Below, piece after piece: positions 1 through 62,715 of a DNA stretch of 62,715 nucleotides. Both the position numbers and the translations under genes were made by a program. Below the pieces are notes generated by a model. The model saw nothing but the letters and a program-made list of their open reading frames with translations. It made no database searches and was not told the origin of the DNA. This stretch comes from a virus. Within the stretch, counting starts at the first letter, position 1, and each line of letters starts with the position of its first letter. The stretch spans positions 1-62,715 of the IMG/VR virus record IMGVR_UViG_3300009146_000014; one strand, 5' to 3'.

Positions 1-13
1 GGGTCGGCGCGAC
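1..13. repeat. 13-bp terminal direct repeat (with 62703-62715)
   Basis: The first 13 bases, GGGTCGGCGCGAC, are identical to the last 13 (62703-62715). This is either a short overlap left when a circular map was cut or a cohesive-end-sized terminal repeat. A reading frame opening at 62419 runs through the junction and stops at bases 23-25, which favours a joined molecule. The terminase genes lie 9 kb away, so a cos site here would be unusually placed. Confidence 0.7.
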
Positions 14-17
14 CGCG

Positions 18-284
18 ATGTTTGAGAATATTGAATCCCGACATAAAAGCCGTTGGTTTTCCGCCGGTTGGCTTCGAATCGGCGCTCGATGGCGCAAAAA
101 ACCCGTCGAAATCGACCCAATCGCGCAAGGCATGACTGCCATGGATGTGTGCACGCAATGGCAGTGCGCCGAGTGGCGAGACGGGATCAAGTGGCGCCCG
201 TCGCTGGCGCTCCGGGGCAAATTTTGGTGCTGCACAAAATGCGGGGCCTCATACGGCGAGCATGCCGGCGGACGGGGGTTGTAG
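18..284 (+). CDS. Hypothetical protein with CxxC motif
   Basis: An 88-aa protein of unknown function. The C-terminal half is Trp/Cys-rich and ends in a CTKCG knuckle, which suggests one metal-binding site together with upstream cysteines. The start at 18 has no clear ribosome site. An internal ATG at 132 would give a 50-aa protein that keeps all the cysteines. It overlaps the end of the frame that crosses the genome junction and is followed three bases later by the next gene, so it appears to belong to a rightward cluster of small early genes. Confidence 0.55.
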   Translation: MFENIESRHKSRWFSAGWLRIGARWRKKPVEIDPIAQGMTAMDVCTQWQCAEWRDGIKWRPSLALRGKFWCCTKCGASYGEHAGGRGL

Positions 285-287
285 ACG

Positions 288-458
288 ATGGCAAACCGGA
301 AAAGCACGGTGGTTCAAGTGAAGTTCGGCCCGAGCGATTACATCCTCATCAAAAAGGCGGCGGAGGCACGGGGGTTGAAGCCGGCGCGCTACGTGCGCGC
401 GGTTGCCATCGAGGCCATCGTGCGCGAGTTGCCGCACGACGTTATCGAGAGGGCGTGA
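288..458 (+). CDS. Small ribbon-helix-helix-like protein (56 aa)
   Basis: A 56-aa protein starting MANRKSTVVQVKFGPSDY. A beta-strand-like basic N-terminus followed by two helices (about residues 14-26 and 30-48, with a KPARYVR turn) resembles MobC/CopG-type ribbon-helix-helix DNA-binding proteins. It starts three bases after the preceding stop, and its TGA overlaps the next ATG (TGATG), so translation is probably coupled. The fold is inferred from sequence pattern only. Confidence 0.55.
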   Translation: MANRKSTVVQVKFGPSDYILIKKAAEARGLKPARYVRAVAIEAIVRELPHDVIERA

Positions 459-799
459 TGAGACGGGTCATAATCGAGTCGCCGTACGCGGGCGAGGTCG
501 AGCGCAACGTGGCGTATGCACGCCGAGCCGTTCGCGATGCGGTGTCGCGGGGCGAGGCGCCGATTGCCTCGCATCTGTTATTCACGCAACCGGGCATCTT
601 GGATGACACTATTCCGCACGAGCGCGAGCTTGGAATAAACGCCGGCCTCGCGTGGGTGAAGGTGGCCGACGCGATGGTTCTCTATCTCGATCTTGGGATG
701 ACGCTCGGCATGCGAGCCGCCAAGGCCTACGCCGAGCGGCACGGCATCGAGGTCGAGGCTCGATTCTTAGACGGGCACGTGCCGCGCGACGATCACTAA
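458..799 (+). CDS. DUF7768-type phage protein
   Basis: A 113-aa protein beginning MRRVIIESPYAG. It has the VIIESPYAG start, a central run of alternating helices, and a hydrophobic VADAMVLYLDLGMTLGM segment. This matches a family of short phage proteins annotated DUF7768, which appears related to SLOG/DUF4406 nucleotide-sugar-binding folds. The start at 458 overlaps the upstream stop. A longer in-frame opening upstream overlaps two better-supported genes and was not used. The biochemical role is unknown; the fold suggests nucleotide-derivative binding. Confidence 0.7.
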   Translation: MRRVIIESPYAGEVERNVAYARRAVRDAVSRGEAPIASHLLFTQPGILDDTIPHERELGINAGLAWVKVADAMVLYLDLGMTLGMRAAKAYAERHGIEVEARFLDGHVPRDDH

Positions 800-855
800 C
801 GGTTCGCGTGGAAAGTTGTTGGAAGCTTGTCGGATGGTTGTTGGGGGGAGTTCGA

Positions 856-1599
856 ATGGTGGCGCACGGGGAATGCCCATGCTGTGGAAGCAAAACGCCG
901 GTCGAGCTTGCCGCTCGCGTGATTGAGTGTGAGCGCACGCTGGTCATGGTGCGCGACGCCATCGTGGAAAAGGCCGCGTGCACGTTTTGGCTCAACTCGA
1001 TTGAGACGGTTGTGGACCGGATTGAGGCGGTGCTCGGCGAGTTCGGCAATGCGCAACCCGAGTTGCCGCTCGTGCGCGAGCCATTTTTGACGGATGAATT
1101 GACGGACCCGAACAACGTGTTGCCGCCGTACAAGTGGCACGCGGGCGCGCTGCACTTGCTCGCGCGACAGCTTGGCGTCGGCAACGATTTTTATTATCCT
1201 CTGATCGGAGCCGCGAAATTGCTGATGGACGGCGCGACCATAGGCGAACCCGAGATTTTTGTGTTCGGGTCAAACCTCGCCGGCCGGCACGGCGCGGGCG
1301 CGGCGCTCTATGCGCGCAACCATTACGGCGCCGTCTATGGCGTGGCCAACGGGCGGACGGGCAACGCCTACGCGATTCCGACCAAAGACGCGAAGTTGCG
1401 GACGCTGCCGCTCAATGCGATTGCCGGCTATGTGCAGGTGTTTCTGCACTACGCCGTCCAGCATCCGAATCTGACTTTCAAGGTGACGGCGATCGGCACC
1501 GGGCTGGCCGGCTACGGGCACCGGGACATTGCGCCGATGTTCCGGGGGGCGCCGGGCAATTGCCTGTTGCCAGAGGAGTGGAAGGGCATTCTCGCCTGA
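856..1599 (+). CDS. A1S_2505-family, macro-like phage protein with N-terminal zinc knuckle
   Basis: A 247-aa protein. The N-terminus has a CPCCG zinc knuckle (residues 7-11) and a helical segment resembling the 'Lar-like/DUF' phage zinc proteins. The C-terminal part (about 130-245) starts IFVFGSNLAGRHGAGAA and contains the FVFGSN and GTGLAGYGHRDIAPMF motifs of A1S_2505-type phage non-structural proteins, which resemble macro domains that bind ADP-ribose. GGGGGGAG lies just upstream of the ATG at 856. An NAD- or ADP-ribose-related role, possibly against host defence, is an inference. Confidence 0.7.
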   Translation: MVAHGECPCCGSKTPVELAARVIECERTLVMVRDAIVEKAACTFWLNSIETVVDRIEAVLGEFGNAQPELPLVREPFLTDELTDPNNVLPPYKWHAGALHLLARQLGVGNDFYYPLIGAAKLLMDGATIGEPEIFVFGSNLAGRHGAGAALYARNHYGAVYGVANGRTGNAYAIPTKDAKLRTLPLNAIAGYVQVFLHYAVQHPNLTFKVTAIGTGLAGYGHRDIAPMFRGAPGNCLLPEEWKGILA

Positions 1600-1784
1600 A
1601 TCGGCGCCAGAGGGGCCGCCAGCCGCCGGGAAGGGTGCCGCCGGGGGGATGGTGGCCGGGCGCTATGCGTGCGCGCATACGGGCCAATACGGGGCCAATA
1701 CGGCGGCGGTATTCCGTGGATATACCGGGGGTTGAGAACGGTTCGGGTGCACCGGCCCGGTGATGATGGGCGCAACTGCGGCGG

Positions 1785-2627
1785 TCAAGCTTGTGCAAAT
1801 TTGCCGGTTTTGCCGGTTTTGCCGGTTCGGTTCGATCGGCGAGGCTTCCTTTTTGCGAGTGGTCGCAAAAGCTTGCCGCCACGAACCCGGCCGGCGCTGA
1901 TGCCAAGCTCCGCCAAGACTTGGGCGTGGGGCACGCCTCGATCGCGGGCGATGCCGCGCGTGTGGAACAGAAGCGCGCGCCGCTCGATGACATGCGCGCG
2001 GGTCGCGTATTCCTTCCTCTGCCGCTTGCGCAAGGCCTCGAAACGCGGAGTGCCTTTGACGCGGCGATAGTAGCGGACCATGGCGCGCTTGCGCTTGGGT
2101 GTCCGGTGGTAGGCACGGGCATAGGCCTTGACGGCTTTGGCGGCGCACGCATCGCCGCAATAGCGGTGCCGGCCGGGCGGCAGATTGCGGACGCGGCATT
2201 GCTTGCACTTGCGCGGCTTGCGCGCGTGGTCCCATGCGGTGAAATAGCCGCCGATGATTCGCGCGTTGATGTTCATAATCGCGGCGACAACCGAAATCGG
2301 TTCGCCGGCTTTGCGGAGGCCGGTTGCTAGCCGGCGCTCGCTACGGGTGAGCTTGGCGTTGCGGTCCGCGTCTTGGCGGCGCGACGTGTAGCGGAACGTG
2401 GCGATGTGCGCGGCCAGTGCGGCAGCCGTGGCCGCCTTGTGCTGGCCGCGCGCAATCTTGCCGGGGCTCGGGACGTGCGGGTGCAGGATGCGCCAGCACA
2501 CTCCGATTGCGGCGTTGTGAGTGATGTTGAAGCGCGCGGCAACACGCTCGATCTTGCCGCGCGCCAGAGAGCCGCCGATGATGTCGGCGATTTCTGCTTT
2601 CTCCGCCTTGGTGTAGGTGCGGCGCAT
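1785..2627 (-). CDS. Basic HTH/zinc-knuckle DNA-binding protein, putative
   Basis: A 280-aa, very basic protein. Two helix-turn-helix-like stretches (about 5-50 and 95-130) flank a CKQC-x13-CGDAC pattern (about 141-162) of the type seen in HNH or zinc-ribbon proteins. The tail ends GKTGKTGKFAQA, encoded by a short GCCGGTTTT tandem repeat. It is the last gene of the unit headed by the promoter at 4741 and starts five bases after the upstream stop. It could be a homing-type or regulatory DNA-binding protein; no catalytic motif is certain. Confidence 0.55.
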   Translation of the reverse strand: MRRTYTKAEKAEIADIIGGSLARGKIERVAARFNITHNAAIGVCWRILHPHVPSPGKIARGQHKAATAAALAAHIATFRYTSRRQDADRNAKLTRSERRLATGLRKAGEPISVVAAIMNINARIIGGYFTAWDHARKPRKCKQCRVRNLPPGRHRYCGDACAAKAVKAYARAYHRTPKRKRAMVRYYRRVKGTPRFEALRKRQRKEYATRAHVIERRALLFHTRGIARDRGVPHAQVLAELGISAGRVRGGKLLRPLAKRKPRRSNRTGKTGKTGKFAQA

Positions 2628-2631
2628 CCGG

Positions 2632-2904
2632 TCACTTGGATTTGCTCGCCTTCCCTATCACCTTGCCGGCGGGATCATAGAACGTGGTCCCGGCGCTCGA
2701 TGGCACCGAGCGGCCTTGCACCTTGCCATCGGCGCCATAGTAGACGGTCGAGCCTTGCGAGTCGGTGGTGCTCCGCGTGACGACTCGTCCGTCCGGCCCG
2801 TAGACGGTTTTCGTCTCCGCTCGGGTTGCAGACGCGAGGATGATCAACGCAATTGCCCAAAGGATGACGGCGAGGGCGACGCCAAACGCTTTTGATCCAG
2901 TCAT
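2632..2904 (-). CDS. Membrane-anchored YD-repeat-like small protein
   Basis: A 90-aa protein. An N-terminal hydrophobic helix (about residues 6-24, AFGVALAVILWAIALIILA) is followed by three short repeats of the type YGPDGRVV, YGADGKVQ and YDPAGKVI, which resemble RHS/YD-type turns. It is probably exported or membrane-anchored. The start at 2904 was chosen because CCGGAGC lies about 10 bases upstream, the ribosome-site pattern used throughout this minus-strand cluster. Confidence 0.65.
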   Translation of the reverse strand: MTGSKAFGVALAVILWAIALIILASATRAETKTVYGPDGRVVTRSTTDSQGSTVYYGADGKVQGRSVPSSAGTTFYDPAGKVIGKASKSK

Positions 2905-2920
2905 GTTGCTCTTGCTCCGG

Positions 2921-3160
2921 TTAGTCGGCAGGCGTTCCAATCCGGCCGCATGTTACGCAGGCGTAGGCAGCGGCGTGAAGTTCGCCGGGGTCGTTTTCGA
3001 CCTCAATTACGAATCGGCGATGGTTGTTGGCTTGAGCGATCAAGCGGCGAAGTTCGGCAAGTTGCTCGATGGGCAATCCTCCTACGTGGTCCGCCAACGC
3101 ATCGAGTCCGCGTTGGATGAGAATCCAATTCTCGACTGAGCAAAAGAGGCGCGGAGTCAT
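2921..3160 (-). CDS. Hypothetical protein, 79 aa, C-terminal CVTCGR
   Basis: A 79-aa protein starting MTPRLFCSVENW. It is mostly helical and ends AAYACVTCGRIGTPAD, with a single CxxC knuckle. Its ATG overlaps the stop of the gene upstream (ATGA), which indicates coupled translation and fixes the start at 3160 rather than at a longer in-frame opening. No family recognised. Confidence 0.6.
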   Translation of the reverse strand: MTPRLFCSVENWILIQRGLDALADHVGGLPIEQLAELRRLIAQANNHRRFVIEVENDPGELHAAAYACVTCGRIGTPAD

Positions 3161-3384
3161 CGTGCACGCGATGGTGCTTTCCGCCGCGCCATGCGGTGCA
3201 GGCAAGCGGCGCGCTCGGCGGCGCACTTCGACTTGAGGTCATGCCGGCGCTCGATGACGATGGTGTCGGGGTGGGGCGCAGCATGCGCGGCCACGAACGC
3301 CAAACCCAACAACGCGAGGGCGCCGACGATCGTCCAAAAAACAAACCAACTGCTCTTGATCAACATCGGCTTGACTTGAAGCAT
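3157..3384 (-). CDS. Small membrane or secreted protein, 75 aa
   Basis: A 75-aa protein. Residues 11-30 (WFVFWTIVGALALLGLAFVA) form a membrane helix or signal anchor, followed by an AHAAP stretch that could be a signal-peptidase site, and then a basic C-terminal tail with two cysteines. GGGAG lies nine bases upstream of the ATG at 3384. It is translationally coupled to the next gene. It may be an accessory envelope or lysis protein, but nothing identifies a function. Confidence 0.55.
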   Translation of the reverse strand: MLQVKPMLIKSSWFVFWTIVGALALLGLAFVAAHAAPHPDTIVIERRHDLKSKCAAERAACLHRMARRKAPSRAR

Positions 3385-3525
3385 GGCCGCTCTCCCTTGC
3401 TGGAAAAGGTGCCCATCGCGCAAAGACCGGAAGTCTCATGCCATGGGCTCTCGATCGTTGTTGCGGACACCTATCGAGTGGTCCGGCCGGCGGCGAAAAT
3501 GTGAAAAACCGCCGACGAAATATCA

Positions 3526-3777
3526 TCAGTCTACGAAAGGCCGCCGAGCGCGCGCAAGTGCCGGCGGGTCACAGGGGAAAAGATCGGCGTTGCACTCGAT
3601 GTACTGTTGCGCGGCGATGCCGGGCGAGTCGTGCCAAGCGCAGCGGGCGCGCTGCTCTTTGGTGGGCGCGTCGCCAGATGCATCGATGCTCACGGCGAAC
3701 CTCCGTCCGTCACGGATGATGTAGAGGCCTTGCGCCTCGATGCGCTCAAGCGCGCGGGCTTGTTGTTTGGTGGTCAT
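3526..3777 (-). CDS. Hypothetical protein, 83 aa
   Basis: An 83-aa soluble protein. The N-terminal helix (MTTKQQARALERIEAQG) leads into a short beta-rich stretch (LYIIRDGRRFAVSID), with three scattered cysteines in the C-terminal half. The ATG overlaps the stop of the secreted-protein gene upstream (ATGA), supporting the start. No family recognised. The next ~140 bases before the downstream gene hold no convincing frame. Confidence 0.55.
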   Translation of the reverse strand: MTTKQQARALERIEAQGLYIIRDGRRFAVSIDASGDAPTKEQRARCAWHDSPGIAAQQYIECNADLFPCDPPALARARRPFVD

Positions 3778-4115
3778 TGCCCGAGCCTCGCCAAGTTGAC
3801 CTGAATTTCGGCGACTTGCGGCTTAACGAGAGAGCACCAAAGGCGCGGGCCTTGGTCGTCATATGTGCGGAGAAGTTTGCGGCCGGCAGCAATCCGTTGC
3901 GCTTCGCTGGTGAGGCCGATTAGAGCCTTTGCAGCGGCAAGCGTGCCGGGCACGGGCTCGCAAAAATTGTGATAGCCGGCGACGGTGGCAATCGCCCAAG
4001 ATATCGCGGCATCGTTCGCGGCGTTGTCGGCGCGTGCTGGTTCGCGGGGCTGCATAAAGGCGACGCCCAACACGAGGGCGAGAAGCATCAGGGCGGGTTT
4101 CATGTTGCGGTTCAT
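3774..4115 (-). CDS. Secreted or periplasmic protein, 113 aa
   Basis: A 113-aa protein with a clear signal peptide: MNRNMKPALMLLALVLGVAFMQ followed by a polar AREPARADN region with candidate cleavage after ARA. The mature part is helical and has two cysteines (FCEPVP, LWCSL) that may pair in the periplasm. CCCCGGAGTAA upstream of the ATG supports 4115. Genes with signal peptides in phage early operons often modify the cell envelope or block superinfection; that role is inferred from context only. Confidence 0.65.
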   Translation of the reverse strand: MNRNMKPALMLLALVLGVAFMQPREPARADNAANDAAISWAIATVAGYHNFCEPVPGTLAAAKALIGLTSEAQRIAAGRKLLRTYDDQGPRLWCSLVKPQVAEIQVNLARLGQ

Positions 4116-4270
4116 TTGCTTTTACTCCGGGGTGCGTACCAAGGCTTAGGGTGAAGCTTTCCGCGTCCGCCGCACTTGGGGCAAAGCTTGACGCGGAAAG
4201 GCAGGCGGCTAGGGATGCGCCCGGTGGCAGAGCACACCGGGCAATCCGGGGGCGGGGCCTTTACAGCCAC
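4112..4270 (-). CDS. Small DnaJ-like zinc-finger protein (52 aa, GTG start)
   Basis: A 52-aa protein with a GTG start overlapping the end of the upstream gene in another frame, and a TGA overlapping the next ATG (ATGA). It carries two paired knuckles, CPVC and CPKCGGRGK, separated by 19 residues, the CxxCxGxG style of the DnaJ cysteine-rich domain. It therefore probably binds one zinc ion. A similar protein is encoded at 5597-5815. It is too short for routine gene calls but fits the tight operon spacing exactly. Confidence 0.6.
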   Translation of the reverse strand: MAVKAPPPDCPVCSATGRIPSRLPFRVKLCPKCGGRGKLHPKPWYAPRSKSK

Positions 4271-4698
4271 GCCGGCACGACGGCCGGGGCCGCCTCGATG
4301 GCCGCAGCGGCGGCGCGGTGGCTTTCCTCATGCGCGACCGCCTCTTGCATCGCGTCCCAATCGGCGGCGCTCATGTGATGTTTCCAGGCCTCGTCACCGT
4401 ACGGGCAAGCCGGTTCGCGGCAGTGCTCGAAATCGATGTGGATGGTGTGGCCGTGGCCGTAATCGGAGCCGGGGTCGGCGGAGCCATAGGTGCCGATCTG
4501 GATGCCGGCGGCGTTGATGACATCCCAAACCTTGGCGCGCTGCTCTTGAGCCTCGCGGGTGTTGCGGGGGGCGTAGGCGATGTGCAGGCGTACCCAACCG
4601 TATGCCGTGCCGCGCGAGCCGCGCACGGTCACTTTGTGGCCGGGATAGGCAGCGGCGACGGCTTTTTTCAGGGCGCGGTTGCGAGCGGCGATTTCCAT
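4261..4698 (-). CDS. Hypothetical protein, 145 aa, His/Cys-rich C-terminus
   Basis: A 145-aa protein starting MEIAARNRALKKAVAAAYPGHKVTVRGSRG. The N-terminal half has an alpha-beta pattern (KVTVRGSRGTAYGWVRLHIAY). The second half contains YGHGHTIHIDFEHC and CPYGDEAWKHH, a histidine/cysteine-rich stretch that could bind metal. CCGGAGAC precedes the ATG at 4698. It is the first gene behind the promoter at 4741. No family recognised; the HxHxHxD-like arrangement might be enzymatic. Confidence 0.6.
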   Translation of the reverse strand: MEIAARNRALKKAVAAAYPGHKVTVRGSRGTAYGWVRLHIAYAPRNTREAQEQRAKVWDVINAAGIQIGTYGSADPGSDYGHGHTIHIDFEHCREPACPYGDEAWKHHMSAADWDAMQEAVAHEESHRAAAAAIEAAPAVVPAWL

Positions 4699-4740
4699 TT
4701 TCAGTCTCCGGTGTTGGGGGCGCCTCACAACGAAACGCCA

Positions 4741-4789
4741 TGGCCTATATCTAGGCCATGGCGTTGGAGTTGGCAAGGGGGTCTTATCA
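4741..4789 (-). promoter_or_regulatory. Early promoter/operator element P1
   Basis: On the minus strand this reads TGATAAG-N5-CTTGCCA, then 17 bases after TTGCCA a -10-like TAGATA embedded in the palindrome TGGCCTAGATATAGGCCA. Four more copies with exactly the same geometry occur at 5844, 6289, 8092 and 9231. It lies about 45 bases upstream of the gene starting at 4698. It is interpreted as a sigma70-like promoter overlapped by two dyads that probably bind a repressor and a second regulator. Confidence 0.8.
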
Positions 4790-4796
4790 AGTATTT

Positions 4797-4991
4797 TTAG
4801 CCGTGGTCGGTGCGTCCCTTGAGCGGCGCAAAGAAAGCGCGGAAATCGCTTGTCGGGGGCAAGGGTGGCTGACTAGAGACGACGTTGCCGGCGGCTTCCA
4901 GGTCGAGGCGCACGGCCACGGCTTCCATGGTGCCGCGAACGGTCACGTCCAAAACGATGCCGTTGCGGGTATAGGTCAAGACGTATTGCAC
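4797..4991 (-). CDS. Hypothetical protein, 64 aa (GTG start)
   Basis: A 64-aa protein whose N-terminus (QYVLTYTRNGIVLDVTVRG) forms a predicted beta hairpin, followed by a helix (MEAVAVRLDLEAAG). The GTG at 4991 is chosen because AAAAGGAGA lies six bases upstream, one of the strongest ribosome sites in the cluster; no ATG is available in a comparable place. It is the last gene of the unit driven from 5844. Function unknown. Confidence 0.5.
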   Translation of the reverse strand: MQYVLTYTRNGIVLDVTVRGTMEAVAVRLDLEAAGNVVSSQPPLPPTSDFRAFFAPLKGRTDHG

Positions 4992-5013
4992 GGGTGTCTC
5001 CTTTTGGGTCAAG

Positions 5014-5355
5014 TCAGAGGCGCGCAAGATCGGCCGGGCGCAGTAGCGGACAGTCGCCAAATTCTCGGATGTTGGCGCGCATGCCTTCCGCCGAGACGAT
5101 GCCGAAATCAAAGTTCGGATGGGCCGACGCTGGCGGGGTGGGGTTGGCCGCGAGCCAAGCGTCAATGCGCGCCTTTATCCACGTGTCGGCTTGCGACCAT
5201 GCGTCGGCCTCGGGCTCGTCCGTGAATGGGCCGACGAACACGCAATCATAGTGGCCCAAAACCATAACGTATGCGGAGGCGGCGTCGGTGCCGTCCGGCT
5301 CCGCGCGCTCGGCGGGGCGCTTGGGGCGCCAATCCTTTGGGTTGGGGGTCGTCAT
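5014..5355 (-). CDS. Hypothetical protein, 113 aa
   Basis: A 113-aa protein, basic and proline-rich at the start, with a core (AYVMVLGHYDCVFVGPFTDEPEADAW) that looks like a compact alpha-beta or SPOR-like unit. AACCGGAGCAA lies upstream of the ATG. The central motif DCVFVGPFTDEPEAD is reminiscent of small phage proteins of unknown function. It is co-transcribed with the zinc protein and 57-aa gene upstream. Confidence 0.6.
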   Translation of the reverse strand: MTTPNPKDWRPKRPAERAEPDGTDAASAYVMVLGHYDCVFVGPFTDEPEADAWSQADTWIKARIDAWLAANPTPPASAHPNFDFGIVSAEGMRANIREFGDCPLLRPADLARL

Positions 5356-5370
5356 GTGAGGTTGCTCCGG

Positions 5371-5544
5371 TTAGTGGATGGGTTCGGCGCGGAAGTCGCA
5401 AAGCGCATCGATCATGTCGAAGCGCACGGCCAACGCTTGGGCGCGAGCGAGGCCGCTTGCCTCATCACGGCACCAAGTGAAGCAAAAGAAACGCTCGCCG
5501 GTATCAACGAGGGTGGCGACGATGTGGAAGCGGGGGGTCGGCAT
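5371..5544 (-). CDS. Hypothetical protein, 57 aa
   Basis: A 57-aa protein starting MPTPRFHIVATLVDTGERFF. It has a beta-beta-alpha pattern with CFTWCRDEASGLARAQALA, giving two cysteines separated by three residues, and a helix. CCGGAGCCTGAAA before the ATG is nearly identical to the ribosome sites of neighbouring genes, which decides the start at 5544. It follows a perfect intercistronic hairpin at 5565-5588. No family recognised. Confidence 0.5.
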   Translation of the reverse strand: MPTPRFHIVATLVDTGERFFCFTWCRDEASGLARAQALAVRFDMIDALCDFRAEPIH

Positions 5545-5564
5545 TTTCAGGCTCCGGGGGTTGG

Positions 5565-5588
5565 GGCCGCTCCCGAGTGGGAGCGGCC
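5565..5588 (-). other. Intercistronic perfect hairpin
   Basis: GGCCGCTCCC-GAGT-GGGAGCGGCC is a 10-bp perfect stem with a 4-nt loop, between two minus-strand genes of the same unit. It has no T-run, so it is more likely an mRNA stability, processing or attenuation structure than a terminator. Similar hairpins occur at 7138-7163, 47133-47169, 47629-47662 and 47710-47745. Confidence 0.65.
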
Positions 5589-5596
5589 GGTTCGGT

Positions 5597-5815
5597 TTAG
5601 AAGTCGCTGGCAAAGATGCGCTTGAGCTTGAAATGGTTGTATCCGTGGTTCGTCTTGATCTGAGCTTTCGTTTGCTGGCCGGTGCCTTTGCACGAGTAGC
5701 AGGGGCCGACGTGGGACATCTTGCCGTTGACGCATGCGCCCCATTTATATTCGCCAGTGCCTTTGCACTTGACGCACTTGCCGGGCTTCGCGTTGGGTTG
5801 GCTCAAGTCGTACAT
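5597..5815 (-). CDS. DnaJ-like zinc-finger protein, 72 aa
   Basis: A 72-aa protein with two CxxCxGTG modules, CVKCKGTGEY (residues ~14-23) and CYSCKGTGQQ (~38-47), separated by a strand containing a further cysteine (GACVNG). This is the classic pattern of the DnaJ/HSP40 cysteine-rich domain without the J domain. Such stand-alone zinc modules may act as adaptors or recruit host chaperones. It is the first gene behind the promoter at 5844. CCGGAGCC sits upstream of the ATG at 5815. Confidence 0.75.
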   Translation of the reverse strand: MYDLSQPNAKPGKCVKCKGTGEYKWGACVNGKMSHVGPCYSCKGTGQQTKAQIKTNHGYNHFKLKRIFASDF

Positions 5816-5843
5816 TTTCGGCTCCGGGTTGGTTCGTTTGTGA

Positions 5844-5892
5844 TGGCCTATATGTAGGCCACTCGATTGGGGCTGGCAAGAGGGGCTTATCA
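5844..5892 (-). promoter_or_regulatory. Early promoter/operator element P2
   Basis: Same 49-bp arrangement as at 4741: palindrome TGGCCTACATATAGGCCA (minus-strand reading), -35 TTGCCA 17 bases upstream, and the dyad TGATAAG-N5-CTTGCCA. The -10-like hexamer lies inside the palindrome. It drives the genes 5815 down to 4797 and sits just downstream of the terminator at 5901-5926, so it insulates this unit from the next. Confidence 0.85.
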
Positions 5893-5900
5893 AAAAAAGC

Positions 5901-5926
5901 AAAAAAAAGAGCGGCCGAAGCCGCTC
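5901..5926 (-). terminator. Intrinsic terminator
   Basis: On the minus strand, GAGCGGC-TTCG-GCCGCTC is followed directly by eight Ts: a 7-bp GC stem with a stable UUCG tetraloop. It lies immediately downstream of the gene ending at 5940 and upstream of promoter P2, closing that one-gene unit. Confidence 0.9.
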
Positions 5927-5939
5927 CCGATTTGTGCCG

Positions 5940-6248
5940 TTATGAAACGCCGGTCCAAGAGAAAGGCTTGTTGTCGTCCCGATAGATGTTGCCGCGCGCA
6001 AAATTCTTGGCGGGTGCGCGCCACGTTGCGGCCTTCAGGATGTCGCCGTTCGTCTTGTCCACAAAACCCCAAACGCTACGCTGGCCATCCGTGCCGCGCA
6101 TGCCGTGGGCGGCTACGATTTTCATATAGCGGTTGCCGCGCTCGATCGTGAGCACCGTGCCATAGTCGCCGGCATGCTGCACTCCCGAGATATGCGCTTG
6201 GACCTTGGCGACGAAAGCGGCGAGGGTGGTGTTGAAGTCGGGGGTCAT
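5940..6248 (-). CDS. Hypothetical protein, 102 aa
   Basis: A 102-aa protein starting MTPDFNTTLAAFVAKVQAHISG. The central part (TVLTIERGNRYMKIVAAH) is a beta-rich segment followed by SVWGFVDKTNGDILKAATWRAPAKNFARGNIYRDD, a pattern found in phage proteins of unknown function related to DUF7717-like single-strand or nucleoid-binding candidates; I do not assign a function. It has its own promoter (6289) and terminator (5901-5926), so it is a monocistronic early gene that may be highly expressed. Confidence 0.65.
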   Translation of the reverse strand: MTPDFNTTLAAFVAKVQAHISGVQHAGDYGTVLTIERGNRYMKIVAAHGMRGTDGQRSVWGFVDKTNGDILKAATWRAPAKNFARGNIYRDDNKPFSWTGVS

Positions 6249-6288
6249 TTTCAGGCTCCGGGGTTAGGGGCGCCACGTCGGCGCCCGA

Positions 6289-6337
6289 TGGCCTATATGT
6301 AGGCCAGACCCGGAAGCGTGGCAAGAGGGTCTTATCA
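6289..6337 (-). promoter_or_regulatory. Early promoter/operator element P3
   Basis: Third copy of the 49-bp element. The palindrome at 6289-6306 and the TGGCAAG-N5-CTTATCA dyad (plus-strand reading) at 6319-6337 are 30 bases apart, exactly as in the other copies. It lies 41 bases upstream of the ATG at 6248. Confidence 0.85.
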
Positions 6338-6349
6338 AAATAAGTTCGT

Positions 6350-6388
6350 CCCAAAATGAGAAAGGCGGCTCGGTTGCCCGGCCGCCTT
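6350..6388 (-). terminator. Probable terminator after the pilin-containing unit
   Basis: AAGGCGGC (6362-6369) pairs with GCCGCCTT (6381-6388). In the minus-strand reading the stem is followed by a T-rich stretch (TTTCTCATTTT). It lies between the stop of the gene at 6411 and promoter P3. The U-tract is interrupted, so it may be weaker than the terminator at 5901-5926. Confidence 0.55.
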
Positions 6389-6410
6389 GCCCGTTCGCGT
6401 TGTGCGCCGG

Positions 6411-6632
6411 CTATAGCATGCGCTGGCGCTGGTACGCCTTGACGTAGTGGCGGACCTCGCGCCCGTTGCGCCGCTTGTAGGTGTCAAGCCTGAGAGCGGC
6501 GGCAACTTGCGGGATACTGATAGACGGCCAGCCTAGTGCCTTGCGCGCTTCGCTGGCCGACACGCCTTTGTCGCGCGTGATGAGCTTGAGAAATACGCGC
6601 CGCTTGGGCGTGGTAGGCTTGCGGGGTGTCAT
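6411..6632 (-). CDS. Stand-alone WPSxSIPQ/GREVR domain protein, 73 aa
   Basis: A 73-aa basic protein. Its core (SEARKALGWPSISIPQVAAALRL followed by NGREVRHYV, read in two blocks) is clearly related to the C-terminal third of the amidoligase at 8138-9196, which has FNWPSVSIPQKAAACKLD and GREVRYYV. The shared module looks like a winged-helix-type unit. The protein may be a regulatory or substrate-binding partner derived from, or exchanged with, the amidoligase. CGGAGCAAAG precedes the ATG. It is the last gene of the unit starting at 8092. Confidence 0.7.
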   Translation of the reverse strand: MTPRKPTTPKRRVFLKLITRDKGVSASEARKALGWPSISIPQVAAALRLDTYKRRNGREVRHYVKAYQRQRML

Positions 6633-6662
6633 GGTGCTTTGCTCCGTTTGTTGTGCGCCGGC

Positions 6663-6827
6663 CTACTGGATAGCGTTGCCGACGTTGTTGAACGTGTCGC
6701 CGATGGCAGTGCCGAGCGCGCGGGCTCCGCCGATGATGGCAACCGCAATGAGGGCGGCGATTAAGCCATACTCGATGGCGGTGGCGCCGGACTCGTCTTG
6801 CAGGAAACGCTTGAGAGTGTTCGTCAT
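6663..6827 (-). CDS. Flp/Fap-type pilin
   Basis: A 54-aa protein with the hallmark of tad-system Flp pilins: a short basic leader (MTNTLKRFLQDESG), the prepilin-peptidase junction G/A, then the invariant Glu-Tyr pair (ATAIEYG) and a hydrophobic helix LIAALIAVAIIGGARALG. Host Flp pilins are 50-65 aa, so the length is typical. The first ATG of a longer frame was rejected because it extends past the leader; TTGCTCCG-type ribosome spacing supports 6827. Phages rarely encode pilins. It could enter or poison host tad pili and block superinfection by pilus-dependent phages (inference). Confidence 0.85.
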   Translation of the reverse strand: MTNTLKRFLQDESGATAIEYGLIAALIAVAIIGGARALGTAIGDTFNNVGNAIQ

Positions 6828-6871
6828 GGTCTTTGCTCCGTTGGTTGCAGTCACAGTCACGTCAAAAAAAA

Positions 6872-7114
6872 TCAATCGTCGTCAGAAGGCTTCGAGTCGT
6901 CGTCTCCCATGCCGCACGCGAGCGCGTCCATGGCGAGCTTGATGTACTTGGGAGTCGGGTGACGACCTTGCTCCCAACCGTCCAAGGCTTGCCGGGAGCA
7001 ACCGAGCGCGTCCGCCGCTTGCCGGGTTGAATAGCCCATAAGCGTGCGCCACTCGGCGACGGGGTTGGAGTTTTTCTTGGTGCGCTTGCGGGTAGCGGTG
7101 GCGGTGGTGCCCAT
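6872..7114 (-). CDS. XRE-type helix-turn-helix regulator, 80 aa
   Basis: An 80-aa protein with a basic N-terminus and a helix-turn-helix core at about residues 25-60 (MGYSTRQAADALGCSRQALDGWEQGR), typical of XRE/Cro proteins, with the recognition helix at SRQALDGWEQG. The acidic tail ends DDDSKPSDDD. Candidate regulator of the palindromic operators that head the five minus-strand units; the other candidates are the HTH proteins at 42341 and 48975. AAAGGGAC precedes the ATG. Confidence 0.75.
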   Translation of the reverse strand: MGTTATATRKRTKKNSNPVAEWRTLMGYSTRQAADALGCSRQALDGWEQGRHPTPKYIKLAMDALACGMGDDDSKPSDDD

Positions 7115-7137
7115 GGCACGAGTCCCTTTCGAGTGGG

Positions 7138-7163
7138 GGGATGCTCCCGAGCGGGAGCATCCC
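7138..7163 (-). other. Intercistronic perfect hairpin
   Basis: GGGATGCTCCC-GAGC-GGGAGCATCCC is an 11-bp perfect stem between the stop at 7171 and the HTH gene start at 7114. There is no T-run. It shares the CTCCC-GAG(C/T)-GGGAG apex with the hairpin at 5565-5588, which suggests a common RNA element. Confidence 0.65.
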
Positions 7164-7170
7164 GGTTGAG

Positions 7171-7446
7171 TTAAGCGTTGCCGATCGCCGCGACGTTGGC
7201 GCCGGCCGGCAGCACGCCGGTTTCGTAGTAGGCGCGGACCGCCTCATAGCTTTCCGCGACTGCGAACCCGCCGCCGTCTTTGAAAGTCAGACGGGTGCCC
7301 GGCTTGCCTTCGTTGCGCGGGTTGAAGCACCGGATAGCATCGCGAGCGACGCTAACCGCAACCGTTTCCACGTCGGGGTCGCCTTCGTCCTCACGATACG
7401 AGGCTTGGCGGGTCAAGAGCTTGGTGAGGTTCAAGAGAGTCGTCAT
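7171..7446 (-). CDS. Hypothetical protein, 91 aa
   Basis: A 91-aa protein starting MTTLLNLTKLLTRQASYREDEGDPDVETVAV. It is helical, then has a short strand-turn-strand unit (GTRLTFKDGGGFAVAESYEAVRAYYE) resembling the flagellar FlbD-like or GGGFAV turn found in many small phage proteins. CGAAGGAAAC before the ATG fixes the start at 7446. It is the second gene of the unit headed by promoter P4. Function unknown. Confidence 0.65.
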   Translation of the reverse strand: MTTLLNLTKLLTRQASYREDEGDPDVETVAVSVARDAIRCFNPRNEGKPGTRLTFKDGGGFAVAESYEAVRAYYETGVLPAGANVAAIGNA

Positions 7447-7478
7447 GGTCGTGTTTCCTTCGTTTAGCCTTGGTGGGT

Positions 7479-8072
7479 TCAATCGCCGTACACGCACAAG
7501 GCATTGCGTACACGGCTCACGACATCGAGCGACAGTTGAGTGCAGCACGTGGCGGGCTTCTGCGGTGCTTTGCCTTTGAGGCTAGGCCGCTCTGCCAAAG
7601 GTGGGCGCCCGTTTCGTGCGTACCTCTGCCGCTCGATGTGAGACGGATTCTTTTCGTCATGCGAGGCCTCAACCGCGTCGCGGAGCGGCTTTTGCTTGAG
7701 GCCAAAATTCCGATAGCCTTCGCGGATGGTCGCGAGGTAGCCCATGGACGGGGGCATGATGCCTTCCGAGTTCATGACGTAAAACATAATCGTGTCATGG
7801 CCTCTGATCGGCTCGGTTAGCTGCACTTCCACCTTGCGATACATGCCGCCGGCCACGCCTTCGTAACGATCAAGCGAGGCCTCGCACTCGTCCGTGATGA
7901 GCCACAAGCCGCCCGGCACGCGCGAGCCTTTCGAGTAGACAACATCGGCGACGCCACGAAAGACGAGCTTGGCGTCATCGAGGAAGAAGGCGCCAACGGC
8001 CACGGCTTTGGGGCAGCGCCATTTCATCTGGCGTTTGTGGAGGTTCGAGCCGTATGCGAAATAAAGCTTCAT
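7479..8072 (-). CDS. Gamma-glutamylcyclotransferase-like (GGCT/AIG2) enzyme
   Basis: A 197-aa protein whose start, YFAYGSNLHKRQM, is the signature nucleotide-like loop of the gamma-glutamylamine cyclotransferase fold. The expected later elements are present: GGLWLITDECEASLDRYEG, where the Glu at about 80 is the likely acid/base, and YRKVEV. These enzymes cleave gamma-glutamyl amide bonds with release of 5-oxoproline. The C-terminal ~60 residues are basic and outside the domain. Promoter P4 lies 20 bases upstream. Its neighbour at 8138 is an amidoligase, the enzyme that makes such bonds, so the pair probably works on one metabolite or peptide tag. Confidence 0.85.
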   Translation of the reverse strand: MKLYFAYGSNLHKRQMKWRCPKAVAVGAFFLDDAKLVFRGVADVVYSKGSRVPGGLWLITDECEASLDRYEGVAGGMYRKVEVQLTEPIRGHDTIMFYVMNSEGIMPPSMGYLATIREGYRNFGLKQKPLRDAVEASHDEKNPSHIERQRYARNGRPPLAERPSLKGKAPQKPATCCTQLSLDVVSRVRNALCVYGD

Positions 8073-8091
8073 TTTCTTTGCTCCGGGTTGA

Positions 8092-8140
8092 TGGCCTACA
8101 TATAGGCCATCGGGTTGAGGTTGGCAAGAGCCGCTTATCA
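8092..8140 (-). promoter_or_regulatory. Early promoter/operator element P4
   Basis: Fourth 49-bp element. In the minus strand: TGATAAG-CGGCT-CTTGCCA, then TATATG 17 bases after TTGCCA, inside TGGCCTATATGTAGGCCA. Its first three bases are the stop codon of the amidoligase gene. It drives 8072 to 6411 (GGCT-like enzyme, 91-aa protein, HTH, Flp pilin, 73-aa protein). Confidence 0.85.
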
Positions 8141-9196
8141 GAAAGCGTGCGTCTCGGGTTGGATGGCCGGGCGAGTCGGGGCCGGGTTGAGCAGCGTTGT
8201 ACGGGTGCGCATATAGTCGGCCTCATCAGGGGTTGAGCCAATGAGGTTGCAGAGGCCGGCGAGCGAGATATCCAAGGCCATGCTGGTCTGCATCGCGGCG
8301 CGGCGCACGTAGTAGCGAACCTCGCGGCCGGTACGCTGCGAATAGATATCCAGCTTGCAAGCCGCCGCCTTCTGCGGAATGGAAACGCTGGGCCAGTTGA
8401 AGGCGCGGCAAACCTCAGTGCGCGAGACGCCATTGGCGCTCAAGAGCATTTCGCCAATCTGCCAAGCCTTGCTGCCGCGCTTGGCGCGATTGACGATGGC
8501 CGGGGCAGTGTTGGCGATCGGCAGTTCGCGCGAGGCCGCGATGGCGATACGGAGGCAGGTAAGAATCCAGGTGCGCGCCTTCGTGTAATTGATCGTGCCG
8601 CTATGCTGGCGAAACTCGACGGTCTTGTAGGTGTTGTGAGCGACGATGTTGAGCTTGTGATAGCGGGCTTTGCTGGCGCCGGTTGCGCGCTTGATCGCAT
8701 CGGCGAGGTCGGCAACCGAGTAGGCCGCCTCGATGCTGGCCGCGCGGACGGAGGCGAGCGTGCGGCAGTAGGCGTTGACGGAGCCGCGACGGTTGGTCGG
8801 CATCATCTTGTCAATGATGGGCTCATAGGACTGATAAAGCCGGACCAACTTTTTGAAATAGCCGATCTGTTGCGGGCCGACGCCAACGTGCACATGCAGG
8901 CCGCACTTGTCCGAAACGGTGCAGCGGAATTGCGCGAGCATGCGGCAAACCGTGGCGACTTGAGCAAGCCCGGCATCGCCGCGCAGCACGGGCGAGACAA
9001 GCTCGATGCCGCGCGAATAGTCGCCGAGCGATCCGTCTGTTACGATGCGCCAATGCGAGGTAACGACGTGGCCGTAGGCGGCAACCGAGCAAGCGACGCC
9101 GGCATCAGAGATTGCGCGGGCGAGCGCATGACGGTCGCCACCTACGGGCAAGTAGCACTCAAACTCGACGCCGAAGGTGAAAACGTCAGGGGTCAT
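8138..9196 (-). CDS. Amidoligase-family enzyme with C-terminal GREVR module
   Basis: A 352-aa protein starting MTPDVFTFGVEFECYLP. FGVEFE is the conserved metal-binding strand of the glutamine-synthetase-like amidoligase family. Further family motifs are SDGSL-like ivTDGSLGDYSRGIELVSP (~50-68), CGLHVHVG (~98-105) and YKTVEFRQHSGT (~205-216). These enzymes form ATP-dependent amide bonds. After about residue 250 a WPSVSIPQ/GREVRYYV module follows that also occurs alone at 6411-6632. Promoter P5 lies 35 bases upstream. The GGCT-like partner follows immediately. Target unknown; modified peptide or small molecule. Confidence 0.85.
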   Translation of the reverse strand: MTPDVFTFGVEFECYLPVGGDRHALARAISDAGVACSVAAYGHVVTSHWRIVTDGSLGDYSRGIELVSPVLRGDAGLAQVATVCRMLAQFRCTVSDKCGLHVHVGVGPQQIGYFKKLVRLYQSYEPIIDKMMPTNRRGSVNAYCRTLASVRAASIEAAYSVADLADAIKRATGASKARYHKLNIVAHNTYKTVEFRQHSGTINYTKARTWILTCLRIAIAASRELPIANTAPAIVNRAKRGSKAWQIGEMLLSANGVSRTEVCRAFNWPSVSIPQKAAACKLDIYSQRTGREVRYYVRRAAMQTSMALDISLAGLCNLIGSTPDEADYMRTRTTLLNPAPTRPAIQPETHAF

Positions 9197-9230
9197 TTTT
9201 CTTGGTCCGGTGTTAGGCGTTTCGCGTTGG

Positions 9231-9279
9231 TGGTCTACATATAGGCCACGCGAACGGACATGGCAAGCCCGACTTATCA
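9231..9279 (-). promoter_or_regulatory. Early promoter/operator element P5
   Basis: Fifth copy, with one substitution in the palindrome (TGGTCTACATATAGGCCA on the plus strand). Spacing to the TGGCAAG-N5-CTTATCA dyad is again 30 bases. It sits in the divergent gap between the amidoligase gene and the rightward late region that begins at 9299, so repression here could also affect the late operon start. Confidence 0.8.
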
Positions 9280-9298
9280 AAAAAAATGAGGTATCCAA

Positions 9299-9961
9299 AT
9301 GGCCAGGAACAGGAAGCGAACCGCCAAGCCCGGCAAGGCGGCAGCCGACGAATCGCCGTTTGATCATCCGCGCGGGCCTCTGATCGGGGCGACGATGGCC
9401 GGTGTTGTGCTGATGCGCGACCCGGAGCGCGTGCGGCAGCTTGCGCGGGCCGGGTGGTTCCAATCGGAAGGCAGCCGCGCGGGGCACAAGGGCGCGGCGT
9501 ATCGATTGCTCGATATCGTGCACGGGTACATCCGTTTTCGCGATGATGAGGGCCGGCGCGGCACAAAGACGGCAGCCGCCTCGCGGATTGCGGAGGCTCG
9601 CTCGCGCGAGGTTGAGTTGCGCAACGCCTATCGCGAGGGGCACCTTATCGAATTGGAGGAGGCGCTTGAGACGGTTGAGGCTATTATGGGCGTGCTCCGA
9701 TTGAATTTGTCGGGGCTGCCGGCGCGCGTGACGCGCGACTTGCAACTGAGGCGGACAATAGAGACGGCCATAAATGACATCCTCGACTCGCTTGCGGATA
9801 TTGCCGCCGAGAAGTCAAAAGCTTTGGGAAAAGTTCGAGCTTCTAGCGCGCCCATCGCGGCCGATGACACCGGACAGGTGGGCGGCAGAGAATCGAACGC
9901 ATCCGCAAACGTCCGCAGTGCCAGGGCCACGCGACCCGCACTTGACCCCGTACATAATTGA
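9299..9961 (+). CDS. Terminase small subunit, probable
   Basis: A 220-aa basic protein. Its position directly before and overlapping the large subunit, together with a central run of helices (SRIAEARSREVELRNAYREGHLIELEEA), fits a DNA-recognition small terminase of the lambda Nu1 or DUF1441-like type, which characteristically has the AR..E.E....G.LI stretch. Role: bind the packaging site and load the large subunit. The ATG at 9299 is kept because an upstream ATG at 9286 is in another frame. The last ~60 residues are encoded in a region shared with the large-subunit start. Confidence 0.8.
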   Translation: MARNRKRTAKPGKAAADESPFDHPRGPLIGATMAGVVLMRDPERVRQLARAGWFQSEGSRAGHKGAAYRLLDIVHGYIRFRDDEGRRGTKTAAASRIAEARSREVELRNAYREGHLIELEEALETVEAIMGVLRLNLSGLPARVTRDLQLRRTIETAINDILDSLADIAAEKSKALGKVRASSAPIAADDTGQVGGRESNASANVRSARATRPALDPVHN

Positions 9962-11801
9962 ACCGGAGCGCGCGGTTGCATCGGGCGGCACGCACAAACG
10001 AATCGTGCTCGTCATCGCCGCGCAAACCGGCAAGACGGAATTTATGTTGGATGTGGCCGGGCAGCGGCTAGACCAGAAGCCGGCGCCGATTCTCTATGTC
10101 GGGCCGAACAAGCAATTCCTCGTTGAGCAATTCGAGCCGCGATTGATGGCGTTGCTCGATGGTGCGCCGAGCCTCGCGGCGAAAGTCGCGCGGGGCAAGC
10201 GCATGACCAAGACGCGCAAGGTTGTGGCCGGCGTGCCGTTTCGTCTCGCGCACTCCGGTTCGTCGGCGGCACTGAAGTCGGACCCGGCGGCGCTCGCGTT
10301 GATTGATGAGTTCGATGAAATGAAATCGAACGTCAACATGCAGGGCGGGCCGCTCGGGTTGGTCGAGCGGCGCGGAGACACCTATGCCGAGTTCGTTGCC
10401 GTGGTAACATCGACGCCAAAGAAAGGGCGAGTCGCGGCGGTACGGGATGAGCGGTCGGGCCTCATATTTTGGGACGTTGCCGTGGTCGAGGATATCGAAA
10501 GCCCGATTTGGCAACTGTGGCAACAGGGCACGCGGCATCATTGGTGCTGGCCGTGTCCGCAGTGCGGCGAGTATTTCGTGCCGCGATTCAACTTGCTGCA
10601 ATATCCGCTCAATGCGACGCCGCTAGAAGCGGCGCGCGAATGCTTCCTGAAATGTCCCAACTGCGGGGGCGTGATCACGAACGAGCATAAGGAAGCGATG
10701 AATGAGCGCGGCCGGTATGTCGCGCCGGGGCAATCAATCACGAAAGACGGAATCATTCACGGTGCTCCGCATGAGCGGATGACGCTCTCTTTTTGGGTGT
10801 CCGGTCTCGCCTCGCCGTTCGTCACGTTCGGCGAGCGCGTGGCGATGTACGTGGAAGCGTTGCAGTCTGGCGATGATGCGATGGTGCAACAGGCCGTCAA
10901 CGCGGGGTTCGGCGAGCTACACTCGCCGGGCGGCGGCGAGGTTCCCGAATGGGCGGAGATAAAGCAGAAGTCGTTGCGCGCGAGCTATCGGCGCAACGAT
11001 GTTCCGGAGGATGCGCTTTATCTGGTGATGACGGCGGACGTGCAACGGCAGTCGATACCGTGGGTGATTCGGGCGTGGGGAGCGCGCGCCACGTCGTGGC
11101 TCGTGAATTACGGCTACTTGCGCGGCGACACATCAGAGGAAGAAATATGGGAAGCGCTCGGCGATTTGATGGTGACGCCGATTCAAGGCGTGCCTATCAA
11201 GTTGGGATTCATCGACTCCGGGTTCCGACCGGGCAAAACGGACACGCTGCCGCTCAATCGCGTGTATGAGTTTTGCCGGCGCTTCTCTCGGCGGGTGCGG
11301 CCGACAAAAGGTTCGTCGGCGCCGATGCGCACGCCGCTCATCTTTTCAAAGATAGAGGTCAACCGTAAGGACGGGCGCGCGGCGAAGTTCGGACTCGACT
11401 TGGTTCGCCTCGATACCGATCATTGGAAAAGTTGGGTGCACGAGCGGCTCCGTTGGCCAGAGGACAAGATAGGCGGGTGGCACGTGTTCCGAGATATCGA
11501 TGACGACTATTGTCATCAACTCGTGTCGGAAGCGCGCTTGAAGCAACCGACCGGGCGCATCGAATGGGTGCAGCGCTCGCGGCATAATCACTTTTTCGAT
11601 TGCGAGGCGATGCAAGCCGCCGCCGGCTACCTCTTGAACGTGCAGAGGATTCCGTTGCAAAACCGTTCTCAATCGCCTAAAGAGGAAATTGGCAGGCAGC
11701 CGGCAACACCTTCTGAGGACCAATTTACTCCGTCGCAAGCGCAGCATCAGGCGCGTATTCCAAGACGGCGGGTCATCCGGTCGAGCTACCTCGGAAGCTA
11801 A
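9774..11801 (+). CDS. Terminase large subunit, GpA type
   Basis: A 675-aa protein of the lambda GpA family, the ATP-driven packaging motor and nuclease. It has a Walker-A-like AAQTGKTE (82-89), a Walker B LALIDEFDEM (174-183), a zinc-binding insert with CPQCGEYF and CPNCGG, and the nuclease-domain start TADVQRQSIPWVIRAWG at about 420. The conserved family start corresponds to MTPDRWAAENR, so translation may instead begin at Met31 (9864). With the 9774 start it overlaps the small subunit by 188 bases. GpA enzymes usually cut at cos sites. Confidence 0.93.
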   Translation: MTSSTRLRILPPRSQKLWEKFELLARPSRPMTPDRWAAENRTHPQTSAVPGPRDPHLTPYIIEPERAVASGGTHKRIVLVIAAQTGKTEFMLDVAGQRLDQKPAPILYVGPNKQFLVEQFEPRLMALLDGAPSLAAKVARGKRMTKTRKVVAGVPFRLAHSGSSAALKSDPAALALIDEFDEMKSNVNMQGGPLGLVERRGDTYAEFVAVVTSTPKKGRVAAVRDERSGLIFWDVAVVEDIESPIWQLWQQGTRHHWCWPCPQCGEYFVPRFNLLQYPLNATPLEAARECFLKCPNCGGVITNEHKEAMNERGRYVAPGQSITKDGIIHGAPHERMTLSFWVSGLASPFVTFGERVAMYVEALQSGDDAMVQQAVNAGFGELHSPGGGEVPEWAEIKQKSLRASYRRNDVPEDALYLVMTADVQRQSIPWVIRAWGARATSWLVNYGYLRGDTSEEEIWEALGDLMVTPIQGVPIKLGFIDSGFRPGKTDTLPLNRVYEFCRRFSRRVRPTKGSSAPMRTPLIFSKIEVNRKDGRAAKFGLDLVRLDTDHWKSWVHERLRWPEDKIGGWHVFRDIDDDYCHQLVSEARLKQPTGRIEWVQRSRHNHFFDCEAMQAAAGYLLNVQRIPLQNRSQSPKEEIGRQPATPSEDQFTPSQAQHQARIPRRRVIRSSYLGS

Positions 11802-11816
11802 CGGGGGGACAACCCC

Positions 11817-12131
11817 GTGGCGAACGGCTACAACAACCGCAACAATCTCTATAGCCGCAGCGTCACCGTGCCATCACGGCGGCGCAGTCGCGCGCTTTCG
11901 GTCAACGGCGCCACGGCGGACGAACTGAAATCCAAAATTGTCGCGCTCAAGACGGTCATTGTGTCGGGCGTGGAGTCGGCCGCCTACGGCGACAAGAAAA
12001 CCGAGTTCCGCTCGCTTGAGGAATTGCGCGAAATCCTCGCCGGGCTGGAGGAGGAGCTTGAGGATTTGCTCGGGCTCGGCGGGCGGGTTCGGCAATTCCG
12101 CATGACGACGCAATCGGACAAGGGACTCTGA
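11817..12131 (+). CDS. Head-tail joining protein, gpW-like
   Basis: A 104-aa protein with a GTG start and strong GGGGGG ribosome site. The core (VSGVESAAYGDKKTEFRSLEELREILAGLEEEL) matches gpW, the small alpha-beta protein that plugs the portal after packaging in lambda-like phages. The N-terminal 30 residues, Asn/Arg-rich, are an extension absent from lambda gpW. It lies between terminase and portal, the canonical place. Confidence 0.85.
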   Translation: MANGYNNRNNLYSRSVTVPSRRRSRALSVNGATADELKSKIVALKTVIVSGVESAAYGDKKTEFRSLEELREILAGLEEELEDLLGLGGRVRQFRMTTQSDKGL

Positions 12132-12132
12132 C

Positions 12133-13734
12133 GTGGGGGCTTTGGCGAAAATCGCCGAGCGTATCGAGGGCGCTGCCGAGCGGTTGGGACAGTATGTCTC
12201 GCGGTCGAGCAAGGAAGCGCGCAACGAGGATTTTGACGGCTCGCGGCAGCGGCGCCGGCTCAAGAGTTGGCAGCCGACGCGCCTAACCGCAAATGTGATC
12301 ATGGCGAGCAGCGGAGAGTTGCTCCGCGCACGCTGCCGCGACGCTCTGAGAAACAACGCGCACGCGGTGGCCGCCTCCGAAAGCTTCGCGGCAAATCTGA
12401 TCGGCACCGGAATCAAACCGTCCTCTCTCATGTCGGATAATCCCGACTTGCGCGAGGCGCTCATGCAGTTGTGGATGGATTGGACGGACGAGTGCGACGC
12501 GGACGGCATCGCCGATTTCTACGGCATGCAGAGCATAGTCGCGCGTGCGTTGTTCGAAGCCGGCGAGTGTTTCATCCGCTTTCGCGCGAGGCGGATGGAG
12601 GACGGCTATTTGGTGCCGCTGCAAATCCAATTGCTCGAATCGGAAATGTGCCCGTACGGCATGAACCAGAAAGCCGCCAACGGCAACTTTGTCATGAACG
12701 GCATTGAGTTGGATTTCATCGGCCAACGCGCGGCCTACTACTTTTATCCGATTCATCCGGGCGATGCGCCGATAGAGGTCGGCGTGACGGGCATGCAACC
12801 CGTGAGAGTTCCGGCGTCGGAAGTGCTGCACATTTTCAAGTGCACGCGGCCGGGGCAAATGCGTGGCGTGCCGTTGGTGACGCCGGCACTAACGCGGCTG
12901 TATTTCCTCGATCAATACGACGACGCCGAATTGGAGCGCAAACGCATCGCCGCGATGTTCGCCGGCTTCATTCAGACGCCATCGCCAGAGGATGTGATTC
13001 CAATCGACGGCATCGACACGAGTGCCGAGCAATTGAATGTCGGACTTTCCGGACTCGAGCCGGGCACGATGCAAACGCTTTTGCCGGGCGAGGAAATCAC
13101 GTTCTCAGAACCGGCCGACGTGGGCGGGAGCTATGAGGCGTATCAATATCGCCAGCAACTCGCCATCTTTAGCGCGCTCGGCATCCCGTACTCGATTTGC
13201 ACATCCGACTTGCGGCGGGCCAACTACAGTTCGTTGCGCGGCTCGATTGTCGAGTACCGACGCAAGCTTGAGCAATTCCAGCACAATATCATCGTCTTTC
13301 AGATGTGCGCGCCGATCTGGCGCCGTTGGTTCGATACGGCGGTGCTCGCGGAGGCGGTGCCCATCGAGGTCGCGCCATACCTCGCGCGTAAGCAGCAATA
13401 CACGCGGACGCGGTGGATTCCGCAGCGGAACGATTGGGTGGACCCGTTGAAAGATCGGCAGGCCGAAAAGCTCGCGGTCGATTCCGGGTTCAAGTCGCGC
13501 AGCGATGTTGTTGAGTCGGAAGGCAACGACCCGGAAGAAAACGACAAGCGAATCGCGGCGGACAGAGAGCGCGAGAAAAAGTTGGACCTCGTGTTCCCGG
13601 TGGTCTACGCGGCAGCGACGCAACCGCTTTCGCCGAGCGAGGAAGCCGAGCGGCAGCAGGCGGCGGAGGATGCAGCACAAGAGGCCGCCGACGCGGCGGC
13701 AGACGATGACGAGAAAGACGACGCGGCAGCATAG
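12133..13734 (+). CDS. Portal protein, lambda family
   Basis: A 533-aa protein (GTG start two bases after the upstream stop) with the lambda gpB-type pattern: RARCRDALRNNAHAVAASESFAANLIGTG near the N-terminus, LFEAGECFIRFR, HIFKCTRPGQMRGVPLVTPAL, and SSLRGSIVEYRRKLEQFQH. It forms the dodecameric portal through which DNA enters the capsid. The C-terminal 60 residues are Ala/Asp/Glu-rich and disordered. It precedes the protease, as in lambda-type head modules. Confidence 0.95.
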   Translation: MGALAKIAERIEGAAERLGQYVSRSSKEARNEDFDGSRQRRRLKSWQPTRLTANVIMASSGELLRARCRDALRNNAHAVAASESFAANLIGTGIKPSSLMSDNPDLREALMQLWMDWTDECDADGIADFYGMQSIVARALFEAGECFIRFRARRMEDGYLVPLQIQLLESEMCPYGMNQKAANGNFVMNGIELDFIGQRAAYYFYPIHPGDAPIEVGVTGMQPVRVPASEVLHIFKCTRPGQMRGVPLVTPALTRLYFLDQYDDAELERKRIAAMFAGFIQTPSPEDVIPIDGIDTSAEQLNVGLSGLEPGTMQTLLPGEEITFSEPADVGGSYEAYQYRQQLAIFSALGIPYSICTSDLRRANYSSLRGSIVEYRRKLEQFQHNIIVFQMCAPIWRRWFDTAVLAEAVPIEVAPYLARKQQYTRTRWIPQRNDWVDPLKDRQAEKLAVDSGFKSRSDVVESEGNDPEENDKRIAADREREKKLDLVFPVVYAAATQPLSPSEEAERQQAAEDAAQEAADAAADDDEKDDAAA

Positions 13735-13744
13735 GGAGACGATC

Positions 13745-14761
13745 ATGCGCCAGTGGTTCACGATGCAGGCGGCGACGGAAACGGCCGCAGCGGAAATCGT
13801 CATCTATGACGAAATCGGCAAATCGTTTTGGGGCGAGGCGAGCGTTGACGCCAAGTCTTTCTTGGACGGGCTCAAGGCTCTCGGCGATGTGGACAACATC
13901 ACGTTGCGCGTCAACTCTCCCGGCGGTGATGTGTTCGATGGCGTGGCCATCCACAACGCGCTGAAGTCGCATAAGGCGAAAGTGACGGCGTTCGTTGACG
14001 GCATCGCCGCTTCGATTGCGTCTTACATCGTCATGGCCGCCGACAAGATCGTGATGCCGGCCAACGCTTTCATGCTGATTCACAATTCGAGCGGGTTCGT
14101 GTTCGGCAACGCCGATGACATGCGCAGCATCGCAGACGACCTCGAAAGGATCGATAAGGCGATTCTCGCGACGTATGAGAAGCGTTCGAAATCCACCAAG
14201 GCGCAACTCAAGGCGATCATGAAAGAGGACCGCCTTATGGGCGCGGATGAGGCGCACACGTTGGGCCTTGCCGATGAAGTGACGAAAGAGGTCAAGATGG
14301 CCGCGAAATTTTCGCTCCGTCTGTTGCCGCAAGCGGCGGCGGAGAAGATTCGGGCCGTGGCAGAATCAGAGCCGGTGCAGGGCGACCCGCCTCATCTTGC
14401 ATCGTCTGATCCGGAGCCGGTGGTTGTGCAAACCTCCGCAGAGCCGCCGGCTCCGGTCGTTGCTGAACCGCCAGCCGCCGCAACCGCGCAAGTCGTGGAT
14501 TTGAAAAAGCAGGGGGTTGAGGAGCACAAAGCCTATGTCGATTCGGTGACTGATCTTTGCACGCTGGCCGGTGCGCTCGACAAGGTTGGGGCGTACGTGC
14601 GCAATGCCACGCCGGTTGACCAAGTGCGCAAAGAGCTATTGGAGCGGAGCACCGGGCAAGATGTGAGGCCGCAGCATGCAACGGCGAACGCCGGTCCACA
14701 GCAAGGCGCGACGGTGACGGCGTGGAAGAAAATCACCGACAAGATCAACGCGCGGAAGTGA
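13745..14761 (+). CDS. ClpP-like head maturation protease
   Basis: A 338-aa protein. Residues ~15-180 form a ClpP/S14-type serine protease: the oxyanion strand VNSPGGDV (57-64), the nucleophile in GIAASIAS (Ser90) and the catalytic histidine in MLIHNSSG (His113). The start at 13745 is preceded by a GGGAGAC ribosome site. The C-terminal half contains a Pro/Ala/Glu-rich linker and a helical end, which may serve as an internal scaffold as in lambda gpC/Nu3. It probably trims portal and scaffold during capsid maturation. Confidence 0.92.
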   Translation: MRQWFTMQAATETAAAEIVIYDEIGKSFWGEASVDAKSFLDGLKALGDVDNITLRVNSPGGDVFDGVAIHNALKSHKAKVTAFVDGIAASIASYIVMAADKIVMPANAFMLIHNSSGFVFGNADDMRSIADDLERIDKAILATYEKRSKSTKAQLKAIMKEDRLMGADEAHTLGLADEVTKEVKMAAKFSLRLLPQAAAEKIRAVAESEPVQGDPPHLASSDPEPVVVQTSAEPPAPVVAEPPAAATAQVVDLKKQGVEEHKAYVDSVTDLCTLAGALDKVGAYVRNATPVDQVRKELLERSTGQDVRPQHATANAGPQQGATVTAWKKITDKINARK

Positions 14762-14787
14762 GAAGGCAGGAAAGGAGTCAAATCACC

Positions 14788-15165
14788 ATGAGCCAGTATC
14801 CAGTTCTGAATGAGACCGCTCATCCGGCAGAGTTCATTCTGTCGGAAGCAAGCGGACAGCGTTCGCGCGACAACGCTCTGTTTCAAGACCCGAGCGTGGT
14901 CAAGGTTGGGCAGCCGTGCAAAAAGACGGCGGAGGCAACGACCGACTCGATGGCGAAATACGTCGTGGCCGCAGCGGGCGCCGATTGCCAAGCTCTGGCG
15001 ATTTACGGCGGCGCCTCGTCATCCGGCAATGATCTGAAAATCGCGGTGCTCACTCGCGATTGCGAGGTCAACGGTCGGCTGATCGATTGGGGCGGTTTGA
15101 GTGCCGCCGAGCAAGTGGCCGGCGTCGCGGCCTTGGCGGCGAAAGGGATCATCGTTCGCATCTGA
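14788..15165 (+). CDS. Head decoration protein, gpD-like
   Basis: A 125-aa protein starting MSQYPVLNETAHPAEFILSE, the typical opening of lambda gpD-type capsid-stabilising proteins, followed by the beta-rich core and the final AAKGIIVR strand. AAAGGAG lies 12 bases before the ATG at 14788. It binds the outside of the expanded capsid at three-fold positions. Its place between protease and major capsid protein is canonical. Confidence 0.92.
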   Translation: MSQYPVLNETAHPAEFILSEASGQRSRDNALFQDPSVVKVGQPCKKTAEATTDSMAKYVVAAAGADCQALAIYGGASSSGNDLKIAVLTRDCEVNGRLIDWGGLSAAEQVAGVAALAAKGIIVRI

Positions 15166-15208
15166 CCCGGAGAGCGGCGGGCGAAAATCTAAGAGAGGAA
15201 AAACGACC

Positions 15209-16222
15209 ATGCTTGACATCTTTCGCGGCGATGCTTTCGGGGTGATTCCTCTGACGCTCGCCATCAATAACTTGAAGTTCGTTCCCGGCTACGTGTCCGG
15301 GCGCGGGCTGTTCAATGAGAGTGCCATTGCAACGACGGTGGTCTCAATCGAGGAAAAGAACAACATCCTCACACTCGTTGCGCCGACGCCGCGCGGCGGG
15401 CCGGGTCATACGCTGCCGAAAACCCGGCGCTCTATGCGCATGCTCGGTGTGCCGCATTTCGAAATCAATGATGCGGTGATGGCCGAGGAAGTGCAGGGCG
15501 TGCGTCCGTTCGGTGAGGAGACCGGCACCGAGGCCGTGATGACCAAAGTCGCGGAGCGCATGCAGACGGCCGGGCAGTCGCTTGAATACACGCAAGAATA
15601 TTCGCGCGTGGGTGCGATCAAGGGAGTCGTCTCATACGCCGATGGCACCGTGCTCAATCTGTTCAACGAGTACGGCATCGCCGTGCCGCCCAACATCGAC
15701 ATGAATTTGGATTCGGCGGTGGCGGACGGTTCGTTGCGGCTGAAGTGCGCCGGCATCATCCGCACGATGGGCACGAACTTGGATGGGCAGAGCTTCACGG
15801 GAGTCGAGGCGCTCTGCGGTGACGCATTCTTTGACGCGCTGATCAAGCATCCGGAAGTTCGTCAAACCTATCTCAACTATCAGGCCGCCGCCGAGTTGCG
15901 GCAGGGCTACGTTGGGGCCGGACAGGTTTGGGGTTCGTTCATGTTCGGCGACATCCTCTGGACGAATTATCGCGGGTATGTCGGCGGCAACCCGATGATT
16001 GAGTCCAACATGGCCTATCTCTATCCGACCGGCGTGCCGCAACTCTTTTCGACGGTCTACGCGCCGGCCGATTACATCGAGACGGTCAACACGATGGGGA
16101 AGCCGAAGTACGTCAAGCAATACACGATGCCCAATGACAAGGGCATTCACATGGATACGCAGACGAACCAACTCAATTGGTGCACGAGGCCGCTTGCACT
16201 GATGCGAGCAGTCTTGACGTAA
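15209..16222 (+). CDS. Major capsid protein, lambda gpE family
   Basis: A 337-aa protein starting MLDIFRGDAFGVIPLT. Family marks include the TLPKTRRS/ FEINDAVMAEEVQGVRPFG region, the G-rich elements of the HK97-type fold, and the C-terminal VYAPADYIETVNTMGKPKYVKQ and RPLALMRA. AGAGAGGAAAA precedes the ATG at 15209, and the length matches lambda gpE (341 aa). It builds the icosahedral shell. Confidence 0.95.
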   Translation: MLDIFRGDAFGVIPLTLAINNLKFVPGYVSGRGLFNESAIATTVVSIEEKNNILTLVAPTPRGGPGHTLPKTRRSMRMLGVPHFEINDAVMAEEVQGVRPFGEETGTEAVMTKVAERMQTAGQSLEYTQEYSRVGAIKGVVSYADGTVLNLFNEYGIAVPPNIDMNLDSAVADGSLRLKCAGIIRTMGTNLDGQSFTGVEALCGDAFFDALIKHPEVRQTYLNYQAAAELRQGYVGAGQVWGSFMFGDILWTNYRGYVGGNPMIESNMAYLYPTGVPQLFSTVYAPADYIETVNTMGKPKYVKQYTMPNDKGIHMDTQTNQLNWCTRPLALMRAVLT

Positions 16223-16238
16223 CCGCAGACGGCGCAAC

Positions 16239-16589
16239 GTGATCGACTTTGATGCAGTGGTGCTAAGCCCGGCGTCGGATATCTTTTCCGTGCCTTGCAC
16301 CTTTACGCCGCTCGTCAGTCAACCGCAGATGCCGGCGTTCGAATTGCGCGGTGTCTATTCGTCCGGTGCGCTCGATGTGGAAATGCAGGACGGCACGATT
16401 TTTTCGGACCAAAAGACCTCGTTGGGAATCCGGTTGAAGGATTTTCCCAACGGGGTGCCGCCCGATCGCGGCGACCTCGTGTTCGTGAAAGCGCACGTCA
16501 ACTTGCGCTATTGGATTGGTGACGTGGATTTGGACGGGCAGGGCGGTGCCTATTGCCTACTGCGGACGGAGAATCCGCAACTGCCATGA
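16239..16589 (+). CDS. Head-tail joining protein, gpFII-like
   Basis: A 116-aa, mostly beta protein (GTG start). Its position after the major capsid protein and before a tail-completion gene, its size, and the alternation of strands (FELRGVYSSGALDVEMQDG, DLVFVKAHVNLRYWIGDVDLDGQG) match FII-type head-tail connectors, which bind the capsid neck and dock the tail. Its TGA overlaps the next ATG. Confidence 0.75.
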   Translation: MIDFDAVVLSPASDIFSVPCTFTPLVSQPQMPAFELRGVYSSGALDVEMQDGTIFSDQKTSLGIRLKDFPNGVPPDRGDLVFVKAHVNLRYWIGDVDLDGQGGAYCLLRTENPQLP

Positions 16590-17176
16590 GCACGAGCCAT
16601 CAAATCACGAACATGGATGTCTTTTACCCGGCGATCGTGCAGCGGGCCATCATGGCAATGTGCAAGGTGTATTTCGGGCCGCGCTTCAAGACGTATCGCG
16701 TCACGCCGATGATGCAGGTTCAACCGACCGACTTGCCGGTGCTCGGCATTTATATGTTGCGGCAGAAATCGACTCCATGGGGCAACGCGAACCACGCCGA
16801 GCCGAAGTTTCGACACGAGGCAGTCTATGGATTCTCCGCCGGCATCCACGCGGAGACCGCAGACCAGAATCAGATTTACGCGCTTGAGGATACCGTGAGC
16901 GAGATGTTGAACATGGTGTTTTCGCGCCCGGCGCTGGTGAACCTCATGGAAGGGTTCGAAGCGATGGACCGGACATCGCAATATGCAAAGGTCGGCGAGA
17001 CGACGCTCTATGAAATCCGAGTCGAGGTCAACGCGAGTTATGAGGGCAACTATCCGCCGATCGTTGACGACCTCTTGGAGAAAATCGTTGTGACCACACA
17101 GTTTCCCGACAAGGAACACGTGGACGATGGCACGCCGCAACTGACTCGCGTGTACGAACTGGATCAAGGAACGTAG
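16586..17176 (+). CDS. Tail completion/terminator protein, putative
   Basis: A 196-aa protein coupled to the preceding gene by an ATGA overlap. It lies directly before the sheath, where Mu-like phages encode the tail terminator (gp37/gpU-like) that caps the tube. The sequence (PAIVQRAIMAMCKVYFGPRF, then LPVLGIYMLRQKSTPWG, and a strand-rich second half with YEIRVEVNASYEG) is consistent with such an alpha-beta cap protein, but I recognise it by position more than by sequence. Confidence 0.65.
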   Translation: MSTSHQITNMDVFYPAIVQRAIMAMCKVYFGPRFKTYRVTPMMQVQPTDLPVLGIYMLRQKSTPWGNANHAEPKFRHEAVYGFSAGIHAETADQNQIYALEDTVSEMLNMVFSRPALVNLMEGFEAMDRTSQYAKVGETTLYEIRVEVNASYEGNYPPIVDDLLEKIVVTTQFPDKEHVDDGTPQLTRVYELDQGT

Positions 17177-17244
17177 GCGGGAAGTGAGAGAGCGGAGACG
17201 CGATGCGCTCCGCCAAAACCCCAGGCGAAAGAGGAGACGCGACC

Positions 17245-18807
17245 ATGCCCGTCAGTTTCTCAAACATTCCACAGAATTGGCGCCAGCCGCTTTATTGGGT
17301 GGAAGTGGACCCGAGCATGGCCGGCTATCCGCGCTCGCGTCTCACGTCGTTGCTAATCGGCACGATGCTGCCGAGCGGCACGGCGATTCCCGATGTGCCG
17401 ATTCCGGTGCCGAGCCAAGCCGACGCGCGAGTTCTCTTTGGTCTCGGGTCGATGCTTGACGGCATGGTCGAGAGCTTCACGGAAAACAATTTCGCGCAAG
17501 AGCTTTGGTGCTTGCCGATCGTGGAAGCCGTGGGCGTCAAGGCGTCGGGCGATTTGACGATCACAGCGCCAGCGGAGAAGGCCGGCACATTGCCGCTCTA
17601 TGTCGCCGGGCGTCGCGTGCAAATTTTCATCGAGGCCGGCGAGGGCGTGGAAGTCACGGCGGGCAAGATCGTGAAAGCGATCAATGACGACCCGTCTATG
17701 CCGGTGATTGCGTCGAGCGCTAGCACGGACAGTCCCGTGGCGTCGCTCGAATGCAAGTGGGCGGGCGTCGAGGGCAACGACATTGACGTTCGCCTCGCCT
17801 ACGGTGGATTGCTGGCCGCCGAGAAAGTTCCGTTCGGTCTGCAAATCACAGTGCCGGCCGGCAACAAGTTGGCCGGCGGCACGGGTACGGTGGACATCGA
17901 GCAAGGTCTTATCAATCTGGCCGACGAAATTTATGAATATGTCGCGACCGGGTTCACCGACTCGACGTGTCTTGCGCGGCTAGACCATGAGTATGGCTTT
18001 TCGGATGAGGGCCGGTGGGGATGGCTCCGCCAGCTTTACGGCCACATCTTTGGGGCGCGTCGCGGCGAGCCGATCAACGACCAGACCGGCTATAGCGATT
18101 TGCTGATGTACGGGCCGAACAACAATTCCGGCGTCATTTCGCTGATGGGCATCGAGGCCTATTCGCCGACGCCAACTTGGAATTGGGCGGCAGCGTATGC
18201 GGCCAAGGCGGCGCGTGCTCTGCTCAATGATCCGGCGAGGCCGTTGCAGACGCTTGCCATGGAAGGGTGCTTGCCGGCGCCGAAGCATCAACGCTTTACG
18301 ATCAAGCAATGCAACGACCTCTCGGGCGTCGGCATCGCAACGCAGAGGATCAACGCCAACGGAATCCCGGTGATCGCGCGAGAGTCGACGACGTACCAAA
18401 AGAACCTCTACGGGTTCGGTGATGACGCTTATGAATTGGTGCCGACGCTGGCGACGCTCGCCGCGTTGTTCCGTTCGCAGCGCCACGCCATCACGTCGAA
18501 GTTCCCGAGGCACAAGCTCGCCGATGACGGGACGCGGTTCGGTGCGGGGCAAGCCATCGTCACTCCCAAGATCATCAAAGCGGAGTTGGTGGCGCAGTAT
18601 CGGTTCGATGAATTTTTGGGGCGTGTCGAGAATGCGCAGGCATTCAAGGCGAACCTCATTGTCGAGCGTGATCCTCAAGACCCCAACCGAGTCAACGTGC
18701 TGTATCCGCCCGATCTGATCAACCAACTGCGAATCTTTGCGGTGCTGGCGCAGTTCCGTCTGCAATACAATCGCGGTGTGGATACGGAGATTGCTTCGCT
18801 CGTGTAG
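17245..18807 (+). CDS. Tail sheath protein, Mu gpL family
   Basis: A 520-aa protein. The start MPVSFSNIPQNWRQPLYWVEVDPSMAG matches the Mu-type sheath opening and decides 17245 (ribosome site GAGGAGAC) over an upstream in-frame ATG. Later marks are KLAGGTG, SEEGRWGWLRQLYGHIFGARRG-like DEGRWGW, and the C-terminal VLYPPDLINQLRIFAVLAQFRLQY. Sheath subunits wrap the tube and contract during injection. It proves this is a contractile-tail phage. Confidence 0.95.
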   Translation: MPVSFSNIPQNWRQPLYWVEVDPSMAGYPRSRLTSLLIGTMLPSGTAIPDVPIPVPSQADARVLFGLGSMLDGMVESFTENNFAQELWCLPIVEAVGVKASGDLTITAPAEKAGTLPLYVAGRRVQIFIEAGEGVEVTAGKIVKAINDDPSMPVIASSASTDSPVASLECKWAGVEGNDIDVRLAYGGLLAAEKVPFGLQITVPAGNKLAGGTGTVDIEQGLINLADEIYEYVATGFTDSTCLARLDHEYGFSDEGRWGWLRQLYGHIFGARRGEPINDQTGYSDLLMYGPNNNSGVISLMGIEAYSPTPTWNWAAAYAAKAARALLNDPARPLQTLAMEGCLPAPKHQRFTIKQCNDLSGVGIATQRINANGIPVIARESTTYQKNLYGFGDDAYELVPTLATLAALFRSQRHAITSKFPRHKLADDGTRFGAGQAIVTPKIIKAELVAQYRFDEFLGRVENAQAFKANLIVERDPQDPNRVNVLYPPDLINQLRIFAVLAQFRLQYNRGVDTEIASLV

Positions 18808-18898
18808 GTTGACGCGGCACCGGCGGGCGTGGGATGTAGAAGCCGTGCGGATGGGCGCGACAGCCGTCGCGCCCGAACCTCATTTGGAGGAAAAACAA

Positions 18899-19393
18899 AT
18901 GTCCAGACTTGCACTCTGTCTCGTGCTCTCGGAAATCGGGGGTGGTCCCGACATCGACAACAGTTTGCCCGGCGGCGGTTATGGTCCGATCGATCCGGGG
19001 TTCGGCGTTGGTTGGGGCGGTGGCCGTCCCGACAATAGCTTGCCCGGTGCGCCCGGTCGTCCCGACAACAGTCTGCCGGGCCGTCCTCCGCATGTTGGTG
19101 GGCGTCCGCCAGGACAGGGCGTCACTCTCCCGTCGCATCCGATCTTTCGGCCGCCGGCCGGCACCAAGCCGCTGCCTCCGGGCGTGTCTCCCGGCGCCGG
19201 TCTTTGGGTGGTCGCGTACGTTCCCGGCAAGGGCTTCAATTGGGTTTCGGTGAGTCCCGGCGTGCCCGAGAAGCCGCAACCGACGCCTCCGGGCGGCACG
19301 GTGGACAACACGCTGCCGAGTGTGCCGGTTGACCCGGCCGCGCCAACGACGCCGGACAACACGTTGCCGCCAACCGCAACCCCGAAGGCGTAG
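18899..19393 (+). CDS. Pro/Gly-rich protein with DN(S/T)LPG repeats
   Basis: A 164-aa low-complexity protein. The motif D-N-(S/T)-L-P occurs at least five times (DIDNSLPGG, PDNSLPGA, PDNSLPGR, VDNTLPSV, PDNTLPPT), with a more ordered middle (GLWVVAYVPGKGFNWVSVSPG). TTGGAGGAAAAAC precedes the ATG at 18899. It lies between the sheath gene and a terminator, ahead of the sugar-enzyme island. It may be a virion surface protein and possibly the acceptor for the glycosyltransferases that follow; this is an inference. Confidence 0.7.
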   Translation: MSRLALCLVLSEIGGGPDIDNSLPGGGYGPIDPGFGVGWGGGRPDNSLPGAPGRPDNSLPGRPPHVGGRPPGQGVTLPSHPIFRPPAGTKPLPPGVSPGAGLWVVAYVPGKGFNWVSVSPGVPEKPQPTPPGGTVDNTLPSVPVDPAAPTTPDNTLPPTATPKA

Positions 19394-19426
19394 AAGCGCC
19401 GCGCGAACGATGTGGTGTTGTGATTG

Positions 19427-19457
19427 GGCGCGCGCTTTTTTCGGTGCGCGCCTTTTT
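19427..19457 (+). terminator. Intrinsic terminator after the DNSLP gene
   Basis: GGCGCGC (19427-19433) pairs with GCGCGCC (19446-19452) and is followed by five Ts. It separates the highly expressed head and sheath genes from the glycosyltransferase island and should lower expression of the latter. Confidence 0.75.
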
Positions 19458-19482
19458 CATTTCAGAGAGAGGCGGCGGGACA

Positions 19483-20184
19483 ATGGATGCTTACGGAAAG
19501 ATCGGCAAACCATTTTGGAATGGGCGCCCGGTTGCGATCGTGGCCGGCGGACCGAGCTTGGTGGGGTTCGATTTGGAGCGGCTACGCGGCGCGCATGTGC
19601 TCGCGGTGAAGGGCTCGATATTTGATATCCCGTGGGCAGACGCCGGGTTCGGACTCGATATGCCTCGATATGCGGAGTGGCGTGACAAGCTCGCGAACGT
19701 ACCGACTCGAGTCTATTGGGCGGTGCCGCGCGACCAACTCGCAAAGACCGGACCTCCGCCATCGAAAAACATAACCTTTGTCGAGCGGTTGGATGGGGAG
19801 AACATATCCAGTGACCCAAGCAAGATTTATGGTGGCGGGACGAGCGGGTTTGGCGCGATGCAAATCTGCTTTCATAAACACGCCAAGTCGATCGTCCTCT
19901 TTGGGTTCGACTGCGATGGCGCCTACAAAGCGGACAGCGGATTCCGACACAACGACCAACACTATCAAAAGCGGCGCGCGCAAAACGAGGCCAATTGGGA
20001 AATATGGGCTCGGCACTTTGAGGTCTACGTTCCGTTTCTGAATGAGCACGGAATCACAGTCCTCAATGCGTGTCCGTCGTCGCGCATCACGTGCTTTCAA
20101 AAAGTCACGCTCGATGATGGCGTTCGCGCGCTTGGCATCGGCAAGAGCGAAGGGAGGCGCGCGGAGGCAACCGGCGGGCGGTAG
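19483..20184 (+). CDS. DUF115/MptE-like protein, putative sugar-transfer enzyme
   Basis: A 233-aa protein with a Rossmann-type opening (RPVAIVAGGPSLVGFD), where GGPSL is the nucleotide-binding turn of DUF115/MptE-like proteins. It continues with HVLAVKGSIFDIPWADAGFGLD and SGFGAMQICFHKHAKSIVLFGFDCDG, the family's second glycine-rich element. Relatives act on lipopolysaccharide, pseudaminic acid (Maf) or pterins. AGAGGCGGCGGG precedes the ATG. It is the first gene of a five-gene carbohydrate island. Confidence 0.75.
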   Translation: MDAYGKIGKPFWNGRPVAIVAGGPSLVGFDLERLRGAHVLAVKGSIFDIPWADAGFGLDMPRYAEWRDKLANVPTRVYWAVPRDQLAKTGPPPSKNITFVERLDGENISSDPSKIYGGGTSGFGAMQICFHKHAKSIVLFGFDCDGAYKADSGFRHNDQHYQKRRAQNEANWEIWARHFEVYVPFLNEHGITVLNACPSSRITCFQKVTLDDGVRALGIGKSEGRRAEATGGR

Positions 20185-20205
20185 CAGCAGAGGGAAGCGG
20201 GACAA

Positions 20206-20928
20206 ATGGAATGCGCAATCTTTCTCGGGTTCGACCCGCGTTCGGCGGAGTCACAAGGGTTTGCCGTGGCGCGGCATTCCATACAATCGCGGTTGAGCAA
20301 GCCGGCGCCGATCTTTGGGCTAGCTCTCTCTGAGTTGCGGGCCGGCGGGCTCTACAAGCGGCCGACGTACAAGCGGGGAAATCGACTATGGGACGGCGTG
20401 AGCGACGCCGGCATGAGTACCGAGTTCGCGATTAGCCGGTTTCTCGTGCCGTACATCGCCGCTCGCGGGCTCGCGCTATTCGCGGACGCTGATGTGATGG
20501 CGCGCGTAGACCTCATGCAGTTGTTCGAGTGCTACGAACCCGGCAAGGCGTGCATGGTCGTCAAGCACGACTATACGCCGAAGGGCGACACGAAAATGCA
20601 GGACCAAGCGCAAGCACCATACGCGCGCAAGAATTGGTCATCGGTGGTGCTCTGGAATTGCGATCATCCAAGCGCCAAGCGTTTAACGCCGGCAGTCGTG
20701 AACGAATCGACGGGCCTTTGGCTGCATCAATTCTCATGGCTCGATGACGACGAAATCGGCGAGCTTGACCCGTGTTGGAATCATCTTGTCGGCGAGCTTC
20801 CACCAAACCCCGATGCCAAGCTCGTGCACTTCACGGAAGGCACGCCGAATATGGACGGCTACGAGAATTGCGAGTTCGCGGACGAGTGGCGCAAAGAGCT
20901 TACGCGGTGGGCGGTGGGGCCGGTGTGA
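20206..20928 (+). CDS. Glycosyltransferase, GT8-like
   Basis: A 240-aa protein with a nucleotide-sugar transferase pattern: an N-terminal strand (AIFLGFDPRSAESQGFAVARHSI), then GLALFADADVMARVDL where DAD is the metal-binding DxD motif, and C-terminal WNHLVGE...KLVHFTEGTP, the HF..G loop of GT8-type enzymes. It probably transfers a sugar from a nucleotide donor to a phage or host target. The start is preceded by AGAGGGAAGCGGG. Confidence 0.8.
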   Translation: MECAIFLGFDPRSAESQGFAVARHSIQSRLSKPAPIFGLALSELRAGGLYKRPTYKRGNRLWDGVSDAGMSTEFAISRFLVPYIAARGLALFADADVMARVDLMQLFECYEPGKACMVVKHDYTPKGDTKMQDQAQAPYARKNWSSVVLWNCDHPSAKRLTPAVVNESTGLWLHQFSWLDDDEIGELDPCWNHLVGELPPNPDAKLVHFTEGTPNMDGYENCEFADEWRKELTRWAVGPV

Positions 20929-20965
20929 AATGTAGCGCCCGGCGCGACATTTGGAGGCCGCCAAA

Positions 20966-21949
20966 ATGAAGTTGCTAGTCGTAGGGCCGGACATTCAAGA
21001 CCTCCGCCGCGTAAAGAACTTTACGGGCGCACAGGCTTTCTACATCTGCCGCGAGTTGCGCAAGCGCGGCGTCGGCCTCGTGTTTGTTGACGGCAAGCAT
21101 CCGGACCCGTTGCGCTATCTGGCCGACGTTGACGGGCAAGGCTGTGACCACGTGCTCGCGCTCGGGCTCCGGTGGTTCACGCATCAGCCGATCGGGTGTG
21201 CCTCGATCCTCGCAACCAAAGTGCCGGGCAAGGTCACTCAACTGCATGACGGGCTAGTGCATGAGTGGCTCGCGCCACACATGAAAGGCGTGGATTGCAC
21301 GTTCATGTTTCGCGATGACGCCACGCGCGTCAAAGAGTGGTGGCGGTACTCCGCGACGAATCACTTTATCGGATGGGCGGCGGACCCCGAGATATTTTAC
21401 CCGGCGCAGAAGGCGAACGAATTGCGCATCTTGCTCGATCATCCCTACTACAAATCAGGCACGCCGGATTACACCGAGAGCGTCACGGCCGACGCGCTCA
21501 TGTTCTCTCATACGGGCATATGGAGTTCATATGCGCGGCCATGTGGCTTGCCATATGAGAGAGTTCGCATCCGCCGGCTTATCAACGGCGGCGCAGAGGA
21601 TGTGACGCTTAAAGACCCGTTGGTGCGGAAGTTCGATAGGCAGCACGTGCCGCTTGAGGATATCGCAAGGGAGTACCGAGCGGCGAGCGTCTACGTCGTC
21701 ACGCACAAAGAGTCGGTTGGCCTCACGTGCTTAGAGCTTGCGATGTGCGGAGCGTTGGTGGCCGCGCCGCGCGGGCTCATCTATCAGGACCGACTCGATA
21801 CGATTCGGCATGTGACTTACGATGGCGTGCGCGCGCCATGGGACACGATACTCGCCGAGATTGATGTGCTCGCGTCGGCCAAACTGGCGAAGGCGCAAAC
21901 GTGGTCGCGAGTAGTGGACAGGATGTTGGAATGGTTTGTGAGACAATAG
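20966..21949 (+). CDS. Glycosyltransferase, GT4-like
   Basis: A 327-aa protein starting MKLLVVGPDIQDLRRVKN, with the two-Rossmann arrangement of GT-B enzymes. The C-terminal half has the donor-site motif ...AASVYVVTHKESVGLTCLELAMCGALVAAPR (E.x7.E pattern, about 245-275). TTGGAGG precedes the ATG at 20966, which replaces a longer opening. Its end overlaps the next gene by 19 bases. Confidence 0.8.
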   Translation: MKLLVVGPDIQDLRRVKNFTGAQAFYICRELRKRGVGLVFVDGKHPDPLRYLADVDGQGCDHVLALGLRWFTHQPIGCASILATKVPGKVTQLHDGLVHEWLAPHMKGVDCTFMFRDDATRVKEWWRYSATNHFIGWAADPEIFYPAQKANELRILLDHPYYKSGTPDYTESVTADALMFSHTGIWSSYARPCGLPYERVRIRRLINGGAEDVTLKDPLVRKFDRQHVPLEDIAREYRAASVYVVTHKESVGLTCLELAMCGALVAAPRGLIYQDRLDTIRHVTYDGVRAPWDTILAEIDVLASAKLAKAQTWSRVVDRMLEWFVRQ

Positions 21950-22593
21950 TTGCGTGCGTTCGAACGGGGCAGCGCTATCCGTTTGAGTACGTCACGAAAT
22001 TGCAAGGCATGGTGCGCCGGCACTTGAGCAAGCCGCACGCCTTCTATTGCCTCACGGACCAACCGGAGCGATGCGAGGGCGCGACGTTCGTTGATATCAC
22101 GGCGCTCGGGCTTGAAGGATGGTGGGGCAAGCTCGCGCTATTCGAGCCGCAGTGGCGCGCGGACGCGACGGTGGTTTTTTTCGACCTCGATACCGTGTTG
22201 GTCGGAGACATCGCACCATTAGCGGATGTGCCGGGCGAGTTCGCTATTCTGGATAGTCCCGTACGGGCCGGCGGCAATGTGGCTTACCCGTGCCGCTACA
22301 ATTCCAGCGTCATGGTGATAGGCCGGGGCCGGGCCGGGTTCATCTGGACAAAGTTCGATAAGCGGCCGGATTACTACGTTGGCAGGCATCAACGCTACGG
22401 CGACCAAGCCGCGCTTGAGGAAATCGCGCCGCATGCCGCTAGCCTCAACAGGGCGATGCCTACAGGCTTTTTCCTCAATTACAGGCACCTAACCATGCAG
22501 CCGCCGGAACGGGCCTCAGTGGTCAATTTTGGAGGCTCTCACAAGCCGCACAATTGCCCGATTCCGTGGGTGCAGAAAGCGTGGACGGCGTGA
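21931..22593 (+). CDS. Glycosyltransferase, GT-A type
   Basis: A 220-aa protein. DATVVFFDLDTVLVGDIAPL carries a DLD metal-binding motif (about 76-78), and later YNSSVMVIGRG and SVVNFGGSHKPHNC resemble the acceptor and histidine loops of GT8/DUF-type transferases. The ATG at 21931 lies inside the previous gene; its TGA overlaps the GTG of the methyltransferase (GTGA). Tight coupling suggests an enzyme series acting in sequence. Confidence 0.8.
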   Translation: MVCETIVACVRTGQRYPFEYVTKLQGMVRRHLSKPHAFYCLTDQPERCEGATFVDITALGLEGWWGKLALFEPQWRADATVVFFDLDTVLVGDIAPLADVPGEFAILDSPVRAGGNVAYPCRYNSSVMVIGRGRAGFIWTKFDKRPDYYVGRHQRYGDQAALEEIAPHAASLNRAMPTGFFLNYRHLTMQPPERASVVNFGGSHKPHNCPIPWVQKAWTA

Positions 22594-23234
22594 CCGACCT
22601 ATTGATTGCCGGCGTGCGCGTGCGGATGGTCGCAACCGACGATCGCAATATGCTGCACATGGCAGAGGCGGACGGCTACGAGCCGGACAGTCTGGCGACG
22701 TGGGCAGGCATCGTGCGCGTGGGGCGCACGGCGGTCGATGTGGGCGCCTATACCGGGCTCTACTCGATCATTGCCGCGCTCAAGGGCGCGAACGTGGTCG
22801 CGCTGGAGCCGATGCCGGCACAATACTGGCGATTGGGAATCAATCTCGCGCTCAACAAGGCGCGCGCCAGAACGATTCAGGCGGCGGCGAGTGACGCAGA
22901 GGGCGAGGCGATTCTACATCACAACCCGAACGTCTCTCTCACAACCGGAGCTAGTTTGGTGCCCGGCAACGAGCATCACAGAGAGCACATAAAAATTCAG
23001 TGCATCACAATCGACTCTTTGGTGTTGACGGATGTGGCCGCGATGAAGATTGATGTCGAGAGACACGAACTCGCGGTGCTACGCGGGGCAATGCAAACGA
23101 TAGAGCGCTGCCGTCCGACGATGCTTATCGAGACACTCGATGCGGACATGCGATGTGCGGTAAGCCGGGCGCTGCCGAACTACGAGGCGGCGCACATTCT
23201 CGACAAGAGGAACACGCTTTTCATTCCGAAGTGA
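22590..23234 (+). CDS. FkbM-family methyltransferase (copy 1)
   Basis: A 214-aa protein (GTG start, coupled by GTGA). It has the SAM-binding motif AVDVGAYTGLYSI (about 46-58), an acidic second-strand end ALEPMPAQYW, and the FkbM-specific DVAAMKIDVERHELAVLRGA and PTMLIETLDAD. FkbM enzymes O-methylate sugar hydroxyls. In this island it probably caps a glycan made by the three upstream transferases. A clear paralogue is encoded at 61432-62082, including the same LD.RN..F C-terminus. Confidence 0.88.
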   Translation: MTDLLIAGVRVRMVATDDRNMLHMAEADGYEPDSLATWAGIVRVGRTAVDVGAYTGLYSIIAALKGANVVALEPMPAQYWRLGINLALNKARARTIQAAASDAEGEAILHHNPNVSLTTGASLVPGNEHHREHIKIQCITIDSLVLTDVAAMKIDVERHELAVLRGAMQTIERCRPTMLIETLDADMRCAVSRALPNYEAAHILDKRNTLFIPK

Positions 23235-23244
23235 GGGCGAGGCC

Positions 23245-23508
23245 ATGGCACGCAAATCGAAACATCATTCGTCGCGCGAGCAGCCGGCGCAAGCTGTCGT
23301 GCCGGAAAGGAAGGCGGGACCAGAAAAGACGATGGCCGACCCGAAGCCGGAGCCGGCCGAAATCGATCCAACCGACGCAACGCCGGAGCCGACGAACCCA
23401 AGGCCGCCAGATTATTGGCGTTGCGAGTGGTGCGGCCATATCAACGAGTTGAAGGCGACGGCGTGCGCTCAGTGCACGACAGCGAAGAGTCCGGTGCATC
23501 CGGAGTAA
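23245..23508 (+). CDS. Small RanBP2-like zinc-finger protein
   Basis: An 87-aa protein. The first 55 residues are charged and Pro-rich (likely disordered). The C-terminus contains WRCEWCGHINELKATACAQC, a four-cysteine W-x-C-x2-C-x10-C-x2-C finger of the RanBP2/NZF type. It lies between the sugar island and the tube gene. Such fingers bind RNA or protein. Role unknown. Confidence 0.7.
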   Translation: MARKSKHHSSREQPAQAVVPERKAGPEKTMADPKPEPAEIDPTDATPEPTNPRPPDYWRCEWCGHINELKATACAQCTTAKSPVHPE

Positions 23509-23520
23509 GAGGAGTCCAGC

Positions 23521-23886
23521 ATGCCACAGGGTCCGATTGCAGGAACCGCTTTCCTCAAAGTGGATGGCAATATGTATCCGCTGAAAGGGAATCTGACGGT
23601 CTCGGGTTCGCAGGTCGAGCGCAACGGTATCGCCGGCCAGGACTATGTGCACGGCTTCCAAGAGTTGCCGCGCGTGCCGTACATCGAGGGCGATGTTTCA
23701 ACCGATGCCTCGGTGTCAACGGAGTTCCTCGAAAGCATCGTCAACGCGACAATCACGGCGGAGCTTATCAACGGCCACGTGTACGTGCTCCGCAATGCGT
23801 GGACGAAAGGGCCAATCGAAATCAACACTCACGACGGACAATTTCGCATCCGGTTCGAGGGCGTTGATTGCGACGAAATCACGTAG
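23521..23886 (+). CDS. Tail tube protein, Mu gpM-like
   Basis: A 121-aa protein with the Mu gpM-type core: AGTAFLKVDGNMYPLKGNLTVSG near the start, then strand-rich repeats and DGQFRIRFEGVDCDE at the end. It forms the inner tube inside the sheath. Usually sheath and tube genes are adjacent; here six genes, 4.7 kb in all, lie between them, which indicates insertion of the sugar island. Confidence 0.88.
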   Translation: MPQGPIAGTAFLKVDGNMYPLKGNLTVSGSQVERNGIAGQDYVHGFQELPRVPYIEGDVSTDASVSTEFLESIVNATITAELINGHVYVLRNAWTKGPIEINTHDGQFRIRFEGVDCDEIT

Positions 23887-23917
23887 CAGCGCACGATAGA
23901 CGAGGCGGAGGCGGACC

Positions 23918-24304
23918 ATGCTTGACACTCCCGACGCGACCAAGGAAGCGGCGACCAAGAGACCAACGGAAGCCGCAACGGAGCCGCCTCCGCCGAAGCG
24001 GCTCAAAGAGGTTCTGATTACGCTCGTGGCGCCGATCAAGTTCGGCGATGAAGAAATCAAAGAACTGAAATTCCGCCGGCCAACAGGCGGAGACATCATG
24101 GCCATGTCGGGCGGCTATCCGATCCTGATCAATTGGGAGACCGGCGGCATCGTGCCGAACCCGCCCGTGATGGGCGAGATGATGAGTCGACTCGCGGCGC
24201 AACCGCCGTCGCTTATCAAAATGCTCGATGCGGAGGATTGGTCTACGTGCGCACACGCGCTGATGGGTTTTTTTCCACCGGGCGCGCAGGTGATGCAATA
24301 CTGA
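23918..24304 (+). CDS. Tail assembly chaperone (Mu gp41-like)
   Basis: A 128-aa protein. The N-terminal 35 residues are polar and disordered. The core (VAPIKFGDEEIKELKFRRPTGGDIMAM) matches the gp41/PF10109 tail-assembly family that loads onto the tape measure during tail growth. Near its end the codons GGT TTT TTT contain a T7 slippery run. Ribosomes slipping -1 there would make the longer product described in the next entry. Confidence 0.88.
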   Translation: MLDTPDATKEAATKRPTEAATEPPPPKRLKEVLITLVAPIKFGDEEIKELKFRRPTGGDIMAMSGGYPILINWETGGIVPNPPVMGEMMSRLAAQPPSLIKMLDAEDWSTCAHALMGFFPPGAQVMQY

Positions 24305-24429
24305 TCTGCTACAAGCTCGCGCGCCTTTTCAATGTCGCGCCGATGGTGTTTCTGGAGTTGCCACTCGATGAGCTAAAGCAGCATTGGTATTGGTCGAACA
24401 AGATGTTGGCGGCGACATCTAGGGGTTGA
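24268..24429 (+). other. -1 programmed frameshift site and frameshifted chaperone extension
   Basis: Seven Ts at 24268-24274 form the heptamer T TTT TTT in the frame of the gp41-like gene. A -1 shift joins the first 119 codons to an open frame reading STGRAGDAILICYKLARLFNVAP and onward to a TGA at 24427, giving a protein of about 170 aa. The extension has no start codon or ribosome site of its own, and it lies directly before the tape measure. Two chaperone forms related by -1 slippage are a conserved feature of dsDNA phage tails. Confidence 0.88.
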
Positions 24430-24431
24430 TG

Positions 24432-26831
24432 ATGGCCGACGACGTTCTACGGATACCAATCCAAGTCGATAGCAAGGCGGCGATTGAGCAGGCTCGGCGC
24501 ATCCAGGCCGAGTGGCGCGCGACGGCCGAGAAATTCCGCGAGACGAACGAGCGGACAACCAACAGCGTCAAAGCCTCACAAGAGAACGTGCGGCGCTACG
24601 GTAGCTCGATGAACGAGGCGAGTAGCGCGCTCGTTGGGTTCGGCGCGGCGTGGGGCGTGTTCGCGCAAGGCATCATTGCACTTTTGGGGAAGGTCAAAGA
24701 GCAGACGGTTGACGTTGCGGCGGCGTTGGGCACGCTCCGCGTAGAGGCGCGCGCCATTGGCGTAAGCGAGAGAGAGCTACGCGGGATATCCCATGGCTTT
24801 GCGCTACTCGGTTTCCAGACCGCAGAGTCGGAGCAAATACTCAAGAACTTTGCCGGGGCGATGGACGACCTCGCCGTGCGCGGGCCGGTGTGGCACAAGC
24901 TCGCCGATTTCGGCGGGTCGCGGATTGCGCAGATGTTGGCGGACGCCAAGACGCGCACCGAGCAACTAGAGATAGCCCATCGCGAGGCGCAGAAGCTTTC
25001 AGAGGAAGGCAAGCGCGAACTGGCGCGCACATTGAGAGTCCCGGAAGCGACGTTTATGGGCGATGCGCCTTGGCGCAAATCAGTGGAAGGGGAGAGGGAC
25101 TATCCAGCCGAATCGCTGAAAAGACAGGAGCGGTTGCGCGAGAATTTGGTGCGGCTGCGTAGGCTGTCGCGGCAGGCGCAAGAGCGCGCGGCCATCGAGA
25201 GTCAGCGAAAGTTTTTCGAGCAACAGAAAAAGCAAGAGGATGACGCGGAGCGAAACGCGCCGACACTGCTAAAGCGCATGTCGTACGGAGGGCGCGCGGA
25301 AGTGGGCGGAGACGAGCGCGCGGTTCGCATCATGCGCGAGGGCGTCTTTCAGGGCATGCGGGATTTTAAGAGTTGGATGAGCGGCGAGGGCGGCGGCGTT
25401 ACGCGGACCTCGTTGAACACCGGAGGCGGCGGCGGGCCATCGGGGAGTCAGTTGGGCGGCGGTTCGGTTGGCGGCGGCACAGGCGGCGGCACGGGCGGCG
25501 GCACGGGCTCGGGCACCGGCACAGGCGGCGGACAGGGTGTTGCCGGGCAAGGGGCGCAGCCGGGCGCGACGGTGCACGGTGTCCCGGTCACGGGGGCGGA
25601 CGCGCTCAAAGGCAAAAAGCTATTCGAGCCAATGACGGGTTGGATGGGCGGAGGCGTCGGCGGGCATAGCGCGAAGTTCGGTCCCGGCCATCACATGGGC
25701 GTGGATATCATGGGGCCGCAAGGCTCCGACGTGTTCGCCACGCAAGACGGCACGGTTGTCAAAGCTCCGGTGCCCGGCGGCGGCAACGACCAAACGCTAA
25801 CGGTCAAGCATCCGGACGGCACCTATAGCCGGTATCTGCATCAGAGACCGGGCAACGTGAAGCCCGGCGATGCCGTGACGGGCGGACAAGTGATCGGCAA
25901 GAGCGGTTTTCGCAACGCGCCGCATACTCATTTCGAGATGTGGCAAGGTGCACCGGGCGAGCGCGGTTCGAAGCTTATGAACCCGAAAGCCATTTTCGGG
26001 TGGGACAAAAACAATCCGGCAGTCGGCGGACGTGAGGTCACTGTGGGCGAGCCGGCGCCGGGTGCGCCGGCCACGACAACGGTGCCGGGTGCGCCGGGCA
26101 CAACGTCAGTGGCGCCGGGCGTGACGGGGCCGGGCTCGTTGACAGAGCAGCGCGAGAGACTCTCGCAGGAATTGGACAGAGACCCGGCGCTAAAGCAACG
26201 CTTGCAGGGATTGGTGCACGCGGAAGTCAGCGACCAGAAAGACCCGACAGCAAAGAAGGCGTTTACAGAGGGCGTGTTCAATCGCGCGATGTCGCGCAAC
26301 ACGACGCTCCGCCAGCAAATCTATCATCCGTCCTATTATCCAGGCATCACGCATCGCAAGGCGGCGGGCGGCGGGCCGGCAATGGACGAAACGCTCGCGG
26401 AGGTTCGCGCGGGCTCGAATATCACGAACTACTCGACAGGCAACGCGAGCGGCACTGTCGGCGTGGGGCAAAACACTTACACGACGGGCGGCGGCGAGCG
26501 CGGCTATCGCGGGCCGATGGAGCGCTATGGCATCGAGACGCCGGATGCGAAATGGGCCGCAAGGCAGCGCGCGACCGACGAACGGCTGAAGCGCGAAAAT
26601 GTGGACAGGGAGTTGAGCGCGCAAGCCGAGGCGCGAGCGCAACGCGGAACGGTTGATGTCACCGTAGACTCGAACGGCACGCAAGCGCAGACGCGCGCCA
26701 AGTCGGACGGAATTTTCAAAGAGCAAACCGTGCGGCAGAACAAGGGGCCGGCGGCGCGCATGGCACAATCAAAGACGGCGGCGCCGAAAGCCGCGCCGAA
26801 AGCAGAGAAGCAAGTGGAGACGGTGGACTAG
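24432..26831 (+). CDS. Tape measure protein 1 with M23 peptidase domain
   Basis: A 799-aa protein. The first ~250 residues are long helices with a hydrophobic segment (SALVGFGAAWGVFAQGIIALLG). A Gly-rich linker (~335-385) leads to an M23 metallopeptidase domain (~405-505) with zinc ligands H421-x3-D425 (HMGVD) and H498-x-H500 (HTHF). It probably determines tail length and locally cuts peptidoglycan during injection. The start at 24432 parallels that of the paralogous gene at 26835 (both MADD.LR). An ATG at 24429 overlapping the upstream stop is also possible. Confidence 0.9.
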   Translation: MADDVLRIPIQVDSKAAIEQARRIQAEWRATAEKFRETNERTTNSVKASQENVRRYGSSMNEASSALVGFGAAWGVFAQGIIALLGKVKEQTVDVAAALGTLRVEARAIGVSERELRGISHGFALLGFQTAESEQILKNFAGAMDDLAVRGPVWHKLADFGGSRIAQMLADAKTRTEQLEIAHREAQKLSEEGKRELARTLRVPEATFMGDAPWRKSVEGERDYPAESLKRQERLRENLVRLRRLSRQAQERAAIESQRKFFEQQKKQEDDAERNAPTLLKRMSYGGRAEVGGDERAVRIMREGVFQGMRDFKSWMSGEGGGVTRTSLNTGGGGGPSGSQLGGGSVGGGTGGGTGGGTGSGTGTGGGQGVAGQGAQPGATVHGVPVTGADALKGKKLFEPMTGWMGGGVGGHSAKFGPGHHMGVDIMGPQGSDVFATQDGTVVKAPVPGGGNDQTLTVKHPDGTYSRYLHQRPGNVKPGDAVTGGQVIGKSGFRNAPHTHFEMWQGAPGERGSKLMNPKAIFGWDKNNPAVGGREVTVGEPAPGAPATTTVPGAPGTTSVAPGVTGPGSLTEQRERLSQELDRDPALKQRLQGLVHAEVSDQKDPTAKKAFTEGVFNRAMSRNTTLRQQIYHPSYYPGITHRKAAGGGPAMDETLAEVRAGSNITNYSTGNASGTVGVGQNTYTTGGGERGYRGPMERYGIETPDAKWAARQRATDERLKRENVDRELSAQAEARAQRGTVDVTVDSNGTQAQTRAKSDGIFKEQTVRQNKGPAARMAQSKTAAPKAAPKAEKQVETVD

Positions 26832-26834
26832 GCG

Positions 26835-28757
26835 ATGGCCGACGACACACTCAGACTCCGGGTTACTGTTGACAATCAACAGGCGATGACGGGCCTCGCG
26901 CAGACTCGGCGTGCCATCGAGCAAACCGCGCAAGCGACCAAGAAAGCGAACGATCAATCGACGGAGGCTTATAAAAAGTCGGCGCGCGAAGTGAAGGCCT
27001 ACGGCGACGCGCTACGGCAAACCGGCCAACAGATGACGGGGTTCTCATTCACGGCAGCCGGGGCCGGCGCGGCGGTGGGCGCTCTGGCCGTCGCGGTTGT
27101 GAGCGCAATCAACGAGACATTCCAAACGCTCGGCACCATGCGCGTACAGGCGCGGGCGTTGGGCGTGACGACGGAGGAGCTTCGCGGCCTCTCGCATGCG
27201 TTCCAATTGATGGGGTTGTCGGCATCGGAGGCCGAGCAACAGTTGCGATCACATCGCGCGATGATGGATCAAATAATTCTGAGAGGGCAGGCGTTCAACA
27301 CGCTGCATGCGCGCGGCGCCAGTGATCTTGTTCGTGATCTGAAGGCGGCAAAGGACACGACCGAGCAACTGACGGTGATTTGGAAATACGCACAGACGCT
27401 TGATGAGCGGAGCAAAAGGCGGTTCGCGCAAGACATGCAGATTGATCCGCGAATCGTGATGTCTGATAAGGCGCCGTTTCGCGAGTCGGTCGAGGGAGAA
27501 CAGAAGTTCACGGCCGAACAGTGGGAAGCGATAGAGGCGGACCGGCGCAAGGGGGTGGAGCTTCAGAGAGAGGGCCGGCAGTGGACAGAGCAAGGCACGA
27601 TGTGGGGTGTCGATGCGATTCCGCGCGCTGGCGAGGCGCTCAAGGGGGAGCCGCTCACGGATGAGCCGCCGCCGACGCGGCGGCACGTGCCACGCGCGCC
27701 GGCTCCCGGCTCAACCGGGCTGCCGTTCAAGCCGATATCGTTTCAAGAGGAAAGCGGCGGCGAGGGAGATGAGCGGCCGATTCGAATCGTTCGCGAGGGC
27801 GTCTTGCAAGGCATGCAGCTTTTTAAGAGTTGGCAGGATGCGGGCGGTGATAGTGCAGCCGGCGGCGGCTTTGGTGGCGGCGGTGGCGGCGGCGGTGGCG
27901 GCGGTGGCGGCGGTGGCGGCGGCGGCTTGCTGCAACAGGCGTCATATTCGCCGGCAGGGGGCGGCAACGAGGCCGGCGACCGGGCCAGCACGGGCGCGAC
28001 GCCGGCAGCGGCGGGCGGTACGCCGGCAGCGGCGGGCGGTACGCCGGCAGCAGCGGGCGGGGCGACGCCGGCAGCGGCAGGGGGCACGCCGGCAACGGGC
28101 GGCGGCAGCGTCACCGAAGCACAAGGCACCGAGGCCGGCGTGCGCAAAGGCGCGCTCGATTCAAAGCTAAGGGCGGCGCTCGACTATGCGAGTGCACAGA
28201 CGGGCCTTAGCGCGAGGGTGACATCCGGCGGACAGCCATCGACAGGCGGGCCGAGAGTGCGCACGGGTTCGCATCGGCACGACTTTGGCCGTGCTGGCGA
28301 TTTCGATCTGTACGACAAAGACGGCAACAAGATTCCAACGAATGATCCGCGCGCACTTCAGTTCGCGGAGCGTGCGGCAGAGGCGGGCGTGACCGGCGGC
28401 GGCTCGCGATATGGCACGATGGGCAATTACAAAATGCATCTTGATACCTACGGCAAGCCGTATGGCCCGAACAAAGGACAGAGCGAGGCGATAGAGCGCG
28501 GCCTCGCGACGGCCAGAGAGAGAGCGAAGCGCGGGGAAGGGCTGCCGGAAGCGCCGAAGCCAATGAGCTTTGACGGATTTGGAGGGGGAAGCGAAGTCGA
28601 TAGAGCGACGCAAGGGGTTGAGGCGCGCGGAAGCGTCAATGTCACGGTCAATTCGAACGGACCGGGCAAGCGCGGCGGCAACAATGACGCCATGTTCCAG
28701 CCGCCGAGCGCGAAGCCGACTCCGCAGATGGCGCAAACACAATCACAGGAATTGTGA
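26835..28757 (+). CDS. Tape-measure paralogue 2 with M15-like peptidase domain
   Basis: A 640-aa protein that starts MADDTLRLRVTVDNQQA and aligns with the preceding gene over the helical part: TLGTMRVQARALGVTTEELR and REGVLQGMQLFKSW have direct counterparts there. It differs after the linker. A run of about 14 glycines and four to five GGTPAAA repeats precede a domain with HRHDFGRAGDFD (H482, D489) and MHLD (H535, D537), the SxHxxGxAxD...HxD pattern of peptidase M15-type peptidoglycan hydrolases. The two genes are a tandem duplication whose enzymatic ends have diverged. Confidence 0.87.
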   Translation: MADDTLRLRVTVDNQQAMTGLAQTRRAIEQTAQATKKANDQSTEAYKKSAREVKAYGDALRQTGQQMTGFSFTAAGAGAAVGALAVAVVSAINETFQTLGTMRVQARALGVTTEELRGLSHAFQLMGLSASEAEQQLRSHRAMMDQIILRGQAFNTLHARGASDLVRDLKAAKDTTEQLTVIWKYAQTLDERSKRRFAQDMQIDPRIVMSDKAPFRESVEGEQKFTAEQWEAIEADRRKGVELQREGRQWTEQGTMWGVDAIPRAGEALKGEPLTDEPPPTRRHVPRAPAPGSTGLPFKPISFQEESGGEGDERPIRIVREGVLQGMQLFKSWQDAGGDSAAGGGFGGGGGGGGGGGGGGGGGGLLQQASYSPAGGGNEAGDRASTGATPAAAGGTPAAAGGTPAAAGGATPAAAGGTPATGGGSVTEAQGTEAGVRKGALDSKLRAALDYASAQTGLSARVTSGGQPSTGGPRVRTGSHRHDFGRAGDFDLYDKDGNKIPTNDPRALQFAERAAEAGVTGGGSRYGTMGNYKMHLDTYGKPYGPNKGQSEAIERGLATARERAKRGEGLPEAPKPMSFDGFGGGSEVDRATQGVEARGSVNVTVNSNGPGKRGGNNDAMFQPPSAKPTPQMAQTQSQEL

Positions 28758-28760
28758 GCG

Positions 28761-29357
28761 ATGGTGACGGCAGCAAACCCACAGGAAGACGGCCAAGCTT
28801 GGCGGCGCTGGAAACGCAGTTGGGAGCCGGCCTCGTTTCGCGGTTGCCGATTTTTTGTCGAGGCCGACAGTCGCGCGAGCGGCCGGCGCGTGGCCGTGCA
28901 TCAATACCCGAAGCGCAACACGCCATATGCGGAGGACATGGGCCGCGCTGCGATTCGCGTGCACGTCAACGGCTATCTGATCGGGAGTCCCGGCAACGAA
29001 AACGGCGCCGGGGAAGCCGACTATTTGCAGATGAAAGACGAATTGATTGCAGCGCTAGAGGCGGACGGGCCGGGCGTGCTGCGATTGCCGATGCAGTATC
29101 AGACAAGCGACCTGATGGTGATGGTCATGAGCTACGCGGTCGCGGAGAGTCGCGAGCGTGGCGGCATGTGCACGGTTGAAATGGATTTCATCGAGTACGG
29201 CGACCCGGCCTATCGCACGGTGATAAGCACGGCGGGCGCGGTCATGAAATCCGCCACGGCGGCAGAGCAGGCGGTGACGCCGCGAGCATTGAGGGCGACG
29301 GCGGCAGAGGTCGAGCCGTTCGCCGAAATCCACAGAAGCGCGGAGATAGGCGCGTGA
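28761..29357 (+). CDS. DNA circularisation protein N-terminal domain, Mu gpN-like
   Basis: A 198-aa protein. The start (WRRWKRSWEPASFRGCRFFVEADSRASGRRVAVHQYPKR) is the conserved opening of the Mu gpN / DNA-circularisation N-terminal family, which in the virion acts as a baseplate or tail-end structural protein. Mu gpN is about 490 aa; here the domain stands alone. The gene at 30505 may carry the second half. Confidence 0.85.
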   Translation: MVTAANPQEDGQAWRRWKRSWEPASFRGCRFFVEADSRASGRRVAVHQYPKRNTPYAEDMGRAAIRVHVNGYLIGSPGNENGAGEADYLQMKDELIAALEADGPGVLRLPMQYQTSDLMVMVMSYAVAESRERGGMCTVEMDFIEYGDPAYRTVISTAGAVMKSATAAEQAVTPRALRATAAEVEPFAEIHRSAEIGA

Positions 29358-30502
29358 TGGCAGAATTTGATGACATGCCATTGATTGAGCGGCAGCCGAC
29401 TCAAGGCGCGCTCACGGCTTACCAAGCCGCACAGGCACACAACATTCCGCAAAAGGAATTGATCGTGCTGCATGCGCGCGGCCAGTATTTCACGGATTGG
29501 ACTAGCGTTCGCGTTGAAGTGAAAATGTTTGACCCGTGGTCGCAATTCCAGTTCGAGTGCACCGAAAATTCGCCGATGCCGAACACGTATGACAAATTGC
29601 AATTTCTGCCGGGCGACCCGGTGCAAGTGTTCGTCGGCGGAGTGCAGACGATAGACGGGTTCGTGTCGGAGCGGCATGTTGCCTTTGACGGGACAACGCA
29701 CGCCGTGCGCATCGTCGGGGTGTCCAAGACGATCGATCTAACCAAGTCAACAGTGCCGCTCGATCAACTCGGCGATCACGACAAAAAATCATGGTCGCAG
29801 CTTACGCGCGACATCATGAAACATCTTGGCATCAAACTGAAGTTGCGCGGCGGGGTGGACAACACGCCGTTCGATAACATCCAAGTGCAGCCGGGCGAAC
29901 TGATCATTCAAGTAATCGAGCGCTATGCGCGGCACCGAAACATCGTGATCGGCAACACGCCGTTCGGGGAGTTGTTGGGCGTGGGGCCGCACTCGGCAAT
30001 CCCGGCGAGCGACATCCACGAGGGCTATAACATCCTCGCGTGCAACTCGGTGCTCCGCGACCCGAACACGCAAAACAAGTATTTCGCCATCGGGCAAGGT
30101 GTGAGCGGCGATCAAGCCAACGGCGCCGGACAGAATCAGCAAATCTGCGGACCGCTGACAGGCAGCCACACGCGCAACAAGCACATGGTGGTCGCGGCCG
30201 ATCTTGCCGACAAGCAAACGGGAATTTGCCAGCGCGCGAGAATCGAAAAGTCGTTCGGTGAAGGCTCCAAGATGGAGGCGCACATAACGATGCAGGGATT
30301 TTTCAAAGACAACAACAAGTCATCCGACATTTGGAAGGCGGGCGAATACTACACGGTGACATCGCAAATGCTCGTGCTCGATGGGACCGTGTTGGGATGC
30401 AAGGGGTGCGTCTATGAGCAGAGCGAGGGCGGCACAAAGACCACGTTGGAACTCGTTGACCCGATTCACATGAACGCCGAGTCGGCGTACCGGAAGGGTT
30501 GA
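29357..30502 (+). CDS. Baseplate hub protein, Mu gpP (gp44)-like
   Basis: A 381-aa protein with GYVTE/gp27-like hub character: WTSVRVEVKMFDPWSQFQFECTE, PGDPVQVFVGG...QTIDGFVSER, SKTIDLTKSTVP, and QPGELIIQVIERYARHRNIVIGNTPFGEL. It binds the tube end and carries the spike. The start is TGATG-coupled to the upstream gene. A GTG three bases earlier is also possible. Confidence 0.88.
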   Translation: MAEFDDMPLIERQPTQGALTAYQAAQAHNIPQKELIVLHARGQYFTDWTSVRVEVKMFDPWSQFQFECTENSPMPNTYDKLQFLPGDPVQVFVGGVQTIDGFVSERHVAFDGTTHAVRIVGVSKTIDLTKSTVPLDQLGDHDKKSWSQLTRDIMKHLGIKLKLRGGVDNTPFDNIQVQPGELIIQVIERYARHRNIVIGNTPFGELLGVGPHSAIPASDIHEGYNILACNSVLRDPNTQNKYFAIGQGVSGDQANGAGQNQQICGPLTGSHTRNKHMVVAADLADKQTGICQRARIEKSFGEGSKMEAHITMQGFFKDNNKSSDIWKAGEYYTVTSQMLVLDGTVLGCKGCVYEQSEGGTKTTLELVDPIHMNAESAYRKG

Positions 30503-30504
30503 GC

Positions 30505-31170
30505 ATGCTTGCGGATGCAGACGAAACGCTCGCAATCATCCGGCGCATGGGGCCGGTGATACTGAGCACGGCGGCGTCGCCTCCGCAGGGCGCGATAACC
30601 GCGCTCCGCCAATGCGTCGGGCTGATGATGGTTGACCCGAACATGGCGCATCCGGCGACGTTCGGATACGCGATGGCGACCGCGCTCGATTTGGCGCGGC
30701 ACAGTGGGGCAACGCTGGTCACTATTGACCGCGTGAGGAAAGCGGCCGTCGAGGAGAAGCCAAAGAGCTTGCAGGCGATTCTCGTCACGCTAATGATCAT
30801 CCGGCTAACGCTGGCGACGGAGGCGCGCATCATCGCGTTCATGCAGTTCCGTTCGCGTGAGGAGGTTGAGGAAATCGCGGCGGCGGTTGGTCGCGTGTTT
30901 TCGCAGGCCATCGAGGTTGCCGGCGATGACAAAGAGGTCGCGCCATACATGGCGCTGATTCAATTGCATGGCGATGTCATCAAACACTTGAGCGACCTTG
31001 GCCGCGTGCTGCCGCGAGTCATCGATTACAAATATGCGGCGGTGATGCCGGCGCTGCGAATGGCGCAACAGGCCTATGGAGATGCAACGCGCTCTGACGA
31101 ACTGATTCGAGAGAATCACGTCGTGCATCCGGCTTTCATGCCAAGAGAAGGAAAGATGTTGGCGCTATGA
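30505..31170 (+). CDS. Baseplate-region protein, possible detached gpN C-terminal part
   Basis: A 221-aa, strongly helical protein (LADADETLAIIRRMGPVILSTA...). It lies two bases after the hub gene and overlaps the spike gene (ATGA-type). Long Mu-type gpN proteins have a helical C-terminal region of about this length, and the N-terminal domain is encoded separately at 28761, so it may be the other half. That is an inference; no motif decides it. Confidence 0.6.
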   Translation: MLADADETLAIIRRMGPVILSTAASPPQGAITALRQCVGLMMVDPNMAHPATFGYAMATALDLARHSGATLVTIDRVRKAAVEEKPKSLQAILVTLMIIRLTLATEARIIAFMQFRSREEVEEIAAAVGRVFSQAIEVAGDDKEVAPYMALIQLHGDVIKHLSDLGRVLPRVIDYKYAAVMPALRMAQQAYGDATRSDELIRENHVVHPAFMPREGKMLAL

Positions 31171-32162
31171 ACAGAAACACAATTGGGGAAATCTCTGGAC
31201 GCTCGATGCATCAAGCGGTGCGGATGACGCTCGGCAAGGTCATGGACGGGCCGATGATGCAAGAGGCGAACTTCTCCGGAATGATGAAGGACGCCCGGAA
31301 GGCCGTCGAGCGCGTGCAATCGTTCGGATTCTCATCCGTGCCGCTGCCGCCCGATCAAGAGGAAGGCGGCGGGGGCGGCGGCGGCGGTGGCGGCGGCAAG
31401 CGCGGCAAGGCCGGCAAGGAAGGCGGCGGCGGCGGCGGTGGCGGCGGCGGTGGCGGACAGGGCGGCGGCGCTCCGGAAGGCATCGCTTTGTTCATGGGCG
31501 GGCAAAGGAATCATCCGGTCATCATTGGGGTGGACGATCGTCGGCACCGGCCGATGGGGTTGAAGCCCGGCGAAAATTCTCAGTACGACGATATCGGGCA
31601 AATGACGCTGATGCGTCGCAACGGGCTCTATCTGCTTTCGAACGACAATCCGGAGAAGGAAGGCGGACAGTCAACCGAGCGCATGGTGTCGCTCCGCCAT
31701 GTCGAGAAGAAAAAGCAGAAGCGCGGCCAACTTGGGCAAGGCGACAACAGCGCGGCGCTGGCCAAGTTGTCTCCGACCCAACGCAGGCGCGTGGAGGCCG
31801 CCGCGCTCAAGGCAGAGCAGGACCGGCAGAAAGAGAACGAAAACACCAAGCACGAGGGCGAGACGGTCAACACCGAAATCCGGATGACCAAAAAGAAAAT
31901 CGAGTTCCGCAATGGTGATGAGGTCGTGGGTGAGCACGACAAGCAATCCAAAAAGTGGAACATGAAAGGCAAAGAGTTCAACGCGAACCCGGATGACGCG
32001 GCGAACATCAAGAGCAAGAATGTCAACATCGATGGCGCCTCCGGAATCAATCTGACGGGGCCAATATCCGCGAACGGGAGTCCGGTGGCGACGATGACGC
32101 ACGTCGAGGCGCTTGAGGCGCGCATCGCGGCGCTCGAAAGCAGGTTGGCGGGGTTCCTATGA
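31167..32162 (+). CDS. Baseplate spike, Mu gp45/gpV-like
   Basis: A 331-aa protein. Residues ~95-165 (IALFMGGQRNHPVIIGVDDRRHRPMGLKPGENSQYDDIGQ) are the OB-fold region of Mu gp45. The C-terminus (KKIEFRNGDEVVGEHD..., NIKSKNVNIDGASGINLTG) is a beta-prism needle ending in a coiled coil. Two poly-Gly tracts (11 and 12 residues) interrupt the N-terminal half. It pierces the outer membrane. Confidence 0.87.
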   Translation: MNRNTIGEISGRSMHQAVRMTLGKVMDGPMMQEANFSGMMKDARKAVERVQSFGFSSVPLPPDQEEGGGGGGGGGGGKRGKAGKEGGGGGGGGGGGGQGGGAPEGIALFMGGQRNHPVIIGVDDRRHRPMGLKPGENSQYDDIGQMTLMRRNGLYLLSNDNPEKEGGQSTERMVSLRHVEKKKQKRGQLGQGDNSAALAKLSPTQRRRVEAAALKAEQDRQKENENTKHEGETVNTEIRMTKKKIEFRNGDEVVGEHDKQSKKWNMKGKEFNANPDDAANIKSKNVNIDGASGINLTGPISANGSPVATMTHVEALEARIAALESRLAGFL

Positions 32163-32692
32163 GCAACGGGGCTGACATCCGCTTTTTGCAGCAACTCGAT
32201 TTCCCGGCGTACGCCGTCGAGCTTGATTGGCTGATGACTCCGCTCAATCTGATCGCGGACGGCTACGACTTGCAGTCCGCGTTCATCGTCGCGCTCGGCA
32301 CCGACAAGCGCGCGCCGGCAGAGGAAGAATTGCCGGACCCGGACGCGACCGATCGCAGGGGATGGTGGGGCGACCTCGATGCGGATGAGATTTGGGGCGG
32401 GTGGGATGTTGGTTGCCTGCTCTGGCTTTTGCAGCGGGCAAAGATAACCGGCGTCGAGGCGCGGCAAGGCTCGACACTCAACCGCGCGAACGGGTGGACG
32501 CGCGACGCGATGAATCCATTTACGGAGCGGCGCATCGCTTCGCGCATCAGTGTGGAGGCCTCGCGCCCGGCCAACGATCGTATCGACGTGGAAGTGATCA
32601 TCTATCGCGGGCCATCGCAGCCGGTAGCGTTGCGCTATGCCGAGCTTTGGGATGCATTGCCGTTGCGCGTCGGCCCAAAGATGGAGGAGTAG
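32159..32692 (+). CDS. Baseplate wedge protein, Mu gp46-like
   Basis: A 177-aa protein with the GP46 family mark RRGWWGD (about 62-68) and a C-terminal strand pair (RIDVEVIIYRGPSQPVALRYAELWDAL). It is homologous in role to T4 gp25, joining hub and sheath. The ATG overlaps the spike gene's stop. Confidence 0.88.
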   Translation: MSNGADIRFLQQLDFPAYAVELDWLMTPLNLIADGYDLQSAFIVALGTDKRAPAEEELPDPDATDRRGWWGDLDADEIWGGWDVGCLLWLLQRAKITGVEARQGSTLNRANGWTRDAMNPFTERRIASRISVEASRPANDRIDVEVIIYRGPSQPVALRYAELWDALPLRVGPKMEE

Positions 32693-32694
32693 GC

Positions 32695-33783
32695 ATGCCT
32701 TGGACAACTCCGACGCTCAAAGCGGTTCGCGGCATGACTCGCGACTATGTGCTTTCGCAGTTGGGCGCACGCGCGATGATTCCGAACTCGGTGTTGCGCA
32801 TCATGAGCGACTCGATGTCGGGTCTGACGCACATGGCGTTCATCTATCTCGATTGGCTCGCTCGCCAATTGCTGCCGGATACGGCGGAGACCGAATGGCT
32901 CGATCGGCACGGCAATATCTGGCTGGTCAACGCCGATGGTTCGAAGGGAAGGAAGGCGCCGACTTACGCGCGAGGCACGGTGCGATTCGAGGGCACGCCG
33001 GGCACAGTTATTCCGACCGGCACGCTACTGATGGGCGCCAACCGGATTCAATATCAAACGCTGACGGATGCCACAGTGGGCATCGATGGGCTCGGCGACG
33101 CGACGGCGGTTGCGCTAACCGCCGGCATCGAGGGCAATTTGCCGGACGGCACGAATCTCTTTTTCACAGAGAGCGGTGGGTTCGCTGTCGAGACGATCAC
33201 GACGTTTGGCGAAATGTCGGGCGGAGTCGATTCGGAGACCGACGAACAACTGAGGGAGCGGATTCTATTTCGCATTCAAAATCCGCCGATGGGCGGCGCG
33301 GCGCACGACTATGTGGCGTGGGCAATGGCGGTGCCGGGCGTGACGCGCGCATGGGCGGCGGTGGAAATCGGACCCGGCACCATGACGGTTCGCTTTCTGA
33401 TGGATGACCTCTATCCGGACAATTACGGGCTGCCGACCGAGAACGATATCAACACGGTGCGCACGTACATCGATCGGAAGCGGCCGGTGACGGTGAAAGA
33501 CTGTTTCGTGTTCGCGCCCATCCTCTATTTCTATGACATCCAAATAACGGAGCTTGTGAACAACACCGAGACCACGCGCGGCAACATCGAGGCGTCAATC
33601 AAGGCAATGGAACGCGAGCGGTCTAAGCCGGGCGAGACGATGCATCGCTCATGGGTGGACGAGGCTATCAGCAAGGCAAGCGGAGAAGTGACGCACGAAC
33701 TGCTCTACGAGACAACGGAAATGCCGGCGCCGGGTTACATGCCGGTGTTGGGAACAATCCTCTATGACATCGAGCCGAGCTAA
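32695..33783 (+). CDS. Baseplate J-like protein, Mu gp47
   Basis: A 362-aa protein starting MPWTTPTLKAVRGMTRDYVLSQL. Family marks are LDWLARQLLPDTAETEWLDRHGNIWLV, ARGTVRFEGTPGTVIPTGTLL, and GGVDSETDEQLRERILFRIQNPPMGGAAHDYVAWA (given in parts). It is the wedge protein that triggers sheath contraction. ATG at 32695 follows the gp46 stop by two bases. Confidence 0.92.
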   Translation: MPWTTPTLKAVRGMTRDYVLSQLGARAMIPNSVLRIMSDSMSGLTHMAFIYLDWLARQLLPDTAETEWLDRHGNIWLVNADGSKGRKAPTYARGTVRFEGTPGTVIPTGTLLMGANRIQYQTLTDATVGIDGLGDATAVALTAGIEGNLPDGTNLFFTESGGFAVETITTFGEMSGGVDSETDEQLRERILFRIQNPPMGGAAHDYVAWAMAVPGVTRAWAAVEIGPGTMTVRFLMDDLYPDNYGLPTENDINTVRTYIDRKRPVTVKDCFVFAPILYFYDIQITELVNNTETTRGNIEASIKAMERERSKPGETMHRSWVDEAISKASGEVTHELLYETTEMPAPGYMPVLGTILYDIEPS

Positions 33784-34586
33784 TGGCACAGGCGCCACGC
33801 GATAAACACGTAACGCGGACCGGCGAGGAATACGCCGAAGCGTTGCAAATGTTGCTGCCGCAAGGGCAGGCGTGGCCGCGCACGCATGAGAGCGTGCTTA
33901 TGCGCGTGGTTCGTGGTCTCACGAAAATATGGGGCGACTTCGAAATCCGCGCGTCCAAATTGCTGGAGGTCGAGAGCGACCCGCGAATCACAATCGAGTT
34001 GCTTCCCGATTGGGAGCGCAATTGGGGTCTGCCGGACCCATGCTATCAGGAGCCGTTGACGATCGCGGAGCGGCAGCTTGCGCTCATGATGCGGATGACG
34101 TTGTGGGGAGCGCAGAGCCGAGAGTTCTTTATCGAAATCGCGGCAATGATCGGCTACACGATCACGATAAGCGAATACCGGCCGTTCTTTATCGCCATGG
34201 ACAGATGCGGCGACTCGCGCGTGTATGGTGAGGGCGTCACGACTGATACGCCGATGCGTGATGAGTTCGGCAAGCCGGTGTTGGGGCCGCACGGCGCGAT
34301 GCCGGTGGGTGATCATCCGATAGCGAACGGCGAGTTGTCGGAGTGGCCAAGCTACGGGCTCGGGCCGCTCGAAAACCGTTACTATTGGTCCGTGCATGTC
34401 GCGGACGCAAAGCTCACGTGGTTCCGCGTCACGTCCGGACAATGCGGAGTCGATCCGCATTTGCGCATCGGGCTCGCGGATGACCTCGAATGCTTGTTGG
34501 ACCGTTGGAAGCCGGGACACACGGACATCATCTATGACTATTCCGGGTTGAGCAGTCCCGGTGATCCGATGGCAGGGACTCCGTAG
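33783..34586 (+). CDS. Baseplate protein, Mu gp48 (YmfQ/DUF2313)-like
   Basis: A 267-aa protein with YAEALQMLLPQGQAWPR and LLPDWERNWGLPDPC, the two strongest marks of the gp48/YmfQ family. It sits after gp47, as in Mu. The C-terminal half (ENRYYWSVHVADAKLTWFRVTSGQCGVDP) is longer than in Mu. Overlaps the gp47 stop by one base. Confidence 0.9.
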   Translation: MAQAPRDKHVTRTGEEYAEALQMLLPQGQAWPRTHESVLMRVVRGLTKIWGDFEIRASKLLEVESDPRITIELLPDWERNWGLPDPCYQEPLTIAERQLALMMRMTLWGAQSREFFIEIAAMIGYTITISEYRPFFIAMDRCGDSRVYGEGVTTDTPMRDEFGKPVLGPHGAMPVGDHPIANGELSEWPSYGLGPLENRYYWSVHVADAKLTWFRVTSGQCGVDPHLRIGLADDLECLLDRWKPGHTDIIYDYSGLSSPGDPMAGTP

Positions 34587-34602
34587 AGAAGGAAGCGAAG
34601 CG

Positions 34603-35934
34603 ATGAAATATAACCAACCGTACGGCGTTTCTGATCCAGAGGGACCATACGTCAACGGCAACCCGACGACCGGGACGATGGGTTCGATTCCGCCGGCCGC
34701 GAGCATCGAGTATCCGCAGCGCGAGATTGTGAATTTCATCAAAGACTCGAGCATCACGCCCATCAACGAGGATTTGCACCAACTCGCGCGCTCGGCGCAG
34801 AGTCAGAAGGTCGTCTACGCTGAAGACTTTGGTATTCCGAACTCGTACCTCATAGACACGGTGCCGGTGATTGCCGAGTACAAGGCCGGGCAACGCTGGA
34901 ATGTCAAAATCAAAAACACGAACACCGGGCCGTCTATCCTCAATGCGAATCAGATTGGGCCGCGCAACATCGTCAAGCCGGATGGCACGCCGCTAATCGG
35001 TTACGAGATGTCGGCGGGCGCCGTGGTCGGGCTCGTTGACGACGGCGAAAAGTTGCAGTTGCAGGCCGCAGCGGGCGGCGGCGGCGGCGGCGGTTCGTCG
35101 GGCCTGACGACCAACGTGCATTACTATGTCAACTATGGCACGGGCGATGACGATCTATATGACGGCTCATCGGCGGTGCTTGCCGCCGGCACCAAGCACG
35201 GGCCGTTCAAGACTGTGCAGCGGGCAATTTCCGAAACGCTCAAATGGAACATGAACAATTATTCGGTCGAAATCCATGTGGCCGATTATGTAGGGCTGCA
35301 ACCGCCGTTCATTTGTTACCAACTCAATGGAGCGGGCAATTGCTACATCACGGGCAACATCACGACGCCGGCCAATTGCCACATCCACAATCCGGGCGGC
35401 GAGGCCATCTTGGTGTTGGCGGATGATTACGAGCTTAGGGGCTTCAAGGTGTCGTGCGCCGGCAACGGGCCGCTCGCGCCCGTTACGCTCGGCATCGGCC
35501 TTCGCGCCTTTGGCGGACTCTGCAAGGCGTGGAATTTCGACTTTGGCCCTTGCGCCGAAGGGCATATGTCGGCGCAAGCGGCCGGCGGCGGTATCATCTG
35601 GCGTGGCGCGGAGCAGAACAATCCGGGCGGCTTTATCACTGTGTCTGGCAACGCCGCGCGCTTCCACATGAATGCGCAAGCGTATGGCTGGATTCACTTG
35701 GGCTTGCCGGATTTGAATGTGCTCGGCGCTATTTCCACACAGTTTTGGGCGCTCGCGCATGGGCTTGGGAACATTGGCTATCACTATCGCAACATGACCG
35801 GGCACGGTGGCGTCTCGGGGCAAAAGTTTTGGGCGCTGTCAAATGGTGTCATCGTCACGTCGGACGGGCAAAGCGCGTCCTACTATCCCGGCAACGTGGC
35901 TGGCGTGCTGTCCTACGGCGGGCAGTATTTCTAA
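34603..35934 (+). CDS. Tail fibre protein with beta-helix region
   Basis: A 443-aa protein. The N-terminus (MKYNQPYGVSDPEGPYVNG followed by GSIPPAASIEYPQREI) is an attachment domain seen in fibres of alphaproteobacterial phages. After a short poly-Gly linker (~159-165) comes a parallel beta-helix-like region (GPFKTVQRAISETLKWNMNN, then repeated G-x-N strands) like pectate-lyase-type fibres. It probably binds or degrades surface polysaccharide. Confidence 0.8.
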   Translation: MKYNQPYGVSDPEGPYVNGNPTTGTMGSIPPAASIEYPQREIVNFIKDSSITPINEDLHQLARSAQSQKVVYAEDFGIPNSYLIDTVPVIAEYKAGQRWNVKIKNTNTGPSILNANQIGPRNIVKPDGTPLIGYEMSAGAVVGLVDDGEKLQLQAAAGGGGGGGSSGLTTNVHYYVNYGTGDDDLYDGSSAVLAAGTKHGPFKTVQRAISETLKWNMNNYSVEIHVADYVGLQPPFICYQLNGAGNCYITGNITTPANCHIHNPGGEAILVLADDYELRGFKVSCAGNGPLAPVTLGIGLRAFGGLCKAWNFDFGPCAEGHMSAQAAGGGIIWRGAEQNNPGGFITVSGNAARFHMNAQAYGWIHLGLPDLNVLGAISTQFWALAHGLGNIGYHYRNMTGHGGVSGQKFWALSNGVIVTSDGQSASYYPGNVAGVLSYGGQYF

Positions 35935-35952
35935 TCGAAGGAGTCAACGGCG

Positions 35953-36558
35953 ATGTTCATTGGTGATCACTACTGGCTCGCGGACGATAGCCGGCTATGG
36001 GGGAGCAAGTCGCAAACGCACATCACTGCAAGCGATCCCGATTATGTCGCTTGGCAAGCGGCCTACAACCTCGATCCAACGCGATGGCCGGAGGATGAGG
36101 CCGGCGCGCAAACCGACGCGGCGCTGCAAGCAATCGTCGGGCCGCTCGGCATGTTCGTTACTCTCACGGACTATTCGGCGGCAGCGCGCTTGCGTGTAGT
36201 CGAGGCCGGCATCAAAATCTTGAGCATCACGCCCAAGGTGTTCAACGCCGACATGCTGTCGCGTACGCAAGCCAACAATGCCAAGCAACTGATGATAGCT
36301 GATCCGCTCATCACGGCGCTGCCGTGGCGGATGAAAGACGGCAGCTATGTTGAGGTAACGGCGGCGGATGTCGACTTGATATTCTTGTCGATGGGCGGCT
36401 TTGCCGAGGAATGTTTCACGACAGAGGAAGAAACGGCCGCTGCCATCGTTGGCGGCACCATCACGACGCGCGCTGAAATCGATGCGGCTTATGCAGCGAT
36501 TCCACAAGAGCGCGACGGCGTATCCGAACGCCTACGCGCGAGGAAGCCGAAAAGGTAA
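35953..36558 (+). CDS. Fibre-associated protein, putative
   Basis: A 201-aa protein starting MFIGDHYWLADDSRLWGSKSQTHI. The short beta start followed by helices with an AAYAAIPQERDG end resembles DUF4376-type proteins encoded next to tail fibres. Probably a fibre accessory or assembly protein. It has a GGAG ribosome site. Function by position. Confidence 0.6.
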   Translation: MFIGDHYWLADDSRLWGSKSQTHITASDPDYVAWQAAYNLDPTRWPEDEAGAQTDAALQAIVGPLGMFVTLTDYSAAARLRVVEAGIKILSITPKVFNADMLSRTQANNAKQLMIADPLITALPWRMKDGSYVEVTAADVDLIFLSMGGFAEECFTTEEETAAAIVGGTITTRAEIDAAYAAIPQERDGVSERLRARKPKR

Positions 36559-36564
36559 CGGGCC

Positions 36565-36924
36565 ATGAGCGTTGTCAACATCACAGTCCACAATGACGCG
36601 GACTTTTATTGCGTCTTTGACTATCAGTCGGTCGCGGGTGTTCCCATCGACATCAGCGGCTCATCAATGGTGATGATGCTCCGCCGGCACGCGAAGGACG
36701 AGGCGGCGCAACTGCGGCTCGGCACCGACACGGGCGAGATTGTCTATGTCGATCCGGTGCAAGGGCGATTCTCGGTTCGCATCGTGCAAGAGGTTTTGGA
36801 GCGGCTCGGGCTCGGCGACTTTGATCATTCGAACGTCATGAAAAAGGGCGACAGCAAGATTGCGATTTGGACGGGCACGTTCACAAACAATCCGGGCGCG
36901 GCGCGGGGGGACTTTCCGCTATGA
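36565..36924 (+). CDS. Small beta-rich structural protein, putative
   Basis: A 119-aa protein with an Ig/BppU-like beta pattern ([20 protein letters not shown], then [16 protein letters not shown] and [10 protein letters not shown]). Its stop overlaps the start of the collagen-like fibre gene (ATGA), so the two are probably made together and may form one appendage. Confidence 0.6.
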
Positions 36925-38588
36925 ACAGCGTCACAGTCAGCAACGGGCCGTCAACGACAGCCGGCGAGGGGATGACGCCGGTTGTTGTTGTCGCGCACGA
37001 CATGCTGGAGACGATCATTGTTGGCCAGCAAGGGCCGCCGGGACCACAGGGGCCGCCCGGTCCGCCGTCTGCGGTGCCCGGCCCGGAAGGGCCGCCGGGC
37101 AATTCGATTATTTACGGCACGTCTCCGCCGAATAGCTCTGTCGGCGAGGATGGCGACAGCTACATCAACAAGACGACGAATCTTTTCTACGGCCCGAAGG
37201 CGAATAATGTTTGGCCGGCCGGCGTGTCGATGGTGGGGCCGCAAGGTCCGCAGGGCGCGCAAGGTGCACAAGGGCCGAAGGGTGATGCGGGCGCGCAAGG
37301 TGCGCCGGGCGCGCAAGGTCCGGCGGGGCCGCAAGGTCCGCAAGGCTTGCCGGGCGCACAGGGCGCACAGGGCAATGTGGGACCGCAAGGGCCGCCCGGC
37401 CCAACCGGCGCGGACTCGACGGTGCCCGGCCCGGCCGGGCCGGCGGGCGCAACCGGCGCGCAAGGGCCGCCCGGCCCAACCGGCGCGGACTCAACGGTGC
37501 CGGGGCCTCCGGGCGCAACCGGCGCGCAAGGGCCGAAGGGTGACAAGGGCGACACGGGCGCGGCATCAACGGTGCCGGGGCCTCCGGGCGCAACCGGCGC
37601 GCAAGGTCCGGCCGGCGCGCAAGGTCCGCAAGGCATCCAAGGTCCGGCCGGGCCGGCGGCGGGTTCGCTCATTCCGCAGGGCCGGCTAACGCTCAACACG
37701 GCGACGCCAATCATGCTGGCGTCATACGCGAACGTGGGCGCGATAATTTACACGCCGCACAACGGCCTCTATCTGCCGCTGTTCGATGGCTCGACTTTGG
37801 TTGCGGCCAATGTGGGCGGCGAACTTGGGCAGCTACATGCCGACACTTCCAAGAGTCCGGCCGCAGCGGTGGCCAACAAGACTTACGATGCGTTCGCTTG
37901 GCAGGACGGCGGAGCGGTGACGCTTTCGCGCGGCTGGCCTTGGCAGTCGGACACATCGCGCGGAGTCGGCGCCGGCACATCCGAGTTGATTCGCAGGGGC
38001 GGGATATACGTCAACAAGTACGCCATCACGAACGGGCCGGCGGCGGAGCGCGGGACATATCTCGGGAGCTTCCGCACGAACTCACTCGGGCTTAGCGATC
38101 ACATCATAAACACGTACGGCACGCCGGTTGCGGCGAATCACTTGGGCGTGTGGAACAAGTACAACCGCGAGCCTCTGACGACTTGGTTGCATGACACGGG
38201 CGCCGACTATCAATCGACTCCGGGCAGCACGTGGCTCATGCATTGCCTACACGCCGGCACGCGATGGAATTTCTTGCGCGGGCTCGATGAACATCAAATG
38301 GTGTTTCGCATGGCCGTTCGCGGCAATGGCCCGGCGGGGCATTATCAGCAGTTCGGATTCCTGTTGGATGCAGCGGCGGGGGCGCCGGGACTAGCAGGGC
38401 AGAATTGGCTGTCACAGGTTGGGGTGCTGCAAGTCGCGTCGAGCGTCTATGATATTTCGGTGGAGGCGTCGGCGGTGCTTACGACCGCGCTCGGTTGGCA
38501 CTATACGCAGGCGATGGAATGGGTTTCGACGCCATCGACTATCAAGCGAGCGCAATACCACATGCTTACGTGTCAGACGATGTACTAG
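36921..38588 (+). CDS. Collagen-like tail fibre
   Basis: A 555-aa protein. Residues ~35-55 and ~110-250 are Gly-x-y repeats ([22 protein letters not shown] and so on), which form a collagen-type triple helix. A globular C-terminal domain (~260-555) starting [20 protein letters not shown] probably trimerises and binds the host. The repetitive DNA (37020-37670) is prone to recombination and could vary fibre length. Confidence 0.88.
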
Positions 38589-38601
38589 GTAGGAGGCGGC
38601 A

Positions 38602-40050
38602 ATGCAGGAAGATGTGAACCCGCGCGTGCTCGATATCTCGCATCATAATTGGGACGATCACGGTCCACTCGATTGGGACTCAATCGTGCGCTCCGGAATT
38701 TGGGGCATCATCCACAAGGCGACGGAAGATATCGACTATATGGACCCGTACTATCAGCGGGCCATCGCCGAAGCATCGGGACACGGCTTGCTTGTCGGCG
38801 CGTATCATTTCTTTCGGCCGGGCAACATCATCGAGCAGGCGGACCATTTCTTGCGAGTGGTTCGGCCGACTCGGGACACGCTCATTGTGCTCGACCATGA
38901 GGACGAGGGATGTAGTCTCGATGACGTGAAAGAGTGGATGCGCTATGTGCAGACGCGAACCGGCCAGCAACCGGCGCTCTACTCTGGTCACGTCTTGAAA
39001 GAGCAAATCGGCGACGGGCGAGACGAGTACCTCGCGCGCTCGCGCTTGTGGATTGCGGAGTACAACGCAAAGCCGACGTGGCCGCCGAATTGGGATGAGT
39101 TGTGGCTCTGGCAATTCACGGACGGCATCGTGGGGCCGATGCCGCACACGATTCCCGGCGTCGGGAGTGTGGACATCAACAGTTATTCCGGCAGCAAAAA
39201 GACGTTGCAGCAAACGTGGAGTACGAGCATGCGACCCGACAGACCAGAGAGACCCGGCAGACCCGACAAGCCGCAGAGGCCGCCGGATGTAGTGAAGCCT
39301 CCGGAGCCGGACGGCGAGCCGGCGCCATGGCTGCAAGTCATGCGCGCCATGACCGGCCTAACCGAAGGCTCGGGCTCGGCGGACAACCCGAAGATTCTCG
39401 GGATGCGCAACTACATCGCGGCCAAGTGGCCGGACATGGCCGAATATTGTTCCTACTACAAGCACGATGACACGCCATGGTGCGGACTGTGCTCCGCCTT
39501 CTGCGTTTCGGTTGCCGACATCCGGCCGCCGTTCGGTCCAACGGACACTGATCGGTTCCTATGGGCGTTGTCGTGGTCGGATGGGCGCGACGCGGCGGGG
39601 TTCATCACGCTCGATGAACCAAGGCAGGGCTGCATCGTTGTCACCGAGCGCGACGGCGGCGGACACGTGACGATGTTCGAACACATGGAAGGCGGCAAGT
39701 ATATGTGCCGTGGCGGCAATCAATCCGACTCGATCAACGTCACGGCGATTGATCCAAGCACGGTCGTTGCGCTGATGTGGCCGACCAAGCTCGGCGTGGA
39801 AATCTCGGCTGATGTGCCGCCGGCATTTCCCGAGTGGATGCAGGCGAGCCTCAATCTCTTGGGTGCGAAGCCGCCGCTCGACATCGACGGAGAGTTCGGC
39901 CCGGCGTCGAAATCTGCGTTGCAGAAATTCCAGAAGGACAACAAGTTGGCGCCGACCGGCGTGCCCGATCAAGATACGACCGGCGCCATGCTTGAGGAGC
40001 TACAGAAGCTCAATGACGATCGGGGTTTGGACGAGGACGACGACGACTGA
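38602..40050 (+). CDS. Three-domain endolysin (GH25 + CHAP/NlpC-like + PG-binding)
   Basis: A 482-aa protein. Residues ~8-205 form a GH25 muramidase: VLDISHHN with catalytic-site Asp11, HKATED, GAYHFF and LDHEDEG. A Pro/Arg/Asp linker follows (~210-245). Residues ~248-400 form a TIGR02594/CHAP-like amidase with C294 (TPWCGLCSAFC) and H355 (GGHVTMFEH). Residues ~410-470 are a peptidoglycan-binding repeat (LNLLGAKPPLDIDGEFGPASKSALQKFQK). Two enzymes plus an anchor in one lysin is more typical of Gram-positive phages. Confidence 0.9.
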   Translation: MQEDVNPRVLDISHHNWDDHGPLDWDSIVRSGIWGIIHKATEDIDYMDPYYQRAIAEASGHGLLVGAYHFFRPGNIIEQADHFLRVVRPTRDTLIVLDHEDEGCSLDDVKEWMRYVQTRTGQQPALYSGHVLKEQIGDGRDEYLARSRLWIAEYNAKPTWPPNWDELWLWQFTDGIVGPMPHTIPGVGSVDINSYSGSKKTLQQTWSTSMRPDRPERPGRPDKPQRPPDVVKPPEPDGEPAPWLQVMRAMTGLTEGSGSADNPKILGMRNYIAAKWPDMAEYCSYYKHDDTPWCGLCSAFCVSVADIRPPFGPTDTDRFLWALSWSDGRDAAGFITLDEPRQGCIVVTERDGGGHVTMFEHMEGGKYMCRGGNQSDSINVTAIDPSTVVALMWPTKLGVEISADVPPAFPEWMQASLNLLGAKPPLDIDGEFGPASKSALQKFQKDNKLAPTGVPDQDTTGAMLEELQKLNDDRGLDEDDDD

Positions 40051-40105
40051 CGAGTCAAGCCTCGCGATTACGTACGTGAATACGTACGGGAGAGGAGTTC
40101 GTGTC

Positions 40106-40312
40106 ATGTTGGAATCGCTGATCTATGCGCTGATCTATCTGGCCGTCTTGGTGCTCGCGGTGAAGGTCTTTCTTTGGTTCCTCGCCGACGTTGTGGGCAT
40201 GTCGCTGCCGGACCAAATCGTGAAGATCATTTGGTTCGTCGTGGCGCTCATAGCACTGCTCATTCTGATTCAACTGCTCTTGCCCGGCGGGGTATTGCCG
40301 CGCTTGAGGTAG
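40106..40312 (+). CDS. Small membrane protein, Thivi_2564-like (holin candidate)
   Basis: A 68-aa protein with two membrane helices (LIYALIYLAVLVLAVKVFLW and IVKIIWFVVALIALLILIQL) joined by a short loop, and LPGGVLPRLR at the end. The layout resembles Thivi_2564-family membrane proteins. Directly after the endolysin it is the best holin candidate here. GAGAGGAG precedes the ATG at 40106. A longer frame upstream overlaps the endolysin and was rejected. Confidence 0.65.
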   Translation: MLESLIYALIYLAVLVLAVKVFLWFLADVVGMSLPDQIVKIIWFVVALIALLILIQLLLPGGVLPRLR

Positions 40313-40613
40313 CCGGGCTAAGGTGAGGGTGCAGAGCATGTCATGTGCTTTGTTCCGGTGGGCGGTCTCGCGTTTTACGCAGGCGGGGCCGCCCATATCC
40401 CTTTCCCGGCCGGGCGGGTGGTTCCCTTCCCTATTGCCCCCTTGCCATCCGTCCGGCCGGTCTGAACGCTGAAATGTTAACTTTTGGCCTATTTGTGGGC
40501 AGTTCGTCCGCAAACCGCCTTGGAGGGGCCGCCAGTGCCCGGAATTTTCCAGGGTCCGGCAGCCCGGAGACCGGCTCCGATCGCTACGGGCGGGGCAGAT
40601 TGGGGCAAGTTCC
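40313..40613. other. Convergent intergenic region
   Basis: 301 bases between the rightward late block and the leftward recombination operon. No convincing frame or T-tailed hairpin. It contains GC-rich inverted stretches (for example CCCGGCCGGG near 40410 and GGAG-ACCGG-CTCC near 40568) that may slow converging transcription. Confidence 0.5.
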
Positions 40614-40811
40614 CTAGCAGGCGGGGTCTTTGGCCGGCGTTTCCTCGATCGCCACGCTGAACGCCGGGTAATTCTTGGCGTACCCGAGCAACGTGAGCCA
40701 TTGCCGGGCGGCGTCTTGGGAGCGGGCCGGCAACGAGGGGTTGGCCTCTAGCGTCCGCAACAGGTCGCGGAGGTCGTCAAGATTTTCCGGCTTGAGAATC
40801 AGTCTCGGCAT
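40614..40811 (-). CDS. Hypothetical protein, 65 aa
   Basis: A 65-aa helical protein starting MPRLILKPENLDDLRDLLRTLEANPSLPARSQ. A GTG at 40847 would add 12 residues; neither start has a good ribosome site. It overlaps the preceding gene by 35 bases in another frame. It is the last gene of the long leftward operon. No family recognised. Confidence 0.45.
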   Translation of the reverse strand: MPRLILKPENLDDLRDLLRTLEANPSLPARSQDAARQWLTLLGYAKNYPAFSVAIEETPAKDPAC

Positions 40812-40989
40812 CGGGTTGGTCTCGCGTGCACTCGTGACACTTAGCACGACGCGGGACGCCTTGGCTCGATTTGCGCACCGACTCGTGGCCGCACGACAGA
40901 AACAGGCGCACCGACCTCGCGACGTAGCCGGTATATCGAGACGCGCCGCAATACTCGTGGCTCGTCACATCGCGCATGATGCGTTTCAT
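40777..40989 (-). CDS. Small zinc-binding protein, putative
   Basis: A 70-aa basic protein with a CGH...C-x2-C arrangement (LFLSCGHES, AKCHEC) that could hold one zinc ion, as in small phage NinF-like or RING-like knuckles. GAGAAGG lies five bases upstream of the ATG. It lies behind the HNH-type nuclease gene in the recombination operon, where such small Nin-type proteins are common. Confidence 0.5.
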   Translation of the reverse strand: MKRIMRDVTSHEYCGASRYTGYVARSVRLFLSCGHESVRKSSQGVPRRAKCHECTRDQPDAETDSQAGKS

Positions 40990-40998
40990 TTCGCCTTC

Positions 40999-41310
40999 TC
41001 ATTCAAAAAAGTATCGAGCGTTGTGAGCGAGGCACAACGCGAACGGGTCTTGATGGCCACGCATGCGCCACCATTCGAGTTCGTTGCCGAATTGGTGTTG
41101 CGATCGGTGACACGCGGAAGTGAGCGGCAGCGCCCAAAGGTCATCCGGCTTTTCACCGAGTCCACAGTGCCGCTTATCATACGCACGCGAGGCGGCGCGT
41201 AAGTGTGCCGCCTCGCATGGTGGACCGCGCATGCATCCGCAAGCGCAGCGTTGCTTGCGGACCCATGCGAGATATCGGTTATTGATCACTCGTGGGCGAC
41301 GTTGCCTCAT
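40999..41310 (-). CDS. HNH-like (DUF968/Ref-type) nuclease
   Basis: A 103-aa protein: NRYLAWVRKQRCACGC at the start, then EAAHLRAASRAYDKRHCGLGEKPDDLWALPL, and CHRSQHQFGNELEWW. This AHLR...G.KPDD...PL...H..QH layout is the DUF968/Ref-like HNH nuclease family involved in phage recombination. Its ATG overlaps the RecT stop (ATGA). It probably cuts recombination intermediates. Confidence 0.82.
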   Translation of the reverse strand: MRQRRPRVINNRYLAWVRKQRCACGCMRGPPCEAAHLRAASRAYDKRHCGLGEKPDDLWALPLTSACHRSQHQFGNELEWWRMRGHQDPFALCLAHNARYFFE

Positions 41311-41587
41311 TGGCGCCTTTGGCCTTTCGCGGGCGCGGCTTTGCTGCCGGACGCTTTGCTGCCGGCTTTGCTGCCGCCGGCACCGGAGCGGCCACTTTCG
41401 CTCGCGGCTTGCGCGCCTTTTTGTGGTTCGCCGTCTTTGGCAGACTTCGCGCCAGTTGCTTGACGACTCGAGTCAGTTGTAGTGCGTCTCCCTTGGTCGT
41501 TAGCTTCCCGTCCAAGACGAGCGCGAGACTCCCGTCTATCGTTATTGCCGTCAACGAGATTGTCGCCGGCACTTTCGGGTCCGTCAT
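41279..41587 (-). CDS. Overlapping frame: histone H1-like basic protein, putative
   Basis: A 102-aa frame starting MTDPKVPATISLTAITIDGS that lies almost entirely inside the 3' part of recT in another frame. The first half is a well-formed beta-helix pattern (SLALVLDGKLTTKGDALQLTRVVKQLARSL). The tail is Lys/Ala/Pro-rich like histone H1 (AKPAAKRPAAKPRPRKAKG). The RecT frame is low-complexity over exactly this stretch, so dual coding is plausible. No clear ribosome site, so expression is uncertain. Confidence 0.4.
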   Translation of the reverse strand: MTDPKVPATISLTAITIDGSLALVLDGKLTTKGDALQLTRVVKQLARSLPKTANHKKARKPRAKVAAPVPAAAKPAAKRPAAKPRPRKAKGANEATSPTSDQ

Positions 41588-42344
41588 CTTGACTGCCATC
41601 ATCCGCCTCACTTTCTATAACGCGGTTTACGTGCGCGACATCGAATCCACGAGACTGATCTTTCGCACTGTCGCGCAGTCGTTGCGAAAGAGCAGAAACA
41701 CGTTCGTTGACTTCAATCATGTCCTCGCTGGTGGTGATTTCCTCTGGCGTGTAGACGCCGAGCAAAACCTCCGGGCAATGCATGCGCGCCCATTGACGGA
41801 CGGCGGAATAGAAAAGCTGGACCTCCGGTTGGTCATCCCATAGCGGCGAGCCTTTGACGCGGCCTTTGTCGTTGCGGCCTCGCGCATCGCGGAGCTTGCC
41901 GAGCGTCTCTGAAATGTATTCGTGCGGCTTGCTCTCGCCGATGAATAGGCCGGTCACTTTGCAGCGGCGCTCGTCTCCGTCGCCGAGAATCTCAGTTCGC
42001 AACCGGCCTTTGAGCGGTGCCCATCGAATGACGATCGCGTGCACAAGCTGCGATTCGTAGCCGATACGTTCGTCTCCGCCTTGCGTGTAGGCGATATAAG
42101 ATTTCTCGGCGACGGCGTAGGGGTCCATTTGCCAGCGCAGAGCGCGTGAGAGGATGGCGAGGCAGGCGCCGGGATTGCCTCGCAAATACTTGGGCACGGC
42201 AGCGCCGGACACGCTCATGAGCTTCGCAAGCTCGGTGGCTTGGCCCATGTTCTCCGGAGTGATGCCGCCGCCCATCGATTGGATGGGGATTGGTGCAGTA
42301 ACGGCGCGGTCAATGCGCTTCTCGATTTCGCCAACGTCAATCAT
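41307..42344 (-). CDS. recT: RecT-family single-strand annealing protein
   Basis: A 345-aa protein starting MIDVGEIEKRIDRAV. Core motifs: QATELAKLMSVSGAAVPKYLRG, GACLAILSRALRWQMDPYAVAEKSY, and DERIGYESQLVHAIVIRW, then PEVQLFYSAVRQWARMHCPE. It anneals complementary single strands made by the partner exonuclease (45732-46682). The last ~100 residues are polar low complexity. Start and stop both overlap neighbouring genes by ATGA, supporting the full length. Confidence 0.9.
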   Translation of the reverse strand: MIDVGEIEKRIDRAVTAPIPIQSMGGGITPENMGQATELAKLMSVSGAAVPKYLRGNPGACLAILSRALRWQMDPYAVAEKSYIAYTQGGDERIGYESQLVHAIVIRWAPLKGRLRTEILGDGDERRCKVTGLFIGESKPHEYISETLGKLRDARGRNDKGRVKGSPLWDDQPEVQLFYSAVRQWARMHCPEVLLGVYTPEEITTSEDMIEVNERVSALSQRLRDSAKDQSRGFDVAHVNRVIESEADDGSQDDGPESAGDNLVDGNNDRRESRARLGREANDQGRRTTTDSSRQATGAKSAKDGEPQKGAQAASESGRSGAGGSKAGSKASGSKAAPAKGQRRQ

Positions 42345-42727
42345 GGGGTGTTCCCTTTTGCCATGTGCTCGACAAGCTTGAGGATGATGGCGCGCGCCTC
42401 TTGCGACAGTCGGGGCCATTTCGAGGCGACTTTGTATCCGTCGTTGCTCGATAGGAATTTTGCAATCTCCGACTCGCCGGAAGCGCGCACATCGGTTGCG
42501 CGTGGAAAAAACCAACTGATGGGCCGATGCAGAATCGTCACCAAGAGTTCGATGCGCGCGGGTGGGATGCGATCGCCTCCGGATTCGTATTTTTGTAGCT
42601 GTTGATAAGAGACGCCGATTGCGTCGGCGACATCCTTTTGAGAAAGGCCAAGAGCAAGCCGGGCCTCGCGGATGCGAACGCCGATGGCTCGATCGTAATC
42701 GGTTGGATGCCGGCCGGTCGCATTCAT
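42341..42727 (-). CDS. XRE-family repressor-like protein
   Basis: A 128-aa protein with a typical XRE helix-turn-helix at ~15-70 (IREARLALGLSQKDVADAIGVSYQQLQKYESG) and a helical C-terminus (SKWPRLSQEARAIILKLVEHMA). The start at 42727 is fixed by the ATGA overlap with the upstream gene. With no integrase present it is better regarded as an operon regulator than as proof of lysogeny. Confidence 0.85.
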   Translation of the reverse strand: MNATGRHPTDYDRAIGVRIREARLALGLSQKDVADAIGVSYQQLQKYESGGDRIPPARIELLVTILHRPISWFFPRATDVRASGESEIAKFLSSNDGYKVASKWPRLSQEARAIILKLVEHMAKGNTP

Positions 42728-43107
42728 TTTGCTATCGCCGATTTTGGCCCGACTAGGATTGATGGGGGAAGCGGCAGCGCGTGCTTGAGCGGCTTCCACA
42801 AGTGGAGGCAGTGCGGGTGACAATTCACGTACTCCGCTTTCGGTGGGTGATACTGGATGACGGTCTCATTCTCGTGCCAAAAAATGTCTTTGACCCAACA
42901 CATTTCATCCCATGTCGGGCACCGATCGCGCGCCGAGACGCTCACGTGTTCCCAACCGTGCCGCGCATCGACGCCGCTCGAAATGACGAGCAACCGCCCG
43001 AGCGGGCCTTTGAATTGAAACGCGCCTTCGCGCTTGCCGGGCAAGGTCGCATAGTGGCCGTCAAGAATGCGGCACGGCTCGACATCAGGTGAAAGTGTAA
43101 GGCGCAT
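42724..43107 (-). CDS. DUF7694-type phage protein
   Basis: A 127-aa protein with HVSVSARDRCPTWDEMCWVKDIFW, the R.P.W.EM..VK..FW core of a family found next to phage recombination genes, and HPHCLHLWKP near the end. Role unknown. It is the first gene downstream of the guide-RNA array in the direction of transcription, so its mRNA may contain the array as a long leader unless that is processed off. Confidence 0.7.
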   Translation of the reverse strand: MRLTLSPDVEPCRILDGHYATLPGKREGAFQFKGPLGRLLVISSGVDARHGWEHVSVSARDRCPTWDEMCWVKDIFWHENETVIQYHPPKAEYVNCHPHCLHLWKPLKHALPLPPSILVGPKSAIAK

Positions 43108-43113
43108 CAGTCT

Positions 43114-44889
43114 CTCTCGCTCGGGGGTTTCGGTGCTCTCGCTTGGAACGGCTCGCTCTGCGTCTTTGGGTGTCTCGATGTAGATGGCACGGTTCGCTCT
43201 TTTCTTACGGTGCTCTCGACGGTCAAGGCTCGCTCAAAGGATTCGGTGCTCTCGATGTGGGTGGCTCACTCAAAGGATTCGGTGCTCTCGGGATCGATGG
43301 TGGTTTTACTCGATGGCAAATGGCTCGCTCGCTGTATTCGGTGCTCTCATCGGCGAGTGGCTCGCTCGGCGACGATGGTTCTCTCGACGCGAATTGGCTC
43401 GCTCGGTGATTATGGCGCTCTCAACGGACCCGGCTCGCTCGGCGACTACGGTGCTCTCGGTGGCGCGGGCTCGCTCGTCGACGACGGTACTCTCTACGGT
43501 TCGGGCTCGCTCGCTGCTCTCGGTTCTCTCACTTTCACATGGCTCGCTCGCTGCTTTCGGTGCTCTCGCTTGTGCTGGCTCGCTTTGATGGTTCGGATTC
43601 CTCAGTGGTTCGGGCTCGCTCGTCGTATTCGGTGCTCTCGTGGGCAACATGGCTCGCTCTCAGGCAACGGTGCTCTCAGCATTATCGGCTCGCTCACGTA
43701 TTTCGGTTTCTCTCAACGGGGCTGGCTCGCTCATGCGTGACGGGTATTCTCAACGGTGCTGGCTCGCTCTGTGGGTACGGCGCTCTCGGGCAGTATGGCT
43801 CGCGCTCTTGCATTACGGCGAATGTGCTCAAAGGCTTTGGCATCGCTCAAGGGTTGCGGCGCTCTCGGCATAGACGGCTCGCTCAAGTCCAAGTGGTTCT
43901 CTCGGCATAGACGGCTCGCTCAAGGGGTTCCGGTGCTCTCTCTCTGTGTGGCTCGCTCGCAGGGCTGGGTTCTCTCTTGCTTGTTTGGCTCGCTCATTTG
44001 GTTCGGGTGCGCTCGCTTCTAACGGCTCGCTCAACGCGGAATGGTGCTCTCGTCGTGCAAGGCTCGCTCTTAGGTGCTGGTGCTCTCGACGCAGACGGCT
44101 CGCTCTCCCTTTTCGGTTCTCTCAATTGCAAAGGCTCGCTTGCAGCAGACGGTTCTCTCGTGCGCTACGGCTCGCTCGTCGGTTTCGGTGCTCTCTGCGC
44201 TTAGGGCGCGCTCAACGAAATTGGTTCTCTCGTGGGGCTCGGCTCGCTCTGTGTTCTGTGGTTCGCTCTCGGGATATGGCTCGCTCTCGCTATCCGGTAC
44301 TCTCATGGCAAAGGCGGCTCGCTCGTTGGGCTCGGTGCTCTCTTTGGCCTCTGGCTCGCTCGATGATATTGATGCGACTCGCTTGAGACGGCTCGCTCGT
44401 TGTTTTCGGCGCTCTCTCGCTGATGGGCTCGCTCGTTGTCTCCGGGTTCTCTCTATGAGTACGGCGCGCTCACGTCCTACGGTGCTCTCTCGGATTACAG
44501 GCTCGCTCGTTTGCTCCGGGCTCTCTCGACTGATTCGGCGCGCTCGCGCTTATCGGTGCTCTTGCATCATGTGGCTCGCTCAGGAGAGAACGGTTCTCTC
44601 ATCTCTCTAGGCTCGCTCATGGGTTTCGGGTGTCTCGTGTGTCATGGCTCGCTCATTTGGCTCGGTGCTCTCTCGCTGATTGTGGCTCGCTCGCATTTCT
44701 GGTGCTTGCTCTATTTCGACGGCTCGCTCATTTGGCTCGGTTCTCTCTCGCTGTACGGCGCGCTCGCGAAGCATGGTGCTCTCGGTCCGATTGGCTCGTT
44801 CAACTCCGATGGTGCTCTCGGGGATTACGACTCGCTCAAAGCTTAGGCTCGCTCGCGAAGCATGGTGCTCTCTGGTCTTACGGCTTAAT
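43114..44889 (-). repeat. TIGR-type array: about 48 units of 36 nt, dual 9-nt spacers
   Basis: Plus-strand reading: GGCTCGCTC, 9 variable bases, GGTGCTCTC, 9 variable bases, repeated about 48 times in 1.77 kb. The first repeat is nearly invariant (a few GGCGCGCTC, GGCTCACTC, GGCTCGCTT). The second varies at positions 3-4 (GGTTCTCTC, GGCGCTCTC, GGTACTCTC). Spacers are mostly 9 nt, sometimes 10 or 11, and nearly all different. The length changes break every reading frame on both strands, so it is not a protein repeat. The last degenerate repeat lies in the 3' end of the Nop-domain gene. This is the layout of tandem interspaced guide RNA (TIGR) arrays, whose 36-nt tigRNAs carry two spacers. Transcription with the tas gene (minus strand) is inferred. 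Confidence 0.88.
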
Positions 44890-45735
44890 CAAATGCGCGT
44901 GCCCAAGGTGCGCGATGGCGTACGGCATCGGCGGCTCGATGTTGAGGATGCGCCGACACATTTCGCCATGCAGATGGGCGAGGAAAATTTTGACGGCGTA
45001 GCGCCGCGCCATCGCGTGAATGCGACCGGGCGGATACTTGCCGACGCTATACGCTTTATAGGCCTCGGTTTCCTTCCGGTACTTTTTCGCCAGCAACGTG
45101 GCTGCCGCCTTTTCGGCATAGTCGCCGCGCTCGTTGCGCTCGATGTAGACGGCTTTTTGCTTGGCCCATATGTGCCCGTAGACGCACTTCTCATGATTGT
45201 GGAATTTGACGAACGACTCGCCGGCCTTCCAACAAATCACCTTGAGCGATGCATTCCAGGGCCGCTTGGTTTTCGGTGCCCATGTCACGGTTGGATCAAG
45301 CCCGGCGAATCGCCAGATGTGCCCGACTGTCGGCGCCTTGTTGATGTCGATGTGCGCGAGCAAGCCGGCGGCAATCACCGGGCCGATGCCGTGCACGGAC
45401 ACGAGCCACTCGCCAACCGGATGCGATTCGACATACTTGCCGAGCGCGCGCTTGATTTGGCCTTCAAGCGTTTCCGTCTGAGTGGCGAACCATTGCAAGA
45501 CGGAGTGCGGCTCGATGGCCTTGGCGACCTCGCCGGTTTTGTCGTCAACGGTCTCGATGGGGTTTTGCTGGATTGAGCGGATTTGCCCATCGCTCCGGAT
45601 GCGCTGCTCTTGTTGTTGGTAGTAGGTATCAACGAGAAAGCGAACCTCCGCCTCGCTCAAGGTGACAGAGGCGCTCGCGATGTCGCGGGTTAGCCGTTGG
45701 ATGGGTGTCGTTGCAATCGTCGTGTCCGTGCTCAT
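44878..45735 (-). CDS. tasA: Tas protein of a TIGR-Tas system (Nop domain, no nuclease)
   Basis: A 285-aa protein. Residues ~105-150 contain HGIGPVIAAGLLAHID (115-130) and WRFAGLDP (141-148), the helix-hairpin-helix core shared by Nop56/58-type snoRNP proteins and the C-terminal domain of IS110-family transposases. An N-terminal helical region (~10-100) and a basic C-terminal region (AEKAAATLLAKKYRKETEAYK) flank it. No DEDD/RuvC catalytic set and no HNH motif is visible, so it matches the stand-alone TasA type. It is the 3'-adjacent partner of the 36-nt array and is ATGA-coupled to the exonuclease gene. Expected role: RNA-guided DNA binding by paired 9-nt guides. A lone IS110 relic is unlikely because the N-terminal DEDD domain is absent. 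Confidence 0.82.
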   Translation of the reverse strand: MSTDTTIATTPIQRLTRDIASASVTLSEAEVRFLVDTYYQQQEQRIRSDGQIRSIQQNPIETVDDKTGEVAKAIEPHSVLQWFATQTETLEGQIKRALGKYVESHPVGEWLVSVHGIGPVIAAGLLAHIDINKAPTVGHIWRFAGLDPTVTWAPKTKRPWNASLKVICWKAGESFVKFHNHEKCVYGHIWAKQKAVYIERNERGDYAEKAAATLLAKKYRKETEAYKAYSVGKYPPGRIHAMARRYAVKIFLAHLHGEMCRRILNIEPPMPYAIAHLGHAHLIKP

Positions 45736-46682
45736 GGTCCGCCTCCGGGTAGCTCTCGGGTTAAACGTGCGTCAATGCGGGCGCGCTCATCCGTGGCCAA
45801 CGGGAGCGAGCGCAAATCATTCTCCGCCGGACCGGGCCAATGATCCTCGCGGATGCACGAGGCGATCTTGCGGAGCATGGCGCGGTTCTGTAATCGGCCG
45901 CGCGCCAAATCGTCGGGGTCAACCGGGACGGCGCGCGCACAGTACGGTGGCGCCGTCTCGATAAACATCAGAGTGAAAAACTGGAAAGGCGCGGTCGGGT
46001 CGATGACTTCCACGGCTTCCCAAATCAGTGCCGCTTGCTGGTGATAGGCGTAGGCACGGATTGCGTATTGCAGCGCCGGGCTTGTGACCTCCGCCGCAGT
46101 TTTTAAATCCACGTAGTCTCCGCCATCGGTCGGGATGACATCGGGCCGAACCTTTACCCAAAGGTCGGTCTCCGGGTGCTTGAAGAATCCAGAGACCTCG
46201 ATGTGACCGCGCAGAATGCCGGCATTGATGAGCGGCTCAAGGGTGAGCGATCGGGCCATGCCGACAATGTGCTCAAGCTCCGCTTGCGTGACGATCACGC
46301 GGCCAAGCTTGGTTTGCTCTGCCGCCCATTGCCGGCACGGCTTGGCGTTGCCATTCCACGGCTTTGTCTCGGCGGTGGTTCGGTCGCGATAGGTCGCGGG
46401 CTGCTTTGAGAAGCGGAGCCGGAATCCATCCTCGCCGAGAAACAGATGATGCGCTGCCGCGCCGAGTATCATAGCGCGAGTCGTCTTGCGCGGAATCGCT
46501 TTCGGGTTCTCAACCCATGTCGAAAACATATGCGCGGCGGATTTCGACCAACACGTGCGCAAGTCGGTGGACGATACGGCGAGGCCTTTGCATATGCCGC
46601 GCGAGTGATAGCGATCGATGGGGATGCCGCTATACCAACCGGGCTTGGTGATCGGCTTGCCATTCCACTTCGTGATGATCAT
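45732..46682 (-). CDS. PD-(D/E)XK exonuclease, RecE/ExoVIII-like
   Basis: A 316-aa protein. RecB-type motifs: ILGAAAHHLFLGEDGF (72-87, G..xH..L), E162, D181 in VKVRPDVIP, and D192-x-K194 in YVDLKTA, then QYAIRAYAYHQQAALIWEAV, the conserved Q...Y motif. This is the DUF3799-type nuclease that resects double-strand ends for RecT. Start at 46682 by ATGA overlap with the upstream gene. Confidence 0.88.
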   Translation of the reverse strand: MIITKWNGKPITKPGWYSGIPIDRYHSRGICKGLAVSSTDLRTCWSKSAAHMFSTWVENPKAIPRKTTRAMILGAAAHHLFLGEDGFRLRFSKQPATYRDRTTAETKPWNGNAKPCRQWAAEQTKLGRVIVTQAELEHIVGMARSLTLEPLINAGILRGHIEVSGFFKHPETDLWVKVRPDVIPTDGGDYVDLKTAAEVTSPALQYAIRAYAYHQQAALIWEAVEVIDPTAPFQFFTLMFIETAPPYCARAVPVDPDDLARGRLQNRAMLRKIASCIREDHWPGPAENDLRSLPLATDERARIDARLTRELPGGGP

Positions 46683-47101
46683 GGGCGCATCATTCCTTTC
46701 GGTGCAGGTTCGGGCCAATGCCAAGTCACGATGCCGTTCGCGGATATGACGGGCCGTTGCACGGCGCCCGTCCAAATGGCGCGCTCGATCGCGTCTTGGT
46801 CGTTGCCGAACCACGTCACGAGCGGCACGCAATCGATGCTCACGGTTTCGCCGATGTCATCGGCGGCGTACGCGATGCACGTGCCGGCGATCAACCGGCC
46901 GCACATGCCGAAATAGCGTTGCTGGCTTACCGGCGTGAACAGGCCAAACTCATGCACGATGTAGCCCATGCCGATGGCGCGAATATAGCCGTGGTCACAA
47001 TGCAAGGGGTCGAGGCCGGCGGCTGGATACACGTCGGCAAGGTCGTCGGCGTTGTACTCAACAATGGTGCGGGCAAGCGGGCTGATGATGAGGAAAAGCA
47101 T
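46679..47101 (-). CDS. Hypothetical protein, 140 aa
   Basis: A 140-aa protein starting MLFLIISPLARTIVEYNADDLAD. Alternating short strands and helices, with VSIDCVPLVTWFGNDQDAIERAIW near the end. CCCGGAGGCG precedes the ATG at 47101. The first ten residues are hydrophobic but too short for a signal peptide. ATGA-coupled to the exonuclease gene, so it may be a cofactor of recombination. No family recognised. Confidence 0.6.
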   Translation of the reverse strand: MLFLIISPLARTIVEYNADDLADVYPAAGLDPLHCDHGYIRAIGMGYIVHEFGLFTPVSQQRYFGMCGRLIAGTCIAYAADDIGETVSIDCVPLVTWFGNDQDAIERAIWTGAVQRPVISANGIVTWHWPEPAPKGMMRP

Positions 47102-47132
47102 TTGTGTTTTCGCCTCCGGGTTGGAACGATGC

Positions 47133-47169
47133 GGCGGATGCGACAGAGGGCGAGCCCGTCGCATCCGCC
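47133..47169 (-). other. Intercistronic perfect hairpin
   Basis: GGCGGATGCGAC (47133-47144) pairs with GTCGCATCCGCC (47158-47169) across a 13-nt loop. No T-run. It lies between the secreted-protein stop and the next gene and resembles the two hairpins further upstream at 47629-47745 (shared GCGGATGC/GCATCCGC stem). Confidence 0.7.
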
Positions 47170-47215
47170 TAGCGCCAACCGGAAAGCTATAGGGGGGTCC
47201 GGTTAGCGATCTGGT

Positions 47216-47605
47216 TTAGTAGCCGTCGCGCGAGCGCGGCACCATGACGGGTTTGCACATCCACTTGTTGGCGCTCGGCACATAGATCGTGTCGTGCCGT
47301 TCGCAGAAGGCAGGCTCAACCGGCACGGACGGCGGGCGCGGTGCCGGGCGATAGCCGTAGGCGTTGGGGTTGTTGTTTGGGTAGCCGTAGCGTGCGCGCG
47401 GGCTATCCTCAAAGCGATAGCGCGGGCCGTCGTCATAGTAGCCGCGCGGCGGACCGTCATAGTAGCCGCCAGCGAAGGCAGGGCCGGCGACGCCAGCGAT
47501 TAGGGCACCGAGTAAGAGGCCTTTCCACACTCTGCCACGTCCGCCGGCATCGGCGGCGCTCGTGCACAGTGCCAAGGCGAGGGCAGCTAAGGCGATTCGT
47601 TTCAT
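47216..47605 (-). CDS. Secreted Gly/Tyr/Pro-rich protein
   Basis: A 129-aa protein with a signal peptide (MKRIALAALALALCTSAADA, cleavage after ADA), then a second hydrophobic segment (LLLGALIAGVAGPAFAGG), a GYYDGPPRGYYDDGPRYRF repeat and a C-terminal pair of cysteines (FCERHD, WMCKP). Such proteins resemble host envelope proteins of alphaproteobacteria. TTGCTCCG-type ribosome site upstream of the ATG at 47605. Its presence in a recombination operon is unexpected. Confidence 0.65.
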   Translation of the reverse strand: MKRIALAALALALCTSAADAGGRGRVWKGLLLGALIAGVAGPAFAGGYYDGPPRGYYDDGPRYRFEDSPRARYGYPNNNPNAYGYRPAPRPPSVPVEPAFCERHDTIYVPSANKWMCKPVMVPRSRDGY

Positions 47606-47628
47606 GTGCTTTGCTCCGGGTTGAGGGC

Positions 47629-47745
47629 GGAGGACGCAACAGGGCAGCCCGTTGCGTCCTCCTACGTCGCCGCTCCCAGGGGCGGGCCGGCGACGATCTG
47701 GTAAGAGGCGGGCGGATGCAACGCTTGTGGACATCGCATCCGCCC
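47629..47745 (-). other. Two intercistronic hairpins
   Basis: GGAGGACGCAAC (47629-47640) pairs with GTTGCGTCCTCC (47651-47662), and GGGCGGATGC (47710-47719) pairs with GCATCCGCCC (47736-47745). Both lie between the DUF932 gene and the secreted-protein gene and lack T-runs. Probably RNA processing or differential stability signals. Confidence 0.65.
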
Positions 47746-47783
47746 TACGCCCATCGGCGCGTATTGAACCGTGGGCGATCTGG

Positions 47784-48872
47784 TTACGCGGCCTTGGCTT
47801 TGGGCTCGCCGATTTCCTGCCATTGGTTGCGTGGTAGCTCGATGATCTGAGCACCGATGCGCTCCATAGCGGTCGCATCGTCGTAGTCGTCAACGTCTTG
47901 CGCCGCGCGAGTGACGGCGTTGTAGAGGCCGAAGCGCGAGAGGTCGGCGCCTTCCACAAGATGCTGCAAGATGGCCTTGCCAACCGTCTCGGTTAGGCTG
48001 AAGCGGCTAGAGGTCAACCGCACGACTTCCACGGGGTCCGTGATCTTGTCGTTTTGCGTCTCGGCGATCTTGTCGCAAAGCGAATCGAAGTGAGCGCGGT
48101 TGAATGCGCCGCGAACCACGTCGGCGACTTGCGCCCATGTGGCCACGTCCGTCTTGCGCCGGGTTTCCTCCGAAAGCAGCGCGTAGGTTTCCTCGCCGAT
48201 TTCGTGCCGCGCGCCGACGTGATACTTGCGCGTGCTCCGCTCGCCGAACGTGGCGAGGTTGGAGCAAAAGCCGTCATAGACTCCGCCGAGTACCGACATG
48301 GCGCCTTGGCCGACTTCCGAGTTGCTGATGGTGATGGCCGGCGCGAGTACGCGGACGATGTTGTGCTGGCCGTCGCCGAATGCTCCGCCTTTGGCTTGAA
48401 GCTCGCGCGTCACCTTGGGGTCCACGGCTTTGATGTAGAGCCGGGAGTCGGTGATCTGAGAGGACATGACATCGAGGCCAAGCTCTAAGAGCACCGGCAA
48501 CGTGGCTTGCGCCAAATCCTCGTTCTCAAGCGGGCGATAGCGATCGGACAGAAGCGCGCGCACGTCGCCGAACAGCGTACGCACCATGCGCTTGTCATCT
48601 TGCCGGTGGAGCCACTCGTTGACGTTGCGAGCCAATAGCTCGGGCGCGTCTTTCAACATGCGATCATAGTATTTCTTGGGAATTTCGACCGCCGTTGCGA
48701 GTTGCTCGTGCGCAATTTTATTGACCCCGAAGGATTCGCGGTTGGCTATGACCAAGTGCTTTCCGTCCGTCGCCATTTCCATGTGCTTGGCGGGAACGAT
48801 CATGTCCTTTTTCGCGGCGGCACGGCGATCGATTTCGGCGGCAAGCTCGGTAAGTGAGAGACCCTTTTTCAT
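47784..48872 (-). CDS. DUF932 family protein (phage/plasmid-like LGT type)
   Basis: A 362-aa protein. The pattern KHLVIANRESFGVNKIAHEQLATAVEIPKKYYDRML, then RTLFGDVRALLSDRYRPLEN and LYIKAVDPKV..., matches DUF932, a family common in phages and plasmids near recombination genes. Biochemical role unknown; it may bind DNA ends. It is the first gene of the leftward operon. AAACCGGAGCAAAGC precedes the ATG. Confidence 0.88.
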   Translation of the reverse strand: MKKGLSLTELAAEIDRRAAAKKDMIVPAKHMEMATDGKHLVIANRESFGVNKIAHEQLATAVEIPKKYYDRMLKDAPELLARNVNEWLHRQDDKRMVRTLFGDVRALLSDRYRPLENEDLAQATLPVLLELGLDVMSSQITDSRLYIKAVDPKVTRELQAKGGAFGDGQHNIVRVLAPAITISNSEVGQGAMSVLGGVYDGFCSNLATFGERSTRKYHVGARHEIGEETYALLSEETRRKTDVATWAQVADVVRGAFNRAHFDSLCDKIAETQNDKITDPVEVVRLTSSRFSLTETVGKAILQHLVEGADLSRFGLYNAVTRAAQDVDDYDDATAMERIGAQIIELPRNQWQEIGEPKAKAA

Positions 48873-48953
48873 CTGCTTTGCTCCGGTTTAGGTGTTTAGG
48901 CTATTCGCAGGCATTGGTTGTGCCATGGCTCCCGGCCCTATGCAAGCGGGATT

Positions 48954-48972
48954 TGATAAGGTAGGCTCGCCA
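48954..48972 (+). promoter_or_regulatory. TGATAAG-N5-CTCGCCA dyad at the regulator start
   Basis: TGATAAG-GTAGG-CTCGCCA, two bases upstream of the ATG at 48975, is a near copy (one change) of the dyad found in the five promoters P1-P5. It lies in the 102-bp divergent gap between the leftward recombination operon and the rightward right arm. It is an obvious place for autoregulation by the small HTH protein encoded next to it. Confidence 0.65.
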
Positions 48973-48974
48973 AA

Positions 48975-49241
48975 ATGAGCAAGCCAAACACATTGAACGG
49001 GCTGGACCCGATCATGCGAGAGGTCCGCAAGACTCGCGGCCTCGCTAGCGAAATCGCCAGAAAATGCCGCATAAACCGGGCGGCGGTGTATCAGTGGAAG
49101 CGGGTTCCCATCGAGTGGGTGCACACTATCACCGATGTCATCGGCAAGACGCCCGAGCAAATGCGGCCGGACGTTTTCAAGCCGAAAGCACGCCGGGCCG
49201 CCCGGCCAAAGGGACGCGAGCGCGCGAGTGTCGGCCGGTAG
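48975..49241 (+). CDS. Cro/YdaS-like regulator
   Basis: An 88-aa protein. ASEIARKCRINRAAVYQWKRVPIEWVHTI (about 24-52) is the short helix-turn-helix of Cro/YdaS-type proteins, followed by a Lys/Arg tail. Divergently oriented from the DUF932 operon, with a copy of the early dyad operator overlapping its start. It probably represses its own promoter and one or more of P1-P5. Confidence 0.82.
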   Translation: MSKPNTLNGLDPIMREVRKTRGLASEIARKCRINRAAVYQWKRVPIEWVHTITDVIGKTPEQMRPDVFKPKARRAARPKGRERASVGR

Positions 49242-49284
49242 CATTCGCCGTTCGCTTGGGGCACACTTCTATCGGCAAGGCGGT

Positions 49285-49308
49285 GGCCGGGGCTTGCGAG
49301 TCCCGGCC
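49285..49308 (+). other. Hairpin between regulator and next gene
   Basis: GGCCGGG (49285-49291) pairs with CCCGGCC (49302-49308) with a 10-nt loop. No T-run. It lies in the 96-bp gap between two co-directional genes and resembles the intercistronic hairpins of the minus-strand operons. Confidence 0.5.
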
Positions 49309-49337
49309 GCTGATTCCAACCAGAGAGAGAGTCCCAA

Positions 49338-49790
49338 ATGGCAAAGTCGGCGAAGATGACGGAGACGGTTGCGGACCTATCCGAAAAGCGCGTCAACAAA
49401 TTCCTCAAAGACGTGTTGGAGCGCTACGACGCAATCGAGAGTGCACGCGGCCGGTTCATGAACACGGCGCGGCGCGAGCGCGAGCAGATGACCGCGCTTT
49501 ATGAGGGCATGGCGTCGGCCGGCGTCTCTCAGAAAAGCGCGCGCCTCAATGTTAAGGTGCATCGCGCGCTTGAGAAGATTCGGGGATGGATTGCCGACGC
49601 GGAAGCCGAAGACCGCAAGATGGCGCAGAAGTTGGCGAAGGCGCAGAAGGCAAAGCATCAGTTGGCGCTATTCGCCGATCTGCCGAAGCAAGAGGCGCCG
49701 AAGAAAGAGAAGCCGACAAAGCGGTTCGTTGACGAGCTTCGCGAGTCGTCGGCGCTATCGACGGACACGGAAGCGCAAGGCAGCGCGTAG
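49338..49790 (+). CDS. Coiled-coil protein, 150 aa, possibly nucleoid-associated
   Basis: A 150-aa, largely helical and charged protein. Residues ~14-105 are heptad-like (VNKFLKDVLERYDAIESARGRF...). The E..R....D.Y..A...G pattern is faintly like GapR/DUF2312 proteins of alphaproteobacteria, but the match is not firm. GAGAGAGAG precedes the ATG. The unit closes with the terminator at 49850-49891. Confidence 0.6.
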   Translation: MAKSAKMTETVADLSEKRVNKFLKDVLERYDAIESARGRFMNTARREREQMTALYEGMASAGVSQKSARLNVKVHRALEKIRGWIADAEAEDRKMAQKLAKAQKAKHQLALFADLPKQEAPKKEKPTKRFVDELRESSALSTDTEAQGSA

Positions 49791-49849
49791 ACGGCGCCGG
49801 CAGAGTCCGGTAGGAATCGCATCCCGATACAGGGTGCTAAGAACCTCAA

Positions 49850-49891
49850 GGCCGCGACCCCCGTCGAAGGGAGTCGCGGCCTCTTTTTTTT
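49850..49891 (+). terminator. Strong intrinsic terminator
   Basis: GGCCGCGAC (49850-49858) pairs with GTCGCGGCC (49873-49881), followed by TC and eight Ts. It ends the two-gene rightward unit and meets the end of the leftward reductase gene, whose stop codon overlaps the T-run. Confidence 0.92.
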
Positions 49892-51602
49892 ACGCGGCGC
49901 TCACAGCGGCGCATCCGCCTTCGTCGCAATCGATCAAAGGGGTTCCCGAGTTATCGTCGGTTTTTTGCAAGAGCGCGCCGCGCTTGCCTCCGACTTGGAA
50001 CGTCGCGCAAGATTTGCATCCGCGTTCGAAGGCGTCGAAGTAGAGCGCTTGGAAGTCTCGCCACGCCATATCACTCGGGACGTTGGCTGTCTTAGAAACA
50101 GCCGAGTCAGTGTGCTTTTGAGCGCAGGCCAATACAGAAATATGCTCTTGAGCAGAAATTTCTGAAGCCTCGCGCGGAGATACGCCAAGCACTGCGAACC
50201 CGTAGTCTTGGACATCATAGGTCGTTGGTCCCGATGGCATTTGCACGACGCGCTTGCCCGACACTGCAAACACGGGCTCGATGCCGCTACTGATGTTGTC
50301 GTGCACGAACGAAATCGTGCCGGTCGGCGCAATGCTTATCAGATGCGAGTTGCGGACGCCATGTTCGGCGATGGCCGCTTGCACGTCGGCGCGTAGCGTG
50401 CGGATGAACGGTTGTGAGTGATACGCTTGCGTGATGGCCGGGGCCGCGCCTTTCTCTTTCGCGAGCATGGCCGATGCGTGGTAGGCCGCATTCTTGAGAA
50501 CGCCGAGCGTTTCATCGAGCAACTCAATAAAGCCTTCCGTGCCGTACGGGTGGCCGCACGCTTCAAGCGCGTTCGCGGTGCCCATGACGCCGAGACCCAT
50601 CCGGCGAGTCGCAATCGCTTGCTGCCGTTGCTCGGGCAGCGGGTAGGACGCAACATCGGTCACGTTGTCCATGCCGCGCACGACGCCGGGCACATCGTCG
50701 GCAAGCATGTCGAGGTCGAGCCGCCATTTCTTGCCGGGTCCGGCGGGCTGCAAATACTTGGTGAGGTTGAACGAACCGAGCAAGCACGCGCCGAACGGAG
50801 GAAGCGGTTGCTCGCTACATGGGTTCGTGGCGGCAATCGTCTCGCAATAGTTGAGGTTGTTCCACTCGTTGACTCGATCGATGAAGATCACGCCGGGCTC
50901 TGCCCAATCCCATGCGCTCCGCATGATTTGCTCCCATAGAGCGGCGGCATCAATCTCTCGATAAGGCTTGCCTTCGAACCGCAGTGTAAAGGGTCGGCCG
51001 TGCTTGACCGCGTGCATAAACTCGTCGGTGATGGCGATCGACAGATTGAACGTGTTGAGCCGGTCGGAATTTTGCTTGGCGTGTATAAATTCCTCGATGT
51101 CCGGATGATCCACGCGCAAGACGCCCATCATCGCGCCTCGCCGTTCGCCAGACGATGAAATCGTGTCGGCCATCGCGTGATAAACATTCATGTAAGAGCA
51201 CGGGCCAGACGCACGCGAGTCGAGCGAGCGAACCTTGTCATTGCGCGGTCGGATGGTGGAAAAGTCGTAGCCGATGCCGCCGCCACGCCGAAGAGTCTCG
51301 GCGGCTTGCGCGAGGCGGTCCATGATTGAGCCGGGGCCATTGAGCGAGTCTTCGATGGGGCCGGACACGAAACAGTTATAGGGAGTGGTTCGCTTGGTGG
51401 TGCCGAGACCGGCGAGGATGCGGCCGGCGGGCGAGAATCGGCCGTCGAGCATGATGGAACGAAAGGCTCGATAGTGCTTGTCGTCATCGGCGAGCATCGC
51501 GGCGACGCGATTGCAGACATCGCGCTTTGTCTCGTTGCGTTGCGCATACTTGAATTGGAAAACGGCGGCGGCTGCCGGAGTCAGTGGTCCGTGCTTGTCC
51601 AT
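49890..51602 (-). CDS. nrdJ: Adenosylcobalamin-dependent (class II) ribonucleotide reductase
   Basis: A 570-aa enzyme. Marks: RFSPAGRILAGLGT, YNCFVSGPIEDS (Cys77, redox partner), RRGGGIGYDFS, SGERRGAMMGVL, the radical loop ATNPCSEQPLPP (Cys262, Glu264), and ISIAPTGTISFVHDNISSGIEP. The C-terminus ends CDEGGC, the thiol shuttle. It makes deoxyribonucleotides without oxygen using host B12. No dATP-binding cone is visible at the N-terminus, so feedback control seems reduced, useful for a phage. Own promoter in the 51603-51703 gap. Confidence 0.95.
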   Translation of the reverse strand: MDKHGPLTPAAAAVFQFKYAQRNETKRDVCNRVAAMLADDDKHYRAFRSIMLDGRFSPAGRILAGLGTTKRTTPYNCFVSGPIEDSLNGPGSIMDRLAQAAETLRRGGGIGYDFSTIRPRNDKVRSLDSRASGPCSYMNVYHAMADTISSSGERRGAMMGVLRVDHPDIEEFIHAKQNSDRLNTFNLSIAITDEFMHAVKHGRPFTLRFEGKPYREIDAAALWEQIMRSAWDWAEPGVIFIDRVNEWNNLNYCETIAATNPCSEQPLPPFGACLLGSFNLTKYLQPAGPGKKWRLDLDMLADDVPGVVRGMDNVTDVASYPLPEQRQQAIATRRMGLGVMGTANALEACGHPYGTEGFIELLDETLGVLKNAAYHASAMLAKEKGAAPAITQAYHSQPFIRTLRADVQAAIAEHGVRNSHLISIAPTGTISFVHDNISSGIEPVFAVSGKRVVQMPSGPTTYDVQDYGFAVLGVSPREASEISAQEHISVLACAQKHTDSAVSKTANVPSDMAWRDFQALYFDAFERGCKSCATFQVGGKRGALLQKTDDNSGTPLIDCDEGGCAAVSAA

Positions 51603-51703
51603 TGTTCGTCCTCGTTGGCGGGTGCTATGATAAGTCGCCGCTCGATTTCCACGGTGCTCTCAGGGACGGCGGCGAACACGGGCATGCTAGGCAAACGGCT
51701 CCG

Positions 51704-52231
51704 ATGGCGAAAGCGAAAAACATCCTTGCGCTCGATCTGGCCACGGTCACTGGCTGGGCATGGGGGAAGCCCGGCGAGACGCCGAAGTTCGGACAGCAGC
51801 GATTCGGAAAGCCGCTCGCGACGCGACCGCAAATTTATAAGCAGTATCGGTTATGGCTCGGGCTCTTTTGCAGCGCGCACAAGATCGATTGGATTGTGTA
51901 CGAGTCGCCGCAGTTGCCTTTCACGATGACATCGCGAACCAACATCGGGACGATTCGCTTGCTGATCGGCCTATGCGAGTTGTTGGAGGAATGGGCGCCG
52001 GAACATGACATCGAGTTGCGCGAGGCGAGCGTCTCACAAGTGCGGTGTCATTTCATCGGCGCGAACTTGAAGCGCGACCTCGCAAAGCGGCTCACTATCG
52101 AGCGCTGCAAGGCGATGGGATGGGATGTGCAGAACGATGACCAGGGCGATGCGCTCGCGCTCTGGCATTATCAAGCGTGCCTCATGGACCCGATATTGGG
52201 AACGAAATCAACGCCGCTTTTCCAAGACTGA
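51704..52231 (+). CDS. ruvC: RuvC-like Holliday junction resolvase
   Basis: A 175-aa protein with the RNase H-fold acidic residues spaced as in RuvC: ILALDLATVTGWAWG (Asp in LDLA), DWIVYESPQLP (Glu), and DDQGDALALWHYQ (two Asp). The start at 51704 removes a 40-residue extension that overlaps the divergent promoter gap. It resolves branched DNA before packaging. Divergent from nrdJ. Confidence 0.88.
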   Translation: MAKAKNILALDLATVTGWAWGKPGETPKFGQQRFGKPLATRPQIYKQYRLWLGLFCSAHKIDWIVYESPQLPFTMTSRTNIGTIRLLIGLCELLEEWAPEHDIELREASVSQVRCHFIGANLKRDLAKRLTIERCKAMGWDVQNDDQGDALALWHYQACLMDPILGTKSTPLFQD

Positions 52232-52347
52232 GCTTGACCAAGGGCTAGCGTTCGCGTCGCGCGGCGGCGCTACATCTGGACGTTAAAAATTGGGGGTGGA
52301 CTCGACGGCGGCGAGCGGCATAGGCTCAACACTTCTGAGAAAGCGAA

Positions 52348-52755
52348 AGGCACCAGCCGGGAAGTGCTGGTGCCTCTCAAATGACCCGTACCGTTTGCCG
52401 GCGGATTGGGGTAAGTGAACGCATATCATAGCCTTTGCGTCTCACACAACCCCAAACGACATCAATCGGTTCCGAGGTCGGAAGCCGGCGAGGAGTGAGC
52501 CGCTAACGCGCGGCTGGCGCTGCCGGGGCTTTCGCAAGCGCCAGGGACGGCAACGCGAGCCGGCCTACTCCCTTTCCGTTGCCTCCGTTGCCAACCGCCA
52601 GCACGCATGGCGGCGCAACCGGCTTGCCCAACGCACGGCGAGCCTATGGGGACGAGGGAAAGGGAGTGGGGCGAGCCAAGTCCCTTACAGTCAATAAGAA
52701 TCTCCCTACGGTAGTTGTGGATGGGGAGAGGCCGAAGAATCTGAGAGCACCGTAG
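52348..52755 (+). ncRNA. Structured non-coding region between ruvC and primase
   Basis: No gene in 52232-52785, but dense complementarity. Hairpin AGGCACCAGC/GCTGGTGCCT (52348-52375). Stem CTGGCG/CGCCAG (52514-52519 with 52539-52544). A 14-bp helix between 52564-52577 and 52657-52670 (one G-T pair) enclosing GTTGC-CAA-CCGCCA...TGGCGG-C-GCAAC (52587-52619). An alternative GGCAACG/CGTTGCC pair (52549-52555 with 52577-52583). Downstream, CTACGGT (52706-52712) pairs with ACCGTAG (52749-52755). This could be a phage non-coding RNA, a leader with alternative folds, or part of a replication origin. I recognise no known RNA class. Confidence 0.6.
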
Positions 52756-52785
52756 CTAGAGAGCGTTTTAGGGCGGGGCGCGCAC

Positions 52786-53679
52786 GTGAAGACAGCAGAG
52801 GCCGCAAAAGGTCGTTGGCGCGAGATTTTGCCGGCGCTTGGCGTGCCGCTCGCGTTTCTCAATGGCAAGCACCAAGCGTGTCCGCGTTGCGGCGGCAAAG
52901 ACCGCGCGAGGTTTGTCGATTGGCAGGGCACCGGGAGCTTTTGGTGCAACAGTTGCGACAATAAAGGCGGCTCGGGCTTCGATCTTTTGCAGGCGACGCA
53001 CGGGTGGACGTTCGCGCACGCGGCGCGCGAGGTCGAGGCCTATCTCGGCGTCACACCGGATTTTACGCCGAAGCCTCCGAATGAGGCGCGCATCCGCGCG
53101 TTGGAGATTTGGCGCGCGTCGAAAGAATGCGCGTTCGATCCGGTGCGCGATTATCTCAACTGGCGCGGCATCGAGCTTGGCGGTCTCTACTCGCTCCGCT
53201 TCTGCACACTTTCGCACAAGACGACCGCGCGGCAGCGTCATCCGGTCATGCTTGCGCACTTCTGCACACATGACGGCGTGTTCGGCACGCTGCATCGAAC
53301 CTACCTCGCCGATGTGACGCCCAAGAAAATGTTTTGGCCCGGCGGCGTGCCGGCCGGCGGCGCAGTTCGGTTGATGAAGCCGGCGGAGGAAATGGGAATC
53401 GCCGAAGGCATCGAGACCGCGCTTAGCGCGTCGGTGATTTTCAAGATTCCGGTTTGGGCCGCAACGAACGATGCGCTGCTAGCTCGGTGGATTCCGCCGA
53501 AAGTTGTGCAGCGCGTGTGGATATTCGGCGACAACGACGAAAACGGCGCCGGGCAAGCGGCAGCCTATTCGCTTCTGACTCGAGTCCATGCGCTCGGGCT
53601 CGGGCATCTGGACCGCTTACAGATTCCGCCCAAGGTGGGCACGGATTGGAACGACGTTTTGCGAGAGAGGAGTGCTTGA
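52786..53679 (+). CDS. DNA primase with zinc finger and Toprim domain
   Basis: A 297-aa protein (GTG start). CPRCGGKDRARFVD and GSFWCNSC (32-57) form the P4-type primase zinc finger. GIAEGIETALSA (~206-217) and WIFGDNDENGAG (~245-256) are the Toprim acidic motifs. It makes RNA primers; with the helicase that follows it forms the phage replication pair. GGGCGGGG upstream may serve as the ribosome site. Confidence 0.9.
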   Translation: MKTAEAAKGRWREILPALGVPLAFLNGKHQACPRCGGKDRARFVDWQGTGSFWCNSCDNKGGSGFDLLQATHGWTFAHAAREVEAYLGVTPDFTPKPPNEARIRALEIWRASKECAFDPVRDYLNWRGIELGGLYSLRFCTLSHKTTARQRHPVMLAHFCTHDGVFGTLHRTYLADVTPKKMFWPGGVPAGGAVRLMKPAEEMGIAEGIETALSASVIFKIPVWAATNDALLARWIPPKVVQRVWIFGDNDENGAGQAAAYSLLTRVHALGLGHLDRLQIPPKVGTDWNDVLRERSA

Positions 53680-53681
53680 CG

Positions 53682-55163
53682 ATGCGCGAGCTACGCGACG
53701 ACCAACACGAGACATTGAAAACATTGCGCAAGGTCGTTGGCGAAGGAAAATTGCGAGTGTGCTGTCAAGCACCGACCGGCTACGGCAAAACGGTGTTGGC
53801 CTCTGCGATCGTGCGCCACGCACGCGAGAAAGGTAAGCGACTGCTCTACACGGTGCCGGCCGTGTCGCTCGTGGATCAAACCGTGGATATGTTTTATCAA
53901 CAGGGCATCGACGGCATGGGAGTCATTCAGGCGAGTCACTGGATGACGGATTGGTCAAAGCCGGTGCAAATCGCGAGCGTGCAAACGCTGATGAAGCGCG
54001 ACGCTCCGCCGCCGGCCGATATCGTGCTCGTTGATGAGTGCCATAAGTGGTTCGATTATTATGGCGATTGGTTCCAAGAGCCTCGATGGCAAAAGGTGCC
54101 TTTCATCGGCATGAGCGCGACGCCTTGGACGAAAGGGCTCGGCGCGTACTATTCCGAGCGCGTTGTTGCGGCGACGACGCAAGAGCTTATCGAGAAAGGT
54201 CTGTTGAGCGACTTCCGAGTGTATGCGCCATCGCATCCGGACCTCGCCGACGTGCGCACGGTGGGCGGCGACTTCCACGAGGGCCAACTCTCAAAGGTGA
54301 TGCAGGAAAAGCGGCTTGTTGCCGATGCCGTGCACACGTGGCTGCAATTGGCAGAGAACAAGCCGACGCTTTGCTATGCCGTTGACATCGCGCACGCCAA
54401 GCAACTGCAAGCGCAATTCCAATCCGAGGGCATCGAGTGCGGCTATCAGGATGCGCACACGACACCGGACGAACGCAAAAAGCTCAAGGCGCACTTTCAC
54501 AGTGGCAACACGAAAGTTGTCGTCAGTGTCGGCACGTTGACGATGGGCATCGATTGGGACGTGCGTTGCATATCGATGTGCCGGCCGACGAAATCGGACA
54601 TGCTGTTCGTGCAAATCGTTGGAAGGGGATTGCGCACGGCAAGAGGCAAAGAGGATTGTTTGATTCTCGATCACTCCGACAATCACAACCGGCTCGGGTT
54701 CGTGACGGACATCGACGCGAGCTATACCGGGCTGCATGACGGCAAGGCGGCGTTGCACGCGAACCGCACGAATCACATCCGGCTGCCGAAGGAATGCCCG
54801 AAGTGTCATTTCGTCCGATCGCCTCGCGTCACGGGCGGGTGTCCGAAGTGCGGACACAAGGGCGAAATGGTCTCGAAAGTGAAAACGGAGCAAGGCGAGT
54901 TGCGCGAGTTGAAGCGCACGCCGAAAGAGAAGCTTGAGATTGATAAGGCTACGTTTTTTGCGGAATTGAAGGCGTACGGGCTCTTGCACGGCTACAAGGA
55001 AGGGTGGGCGGCGAATCAGTATCGAGACAAGACGGGGGTGTGGCCGTCGCACGATATCAAGCACATCATGCCGGCCGGCACGGTGTCCGCTTCCACAAAA
55101 GGGTGGATCACGAGCCGTCGAATCGCGTATGCAAAGGCGAGGCAGAACGCGACGACATCATGA
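53682..55163 (+). CDS. SF2 DEAD/DEAH-box helicase
   Basis: A 493-aa protein. Walker A APTGYGKT (30-37), DEAH-type DECHK (~130), SATPWTKG (motif III), SVGTLTMGIDWD and QIVGRGLRTARGK (motif VI). A CPKC...CPKCGHKG zinc module follows at ~370-395. The start at 53682 is preceded by GAGAGGAG and sits two bases after the primase stop. An in-frame upstream opening overlaps the primase and was rejected. Probably unwinds DNA for replication or recombination. Confidence 0.92.
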   Translation: MRELRDDQHETLKTLRKVVGEGKLRVCCQAPTGYGKTVLASAIVRHAREKGKRLLYTVPAVSLVDQTVDMFYQQGIDGMGVIQASHWMTDWSKPVQIASVQTLMKRDAPPPADIVLVDECHKWFDYYGDWFQEPRWQKVPFIGMSATPWTKGLGAYYSERVVAATTQELIEKGLLSDFRVYAPSHPDLADVRTVGGDFHEGQLSKVMQEKRLVADAVHTWLQLAENKPTLCYAVDIAHAKQLQAQFQSEGIECGYQDAHTTPDERKKLKAHFHSGNTKVVVSVGTLTMGIDWDVRCISMCRPTKSDMLFVQIVGRGLRTARGKEDCLILDHSDNHNRLGFVTDIDASYTGLHDGKAALHANRTNHIRLPKECPKCHFVRSPRVTGGCPKCGHKGEMVSKVKTEQGELRELKRTPKEKLEIDKATFFAELKAYGLLHGYKEGWAANQYRDKTGVWPSHDIKHIMPAGTVSASTKGWITSRRIAYAKARQNATTS

Positions 55164-55172
55164 GGCCGATCA

Positions 55173-55367
55173 ATGTTTTACACCGAGCATATAAAGTTCG
55201 CGCCATCGCGTGCATGGGTCGTGCTCGGGCCGAAGCGAAAGATTCTCGGGCTGCATCTTGAGAAGGATGCAGCGGAGCATCAGTGCACGGCGATTCTTGT
55301 CGGCGACCCCGATGCCGACGTGACATTTACGAAATGTGTCGTTATGCCGAACTTCGCAATCAAGTAG
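55173..55367 (+). CDS. Hypothetical protein, 64 aa
   Basis: A 64-aa protein starting MFYTEHIKFAPSRAWVVLGPKRK, a strand-strand-helix-strand pattern with two cysteines. It lies in the tight gap between helicase and the SLOG gene (10 and 7 bases). No family recognised. Confidence 0.55.
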   Translation: MFYTEHIKFAPSRAWVVLGPKRKILGLHLEKDAAEHQCTAILVGDPDADVTFTKCVVMPNFAIK

Positions 55368-55374
55368 GTGCGCA

Positions 55375-55737
55375 ATGCGGGTGCTCGTCTGCGGTGGTCG
55401 GGGTTACAAGGATAGCGGCAAGATGCGCATGGCGCTCGATGCGCTCCGCAAGCGTTACGGCGTGCTTACAATCATCGAGGGCGGCGCGAAGGGCGCCGAT
55501 ATGCTGGCGCTACGTTGGTGTCTTGAGCAGGAGAGCGTGCGCCTCATTCATCATCCGGCCGATTGGGACAAGCACGGGCTCGCGGCCGGTCCGAAGCGGA
55601 ATCAGGAAATGATTGACGAGTATCATCCGGAGTTGGTGCTTGCGTTTCCGGGTGGCGTGGGCACGGCGGACATGGTTCGCCGTGCTCATGAGGCCAACAT
55701 CGCCGTGTTGTTGCCAGAGCACGTGGACAAATGGTGA
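55375..55737 (+). CDS. SLOG-domain (DUF2493/YspA-like) protein
   Basis: A 120-aa protein with MRVLVCGGRGYKD (Rossmann start), TIIEGGAKGADMLALRW, and VLAFPGGVGTADMVRRA, the three diagnostic glycine-rich motifs of the YspA/cpYpsA SLOG family. These bind nucleotide-derived ligands, perhaps NAD or ADP-ribose products. Together with the macro-like protein at 856 it may sense or remove defence signals; that is an inference. Confidence 0.88.
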   Translation: MRVLVCGGRGYKDSGKMRMALDALRKRYGVLTIIEGGAKGADMLALRWCLEQESVRLIHHPADWDKHGLAAGPKRNQEMIDEYHPELVLAFPGGVGTADMVRRAHEANIAVLLPEHVDKW

Positions 55738-56636
55738 AAGCTCTCGGGCCAAAGGGACAGCAGTTGCGCGCGTTGCGCGAGGCGCGCTCCAATGTCGTGC
55801 CGTTCGTTCCCGGCGCCGATCGGGACGCTGCCGAAATCGGCAGGCTGTGGCGCAAGGCGTGTCAATCGCTGATCGATAGCACGATGCACTACATCGAATG
55901 CGGGAAGGCACTGATCGCGAAAAAAGCGACGATGGCGCATGGCGAATGGATGCCATGGTTGAAGGCGAATCAAGAGGCGTTGGGGTTTGGCAACGTCACC
56001 AAAATTCCGCAACGATTGATGAGCGCGGCAGAATCCTCGTCGACGAGGAATTTGGACAACCCCGACGATCTTATTGCTATCAACCGGCTGATTCACGGCA
56101 ACGTCGGCGGCACGGTGCGCGGCACCGAAGGCACGGGCGAGTTCGAACGCTACACGCCGGCCGAATACATCGACCCCGTGCGCAAGGTGTTGGGGACGAT
56201 CGATCTTGATCCGGCCAGTTGTAAGCAGGCGCAAAAGACGATCAAGGCGAAACGGTTCTACACTGTTGCCGATGACGGACTGACAAAGCCGTGGAAGGGT
56301 CGGGTGTTTCTGAATCCGCCATATCATCGCGAGCTAGCGCCGAAGTTCGTTGACAAGCTTGTGGGGGAGTTTGAGTCGCGCCGCGTGACGCATGCAGTCA
56401 TGCTCACGAACAACACGACGGACGTTGATTGGTTCGATGTGGCGTTGCGGCACGCGCAATCGATATGCTTCGCGCAATCGCGCATCCGCTTTCACGTGCC
56501 GGAAGGGCCGGACGTATCGCCGACGCAAGGGCAGATGTTTTTCTATTTCGGCAGCGACGTGGCGCGGTTCGAGCGCATCTTTTGCAAGATCGGAGGATGC
56601 GTGCGCCCGAGCATGATGTACGAGGCGCCCGAATGA
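55731..56636 (+). CDS. DNA N6-adenine methyltransferase (phage Dam type)
   Basis: A 301-aa protein. The catalytic domain (~130-295) begins YTPAEYIDPVRKVLGTIDLDPAS and contains VFLNPPYHRELAPKF, the NPPY motif, then MLTNNTTDVDWFD, which match phage-type Dam enzymes (PF05869). The N-terminal ~110 residues are helical with KKATMAHGEWMPWL, as in DUF3102-type DNA-binding extensions. It likely protects phage DNA from restriction. Overlaps the SLOG gene by seven bases. Confidence 0.88.
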   Translation: MVKALGPKGQQLRALREARSNVVPFVPGADRDAAEIGRLWRKACQSLIDSTMHYIECGKALIAKKATMAHGEWMPWLKANQEALGFGNVTKIPQRLMSAAESSSTRNLDNPDDLIAINRLIHGNVGGTVRGTEGTGEFERYTPAEYIDPVRKVLGTIDLDPASCKQAQKTIKAKRFYTVADDGLTKPWKGRVFLNPPYHRELAPKFVDKLVGEFESRRVTHAVMLTNNTTDVDWFDVALRHAQSICFAQSRIRFHVPEGPDVSPTQGQMFFYFGSDVARFERIFCKIGGCVRPSMMYEAPE

Positions 56637-56869
56637 ATCTGCCGTTTCAAACCAACGCCACGGGCGCGCGTATTTATTTCCGGCATCTGGTCAACGGCTA
56701 TTCGTGGGCGGTGTCGGAGCGCAACGCTCTTGAGTCGGTGTTGAGCCGGTGGGTCGAGACATGGCCGCATGATGAGCGGCACGCGGACGCAAAGCGCGTG
56801 CTTGAGGAATTGCGCAAAGGCTCGATGCGTGGCGGCAAGGTGGTAGCAGACAACGACGGCGGGCCATGA
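56633..56869 (+). CDS. Hypothetical protein, 78 aa
   Basis: A 78-aa protein (MNLPFQTNATGARIYFRHLVNGYSW...) with a strand-rich first half and a helix (DAKRVLEELRKGS). ATG overlaps the methylase stop, and its own stop overlaps the next ATG, so it is part of a tightly coupled series. Function unknown. Confidence 0.6.
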   Translation: MNLPFQTNATGARIYFRHLVNGYSWAVSERNALESVLSRWVETWPHDERHADAKRVLEELRKGSMRGGKVVADNDGGP

Positions 56870-57126
56870 CGGTATCGCTGGCGCAGCAGATTGAGGAAGT
56901 GGAGCGCGAGCTTTCGGCACGCGCGTCGGTTTATGCGAGGATGTATATCAAGGGCACCTTGCGGCAGTCGCACGGCGAGTTCTACGAAATGCGGATGCAG
57001 GCGGTGCTCAAGACGTTGCAATGGCTGAAAGAGAATGAGCGAGAGATTCGGGAGTTCGTGGCCGCGCGCAAAGAGGCAACGGAAACAGCGGAGACGGTTG
57101 AGGCGGTTGAGGAAGGTGAGCCATGA
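56866..57126 (+). CDS. Hypothetical coiled-coil protein, 86 aa
   Basis: An 86-aa helical protein (SLAQQIEEVERELSARASVYARM...). The Arg-Arg-x-Ser...YARMYIKGTLRQSHGEFYEMRMQAV stretch resembles a common phage family of short helical proteins. The tail (ETAETVEAVEEGEP) is acidic. Four-base overlaps at both ends. Confidence 0.6.
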   Translation: MTVSLAQQIEEVERELSARASVYARMYIKGTLRQSHGEFYEMRMQAVLKTLQWLKENEREIREFVAARKEATETAETVEAVEEGEP

Positions 57127-57380
57127 TTATCTCACGCCAGTACGACCGAGCCTTGCACACGGCGGTTCTGATCTACGCGAGAGGCGAGGTCGAGCCGGTT
57201 CGTGAGGCGCTGATGCAGGCGGCGCTGGTCTCGGAAGGGTGCGCGACGCACGTCATGGTCTTTGAGGAAGCGGGCACGGCAGCAACCAAGGCCTATGAGG
57301 CAGAGTTGCGTTGTGTCGATGGCGAATGGGCATGGTGGGTGAAATGGCAGTTCAAGTCACCATTGGGGCGGATGAATTAG
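57123..57380 (+). CDS. Hypothetical protein, 85 aa
   Basis: An 85-aa alpha-beta protein (MIISRQYDRALHTAVLIYARGEV... then EAELRCVDGEWAWWVKWQF). No family recognised. Its 3' end overlaps the next gene by 37 bases. Confidence 0.55.
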   Translation: MIISRQYDRALHTAVLIYARGEVEPVREALMQAALVSEGCATHVMVFEEAGTAATKAYEAELRCVDGEWAWWVKWQFKSPLGRMN

Positions 57381-57955
57381 TACGCTACGCGCAATCGCTC
57401 GGCAGCGCGATTGATCAAGTTCCCTATGCGATGTCGCTTGCGCTCAACACGGCCACGGAAAACGTGCGGAGCTACCTTATCGGCACGACGTGGCCGGCGG
57501 GCGTCAAGGTTCGCAATCCGTCATTCATCGGGGCGTCGCTCACAACGAAAGGCGCACGCGCGACCAAGTACGATTTGCAGACGGAGATTTATGACAAGCT
57601 CGGGCGCGGCAATCTCAAACTGCATGCGACCGGCGGCGCACGCACGCCGAAGGGTGGCGGGCACCTTGCCATCCCGAGTCGAACGCTGATGGGGATGAAA
57701 GGTCCGCACGGTGTGCCGAAGCGGTTGAGGCCTCGCAACATTCCCAACGACCGAATCGTTTTTATGGGCGACAAGATTTATGTGCGCGACGGGCGGAGCA
57801 AGCGATTGCAAATGATGTACGTCCTCAAGGCACAAACGCAGGTTCCCAAGCGCGTGCGCTTCTATGAGGATTTCGCGCGGCAGATGGGCAACGAGCTTGT
57901 AAAGGCGCTGCCGGCGGCAGTGGTCAAGGCGATGGCAACGAGGCGGGCGCGATGA
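57344..57955 (+). CDS. Virion-morphogenesis-like protein, putative
   Basis: A 203-aa basic protein. The start (MAVQVTIGADELVRYAQSLG), the run of helices with RSYLIGTTWPAGVKVRN, and HLAIPSRTLMGMKGPHG resemble minor head or tail-neck proteins (gp10/gpZ/gpG-like virion morphogenesis families). If so it is displaced from the late block into the right arm. The 57344 start is chosen over an upstream ATG because it best fits the gpZ-like opening. Confidence 0.55.
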   Translation: MAVQVTIGADELVRYAQSLGSAIDQVPYAMSLALNTATENVRSYLIGTTWPAGVKVRNPSFIGASLTTKGARATKYDLQTEIYDKLGRGNLKLHATGGARTPKGGGHLAIPSRTLMGMKGPHGVPKRLRPRNIPNDRIVFMGDKIYVRDGRSKRLQMMYVLKAQTQVPKRVRFYEDFARQMGNELVKALPAAVVKAMATRRAR

Positions 57956-58227
57956 AGGCGCAGAAGAAACAAAAACTCAGAATCGTGCGGGCTGATAACG
58001 GCGATTGGTCATTGTATCCGCCGGCCGATTCGATAGTGGGGCCGCCGCCGATACTGCGGACCGGGCCGGCGCGGATGTTTGGTGGTGTGTGGGACCGGCC
58101 GACGAAACATGACTACACGTTGGCATGGATGGCGTGGGGTGAGCATGTTGAGAGGTTGCGCGAAATGCAGAGAGCGGCGCGAGCGGTTCGCGCGGATGTG
58201 GCGCGAGTGGAGGGAGAGCAAAGATGA
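57952..58227 (+). CDS. Hypothetical protein, 91 aa
   Basis: A 91-aa basic protein: MKAQKKQKLRIVRADNGDWSLYPP, then a helix (YTLAWMAWGEHVERLREMQRAARAVRADVARVE). Coupled by ATGA at both ends. No family recognised. Confidence 0.55.
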   Translation: MKAQKKQKLRIVRADNGDWSLYPPADSIVGPPPILRTGPARMFGGVWDRPTKHDYTLAWMAWGEHVERLREMQRAARAVRADVARVEGEQR

Positions 58228-58343
58228 GCGAGGAAGCGAGCGAGGAAAAGGGACTCTCGTTTATCAAGAGCGACATGACGGCGTTCGTGCTTCTCGTGGT
58301 TATCCCGGTGATCGCGATGATGACCGTGGCGTGGATGTGGTGA
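58224..58343 (+). CDS. Single-pass membrane microprotein, 39 aa
   Basis: A 39-aa protein: charged start (MSEEASEEKGLSFIKSDM) and one membrane helix (AFVLLVVIPVIAMMTVAWMW). ATGA overlap with the gene upstream supports translation. Could modify the inner membrane or act with lysis genes. A similar 39-aa membrane protein lies at 59144. Confidence 0.6.
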   Translation: MSEEASEEKGLSFIKSDMTAFVLLVVIPVIAMMTVAWMW

Positions 58344-58347
58344 AGCC

Positions 58348-58581
58348 ATGACGCAACGATATGCCTCGATATACGAACATCCGTTGACGGTGGCGCCGGT
58401 CAAAACCCGGCGCCTCTGCCGTCTCTGCTCATGTCGCAGGCGTGCCACGCACGCGGTGTTCGCCATGGGCATGGCCATGAGTGCGCCGGGTTGCGAGTTG
58501 GCCACGCATCGCATCGCAAAGCAGATGCGCGCGGTGGCCGCTCGTGGGGTGATGACGTTTCTATTTCGTCCGAAGGAATAG
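58348..58581 (+). CDS. Hypothetical protein, 77 aa
   Basis: A 77-aa basic protein with RRLCRLCSCRRRATHAVF, a CxxCxC cluster, plus a later cysteine, suggesting a small metal site. ATG four bases after the membrane-protein stop. No family recognised. Confidence 0.55.
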   Translation: MTQRYASIYEHPLTVAPVKTRRLCRLCSCRRRATHAVFAMGMAMSAPGCELATHRIAKQMRAVAARGVMTFLFRPKE

Positions 58582-58584
58582 CCG

Positions 58585-58980
58585 ATGCGAATCTATCTGC
58601 ACAACACGGGGCCATTGATTGCCTACGATGGCCGCGATTTGCAAATTGAAGACCTCAACCCCGAACAGAAAATGAAGTGGCGAATCTCGCGCTTCTCACT
58701 GATACGCATCGGGTTCGCGTGTCTCGTGGCGGCGGTGTGGGCGTGGGAAGCGTGGGACAACGCGCGCAAGCCAGCCGAGCCGGATGTGCGCGGCTGGCGC
58801 AAGCATGATGGCGGTCCATGTCCGGTGCCGCCGGATACGTTGGTGGAGTTGCCCGGCAACACTCATTCGCACGGGATGATGATTGGGCCGGTCAAGGCGT
58901 CTGATGTCGAATGGGAGCACACAAAAACCGTTCTGAAGGGTGACGAGATTCGCTTCTATCGCATTCGGGATGACGGTTGA
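58585..58980 (+). CDS. Membrane protein with soluble C-terminal domain, 131 aa
   Basis: A 131-aa protein. A hydrophobic segment at ~37-54 (RFSLIRIGFACLVAAVWAWEAW) anchors a C-terminal domain containing CPVPPDTLVELPGN and a beta-rich end (DEIRFYRIRDDG) of the type RxHDGGPCPVPPDTLVE, a short domain recurrent in phage proteins. TGATG overlap with the next gene. Confidence 0.6.
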   Translation: MRIYLHNTGPLIAYDGRDLQIEDLNPEQKMKWRISRFSLIRIGFACLVAAVWAWEAWDNARKPAEPDVRGWRKHDGGPCPVPPDTLVELPGNTHSHGMMIGPVKASDVEWEHTKTVLKGDEIRFYRIRDDG

Positions 58981-59147
58981 TGACTAGGCGGAGCGCACGC
59001 AAAAAGCCAAAAGGCAAGGGCAAGCCGAAGGGCATCAAGATTTGCGAATGCGGCTACATGGTCACAAAGCAAGGCAAGTTCGGAAAGTCGGCCTCGCCTC
59101 AGTTGCGCCAAGCGTTCGGGTTCAAGCGAGCGAGGAAGCGAGGATGA
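58980..59147 (+). CDS. Small Lys/Arg-rich zinc-knuckle protein, 55 aa
   Basis: A 55-aa protein, 30 percent Lys/Arg, with IKICECGYM providing a single CxC. ATG overlaps the upstream stop (TGATG), and its TGA overlaps the next ATG. Probably binds nucleic acid. Too short for automatic callers but well embedded in the operon. Confidence 0.5.
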   Translation: MTRRSARKKPKGKGKPKGIKICECGYMVTKQGKFGKSASPQLRQAFGFKRARKRG

Positions 59148-59263
59148 GAAACGAATGGACCGCGCTCGGTATAGCTCTGGCGCTTGTTGGTGCCGCACTC
59201 GTGTTGCTCGGGTATTGGGTGATGGTTGAGTGGGGGCACAGTCAAATGATGATGTGGCTATGA
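59144..59263 (+). CDS. Single-pass membrane microprotein, 39 aa
   Basis: A 39-aa protein: MRNEWTALGIALALVGAALV then LLGYWVMVEWGHSQMMMWL, one membrane helix. Same size and class as the protein at 58224. ATGA overlap at its start. Confidence 0.55.
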   Translation: MRNEWTALGIALALVGAALVLLGYWVMVEWGHSQMMMWL

Positions 59264-59266
59264 CAG

Positions 59267-59644
59267 ATGGCGCTTTGGTGGCTAGAGCCGGGATGGACGG
59301 AGACGCGGTGCAACTCGTGCGGCGCGGTGATTTGGCCGGAGGGTGATCCAGATTGGGGGTTGTGCTTCGCGTGTTTTACGGTGCCGGCTGACGTTGCACA
59401 TCTATCGTCCGGAGCAACTCAAAAAGGACAGGGCAAGACGATGACCGTTGAAGACCTCATTGCGAGATTGCAGACGTTGCCGCCGAAGGCGTTGGTGATT
59501 CTCGCCAGCGATGCAGAGGGCAACGGGTTCGACACTGTGGGGGAAGTGACAGAAGGGCACTACACGAAAGAGAACGCCGATTTCACCGACATTCCAGAGG
59601 ACGCGCCAAAGGAAGCGGTGCAGGCGGTGTGCATCTGGCCATGA
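59267..59644 (+). CDS. Zinc-finger protein with acidic C-terminal domain
   Basis: A 125-aa protein. Residues ~14-36 hold CNSCGAVIWPEGDPDWGLCFAC (listed in two parts: CNSCG and CFAC), a four-cysteine zinc ribbon. After a linker, MTVEDLIARLQTLPPKALVILASDAEGNGFDTV is the common phage 'TVEDLIALLK' unit, usually a stand-alone protein, so this looks like a fusion of two modules. An internal ATG at 59441 could give the second module alone. Confidence 0.65.
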   Translation: MALWWLEPGWTETRCNSCGAVIWPEGDPDWGLCFACFTVPADVAHLSSGATQKGQGKTMTVEDLIARLQTLPPKALVILASDAEGNGFDTVGEVTEGHYTKENADFTDIPEDAPKEAVQAVCIWP

Positions 59645-60324
59645 AATATCCAGCGATAACATTGCGCGAGAGGCGTCGCCATTTTGTGCGCGCGGTCTCG
59701 CGTAAGCGTTTGATAGAGACCAAGCGCGCGGGCTTCACAACGCGGAGACATTCAGAGAGTGACCACGATTGCGGGGTGTTGGTGGAGGTTGGGGGATATG
59801 GCTGGTTGACGCGCCAGTGCGGGCCAATGACGTGGAAGCTTTGGGACACGGCAGAGGAGTTGATGGCGGCAATCGAGAAGGCCAAGAGAGAGGGAGCCGC
59901 CTACAAAAAATCGGCCGACTTTGCCGGCTTCATTGATGTGAAAGCGGTTCGAGAGCCAAATCATCGCATGATTGTGCAGTGCTCGGGCGTGCTCAACGCG
60001 AACGAGCCGACGGATGAGTTTGTCTATTTGGCAATCGGTTGTTGGGAATTTAAGGCGCATGGCCGCTTGCTCATATTGGGGTGGCAGTGGGGGTATGAGG
60101 TTCGCCGGTATCCACTCGGTGATTGCTATAGTGACGCGCGATTGGGTCGGTGGGTGCCGCTGAAGCATCTACACGACCCATGGACGTTGATTCCAATTCT
60201 GCAAGCCAAGCTTGCAGTGGAACGTGAACAGAGAGGGAATGATTCGGTTCGTGAGATTGGGGGAAGCAATGCCGACGCATCCAGTGCAGAAGCCGGGAGC
60301 CGGCAAACCGGCCAAGCTCAATGA
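59641..60324 (+). CDS. Hypothetical protein, 227 aa
   Basis: A 227-aa alpha-beta protein: KYPAITLRERRRHFVRAVSRK, then LVEVGGYGWLTRQCGPMTWKLW and a region with FVYLAIGCWEFKAHGRLLILGWQWGYEVRR. ATGA overlap at its start. No family recognised. The C-terminal ~20 residues overlap the next gene. Confidence 0.55.
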   Translation: MKYPAITLRERRRHFVRAVSRKRLIETKRAGFTTRRHSESDHDCGVLVEVGGYGWLTRQCGPMTWKLWDTAEELMAAIEKAKREGAAYKKSADFAGFIDVKAVREPNHRMIVQCSGVLNANEPTDEFVYLAIGCWEFKAHGRLLILGWQWGYEVRRYPLGDCYSDARLGRWVPLKHLHDPWTLIPILQAKLAVEREQRGNDSVREIGGSNADASSAEAGSRQTGQAQ

Positions 60325-60514
60325 GCTTGTGACGCGCCGCGCGTATGAGGTCTATTGCCATTTGTACGGGCCGCAAGAGGCGATGGTGACAGAGGGTTGC
60401 CGTGGCGGCTTCTCAACCGGCGAGCTAATCGCCTTCCTCTATGCGCACACGTTTCCGCAAGCGGAGTGGCGCGAGCGCGTCTATGAGGCAGAAAGCGGAA
60501 TGGTCAATCTGTAG
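60269..60514 (+). CDS. Hypothetical protein, 81 aa
   Basis: An 81-aa protein starting MPTHPVQKPGAGKPAKLNELVTRRAYEVY. GGGGGAAG lies four bases before the ATG, deciding the start at 60269. Helical; the end FPQAEWRERVYEAESGM is unremarkable. Overlaps the preceding gene by 56 bases. Confidence 0.55.
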   Translation: MPTHPVQKPGAGKPAKLNELVTRRAYEVYCHLYGPQEAMVTEGCRGGFSTGELIAFLYAHTFPQAEWRERVYEAESGMVNL

Positions 60515-60522
60515 GGTGTGCC

Positions 60523-61008
60523 ATGGATGAAAAGACGATGGACGAAATCGACAGCGGCAACCCGGCGACATCGTGGGCGCTCAACCCATGGCATCCGATG
60601 ACAAAGCCGATTGACCTCAAACACCTTGGCAAGCTCGGCGAGGAAGCCAACGAGCTAGGCAGCGCCATCAATCGCTGCATCATCCAAGGGATTGACGAAT
60701 GCGAGCCGATCACGCGCAAGCCGAACAAGCAATGGCTGCAAGATGAGATTGCCGATGTGCTCGCGAACATCGAGTTGAATATGGAGCATTTCGAGTTAGA
60801 TCGCGACGCCATCGCCGAGCGACGCTTGCGCAAGATGAAACACTTGCGGGGATGGCACTCGATGCTGGACCCGGCCGGCAATGGAGACGTGTTCGTGGAA
60901 GGGCGATGGCTCAATGCGGACGATGTTAGAGCGGTGGCCGATGCGGCGGATGTGAGCGAGACAATTGCGCGCCAAGTGTTGAGCGCGCTCGGCAATGTGA
61001 GGACGTAA
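60523..61008 (+). CDS. MazG-like nucleotide pyrophosphohydrolase
   Basis: A 161-aa protein. LGKLGEEANELGSAINRCI (~35-53) supplies the EExxE helix, and WLQDEIADVLANIELNMEH (~70-88) the ExxD helix of all-alpha NTP pyrophosphohydrolases, followed by ERRLRKMKHLRGW, the family's K..R.W end. It hydrolyses NTPs or alarmones; phage MazG proteins can lower (p)ppGpp or clean nucleotide pools. Confidence 0.8.
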   Translation: MDEKTMDEIDSGNPATSWALNPWHPMTKPIDLKHLGKLGEEANELGSAINRCIIQGIDECEPITRKPNKQWLQDEIADVLANIELNMEHFELDRDAIAERRLRKMKHLRGWHSMLDPAGNGDVFVEGRWLNADDVRAVADAADVSETIARQVLSALGNVRT

Positions 61009-61265
61009 TGCCCGAGAGGATGCGTGATCCGAGTCCCATGCACTATGCATCGGGCTATACGCTTGACCTCTACTGCGATCACATAAACCCGAGACATCCG
61101 TTCAACGCTTTTCCTCACACGTTTGTCGGGGAGACGTTCGCAGAATGCGCAAGGCAGGCAAGGGCAAAGGGTTGGGACGTACATCATCGAGACCGCACGG
61201 CAACTTGCCCGATCTGTTTGAGCGAGAGCCGGCAGGCACGCCTAAAGCGTGCGGGACGTGTGTAG
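61008..61265 (+). CDS. Hypothetical CxxC protein, 85 aa
   Basis: An 85-aa protein: LDLYCDHINPRHPFNAFPHTFVGETFAECARQARAKGW (in parts) and CPICLSE at the end. The GETFAECARQARAKGW helix is common in small phage zinc proteins that end in CPxC. TAATG overlap with the upstream stop. Confidence 0.65.
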   Translation: MPERMRDPSPMHYASGYTLDLYCDHINPRHPFNAFPHTFVGETFAECARQARAKGWDVHHRDRTATCPICLSESRQARLKRAGRV

Positions 61266-61423
61266 TGCGCAACGCGCAAAGCGAGCAACAAGAGCACGGC
61301 AATTGCTCGCGCTTGGGCATGAGGCACAAGAATGCGCCGGCATGTCGCGAATGGTTCGGCTTAGAGCAGTTGAGGCAACCGCTCTATGGACGCAAAAGTT
61401 CGGTACGTCCGAAACTGACGTAG
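61145..61423 (+). CDS. Small cysteine-rich protein, overlapping frame
   Basis: A 92-aa protein overlapping the previous gene by 121 bases. Cysteines CGTC, C and C (KACGTCVVRNAQSEQQEHGN, then CSRLGMRHKNAPACREW) resemble a small zinc protein, and it ends eight bases before the methyltransferase start, as an operon gene would. No good ribosome site for the first ATG. Confidence 0.45.
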   Translation: MRKAGKGKGLGRTSSRPHGNLPDLFEREPAGTPKACGTCVVRNAQSEQQEHGNCSRLGMRHKNAPACREWFGLEQLRQPLYGRKSSVRPKLT

Positions 61424-61431
61424 GGGCAAAG

Positions 61432-62082
61432 ATGCGCATCATGGTAGGCGGCGAGCGAGTGCATCTGACAGACCAGAGCGATTCCATCGTGCGCATCATA
61501 TCCAACGGCAAGCGGTGGGAGCCAGAGACGCGCGCCGCATGGGCGTCGCTTGTGATGCAGGGTGCCGGGGGCATGGTGTTGGACGTGGGCGCCTATACGG
61601 GCGTGTATGCGATAGCCGCCGCGTTGATGGGTGCAAAGGTGATGGCTCTTGAACCTCATCCGGAGAACTTCGCGCGCTTGCTGGTGAACATCGCGCTCAA
61701 CCGCGTAGAGGTCGAGGCGAGGCAGGTTGCAGCATCGAGCGCACAAGGCGCACGCTTCCTCTACACCAAAGGGCGACGCCTCAATGACACGGCATCGCTT
61801 GAGCGCGACGATGTATTGAAAGACAAGGTGGAAGTGCAGGCCATGCGCATTGACGACATGGCGCTATTGGCGCGCGTGGGTCTGATCAAGATCGACGTGG
61901 AACATCATGAGGTCGATGTGCTCTTAGGGGCACAGTACACTCTCAAAGAGTGTAAGCCCGTGGTCGTGGTCGAAACGCTCGATGCGCTCGCCTTCGATAC
62001 CGTGGCACAATACATGCGCGGCATCGGCTATGCCCTACGGGGCACGCTCGACGCACGCAACAAGGTGTTTGAGTGTGAGTGA
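61432..62082 (+). CDS. FkbM-family methyltransferase (copy 2)
   Basis: A 216-aa protein paralogous to 22590-23234. Motif I MVLDVGAYTGVYAIAAAL, ALEPHPENFARL, then LIKIDVEHHEVDVLLGAQ and VVVVETLDALAF, and the same LDARNKVFE end. Start at 61432 with TAGGGG upstream; longer frames overlap other genes. It is not next to glycosyltransferases here, so it may modify a different sugar or the same glycan at another time. Confidence 0.87.
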   Translation: MRIMVGGERVHLTDQSDSIVRIISNGKRWEPETRAAWASLVMQGAGGMVLDVGAYTGVYAIAAALMGAKVMALEPHPENFARLLVNIALNRVEVEARQVAASSAQGARFLYTKGRRLNDTASLERDDVLKDKVEVQAMRIDDMALLARVGLIKIDVEHHEVDVLLGAQYTLKECKPVVVVETLDALAFDTVAQYMRGIGYALRGTLDARNKVFECE

Positions 62083-62393
62083 CGACTATGGACACGTGCC
62101 CAAGGTGTGGAGGTTCGCTCGCAATCCGCAACCCAACGGGTCGATGCGATCACCTTAAAAGCGAATACTACGGCGACGCCGAAATGACTACGACGGTTCG
62201 CACACTACGCGCAGCAGAGGCCTATAACATCACGGATGCAGAGCTAGTGCAGCGCATGGTGGAAGATGGGGCCATGACAGGCGGGGCACATGACCCACAA
62301 CGTGATGTAGACAAGCTGCGATCGGGTACGGCTACGACAGGGCGCATCGCATGTGCAGTGTTCGCAATCATAAGCGAGCGCACAAGGCATTAA
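62079..62393 (+). CDS. Hypothetical zinc-knuckle protein, 104 aa
   Basis: A 104-aa protein with CPRCGG near the start and CDHL after 15 residues, then a helical region (AAEAYNITDAELVQRMVEDG). GTG overlaps the upstream TGA (GTGA); an ATG at 62088 is the alternative. No family recognised. Confidence 0.55.
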   Translation: MTTMDTCPRCGGSLAIRNPTGRCDHLKSEYYGDAEMTTTVRTLRAAEAYNITDAELVQRMVEDGAMTGGAHDPQRDVDKLRSGTATTGRIACAVFAIISERTRH

Positions 62394-62418
62394 GTGCAGA
62401 CCAAGCACGGGCCACGTC

Positions 62419-62715
62419 ATGACCAAGACAAACATGCACTCGACATGCACTCCCATTGCAGAAGCGAACCAATGCGTCACACGTGACGAGAGAGACAAGC
62501 TCACAAGAGGCAGGCAGGACGTAAGCCGGCTTAGCCTGATGCTTGCGCTGTCGCGTTCGTCTGAGCGTCGAGATGCGCGCTCAATCTCAGATGAGATGCG
62601 AGCTTTGATGTTGAGCGGACGCATTCGATTAGGTGTTGAGAGCGGCGTAAGATTTTCAAAATCGAATCGGGCAAAGGTACTACAAGAATCGCAACTTGCG
62701 CGGGGTCGGCGCGAC
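62419..62715 (+). CDS. Partial gene crossing the genome junction
   Basis: Open frame from ATG 62419 to the window end without a stop: MTKTNMHSTCTPIAEANQCV, then SRLSLMLALSRSSERRDARS and ISDEMRALMLSGRIRLGVE. If the two 13-base ends are merged, it continues CGC GAT GTT TGA and stops at base 25, giving 102 aa. The sequence is helical with a plausible small helix-turn-helix-like part, but no family is recognised. There is no strong ribosome site. No other gene fits the last 320 bases. Confidence 0.45.
   Translation, partial: MTKTNMHSTCTPIAEANQCVTRDERDKLTRGRQDVSRLSLMLALSRSSERRDARSISDEMRALMLSGRIRLGVESGVRFSKSNRAKVLQESQLARGRRD

Follow-up and report, generated by a model that had tools for sequence, protein, structure and literature searches.

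A Flp-type prepilin gene in a tailed phage genome and its possible role in altering host Tad pili

The flp gene and its predicted product

The DNA analyzed here, referred to as the window, is the entire 62,715-base IMG/VR virus record IMGVR_UViG_3300009146_000014. An intact open reading frame (ORF) lies on its minus strand at 6663-6827, with the ATG at 6827 and 54 codons followed by a stop. The ORF, flp, encodes a 54-residue Flp/Tad (type IVb) prepilin with a leader of residues 1-14 and a predicted mature pilin of residues 15-54. The protein matches the Pfam profile Flp_Fap (PF04964) across profile positions 1-46 of 46, scoring 70 bits (E 1.4e-19) against a curated cut-off of 32.2 bits, and it is the sole Flp_Fap match in the whole record. 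Searches against the PHROGs and NCBIfam profiles gave no match for it.

A short, basic leader, MTNTLKRFLQDESG, precedes a predicted Gly14|Ala15 cleavage site. Glu19-Tyr20, read directly from the sequence, occupy +5/+6 of the mature protein, and the remainder is a hydrophobic helix. AlphaFold, run with an 18-row alignment, models a single helix from residue 2 to 53 with a mean pLDDT of 86.9, rising to 93-98 in the blocks from residue 21 onward; the predicted mature protein is one helix without a globular domain. A phmmer search of the PDB matched the mature pilins of Caulobacter crescentus, 8u2b/8ucr (E 4.9e-6) and 8u1k (E 1.2e-5), and residues 15-53 align to residues 1-39 of mature PilA. Since window residue 15 aligns with mature PilA residue 1, the predicted cleavage falls at the position seen in the solved pilin. 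The profile match and the PilA alignment starting at Ala15 make the assignment as a Flp prepilin firm, and both the 54-residue prepilin and the complete layout described in a first-pass annotation of this DNA hold up.

Gly14, Glu19 and Tyr20 are unchanged in 18 of 18 aligned Flps, the window protein included. The stretch best conserved among the phage Flps, residues 14-26, covers the leader end and the helix. The invariance of the three residues would be equally expected of a pilin that simply makes normal pili.

The phage operon and its expression signals

The record is that of a tailed phage. The terminase large subunit (TerL; 9774-11801; phrog_15, E 5e-158), the portal (12133-13734; phrog_21) and the major head protein (15101-16222; phrog_29) are encoded within about 9 kb on the plus strand, this structural cassette being on the opposite strand to flp. 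RecT, ribonucleotide reductase, primase, helicase and endolysin genes are also present. Other features of the same phage are a ribonucleotide reductase large subunit at 49890-51602, a YspA/SLOG protein at 55336-55737, an FkbM methyltransferase at 61249-62082, and an array of roughly 1.7 kb at 43134-44866 in which GGTGCTCTC-like and GGCTCGCTC-like 9-mers alternate every 16-20 nt or so. The array holds 65 motif matches within 1.5 kb, its spacers vary in both sequence and length, so that a reading frame is not maintained; the compared loci, which cover other regions, contain nothing like it.

The flp gene belongs to a minus-strand run of small genes. The run starts with a gamma-glutamyl cyclotransferase (GGACT/AIG2) at 7479-8072 (PF06094, E 3.6e-10; phrog_2520), which opens the putative flp operon. 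A 91-residue protein follows at 7171-7446, recognized as an ORF and by comparison with related phages, in which it is conserved, and then an 80-residue HTH_3 DNA-binding protein at 6872-7114 (Pfam HTH_3, E 5.6e-8), also conserved in related phages. Downstream of flp the run ends with a 73-residue protein at 6411-6632 that resembles the C-terminal part of an amidoligase; its tblastn matches fall within amidoligase genes of related phages. An amidoligase_2 family enzyme is encoded in the neighboring unit on the same strand (8138-9205; PF12224, E 1.1e-30; phrog_2443), and the 6411-6632 ORF appears to be a stand-alone copy of its C-terminal domain.

The gaps flanking flp are 44 nt on the upstream (HTH) side and 30 nt downstream. 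A phage-type ribosome-binding stretch, CGGAGCAAAGACC, identified by sequence match at 6828-6841 on the minus strand, precedes the ATG. Its decamer CGGAGCAAAG is also found before the starts of four other phage genes, at 8072, 6632, 47605 and 48872.

A palindrome, GGCCTAYATRTAGGCC, occurs in six copies at ≤3 mismatches, whereas 0.23 are expected in shuffled sequence. One copy (8093-8108) lies operator-like over the -10 box of a putative minus-strand promoter, TTGCCA-N17-TATATG (8093-8127; consensus match only), upstream of the cyclotransferase-7171-HTH-flp-6411 run. The next promoter/palindrome copy, recognized by aligning the copies (6290-6324, minus strand), is downstream of orf6411 and bounds the putative transcription unit; the amidoligase gene has its own palindrome copy upstream, at 9232-9247. 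Four of the palindrome copies, at 9232, 8093, 6290 and 5845, overlap a minus-strand box TTGCCA-N17-TAYATR. A longer module, TTGATAAG ... TTGCCA-N13-GGCCTAYATRTAGGCC, is seen in five minus-strand copies at 4742, 5845, 6290, 8093 and 9232, the one at 4742 being near-perfect with one mismatch. These modules are likely a promoter/operator set of the phage. A stricter sigma-70 consensus scan of 5200-9800 returned 0 promoters, and the window palindromes were not found at ≤2 mismatches in the 20 relatives tested out of 80.

From this layout we infer that the cyclotransferase-7171-HTH-flp-6411 genes form one phage-controlled transcription unit apart from the late genes, and that flp would be expressed in an early-type manner. 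No flp-only unit was seen in the window; flp sits under the shared putative promoter at 8093-8127. A host flank or a misbinned contig is ruled out for the window, where flp lies between phage genes and has the phage ribosome-binding decamer. That the pilin is phage-encoded, as the first-pass annotation had it, is borne out by the TerL, portal and major head protein genes in the record and by the phage-type expression signals of flp. The surroundings are not those of a Tad locus: the record has one Flp and no A24 peptidase, and the scanned neighbors are phage genes or genes of no assigned function.

Accessory status and probable host origin

The phage was compared with 80 viral contigs carrying related terminases, several of which are short fragments. 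Many of these relatives also have, close to the terminase, the HTH, 7171, cyclotransferase, amidoligase and 6411 genes. A PF04964 match at E ≤ 0.1 was found in 0 of the 80, several being short fragments, which argues that flp is an accessory gene. The sequence comparison places flp among the phage "morons", genes found in one phage and absent from relatives that have the same neighbors.

At the DNA level, the window flp is 78% identical to a flp gene of a Hyphomicrobiaceae MAG, which has ORFs taken for cpa/tad genes downstream of it, and the similarity ends at the limits of the ORF. Because the likeness is confined to the ORF, a host-type gene appears to have been inserted into an older phage operon. 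TerL had a match at E ≤ 1e-150 in just 3 of 397 genomes of one order, with 52-55% identity. Bradyrhizobium is a common soil host group, and Tad clusters are reported in 95% of 1,505 Bradyrhizobium genomes (PMC12918737).

Dependence on host pilus machinery

The prepilin peptidase profile PF01478 had no match in any of 18 Flp-bearing viral records, the window included. Two sets of viral records, 20 and 9 in number and without the window, likewise gave no match to the T2SSE/CpaF ATPase. Queries with seven putative Cpa/Tad proteins detected Tad genes in the vicinity of flp at 59 of 80 host loci and at none of the 29 viral ones. Host genomes already carry Flp, with 2-7 matches in each of 10. As no peptidase was found in the phage, its pilin would depend on the host processing machinery. 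The first-pass annotation had the pilin processed by the host peptidase; its choice of the host as processor is backed by the 18 records without a prepilin peptidase, and cleavage itself stays a prediction.

Flp genes in other viruses

A first scan of viral contigs yielded 20 Flp-encoding loci and a second one 29, among them all of the first 20, each of which has one Flp match over the cut-off. Counts over the 29 loci retain likely host flanks and contig-end loci, plus L015, L016 and L019. Three groups of carriers have firm phage backgrounds and, together with the window phage (phrog_15), make at least four unrelated ones. Group B comprises ten contigs (L003, L004, L007-L014) that have many ORFs in common and a phrog_3717 terminase, typed on L003. 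In group C (L195, L196, L201) a phrog_38 terminase, typed on L195 and L196, the small terminase and the portal adjoin flp. The third is L021, where flp is between the DNA polymerase and primase/helicase genes and the record has an integrase. Four more loci, L017, L018, L020 and L203, have phage genes on the same locus and are probable further backgrounds. One group C locus, L195, has a tandem flp pair (7712-7900 and 8001-8165) beside the terminase genes.

Some loci were handled separately. Four IMG/VR contigs (L193, L194, L204, L205) probably have flp in host DNA flanking a provirus and were set aside as likely host flanks; their neighbors, judged by eye, resemble host outer-membrane and recombinase proteins. 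In L002, L005, L006, L010, L196, L199 and L201, flp is near a contig end, and these loci were treated with care.

In a tree of 102 Flps built on few columns, which leaves out the first copy of the tandem L195 pair, the viral sequences require 12 label changes, at least 4 of which are forced by well-supported branches. This points to several captures of flp by phages, not one.

A tblastn search of 50,697 GenBank phage records with the window Flp gave no match at E ≤ 0.01 or at E ≤ 10, and the L003 and L021 Flps gave none at E ≤ 10. The search is insensitive, because in a plasmid control true Flp genes of 66% identity scored just E about 0.01-0.1, and the negative is a weak one.

Glycine-rich and often acidic C-terminal tails were seen in the Flps of L004, L010, L017 and L020. 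Such Gly-rich tails occur in 4 of 21 viral vs 0 of 80 host Flps (Fisher p 0.0015), a post hoc comparison in which the host Flps had been picked for similarity to the window Flp, itself lacking such a tail. In the length of the tail overall, viral and host Flps are no different (p 0.14).

The group B cassette, selection and Sinorhizobium meliloti

Seven group B sequences show strong conservation over roughly 130 nt ahead of the ATG. After this come the variable ORF and a conserved stretch ending ACCGGTC...GACCGGTCTTTTCTTTT, a terminator-like hairpin. With its own conserved leader and the terminator-like hairpin, the group B gene looks like a promoter-flp-terminator cassette. No CtrA site was seen in the leader by eye.

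Over 21 pairs from 7 group B genes, the mean dN is 0.194 and the mean dS 0.976, a ratio of 0.20. This figure, which applies to group B and not to the window flp, comes from non-independent pairs with a dS close to 1. A dN/dS of about 0.2 suggests purifying selection on group B flp.

The entire group B cassette is present in an element of S. meliloti AK76 pSymB, with 76.5% identity, and this one plasmid record is the whole-cassette match. Against 397 genomes of one order, nearly all the listed matches of the cassette are confined to the pilin core; the two exceptions, G143 and G283, match the leader region alone (E 7e-4 and 9e-4). S. meliloti AK21 pSymB (L235) has a prophage-like stretch in which some blocks reach 94-96% identity with the AK76 element. 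The AK21 stretch keeps 62 bp at the terminator (8001-8062) and does not have the flp cassette, and no Flp match by motif was found within 16 kb. The presence of the cassette in AK76 and its absence from AK21 tie group B to S. meliloti and indicate that flp comes and goes.

Proposed role

We tentatively favor, at somewhat less than even confidence, the view that flp is a host-derived prepilin gene carried by the phage as an accessory moron, which alters the host Tad pili and mainly lowers infection by pilus-dependent rivals. In the infected or lysogenic cell, the host CpaA/TadV peptidase would cleave the leader at Gly14|Ala15. The phage pilin would then be assembled into the host Tad pili, or jammed in them, and fewer pilus-dependent phages would bind to pili mixed or blocked in this way. 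Keeping superinfecting rivals out would be the main gain, and a change in attachment would come along as a side effect.

The expected loss of binding follows from the role of Tad pili as phage receptors, on which adsorption is decided by a few surface residues. Phage phiCb5 is reported to contact PilA at Val29, Val30, Val32, Thr33, Asn43, Lys48, Thr51 and the C-terminus (PMC11067988). The PilA substitutions N43R and T51A affect these contacts, and a strain carrying both does not adsorb phiCb5 (PMC11067988), in agreement with the first-pass statement that Tad pili serve as phage receptors. At the seven phiCb5-contact positions the window Flp reads V, A, I, G, G, N and N, and its chain ends at residue 54; the comparison is illustrative, since the hosts differ. 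Superinfection exclusion by the window Flp is plausible on these grounds; retention of the accessory gene for lysogen adhesion can be another route. That the gene has some function is supported by its repeated uptake, by purifying selection and by the dedicated cassettes.

That second route, lysogenic conversion, is a possible but rather unlikely main explanation: an extra or variant pilin would change the adhesion of the lysogen, its biofilm or its attachment to plant surfaces, with no anti-phage role. A Flp in a Vibrio harveyi prophage is filed as an adhesion factor (PMC12482185), the group B cassette is within the AK76 pSymB element, and an integrase scores over the cut-off in three flp carriers (G020 = L021, G004 = L005, G005 = L006). 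However, neither the window record nor its two long relatives of high terminase identity, L102 and L104, yielded an integrase, and one more subunit would add little where a host has 2-7 Flp matches, as in the 10 genomes.

Less probable still, flp may be a passenger, a host gene captured by illegitimate recombination and under no selection in the window phage. Its absence from all 80 terminase relatives fits this, and the 78% DNA identity to the MAG flp (L022), confined to the ORF, is consistent with a single capture. But the gene has the phage ribosome-binding decamer and operon-like gaps of 44 and 30 nt, and its ORF is unbroken and lacks none of the key residues. The same type of gene has also been taken up repeatedly by other phages, one group having a dN/dS of about 0.2.

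A third explanation, which we regard as improbable, is that the pilin acts as a signal mimic, a membrane peptide that works on PleC and pushes the host from the swarmer to the replicating, less piliated state. In Caulobacter, the PilA helix is described as carrying a cell-cycle initiating sequence that acts on the kinase PleC (PMC13234629), an action proposed in PMC11067988 as well, and alphaproteobacterial phages are reported to tie genes to the host cell-cycle state through CtrA (PMC9437464). As a long shot, phages might have acquired the pilin time and again for signaling and not for pilus construction: the phage prepilin might flood the inner-membrane pilin pool, flip a PleC-type kinase and drive the swarmer into a replicating, pilus-shedding state. 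If so, a single 54-residue protein would make the host available for DNA replication and at the same time strip it of the receptor that rivals use. The conservation peak of the phage Flps at residues 14-26 accords with this, but pilus assembly needs the same residues, so that conservation does not discriminate, and PleC signaling by a pilin is described for Caulobacter. It is very improbable that the gene boosts or restores piliation so that the progeny find more receptors: Tad pili are receptors of alphaproteobacterial phages (PMC11067988; PMC9437464), but re-infection brings no direct gain to the infected cell.

If pilus alteration against rivals is the right reading, a phage that supplies a pilus subunit would represent a new exclusion route, in which the receptor is edited from inside and the motor is not blocked. 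Tad pili give alphaproteobacterial phages a way into the cell and, in addition, act in surface and cell-cycle sensing. The gene is tiny and recurs in unrelated phages, one group of which is tied to the culturable S. meliloti, which makes the idea testable.

Comparison with known systems

Tip, Aqs1 and PfsE are pilus-inhibitor proteins of Pseudomonas phages. Pilus-targeting exclusion by Pseudomonas phages is also reported for a PilB-inactivating protein, for Gp21 of vB_Pae_QDWS and for Pf4 (PMC11436027). As proposed for the window Flp, a phage gene changes the host pili in these systems and blocks rivals; they differ in that the Pseudomonas proteins described in PMC11436027 are not themselves pilins and act by blocking pilus motors, assembly or expression, whereas the window gene encodes a structural subunit.

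Phage Flp genes as such have already been tabulated in two prophage surveys, in whose available text no tested function is attached to them (PMC12482185, PMC12429752). The V. harveyi prophages phi345 and phiGAN1709 likewise combine a tailed-phage genome with a Flp family pilin (PMC12482185). Their host is of a different class, and the available text of that survey lists the Flp, on the basis of a database match, among putative virulence factors and offers neither a mechanism nor an exclusion hypothesis (PMC12482185). The other survey has a table row for a Flp in a phiLM21-like prophage of S. meliloti, which is alphaproteobacterial like group B and possibly akin to it (PMC12429752). The window phage differs from group B in terminase and operon context, which are unrelated. 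A functional study of a phage-encoded pilin was not found in the open-licence PMC literature.

A close structural likeness is to the Flp/Tad type IVb (IVc) pilins such as Caulobacter PilA (8u1k, 8u2b), which are of the same family, have a 14-residue leader and lack a globular domain. The leader of the C. crescentus pilin is its first 14 residues (PMC11067988), and both proteins are cleaved before ATAIEY, as predicted in the case of the window Flp. They differ in setting. Host pilin genes mostly have tad genes beside them (59 of 80 loci), whereas the window flp is in a phage operon where no tad genes were found.

Follow-up and report, generated by a model that had tools for sequence, protein, structure and literature searches.

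Virion glycosylation has been documented in few phages, and we know of no contractile tail sheath that is glycosylated. Freeman et al. 2023, as cited in PMC12363180, reported virion glycosylation for the mycobacteriophages Che8, Corndog and Myrna, and the acceptors named there are the capsid and the tail tube. The locus analysed here, whose five genes are labelled A to E, resembles those systems in that the glycosyltransferases are phage-encoded; in the mycobacteriophages they are reported to decorate structural proteins, and here such decoration is predicted. The locus differs in belonging to a phage whose contractile tail is Mu-like, in its Maf/GT42-like core enzyme accompanied by several transferases and an FkbM methyltransferase, and in having the sheath as a candidate acceptor.

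Family members of A (pmgO), C (dbn; P7 Glt; 30% identity to P1 Dbn across the full length) and D (pmgQ; P7 HdmD; 26% identity) occur within one phage in the P1 pmgO/pmgP/ppp/pmgQ plus dbn set and the P7 hdm operon, but the P1/P7 sets occupy two separate sites outside the sheath-tube slot, with no B or FkbM gene seen. In the islands of CcrColossus, PAJU2 and S20, too, an A-type protein is accompanied by transferases, a methyltransferase or both, in or beside virion genes, although the insertion points and partner genes of these islands are different. Unlike a gtr-type serotype-conversion cassette, A-E include no membrane flippase or membrane glucosyltransferase.

Gene content between the sheath and tube genes

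The window, which is the whole stretch of 62,715 nucleotides analysed here, comes from a soil phage with kinship to Bradyrhizobium prophages. The relevant features are as follows.

17203-18807, plus strand: tail sheath protein (phrog_165, E 4e-148; Pfam PF04984/PF17482), with a likely start at ATG 17245
17707-17754, plus strand: 16-residue loop of the sheath, rich in Ser/Thr, IASSASTDSPVASLEC (residues 155-170 when numbered from ATG 17245)
18899-19393, plus strand: Pro-rich DN[ST]LP repeat protein, 164 aa, without family match
19426-19453, plus strand: intrinsic terminator, an 11-bp stem then TTTTCATT, directly 5' of A
19483-20184, plus strand: A, DUF115/MptE-like protein with a GT42/Maf-type fold, 233 aa (phrog_4603, E 8e-21)
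20206-20928, plus strand: B, GT8-like glycosyltransferase with DxD motif (DAD) (phrog_28018)
20966-21949, plus strand: C, GT-B glycosyltransferase with EX7E motif (phrog_2518, E 5e-35)
21931-22593, plus strand: D, GT8-like glycosyltransferase with DxD motif (DLD) (phrog_1962, E 6e-23)
22590-23234, plus strand: E, FkbM-family methyltransferase (PF05050, E 8e-18)
23245-23508, plus strand: small RanBP-type zinc-ribbon open reading frame, 87 aa (PF00641, E 4e-5, below cut-off)
23521-23886, plus strand: tail tube protein (PF10618, E 9e-34)
36867-38588: collagen-like fibre

The original prediction placed glycosyltransferase and FkbM genes between sheath and tube, preceded by a terminator and partly joined by coupled starts, and all of these elements were recovered. 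The sheath gene ends at 18807 and the tube gene begins at 23521, the terminator lies before A, D starts 19 nt within C, and the likely GTG start of E at 22590 overlaps the TGA of D as GTGA (a TTG at 22554 is an alternative). E scores 65.6 bits against the PF05050 cut-off of 22.7 and carries an invariant D-x-GAYTG (SAM) motif. Hairpin terminators were found 5' of A at 14/38 distinct loci, compared with 8/760 random stretches. The G+C content of the sheath-tube stretch, about 0.60-0.63, is the same as in the rest of the window, and the stretch therefore does not resemble a recent foreign insert.

A description of the island as a DUF115-like protein plus three glycosyltransferases of different folds needs amendment. 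Three further glycosyltransferases (B, C and D) are indeed there, but B and D share a GT8-like GT-A fold, and A, which matches phrog_4603 and, weakly, PF01973, itself has a glycosyltransferase fold. Because B and D are GT-A, C is GT-B and A is of the GT42/Maf type, the island holds four transferases in three folds. In the following, an island with A-B-C-D-E is called full and any other island of the clade reduced. Full islands have kept their catalytic motifs intact, with D94/D96 (DxD) invariant in B, E249/E257 (EX7E) invariant in C, the DxD of D kept in all readable copies, and the SAM motif present in E. The Glyco_transf_8 family was matched by 7/12 members of the B family (best E 5e-9); the structure model of B was of low confidence (pLDDT 46.8). 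All five genes are under purifying selection, with dN/dS mostly 0.1-0.3 in full islands. Separately, a scan with defence-system models gave one weak methyltransferase match (E 6e-6).

Fold and distribution of protein A

None of A, B, C and D had a significant match in sequence-profile searches of the PDB. The structure model of A (pLDDT 88.5) was best matched by the Maf flagellin glycosyltransferase 5mu5 (Z 14.3 across 200 residues, chain positions 259-517, the central domain), followed by the GT42 enzymes CstII (Z 10.9) and Cst-I (Z 10.4). The matched central domain of Maf is pfam01973 (PMC11339370), the same family that A itself matches weakly, at 20.8 bits against a curated cut-off of 34.6. 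In its modelled fold, A thus corresponds to a domain of a cytosolic enzyme that O-glycosylates proteins, cytosolic protein O-glycosylation being the known activity of Maf. The two proteins differ in that A is phage-encoded, shares 11% identity with Maf, and consists of one domain (233 aa), against the three-domain architecture of Maf. The likeness to CstII and Cst-I extends to the GPS and SG motifs, which align with those of A, but identity is 14-15% and the catalytic His region varies across the A family.

A His-containing loop motif, N[DE]xHY, was found in A in 12/12 full islands and 0/33 reduced ones; the sequence alignment with CstII ends before this loop, and the position of the GT42 catalytic His in A is uncertain. 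The supposition that sheath and tube genes are normally adjacent is true of Mu/SfV-like relatives (phiNP, Paraburkholderia phage IPK), but in the clade to which this phage belongs the two genes are regularly separated, A occupying the sheath-tube slot in 40/40 complete intervals (7 full, 19 A-D, 14 A only). D is frequent in the clade, and B-C-E occur only within full islands; one further locus, L179, has A, B and E together with a short sheath loop and no HY motif.

In the 14 intervals with A only, A lacks the His loop and is nonetheless kept under purifying selection. As A persists in phages without B-E and without this loop, it must have some role outside the model proposed below. One reading is that A is a sheath/tube assembly factor rather than a transferase in reduced phages, and perhaps generally, with B-E as optional cargo in a permissive slot. 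The morphogenetic annotation of the P1 and P7 homologues fits such a role, as does the presence of other open reading frames in the slot in L061 and L064. However, A is missing from the sheath-tube interval of Mu-like relatives whose sheaths are similar, and the loop motif of A and the sheath loop both track B-C-E. That P1 pmgO is non-essential also argues against an assembly function. P1 pmgQ and dbn are likewise non-essential in the laboratory (PMC10695390), so that any benefit of these genes is conditional. We consider this reading rather improbable.

Candidate acceptors and alternative targets

The sheath is related to the solved sheath 9khy (E 7e-83), and from the description of the Mu sheath domains together with a sequence alignment, its Ser/Thr-rich loop would face outward. 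The loop is 16 residues long in 9/9 distinct full-island phages and 13-14 in 24/26 reduced ones; the 16-residue form in 9/9 full versus 2/26 reduced gives a Fisher p of 8e-7, for an association found post hoc that contains only 3 well-supported independent contrasts. A tree-based simulation gave p of about 1e-4 to 2e-3, and three newly fetched full islands (L082, L087, L173) fit the association out of sample. The exceptions are L008 and L047, which are reduced yet have the long loop, and L179, whose loop is short although it carries A, B and E. Since the island genes track this loop, the data suggest a phage that sugar-coats its own contractile tail, with residues 155-170 as the best acceptor candidate.

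The Pro-rich protein encoded just upstream of the terminator had been put forward as a possible glycan target, and comparison with relatives does not support this. The gene is missing from the full islands L005, L059 and L073, the repeat reads PDQGLP, PEHPIV or PSHPIA in relatives without conserved Ser, Thr or Asn, and DNS/TLP does not fit an N-X-S/T sequon. The repeat was rejected as a conserved acceptor, since the gene is dispensable and its Ser/Thr residues vary; the protein is an unlikely acceptor, and the sheath is the better candidate.

Another virion protein, whether this one, the collagen-like fibre, the tube or the capsid, could still be the acceptor and the sheath loop a mere linked marker. 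The acceptors named for the mycobacteriophages lend weight to this, as do the adjacency of the Pro-rich gene in most full islands and the head genes that dominate around B homologues elsewhere (in 24 uncultured contigs, major head and portal proteins are the commonest matches). On the other hand, the association within the sheath is concentrated near residues 136-161, no Ser/Thr column of the tube protein separates full from reduced islands, and in the capsid, decoration and tube proteins, for which full-island sequences were few, no Ser/Thr column stood out convincingly, those of the MCP coming from 5 full sequences. We hold a different virion acceptor to be unlikely.

The homologues seen in P1, in PAJU2, in Caulobacter phages and in uncultured phages adjoin head or tail genes in most but not all cases. 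They lie between head closure and tail terminator in PAJU2, between head and head-closure genes in S20, between tail and lysis genes in CcrColossus and Domovoi, and 3' of the capsid gene in ctDrO704. The related clusters of Mosig, XacN1 and RAS14, which count against a virion target and in favour of DNA as the target, adjoin ribonucleotide reductase genes instead. Phage glycosyltransferases often modify DNA, and the enzymes might glycosylate a modified base of the phage DNA before packaging; the window itself codes for a reductase and for a Dam-like methylase. Against this stand the late structural position of the island, the nearness of the A fold to a protein glycosyltransferase, and the lack of any thymidylate-synthase-like (PF00303) or C5-methylase (PF00145) gene in the record, which may be incomplete but was searched with positive controls. 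A search of the record for a TET/JBP dioxygenase gave no match, its control being likewise silent. Glycosylation of DNA appears very unlikely.

Some temperate phages encode glycosyltransferases that modify the host surface, and the island could alter O-antigen or capsule and so block superinfection or change a receptor. A profile scan of genome contigs with the A alignment found a single host genome, a Bradyrhizobium contig, and with a relative in such a contig a temperate lifestyle is likely. The full island of locus L073 belongs to a prophage of Bradyrhizobium sp. BRP22. A surface target is nevertheless at odds with the finding that none of A-E has a membrane segment (hydropathy peaks at 1.6) and that the island lacks a flippase or lipid-carrier enzyme, with its position in the tail block and not beside lysogeny genes, and with its association with the sheath loop. 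This explanation seems to us highly improbable.

A proposed glycosylation module

That a virion protein carries a methylated glycan, as originally predicted, is still how this presumably late, soluble, multi-enzyme island for glycan assembly and methylation, placed among virion genes, is best read, although with an acceptor other than the DNSLP protein. On balance, we somewhat favour the island as a late, cytosolic O-glycosylation module for a virion protein, with the sheath loop as best acceptor candidate. A (Maf/GT42-like), B and D (GT8-like) and C (GT-B) would use nucleotide sugars of the host to assemble a short glycan, and E (FkbM) would O-methylate one of its sugars. The acceptor would be a virion protein made in the same period, the best candidate being the loop of the sheath, whose gene lies just upstream, and the terminator 5' of A probably holds the enzymes below the structural level of the sheath. 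The benefit may be shielding or stability of the tail. Of this picture, the gene content, the folds and motifs, the conserved position, the purifying selection and the link of the A loop motif and sheath loop to B-C-E come from the data, and the enzyme activities, the chemistry of the glycan, its acceptor, the order of steps, the timing of expression and the benefit are inferred.

A more specific form of this model, which we regard as possible but tentative, is that the sheath is an O-glycoprotein, on whose Ser/Thr-rich loop a stand-alone Maf-like enzyme, three transferases and FkbM put a methylated glycan. This would be a phage counterpart of flagellin glycosylation, and gain or loss of the loop would go along with gain or loss of the enzymes. 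A specific sheath peptide and a contrast between full and reduced islands are now available for testing. The long-unexplained P1 genes pmgO, pmgQ and dbn are also tied by this work to enzymes whose genes, in many phages unrelated to one another, adjoin those for heads and tails, and, if the proposed model is true, it would account for a class of phage genes that is common but so far unexplained.

Genes between the tail sheath and tail tube

Along this uncultured virus record of 62,715 bases, the genes follow the order terminase, portal, protease, capsid, sheath, tube, tape measure, baseplate and fibre, with the interval between sheath (17203–18807) and tube (23521–23886) holding the following features.

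18899–19393: proline-rich repeat ORF, first in the interval
19426–19453: terminator, after the proline-rich ORF and before A
19483–20184: A, DUF115/MptE-like protein
20206–20928: B, GT8-like protein
20966–21949: C, GT-B glycosyltransferase
21931–22593: D, GT8-like protein
about 22590–23234: E, FkbM methyltransferase
23245–23508: zinc-ribbon ORF, last before the tube gene

Reading of the sequence gives a 19-nt overlap between C and D and a GTGA overlap between D and E. The gene content and layout of the original prediction were borne out, but its three glycosyltransferases of different folds were not, as B and D are both GT8-like, C belongs to the GT-B type, and a glycosyltransferase fold is also seen in the "DUF115-like" protein itself. 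The proline-rich proteins, encoded directly 3' of the sheath gene here and with homologues at roughly half the loci, are a fast-changing family with the repeat units PDQGLP, DN[ST]LP, PEHPI and PSHPI and no Pfam or PHROG family match.

Strong terminator hairpins were detected in the 110 nt upstream of A at 14 of the 38 distinct loci, versus 8 of 760 random stretches, indicating that the window's own terminator is one that recurs across the loci. These hairpins are GC-rich, lie inside the late-gene block and often have the arm GGCGCGC. The terminator probably splits abundant sheath mRNA from enzyme mRNA; transcription of the tube gene beyond it might then come from read-through, antitermination or a promoter of its own. 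A search for sigma-70 promoter matches found none.

Elsewhere in the window are an amidoligase (PF12224, E 3e-30; 8138–9745, minus strand), whose ORF as listed overlaps the terminase small subunit and whose true start is therefore later, and a ribonucleotide reductase large subunit (49890–51602, minus strand), worth remark in a phage of this size.

Predicted activities of the island enzymes

A model of A built with 36 relatives (pLDDT 88.5) gave the Maf glycosyltransferase 5mu5 and CstII as its sole Foldseek matches below E 0.001. By VIA-align the model scored Z 14.3 against Maf, about 10.9 against CstII and 11.1 against an archaeal MptE-type pyrophosphokinase, so fold alone does not settle the activity of A. 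We favour a transferase role, from the phage context and the PHROG name alpha-2,3-sialyltransferase. The EX7E motif in C is invariant and shared with P1 Dbn, DxD motifs are present in B and D, and E has an FkbM domain with a SAM motif. Scans of A–E for membrane segments found none in any of the five. The window encodes another FkbM methyltransferase far from the tail genes (61249–62082, plus strand), which shares 36% identity with E.

All island genes are under purifying selection. In reduced islands (A only or A+D), selection on D is relaxed (dN/dS 0.25–0.44), and roughly half of them have an eroded DxD in D. At one locus (L010:12175–12832), D is broken across two reading frames.

The island in relatives and other phages

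A sheath-query scan led to 62 fetched relatives. A is present in all 40 complete sheath-to-tube intervals of the clade (39 relatives, some near-copies, plus the window), which hold A only (14), A+D (19) or the whole A-B-C-D-E island (7) in constant gene order. The relative found in Bradyrhizobium sp. BRP22 has an unchanged gene order from terminase as far as the first baseplate genes, apart from a swap of two of the latter; it carries the whole island and lacks the proline-rich gene. In Mu/SfV-like phages sheath and tube genes are adjacent, and in two distant relatives (55% sheath identity) the slot lacks A and holds other ORFs. In one distant relative lacking A, a 250-aa slot ORF (L061:11624–12376) resembles, judged by eye only, a GIY-YIG-type homing endonuclease, which suggests that the sheath-tube junction is an insertion-prone site. 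Another slot (L064:1859–2341) holds a 106-aa ORF, after which the sheath C-terminus is repeated in short form (84% identity to residues 507–531 of the 534-residue query), a trace of insertion or duplication.

Within the island, the loop of A after the FGFD strand carries a His-containing N[DE]xHY motif in 12/12 full islands and 0/33 reduced ones. On well-supported branches of the sheath tree, islands switched between full and reduced at least three times; the A tree well supports only one independent contrast. In L043, the sister of a full clade, A is followed directly by D and the A motif is degenerate.

In other phages, the A, C and D families occur together in P1 (pmgO, dbn, pmgQ) and in P7, whose operon for them carries a head-morphogenesis annotation. 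PAJU2 has an A-type gene in its head-tail connector block, S20 has one between its head and head-closure genes, CcrColossus and Domovoi have one between tail and lysis genes, and phiNP has one before the terminase. In ctDrO704, a B homologue follows the capsid gene. In 24 uncultured contigs, the family matches seen most often near B homologues were, by raw count, to major head and portal proteins. Mosig, XacN1 and RAS14 are exceptions to this virion-gene neighbourhood. Plaques still form upon knockdown of P1 pmgO, pmgQ and dbn (PMC10695390).

A sheath loop as candidate glycan acceptor

Comparison of virion proteins between full- and reduced-island phages gave the strongest signal in the sheath, at the following loop.

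17707–17754: sheath residues 155–170, 16 residues, Ser/Thr-rich

All 9 distinct full-island sheaths have this 16-residue Ser/Thr-rich loop, and in 24 of 26 reduced-island sheaths it is 13–14 residues long and Ala/Gly/Val-rich (Fisher p 8e-7, the true p being larger as the region was picked after inspection). When traits were simulated independently on a tree that excluded the loop, about 0.01–0.17% of draws matched as well as the observed data; the well-supported independent contrasts number only three, all in the expected direction. As an out-of-sample check, further scans yielded three new islands that have B and the HY loop, namely L087, L082 (where the motif reads NGRHY) and L173 (whose contig stops after B). 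All three have a 16-residue sheath loop, and a new reduced island (L176) has a short one. Among islands lacking the HY motif, L181 (A, B) has a long loop, but L179 (A, B, E) has a short one and is a counterexample. From alignment with 9khy, the loop would lie in sheath domain III; in the Mu sheath, this variable domain extends outward (PMC11915804). A collagen-like tail fibre with Gly-X-Y runs (36867–38588, plus strand) is a further possible acceptor.

The island is best read as glycosylating a virion protein with a methylated sugar, and the sheath loop is the leading candidate acceptor. Virion glycosylation systems of this kind are known in mycobacteriophages (PMC12363180); a contractile sheath as the target, and the Maf-like core enzyme, would both be new.

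What the first reader, a model, noticed from the sequence alone, without database searches (positions are those of the whole stretch)
43114..45735. A TIGR-Tas system: 36-nt dual-spacer array next to a Nop-domain protein
Seen directly: about 48 units of GGCTCGCTC-N9-GGTGCTCTC-N9 (roughly 95 spacers) abut a gene whose product has HGIGPVIAAGLLAHID and FAGLDP, the Nop/IS110 helix-hairpin-helix core. Known: TIGR-Tas systems (tandem interspaced guide RNA arrays with Tas proteins related to box C/D snoRNP Nop proteins and IS110 enzymes) are described from phages and parasitic bacteria, and process into 36-nt RNAs with two spacers. Inference: this is a nuclease-less TasA-type member that binds DNA at sites specified by spacer pairs. 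The array is long for a phage element and lies inside a RecT/exonuclease operon, which suggests a role in phage-phage competition, gene silencing or recombination.
Basis: partly seen in the sequence, partly recalled or inferred. Interest (0 to 1): 0.97.

Follow-up and report, generated by a model that had tools for sequence, protein, structure and literature searches.

The report
Phage TIGR-TasA RNA-guided system
A bacterial virus carries about 47 paired mini-guides next to a protein related to RNA-guided DNA-binding proteins; it is a well-formed member of the recently described TIGR-Tas family, and its relatives show that the two spacers of a guide are inherited together, although what the guides aim at is still unknown.

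Summary
On the minus strand, straight after a 285-aa gene, lie 94 alternating repeats (GAGCGAGCC / GAGAGCACC), about 47 units. The protein is a Tas protein: an AlphaFold model (pLDDT 90.5) matches nine solved TasH/TasR chains first (E about 1e-7 to 3e-6), then IS621. It has no HNH or RuvC domain, so it is TasA-type. The edge repeat is almost identical to that of Salicola phage CGphi29, the published SpTIGR. About 100 of 105 related loci carry the same kind of array.
Three things go beyond filing it. (1) Comparing sibling phages, the two spacers around GAGAGCACC are gained and lost together (91 of 95 array pairs; pure indels 57 even, 3 odd), which independently identifies edge, loop and unit. 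(2) The 5' truncated edge repeat is fused to the end of tas. (3) In sibling phages the exonuclease-HTH-RecT operon lacks tas, so the cassette is an accessory insertion; the operon is weak evidence for a recombination role.
No target was found in the window, in over 2 Mb of related loci, or in sibling phages. One clade gives a lead: terminal units match the array trailer of a sibling. Function stays inferred.

The parts
44878..45735 (-). tasA, 285 aa, Nop-domain protein without a nuclease domain; its start overlaps the exonuclease stop by 4 nt (ATGA)
44882..44885 (-). 5' truncated edge repeat (AGCC) embedded in the last Lys-Pro codons of tasA; the first spacer GTAAGACCA (44873-44881) contains the tasA stop codon
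   Evidence: same arrangement in L082, L085, L088, L091, L093
43117..44885 (-). TIGR dual-repeat array, about 47 units of edge (GAGCGAGCC) - spacer A - loop (GAGAGCACC) - spacer B
43117..43122 (-). 3' truncated edge repeat GAGCGA; the next gene starts 9 nt further on, with no terminator found between
45732..46832 (-). exonuclease VIII-like gene upstream of tasA
42724..43107 (-). DUF7694 gene directly after the array
42341..42823 (-). HTH regulator gene
41307..42515 (-). RecT-like annealing protein gene

Best explanation
This is a phage-borne TIGR-TasA system. The array is co-transcribed with tasA in a minus-strand early operon and cut into 36-37-nt RNAs, each holding two 8-9-nt spacers around one loop repeat. 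A TasA dimer holds one such RNA and binds a 16-18-bp DNA site whose two strands pair with the two spacers (top strand = spacer A followed by the reverse complement of spacer B). Having no nuclease, it most likely acts by occupying or bending the site, which would block transcription or replication of competing elements. Shown here: protein family, fold, array anatomy, unit inheritance, accessory status. Inferred from the published systems: co-transcription, processing, dimer, DNA binding. Speculative (about 40%): interference with other mobile elements.
For: Phmmer finds TasR 9mty (1e-13) and TasH 21kl (1e-8); the profile gives 5.7e-22 and 1e-14, then IS621. The predicted structure has pLDDT 90.5, and its first nine PDB matches are all TasH/TasR. 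No RuvC or HNH family is matched, and the TasR and TasH alignments start after their nuclease domains. The CGphi29 array has edge AAGCGAGCCA and loop AAGACAACCA. In related phages, spacers flanking the loop repeat are more concordant in 91 of 95 array pairs, and indels are even-sized 57:3. About 100 of 105 loci have arrays. The tree places the protein with the dual-repeat Tas proteins.
Against: No RNA or binding data exist for this locus. No natural target was found. The window's spacers have an unusual positional bias, the strongest of all arrays tested, which is not explained.
Confidence: 0.87

Rival explanations
1. The array is a coding or structural DNA repeat, and the Nop protein is an unrelated IS110-type transposase fragment.
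For: Pfam names the protein Transposase_20. On the plus strand the array has few stops and reads as a GSLxxxGALxxx-like hexapeptide pattern.
Against: Stops occur in all frames and unit lengths mix 36 and 37 nt. Tas structures outrank IS621 by orders of magnitude. The same array sits beside the same protein in about 100 loci with near-random spacers.
Confidence: 0.03
2. TasA-tigRNA regulates the phage's own genes or aids its own recombination or integration rather than acting on competitors.
For: The locus lies in an early replication/recombination operon. Neighbour tallies in relatives include RecE/RecT/Sak, helicases and polymerases. The tas gene of mycobacteriophage Barriga also overlaps an exonuclease gene.
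Against: No unit matches its own genome above the shuffled control. Sibling phages keep the operon without tas. Spacers turn over fast between siblings.
Confidence: 0.2
3. The array is decaying and no longer functional in this phage.
For: Several irregular units and spacers of 8-11 nt occur in the window, and box C is CCG/CCA rather than the more uniform CCA of relatives.
Against: tasA is intact with invariant residues kept, and most repeats have 0-1 mismatches to the consensus.
Confidence: 0.12

Closest known systems
SpTIGR-TasH of Salicola phage CGphi29 (Faure et al. 2025, PMC12045711)
   Same: Edge repeat core GCGAGCC, loop repeat ending in CC(A), about 36-nt units, Nop domain, phage origin, array shortly after tas
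   Different: TasH has an N-terminal HNH nuclease; the window protein has none. CGphi29 has about 7 units and a terminator; the window has about 47 and none
TIGR-TasA of Flavonifractor plautii and tasParB-linked TasA loci (PMC12045711)
   Same: Solo Nop domain with a dual-repeat array; the array lies beside the gene
   Different: No ParB-like gene was found next to the window tasA; longer array.
IS110/IS621 bridge-RNA recombinases
   Same: Shared Nop-like RNA-binding core (8.7e-5; E 0.027)
   Different: No DEDD/RuvC domain, and an array instead of one bridge RNA
Stem-loop TIGR-TasA of actinophages (Barriga, Morrissey, Peregrin)
   Same: Distant TasA relatives with paired spacers
   Different: Spacers sit in hairpin loops, not between dual repeats; separate branch of the tree

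Membership tests
TIGR-Tas | Nop-domain Tas protein related to TasR/TasH | tested here: met
TIGR-Tas | Adjacent array of two alternating 8-12-nt repeats with about 9-nt spacers | tested here: met
TIGR-Tas | Array begins and ends with truncated edge repeats | tested here: met
   AGCC at 44885-44882, GAGCGA at 43122-43117
TIGR-Tas | Terminator after the array (typical, not universal) | tested here: not met
   none found between array and next gene; the array is inside an operon
TIGR-Tas | Box motifs shared between edge and loop repeats | tested here: met
   both start GAG and end CC; relatives mostly CCA
TIGR-Tas | Processing into 36-nt tigRNAs bound by Tas | not testable with these tools
   needs RNA sequencing; unit inheritance agrees with the predicted unit
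TIGR-Tas | Tandem-spacer DNA targeting of both strands | tested here: inconclusive
   no targets above control; one clade-specific lead
TasA subtype | No HNH or RuvC nuclease domain | tested here: met
IS110 transposase | N-terminal DEDD/RuvC catalytic domain | tested here: not met
   the protein starts with the coiled-coil helices and only the C-terminal family matches

The most novel reading that the evidence does not exclude
TIGR-TasA arrays in phages are weapons against sibling phages: a terminal guide of one phage matches the trailer just after the array of a sibling, while its own copy of that site is changed. To my knowledge this would be the first natural TIGR target.
Probability: 0.12. 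Interest if true: 0.85.

Novelty: new member of a known kind. Interest (0 to 1): 0.47.

Why it matters
TIGR-Tas was described in 2025, and its authors list targets, array growth and TasA function as open (PMC12045711). This locus belongs to a large phage clade (282 relatives in IMG/VR with one profile scan) in which sibling arrays can be compared. That comparison shows paired inheritance of spacers in the array interior and local unit duplication, and it offers a concrete place to look for targets.

Tried and rejected
Target searches as A + rc(B), with flipped geometry and shuffled partners as controls: own genome (best scores equal to control); 1.19 Mb of Tas loci (no excess); 2.27 Mb pool (14 exact 16-mers outside self and host against 5.3 in shuffled pairs, but several hits are duplicates; flipped geometry 4 against 3); same-clade contigs (15-16/16 hits 10 against 9.5); sibling phages found by terminase (6 against 4.3). 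Four units of mycobacteriophage Barriga and two of Gordonia phage Morrissey against 50,697 phage records gave one 17-nt match, in Caulobacter phages, taken as chance. A scan for relatives of the exonuclease found none. Rfam found nothing. PADLOC has no model matching Tas. Shuffling partners in clades with few units is a weak test because original pairs recur.

Full report
What is there. On the minus strand of a 62.7-kb phage genome record (G000) runs an operon of exonuclease VIII (46832-45732), tasA (45735-44878), the array (44885-43117), DUF7694 (43107-42724), an HTH regulator and RecT. The exonuclease stop and the tasA start overlap by four bases. The array holds 94 alternating repeats, GAGCGAGCC and GAGAGCACC, with spacers mostly of 9 nt; edge-to-edge distance is 36 nt 22 times and 37 nt 18 times. 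It is not coding: stops occur in every frame.

The protein. One sequence against the PDB finds TasR (9mty, 1.1e-13) and TasH (21kl, 1.3e-8); a profile of 41 relatives gives 5.7e-22 and 1e-14, then IS621 at 8.7e-5. The AlphaFold2 model (pLDDT 90.5, pTM 0.84) has two long helices joined by a beta hairpin, which I read as the Nop coiled coil, followed by a helical domain. Foldseek's first nine hits are TasH and TasR chains (2e-7 to 3e-6), then IS621 and ISCro4. No member of the profile matches a RuvC or HNH family, and the TasR and TasH alignments begin only after their nuclease domains. It is therefore a TasA-type protein in the terms of Faure et al. (PMC12045711).

The array as a TIGR array. 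Faure et al. describe truncated edge repeats at both ends. Here the 5' one (AGCC) lies inside the last codons of tasA (AAG CCG TAA) and the first spacer contains the stop codon. In relatives the first full repeat starts exactly 12 nt after the tas stop in 37 of 83 downstream arrays, so box C of the truncated repeat abuts the stop codon; a close fusion of gene end and array start is a clade feature. The 3' one (GAGCGA) is followed 9 nt later by the next start codon, without a terminator. The array of Salicola phage CGphi29, a system shown experimentally to be processed (PMC12045711), has edge AAGCGAGCCA and loop AAGACAACCA, close to the window.

Relatives. One profile scan of IMG/VR confirmed 282 relatives; copies also occur in genomes of Acidobacteriaceae KBS 96, Halomonas sp. 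NO4 and Candidatus Propionivibrio aalborgensis. Of 105 fetched loci (some from the same contig), 100 show a periodic dual-repeat array; two of the other five end at tas. Median size is about 20 units and the largest about 57, so 47 is long but not exceptional. In a tree the window groups with L032 (67% identity) among the dual-repeat Tas proteins, apart from actinophage TasA proteins, whose flanks, in the three where I could read hairpins (Barriga, Morrissey, Peregrin), look like stem-loop arrays. The placing of the long CGphi29 branch is unsure.

Natural genetics of the unit. Among 95 pairs of related but different arrays (pairs overlap in membership, so they are not independent), neighbouring spacers separated by GAGAGCACC-type repeats are shared or lost together far more than those separated by GAGCGAGCC-type repeats (discordance 0.39 against 0.72; lower in 91 of 95 pairs), and pure indels involve an even number of spacers 57 times and an odd number 3 times. 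This identifies GAGCGAGCC as edge, GAGAGCACC as loop, and the edge-to-edge piece as the heritable unit, without any RNA data. Differences lie throughout the array, not only at one end. Same-type spacers one or two units apart are near-identical about 20 times more often than background (0.9-1.0% against 0.05%), so local unit duplication contributes, most clearly in the window (5% at one unit; small numbers).

Targets. Using the geometry that I inferred from the published 8-nt 3' overhangs (A followed by rc(B)), no unit of the window matches its own genome or the fetched parts of sibling phages beyond shuffled controls, and relatives show no clear excess either. One lead stands out by position: the last unit of L091 matches 16 of 16 core bases 9 nt after the detected array end in siblings L082 and L093, and the last unit of L088 matches 15 of 16 bases 23 nt further on in L082, whereas L091's and L088's own trailers are altered there. 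A rough expectation for two such hits over all flank tests is about 1e-4 (my estimate, made after seeing the hits). Exchange of sequence between trailer and last unit is an equally possible origin, and no other clade shows it.

Role. Sibling phages found by terminase (56-80% identity) lack Tas in 22 of 22 contigs, though some contigs may be fragments; 12 of 22 have RecT. Of the six RecT loci inspected, four show the exonuclease in the same order before HTH and/or RecT, with no Tas match in between. The cassette is therefore most likely an accessory insertion, and the recombination setting does not by itself argue for a recombination function. I favour RNA-guided DNA occupancy against competing elements, at modest confidence for the purpose and high confidence for the family.

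Noticed in passing
L022:7962-10097 and L023:7551-9758: Two TasA genes are interrupted by inteins with LAGLIDADG and splicing domains, at different sites.
   Followed up: partly
L307:3600-3940, L309:3580-3860 and 4690-4850, L310:3490-3920: Cultured actinophages (Mycobacterium phage Barriga, Gordonia phage Morrissey, Rhodococcus phage Peregrin) carry TasA homologues beside hairpin arrays whose loops hold paired spacers after CCA; 76 Mycobacterium phage records match the Mvi-JY20 TasA. A tractable host system.
   Followed up: partly
L024:5641-5962: The cultured Microcystis phage Mvi-JY20 has an unannotated TIGR-TasA locus with 9 units and a terminator.
   Followed up: partly
window 43122-44872: Spacers of the window are the most position-biased of all arrays (B: A/T at position 2, C at 6, no G at 9; z 9.6), unlike the near-random spacers of relatives. 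Unexplained.
   Followed up: partly
L091:7185-7240 against L082:3749-3790 and L093:2674: Terminal units match the array trailer of sibling phages.
   Followed up: partly
window 49890-51602: The phage carries a ribonucleotide reductase gene on the minus strand, upstream of the exonuclease-tasA operon.
   Followed up: no
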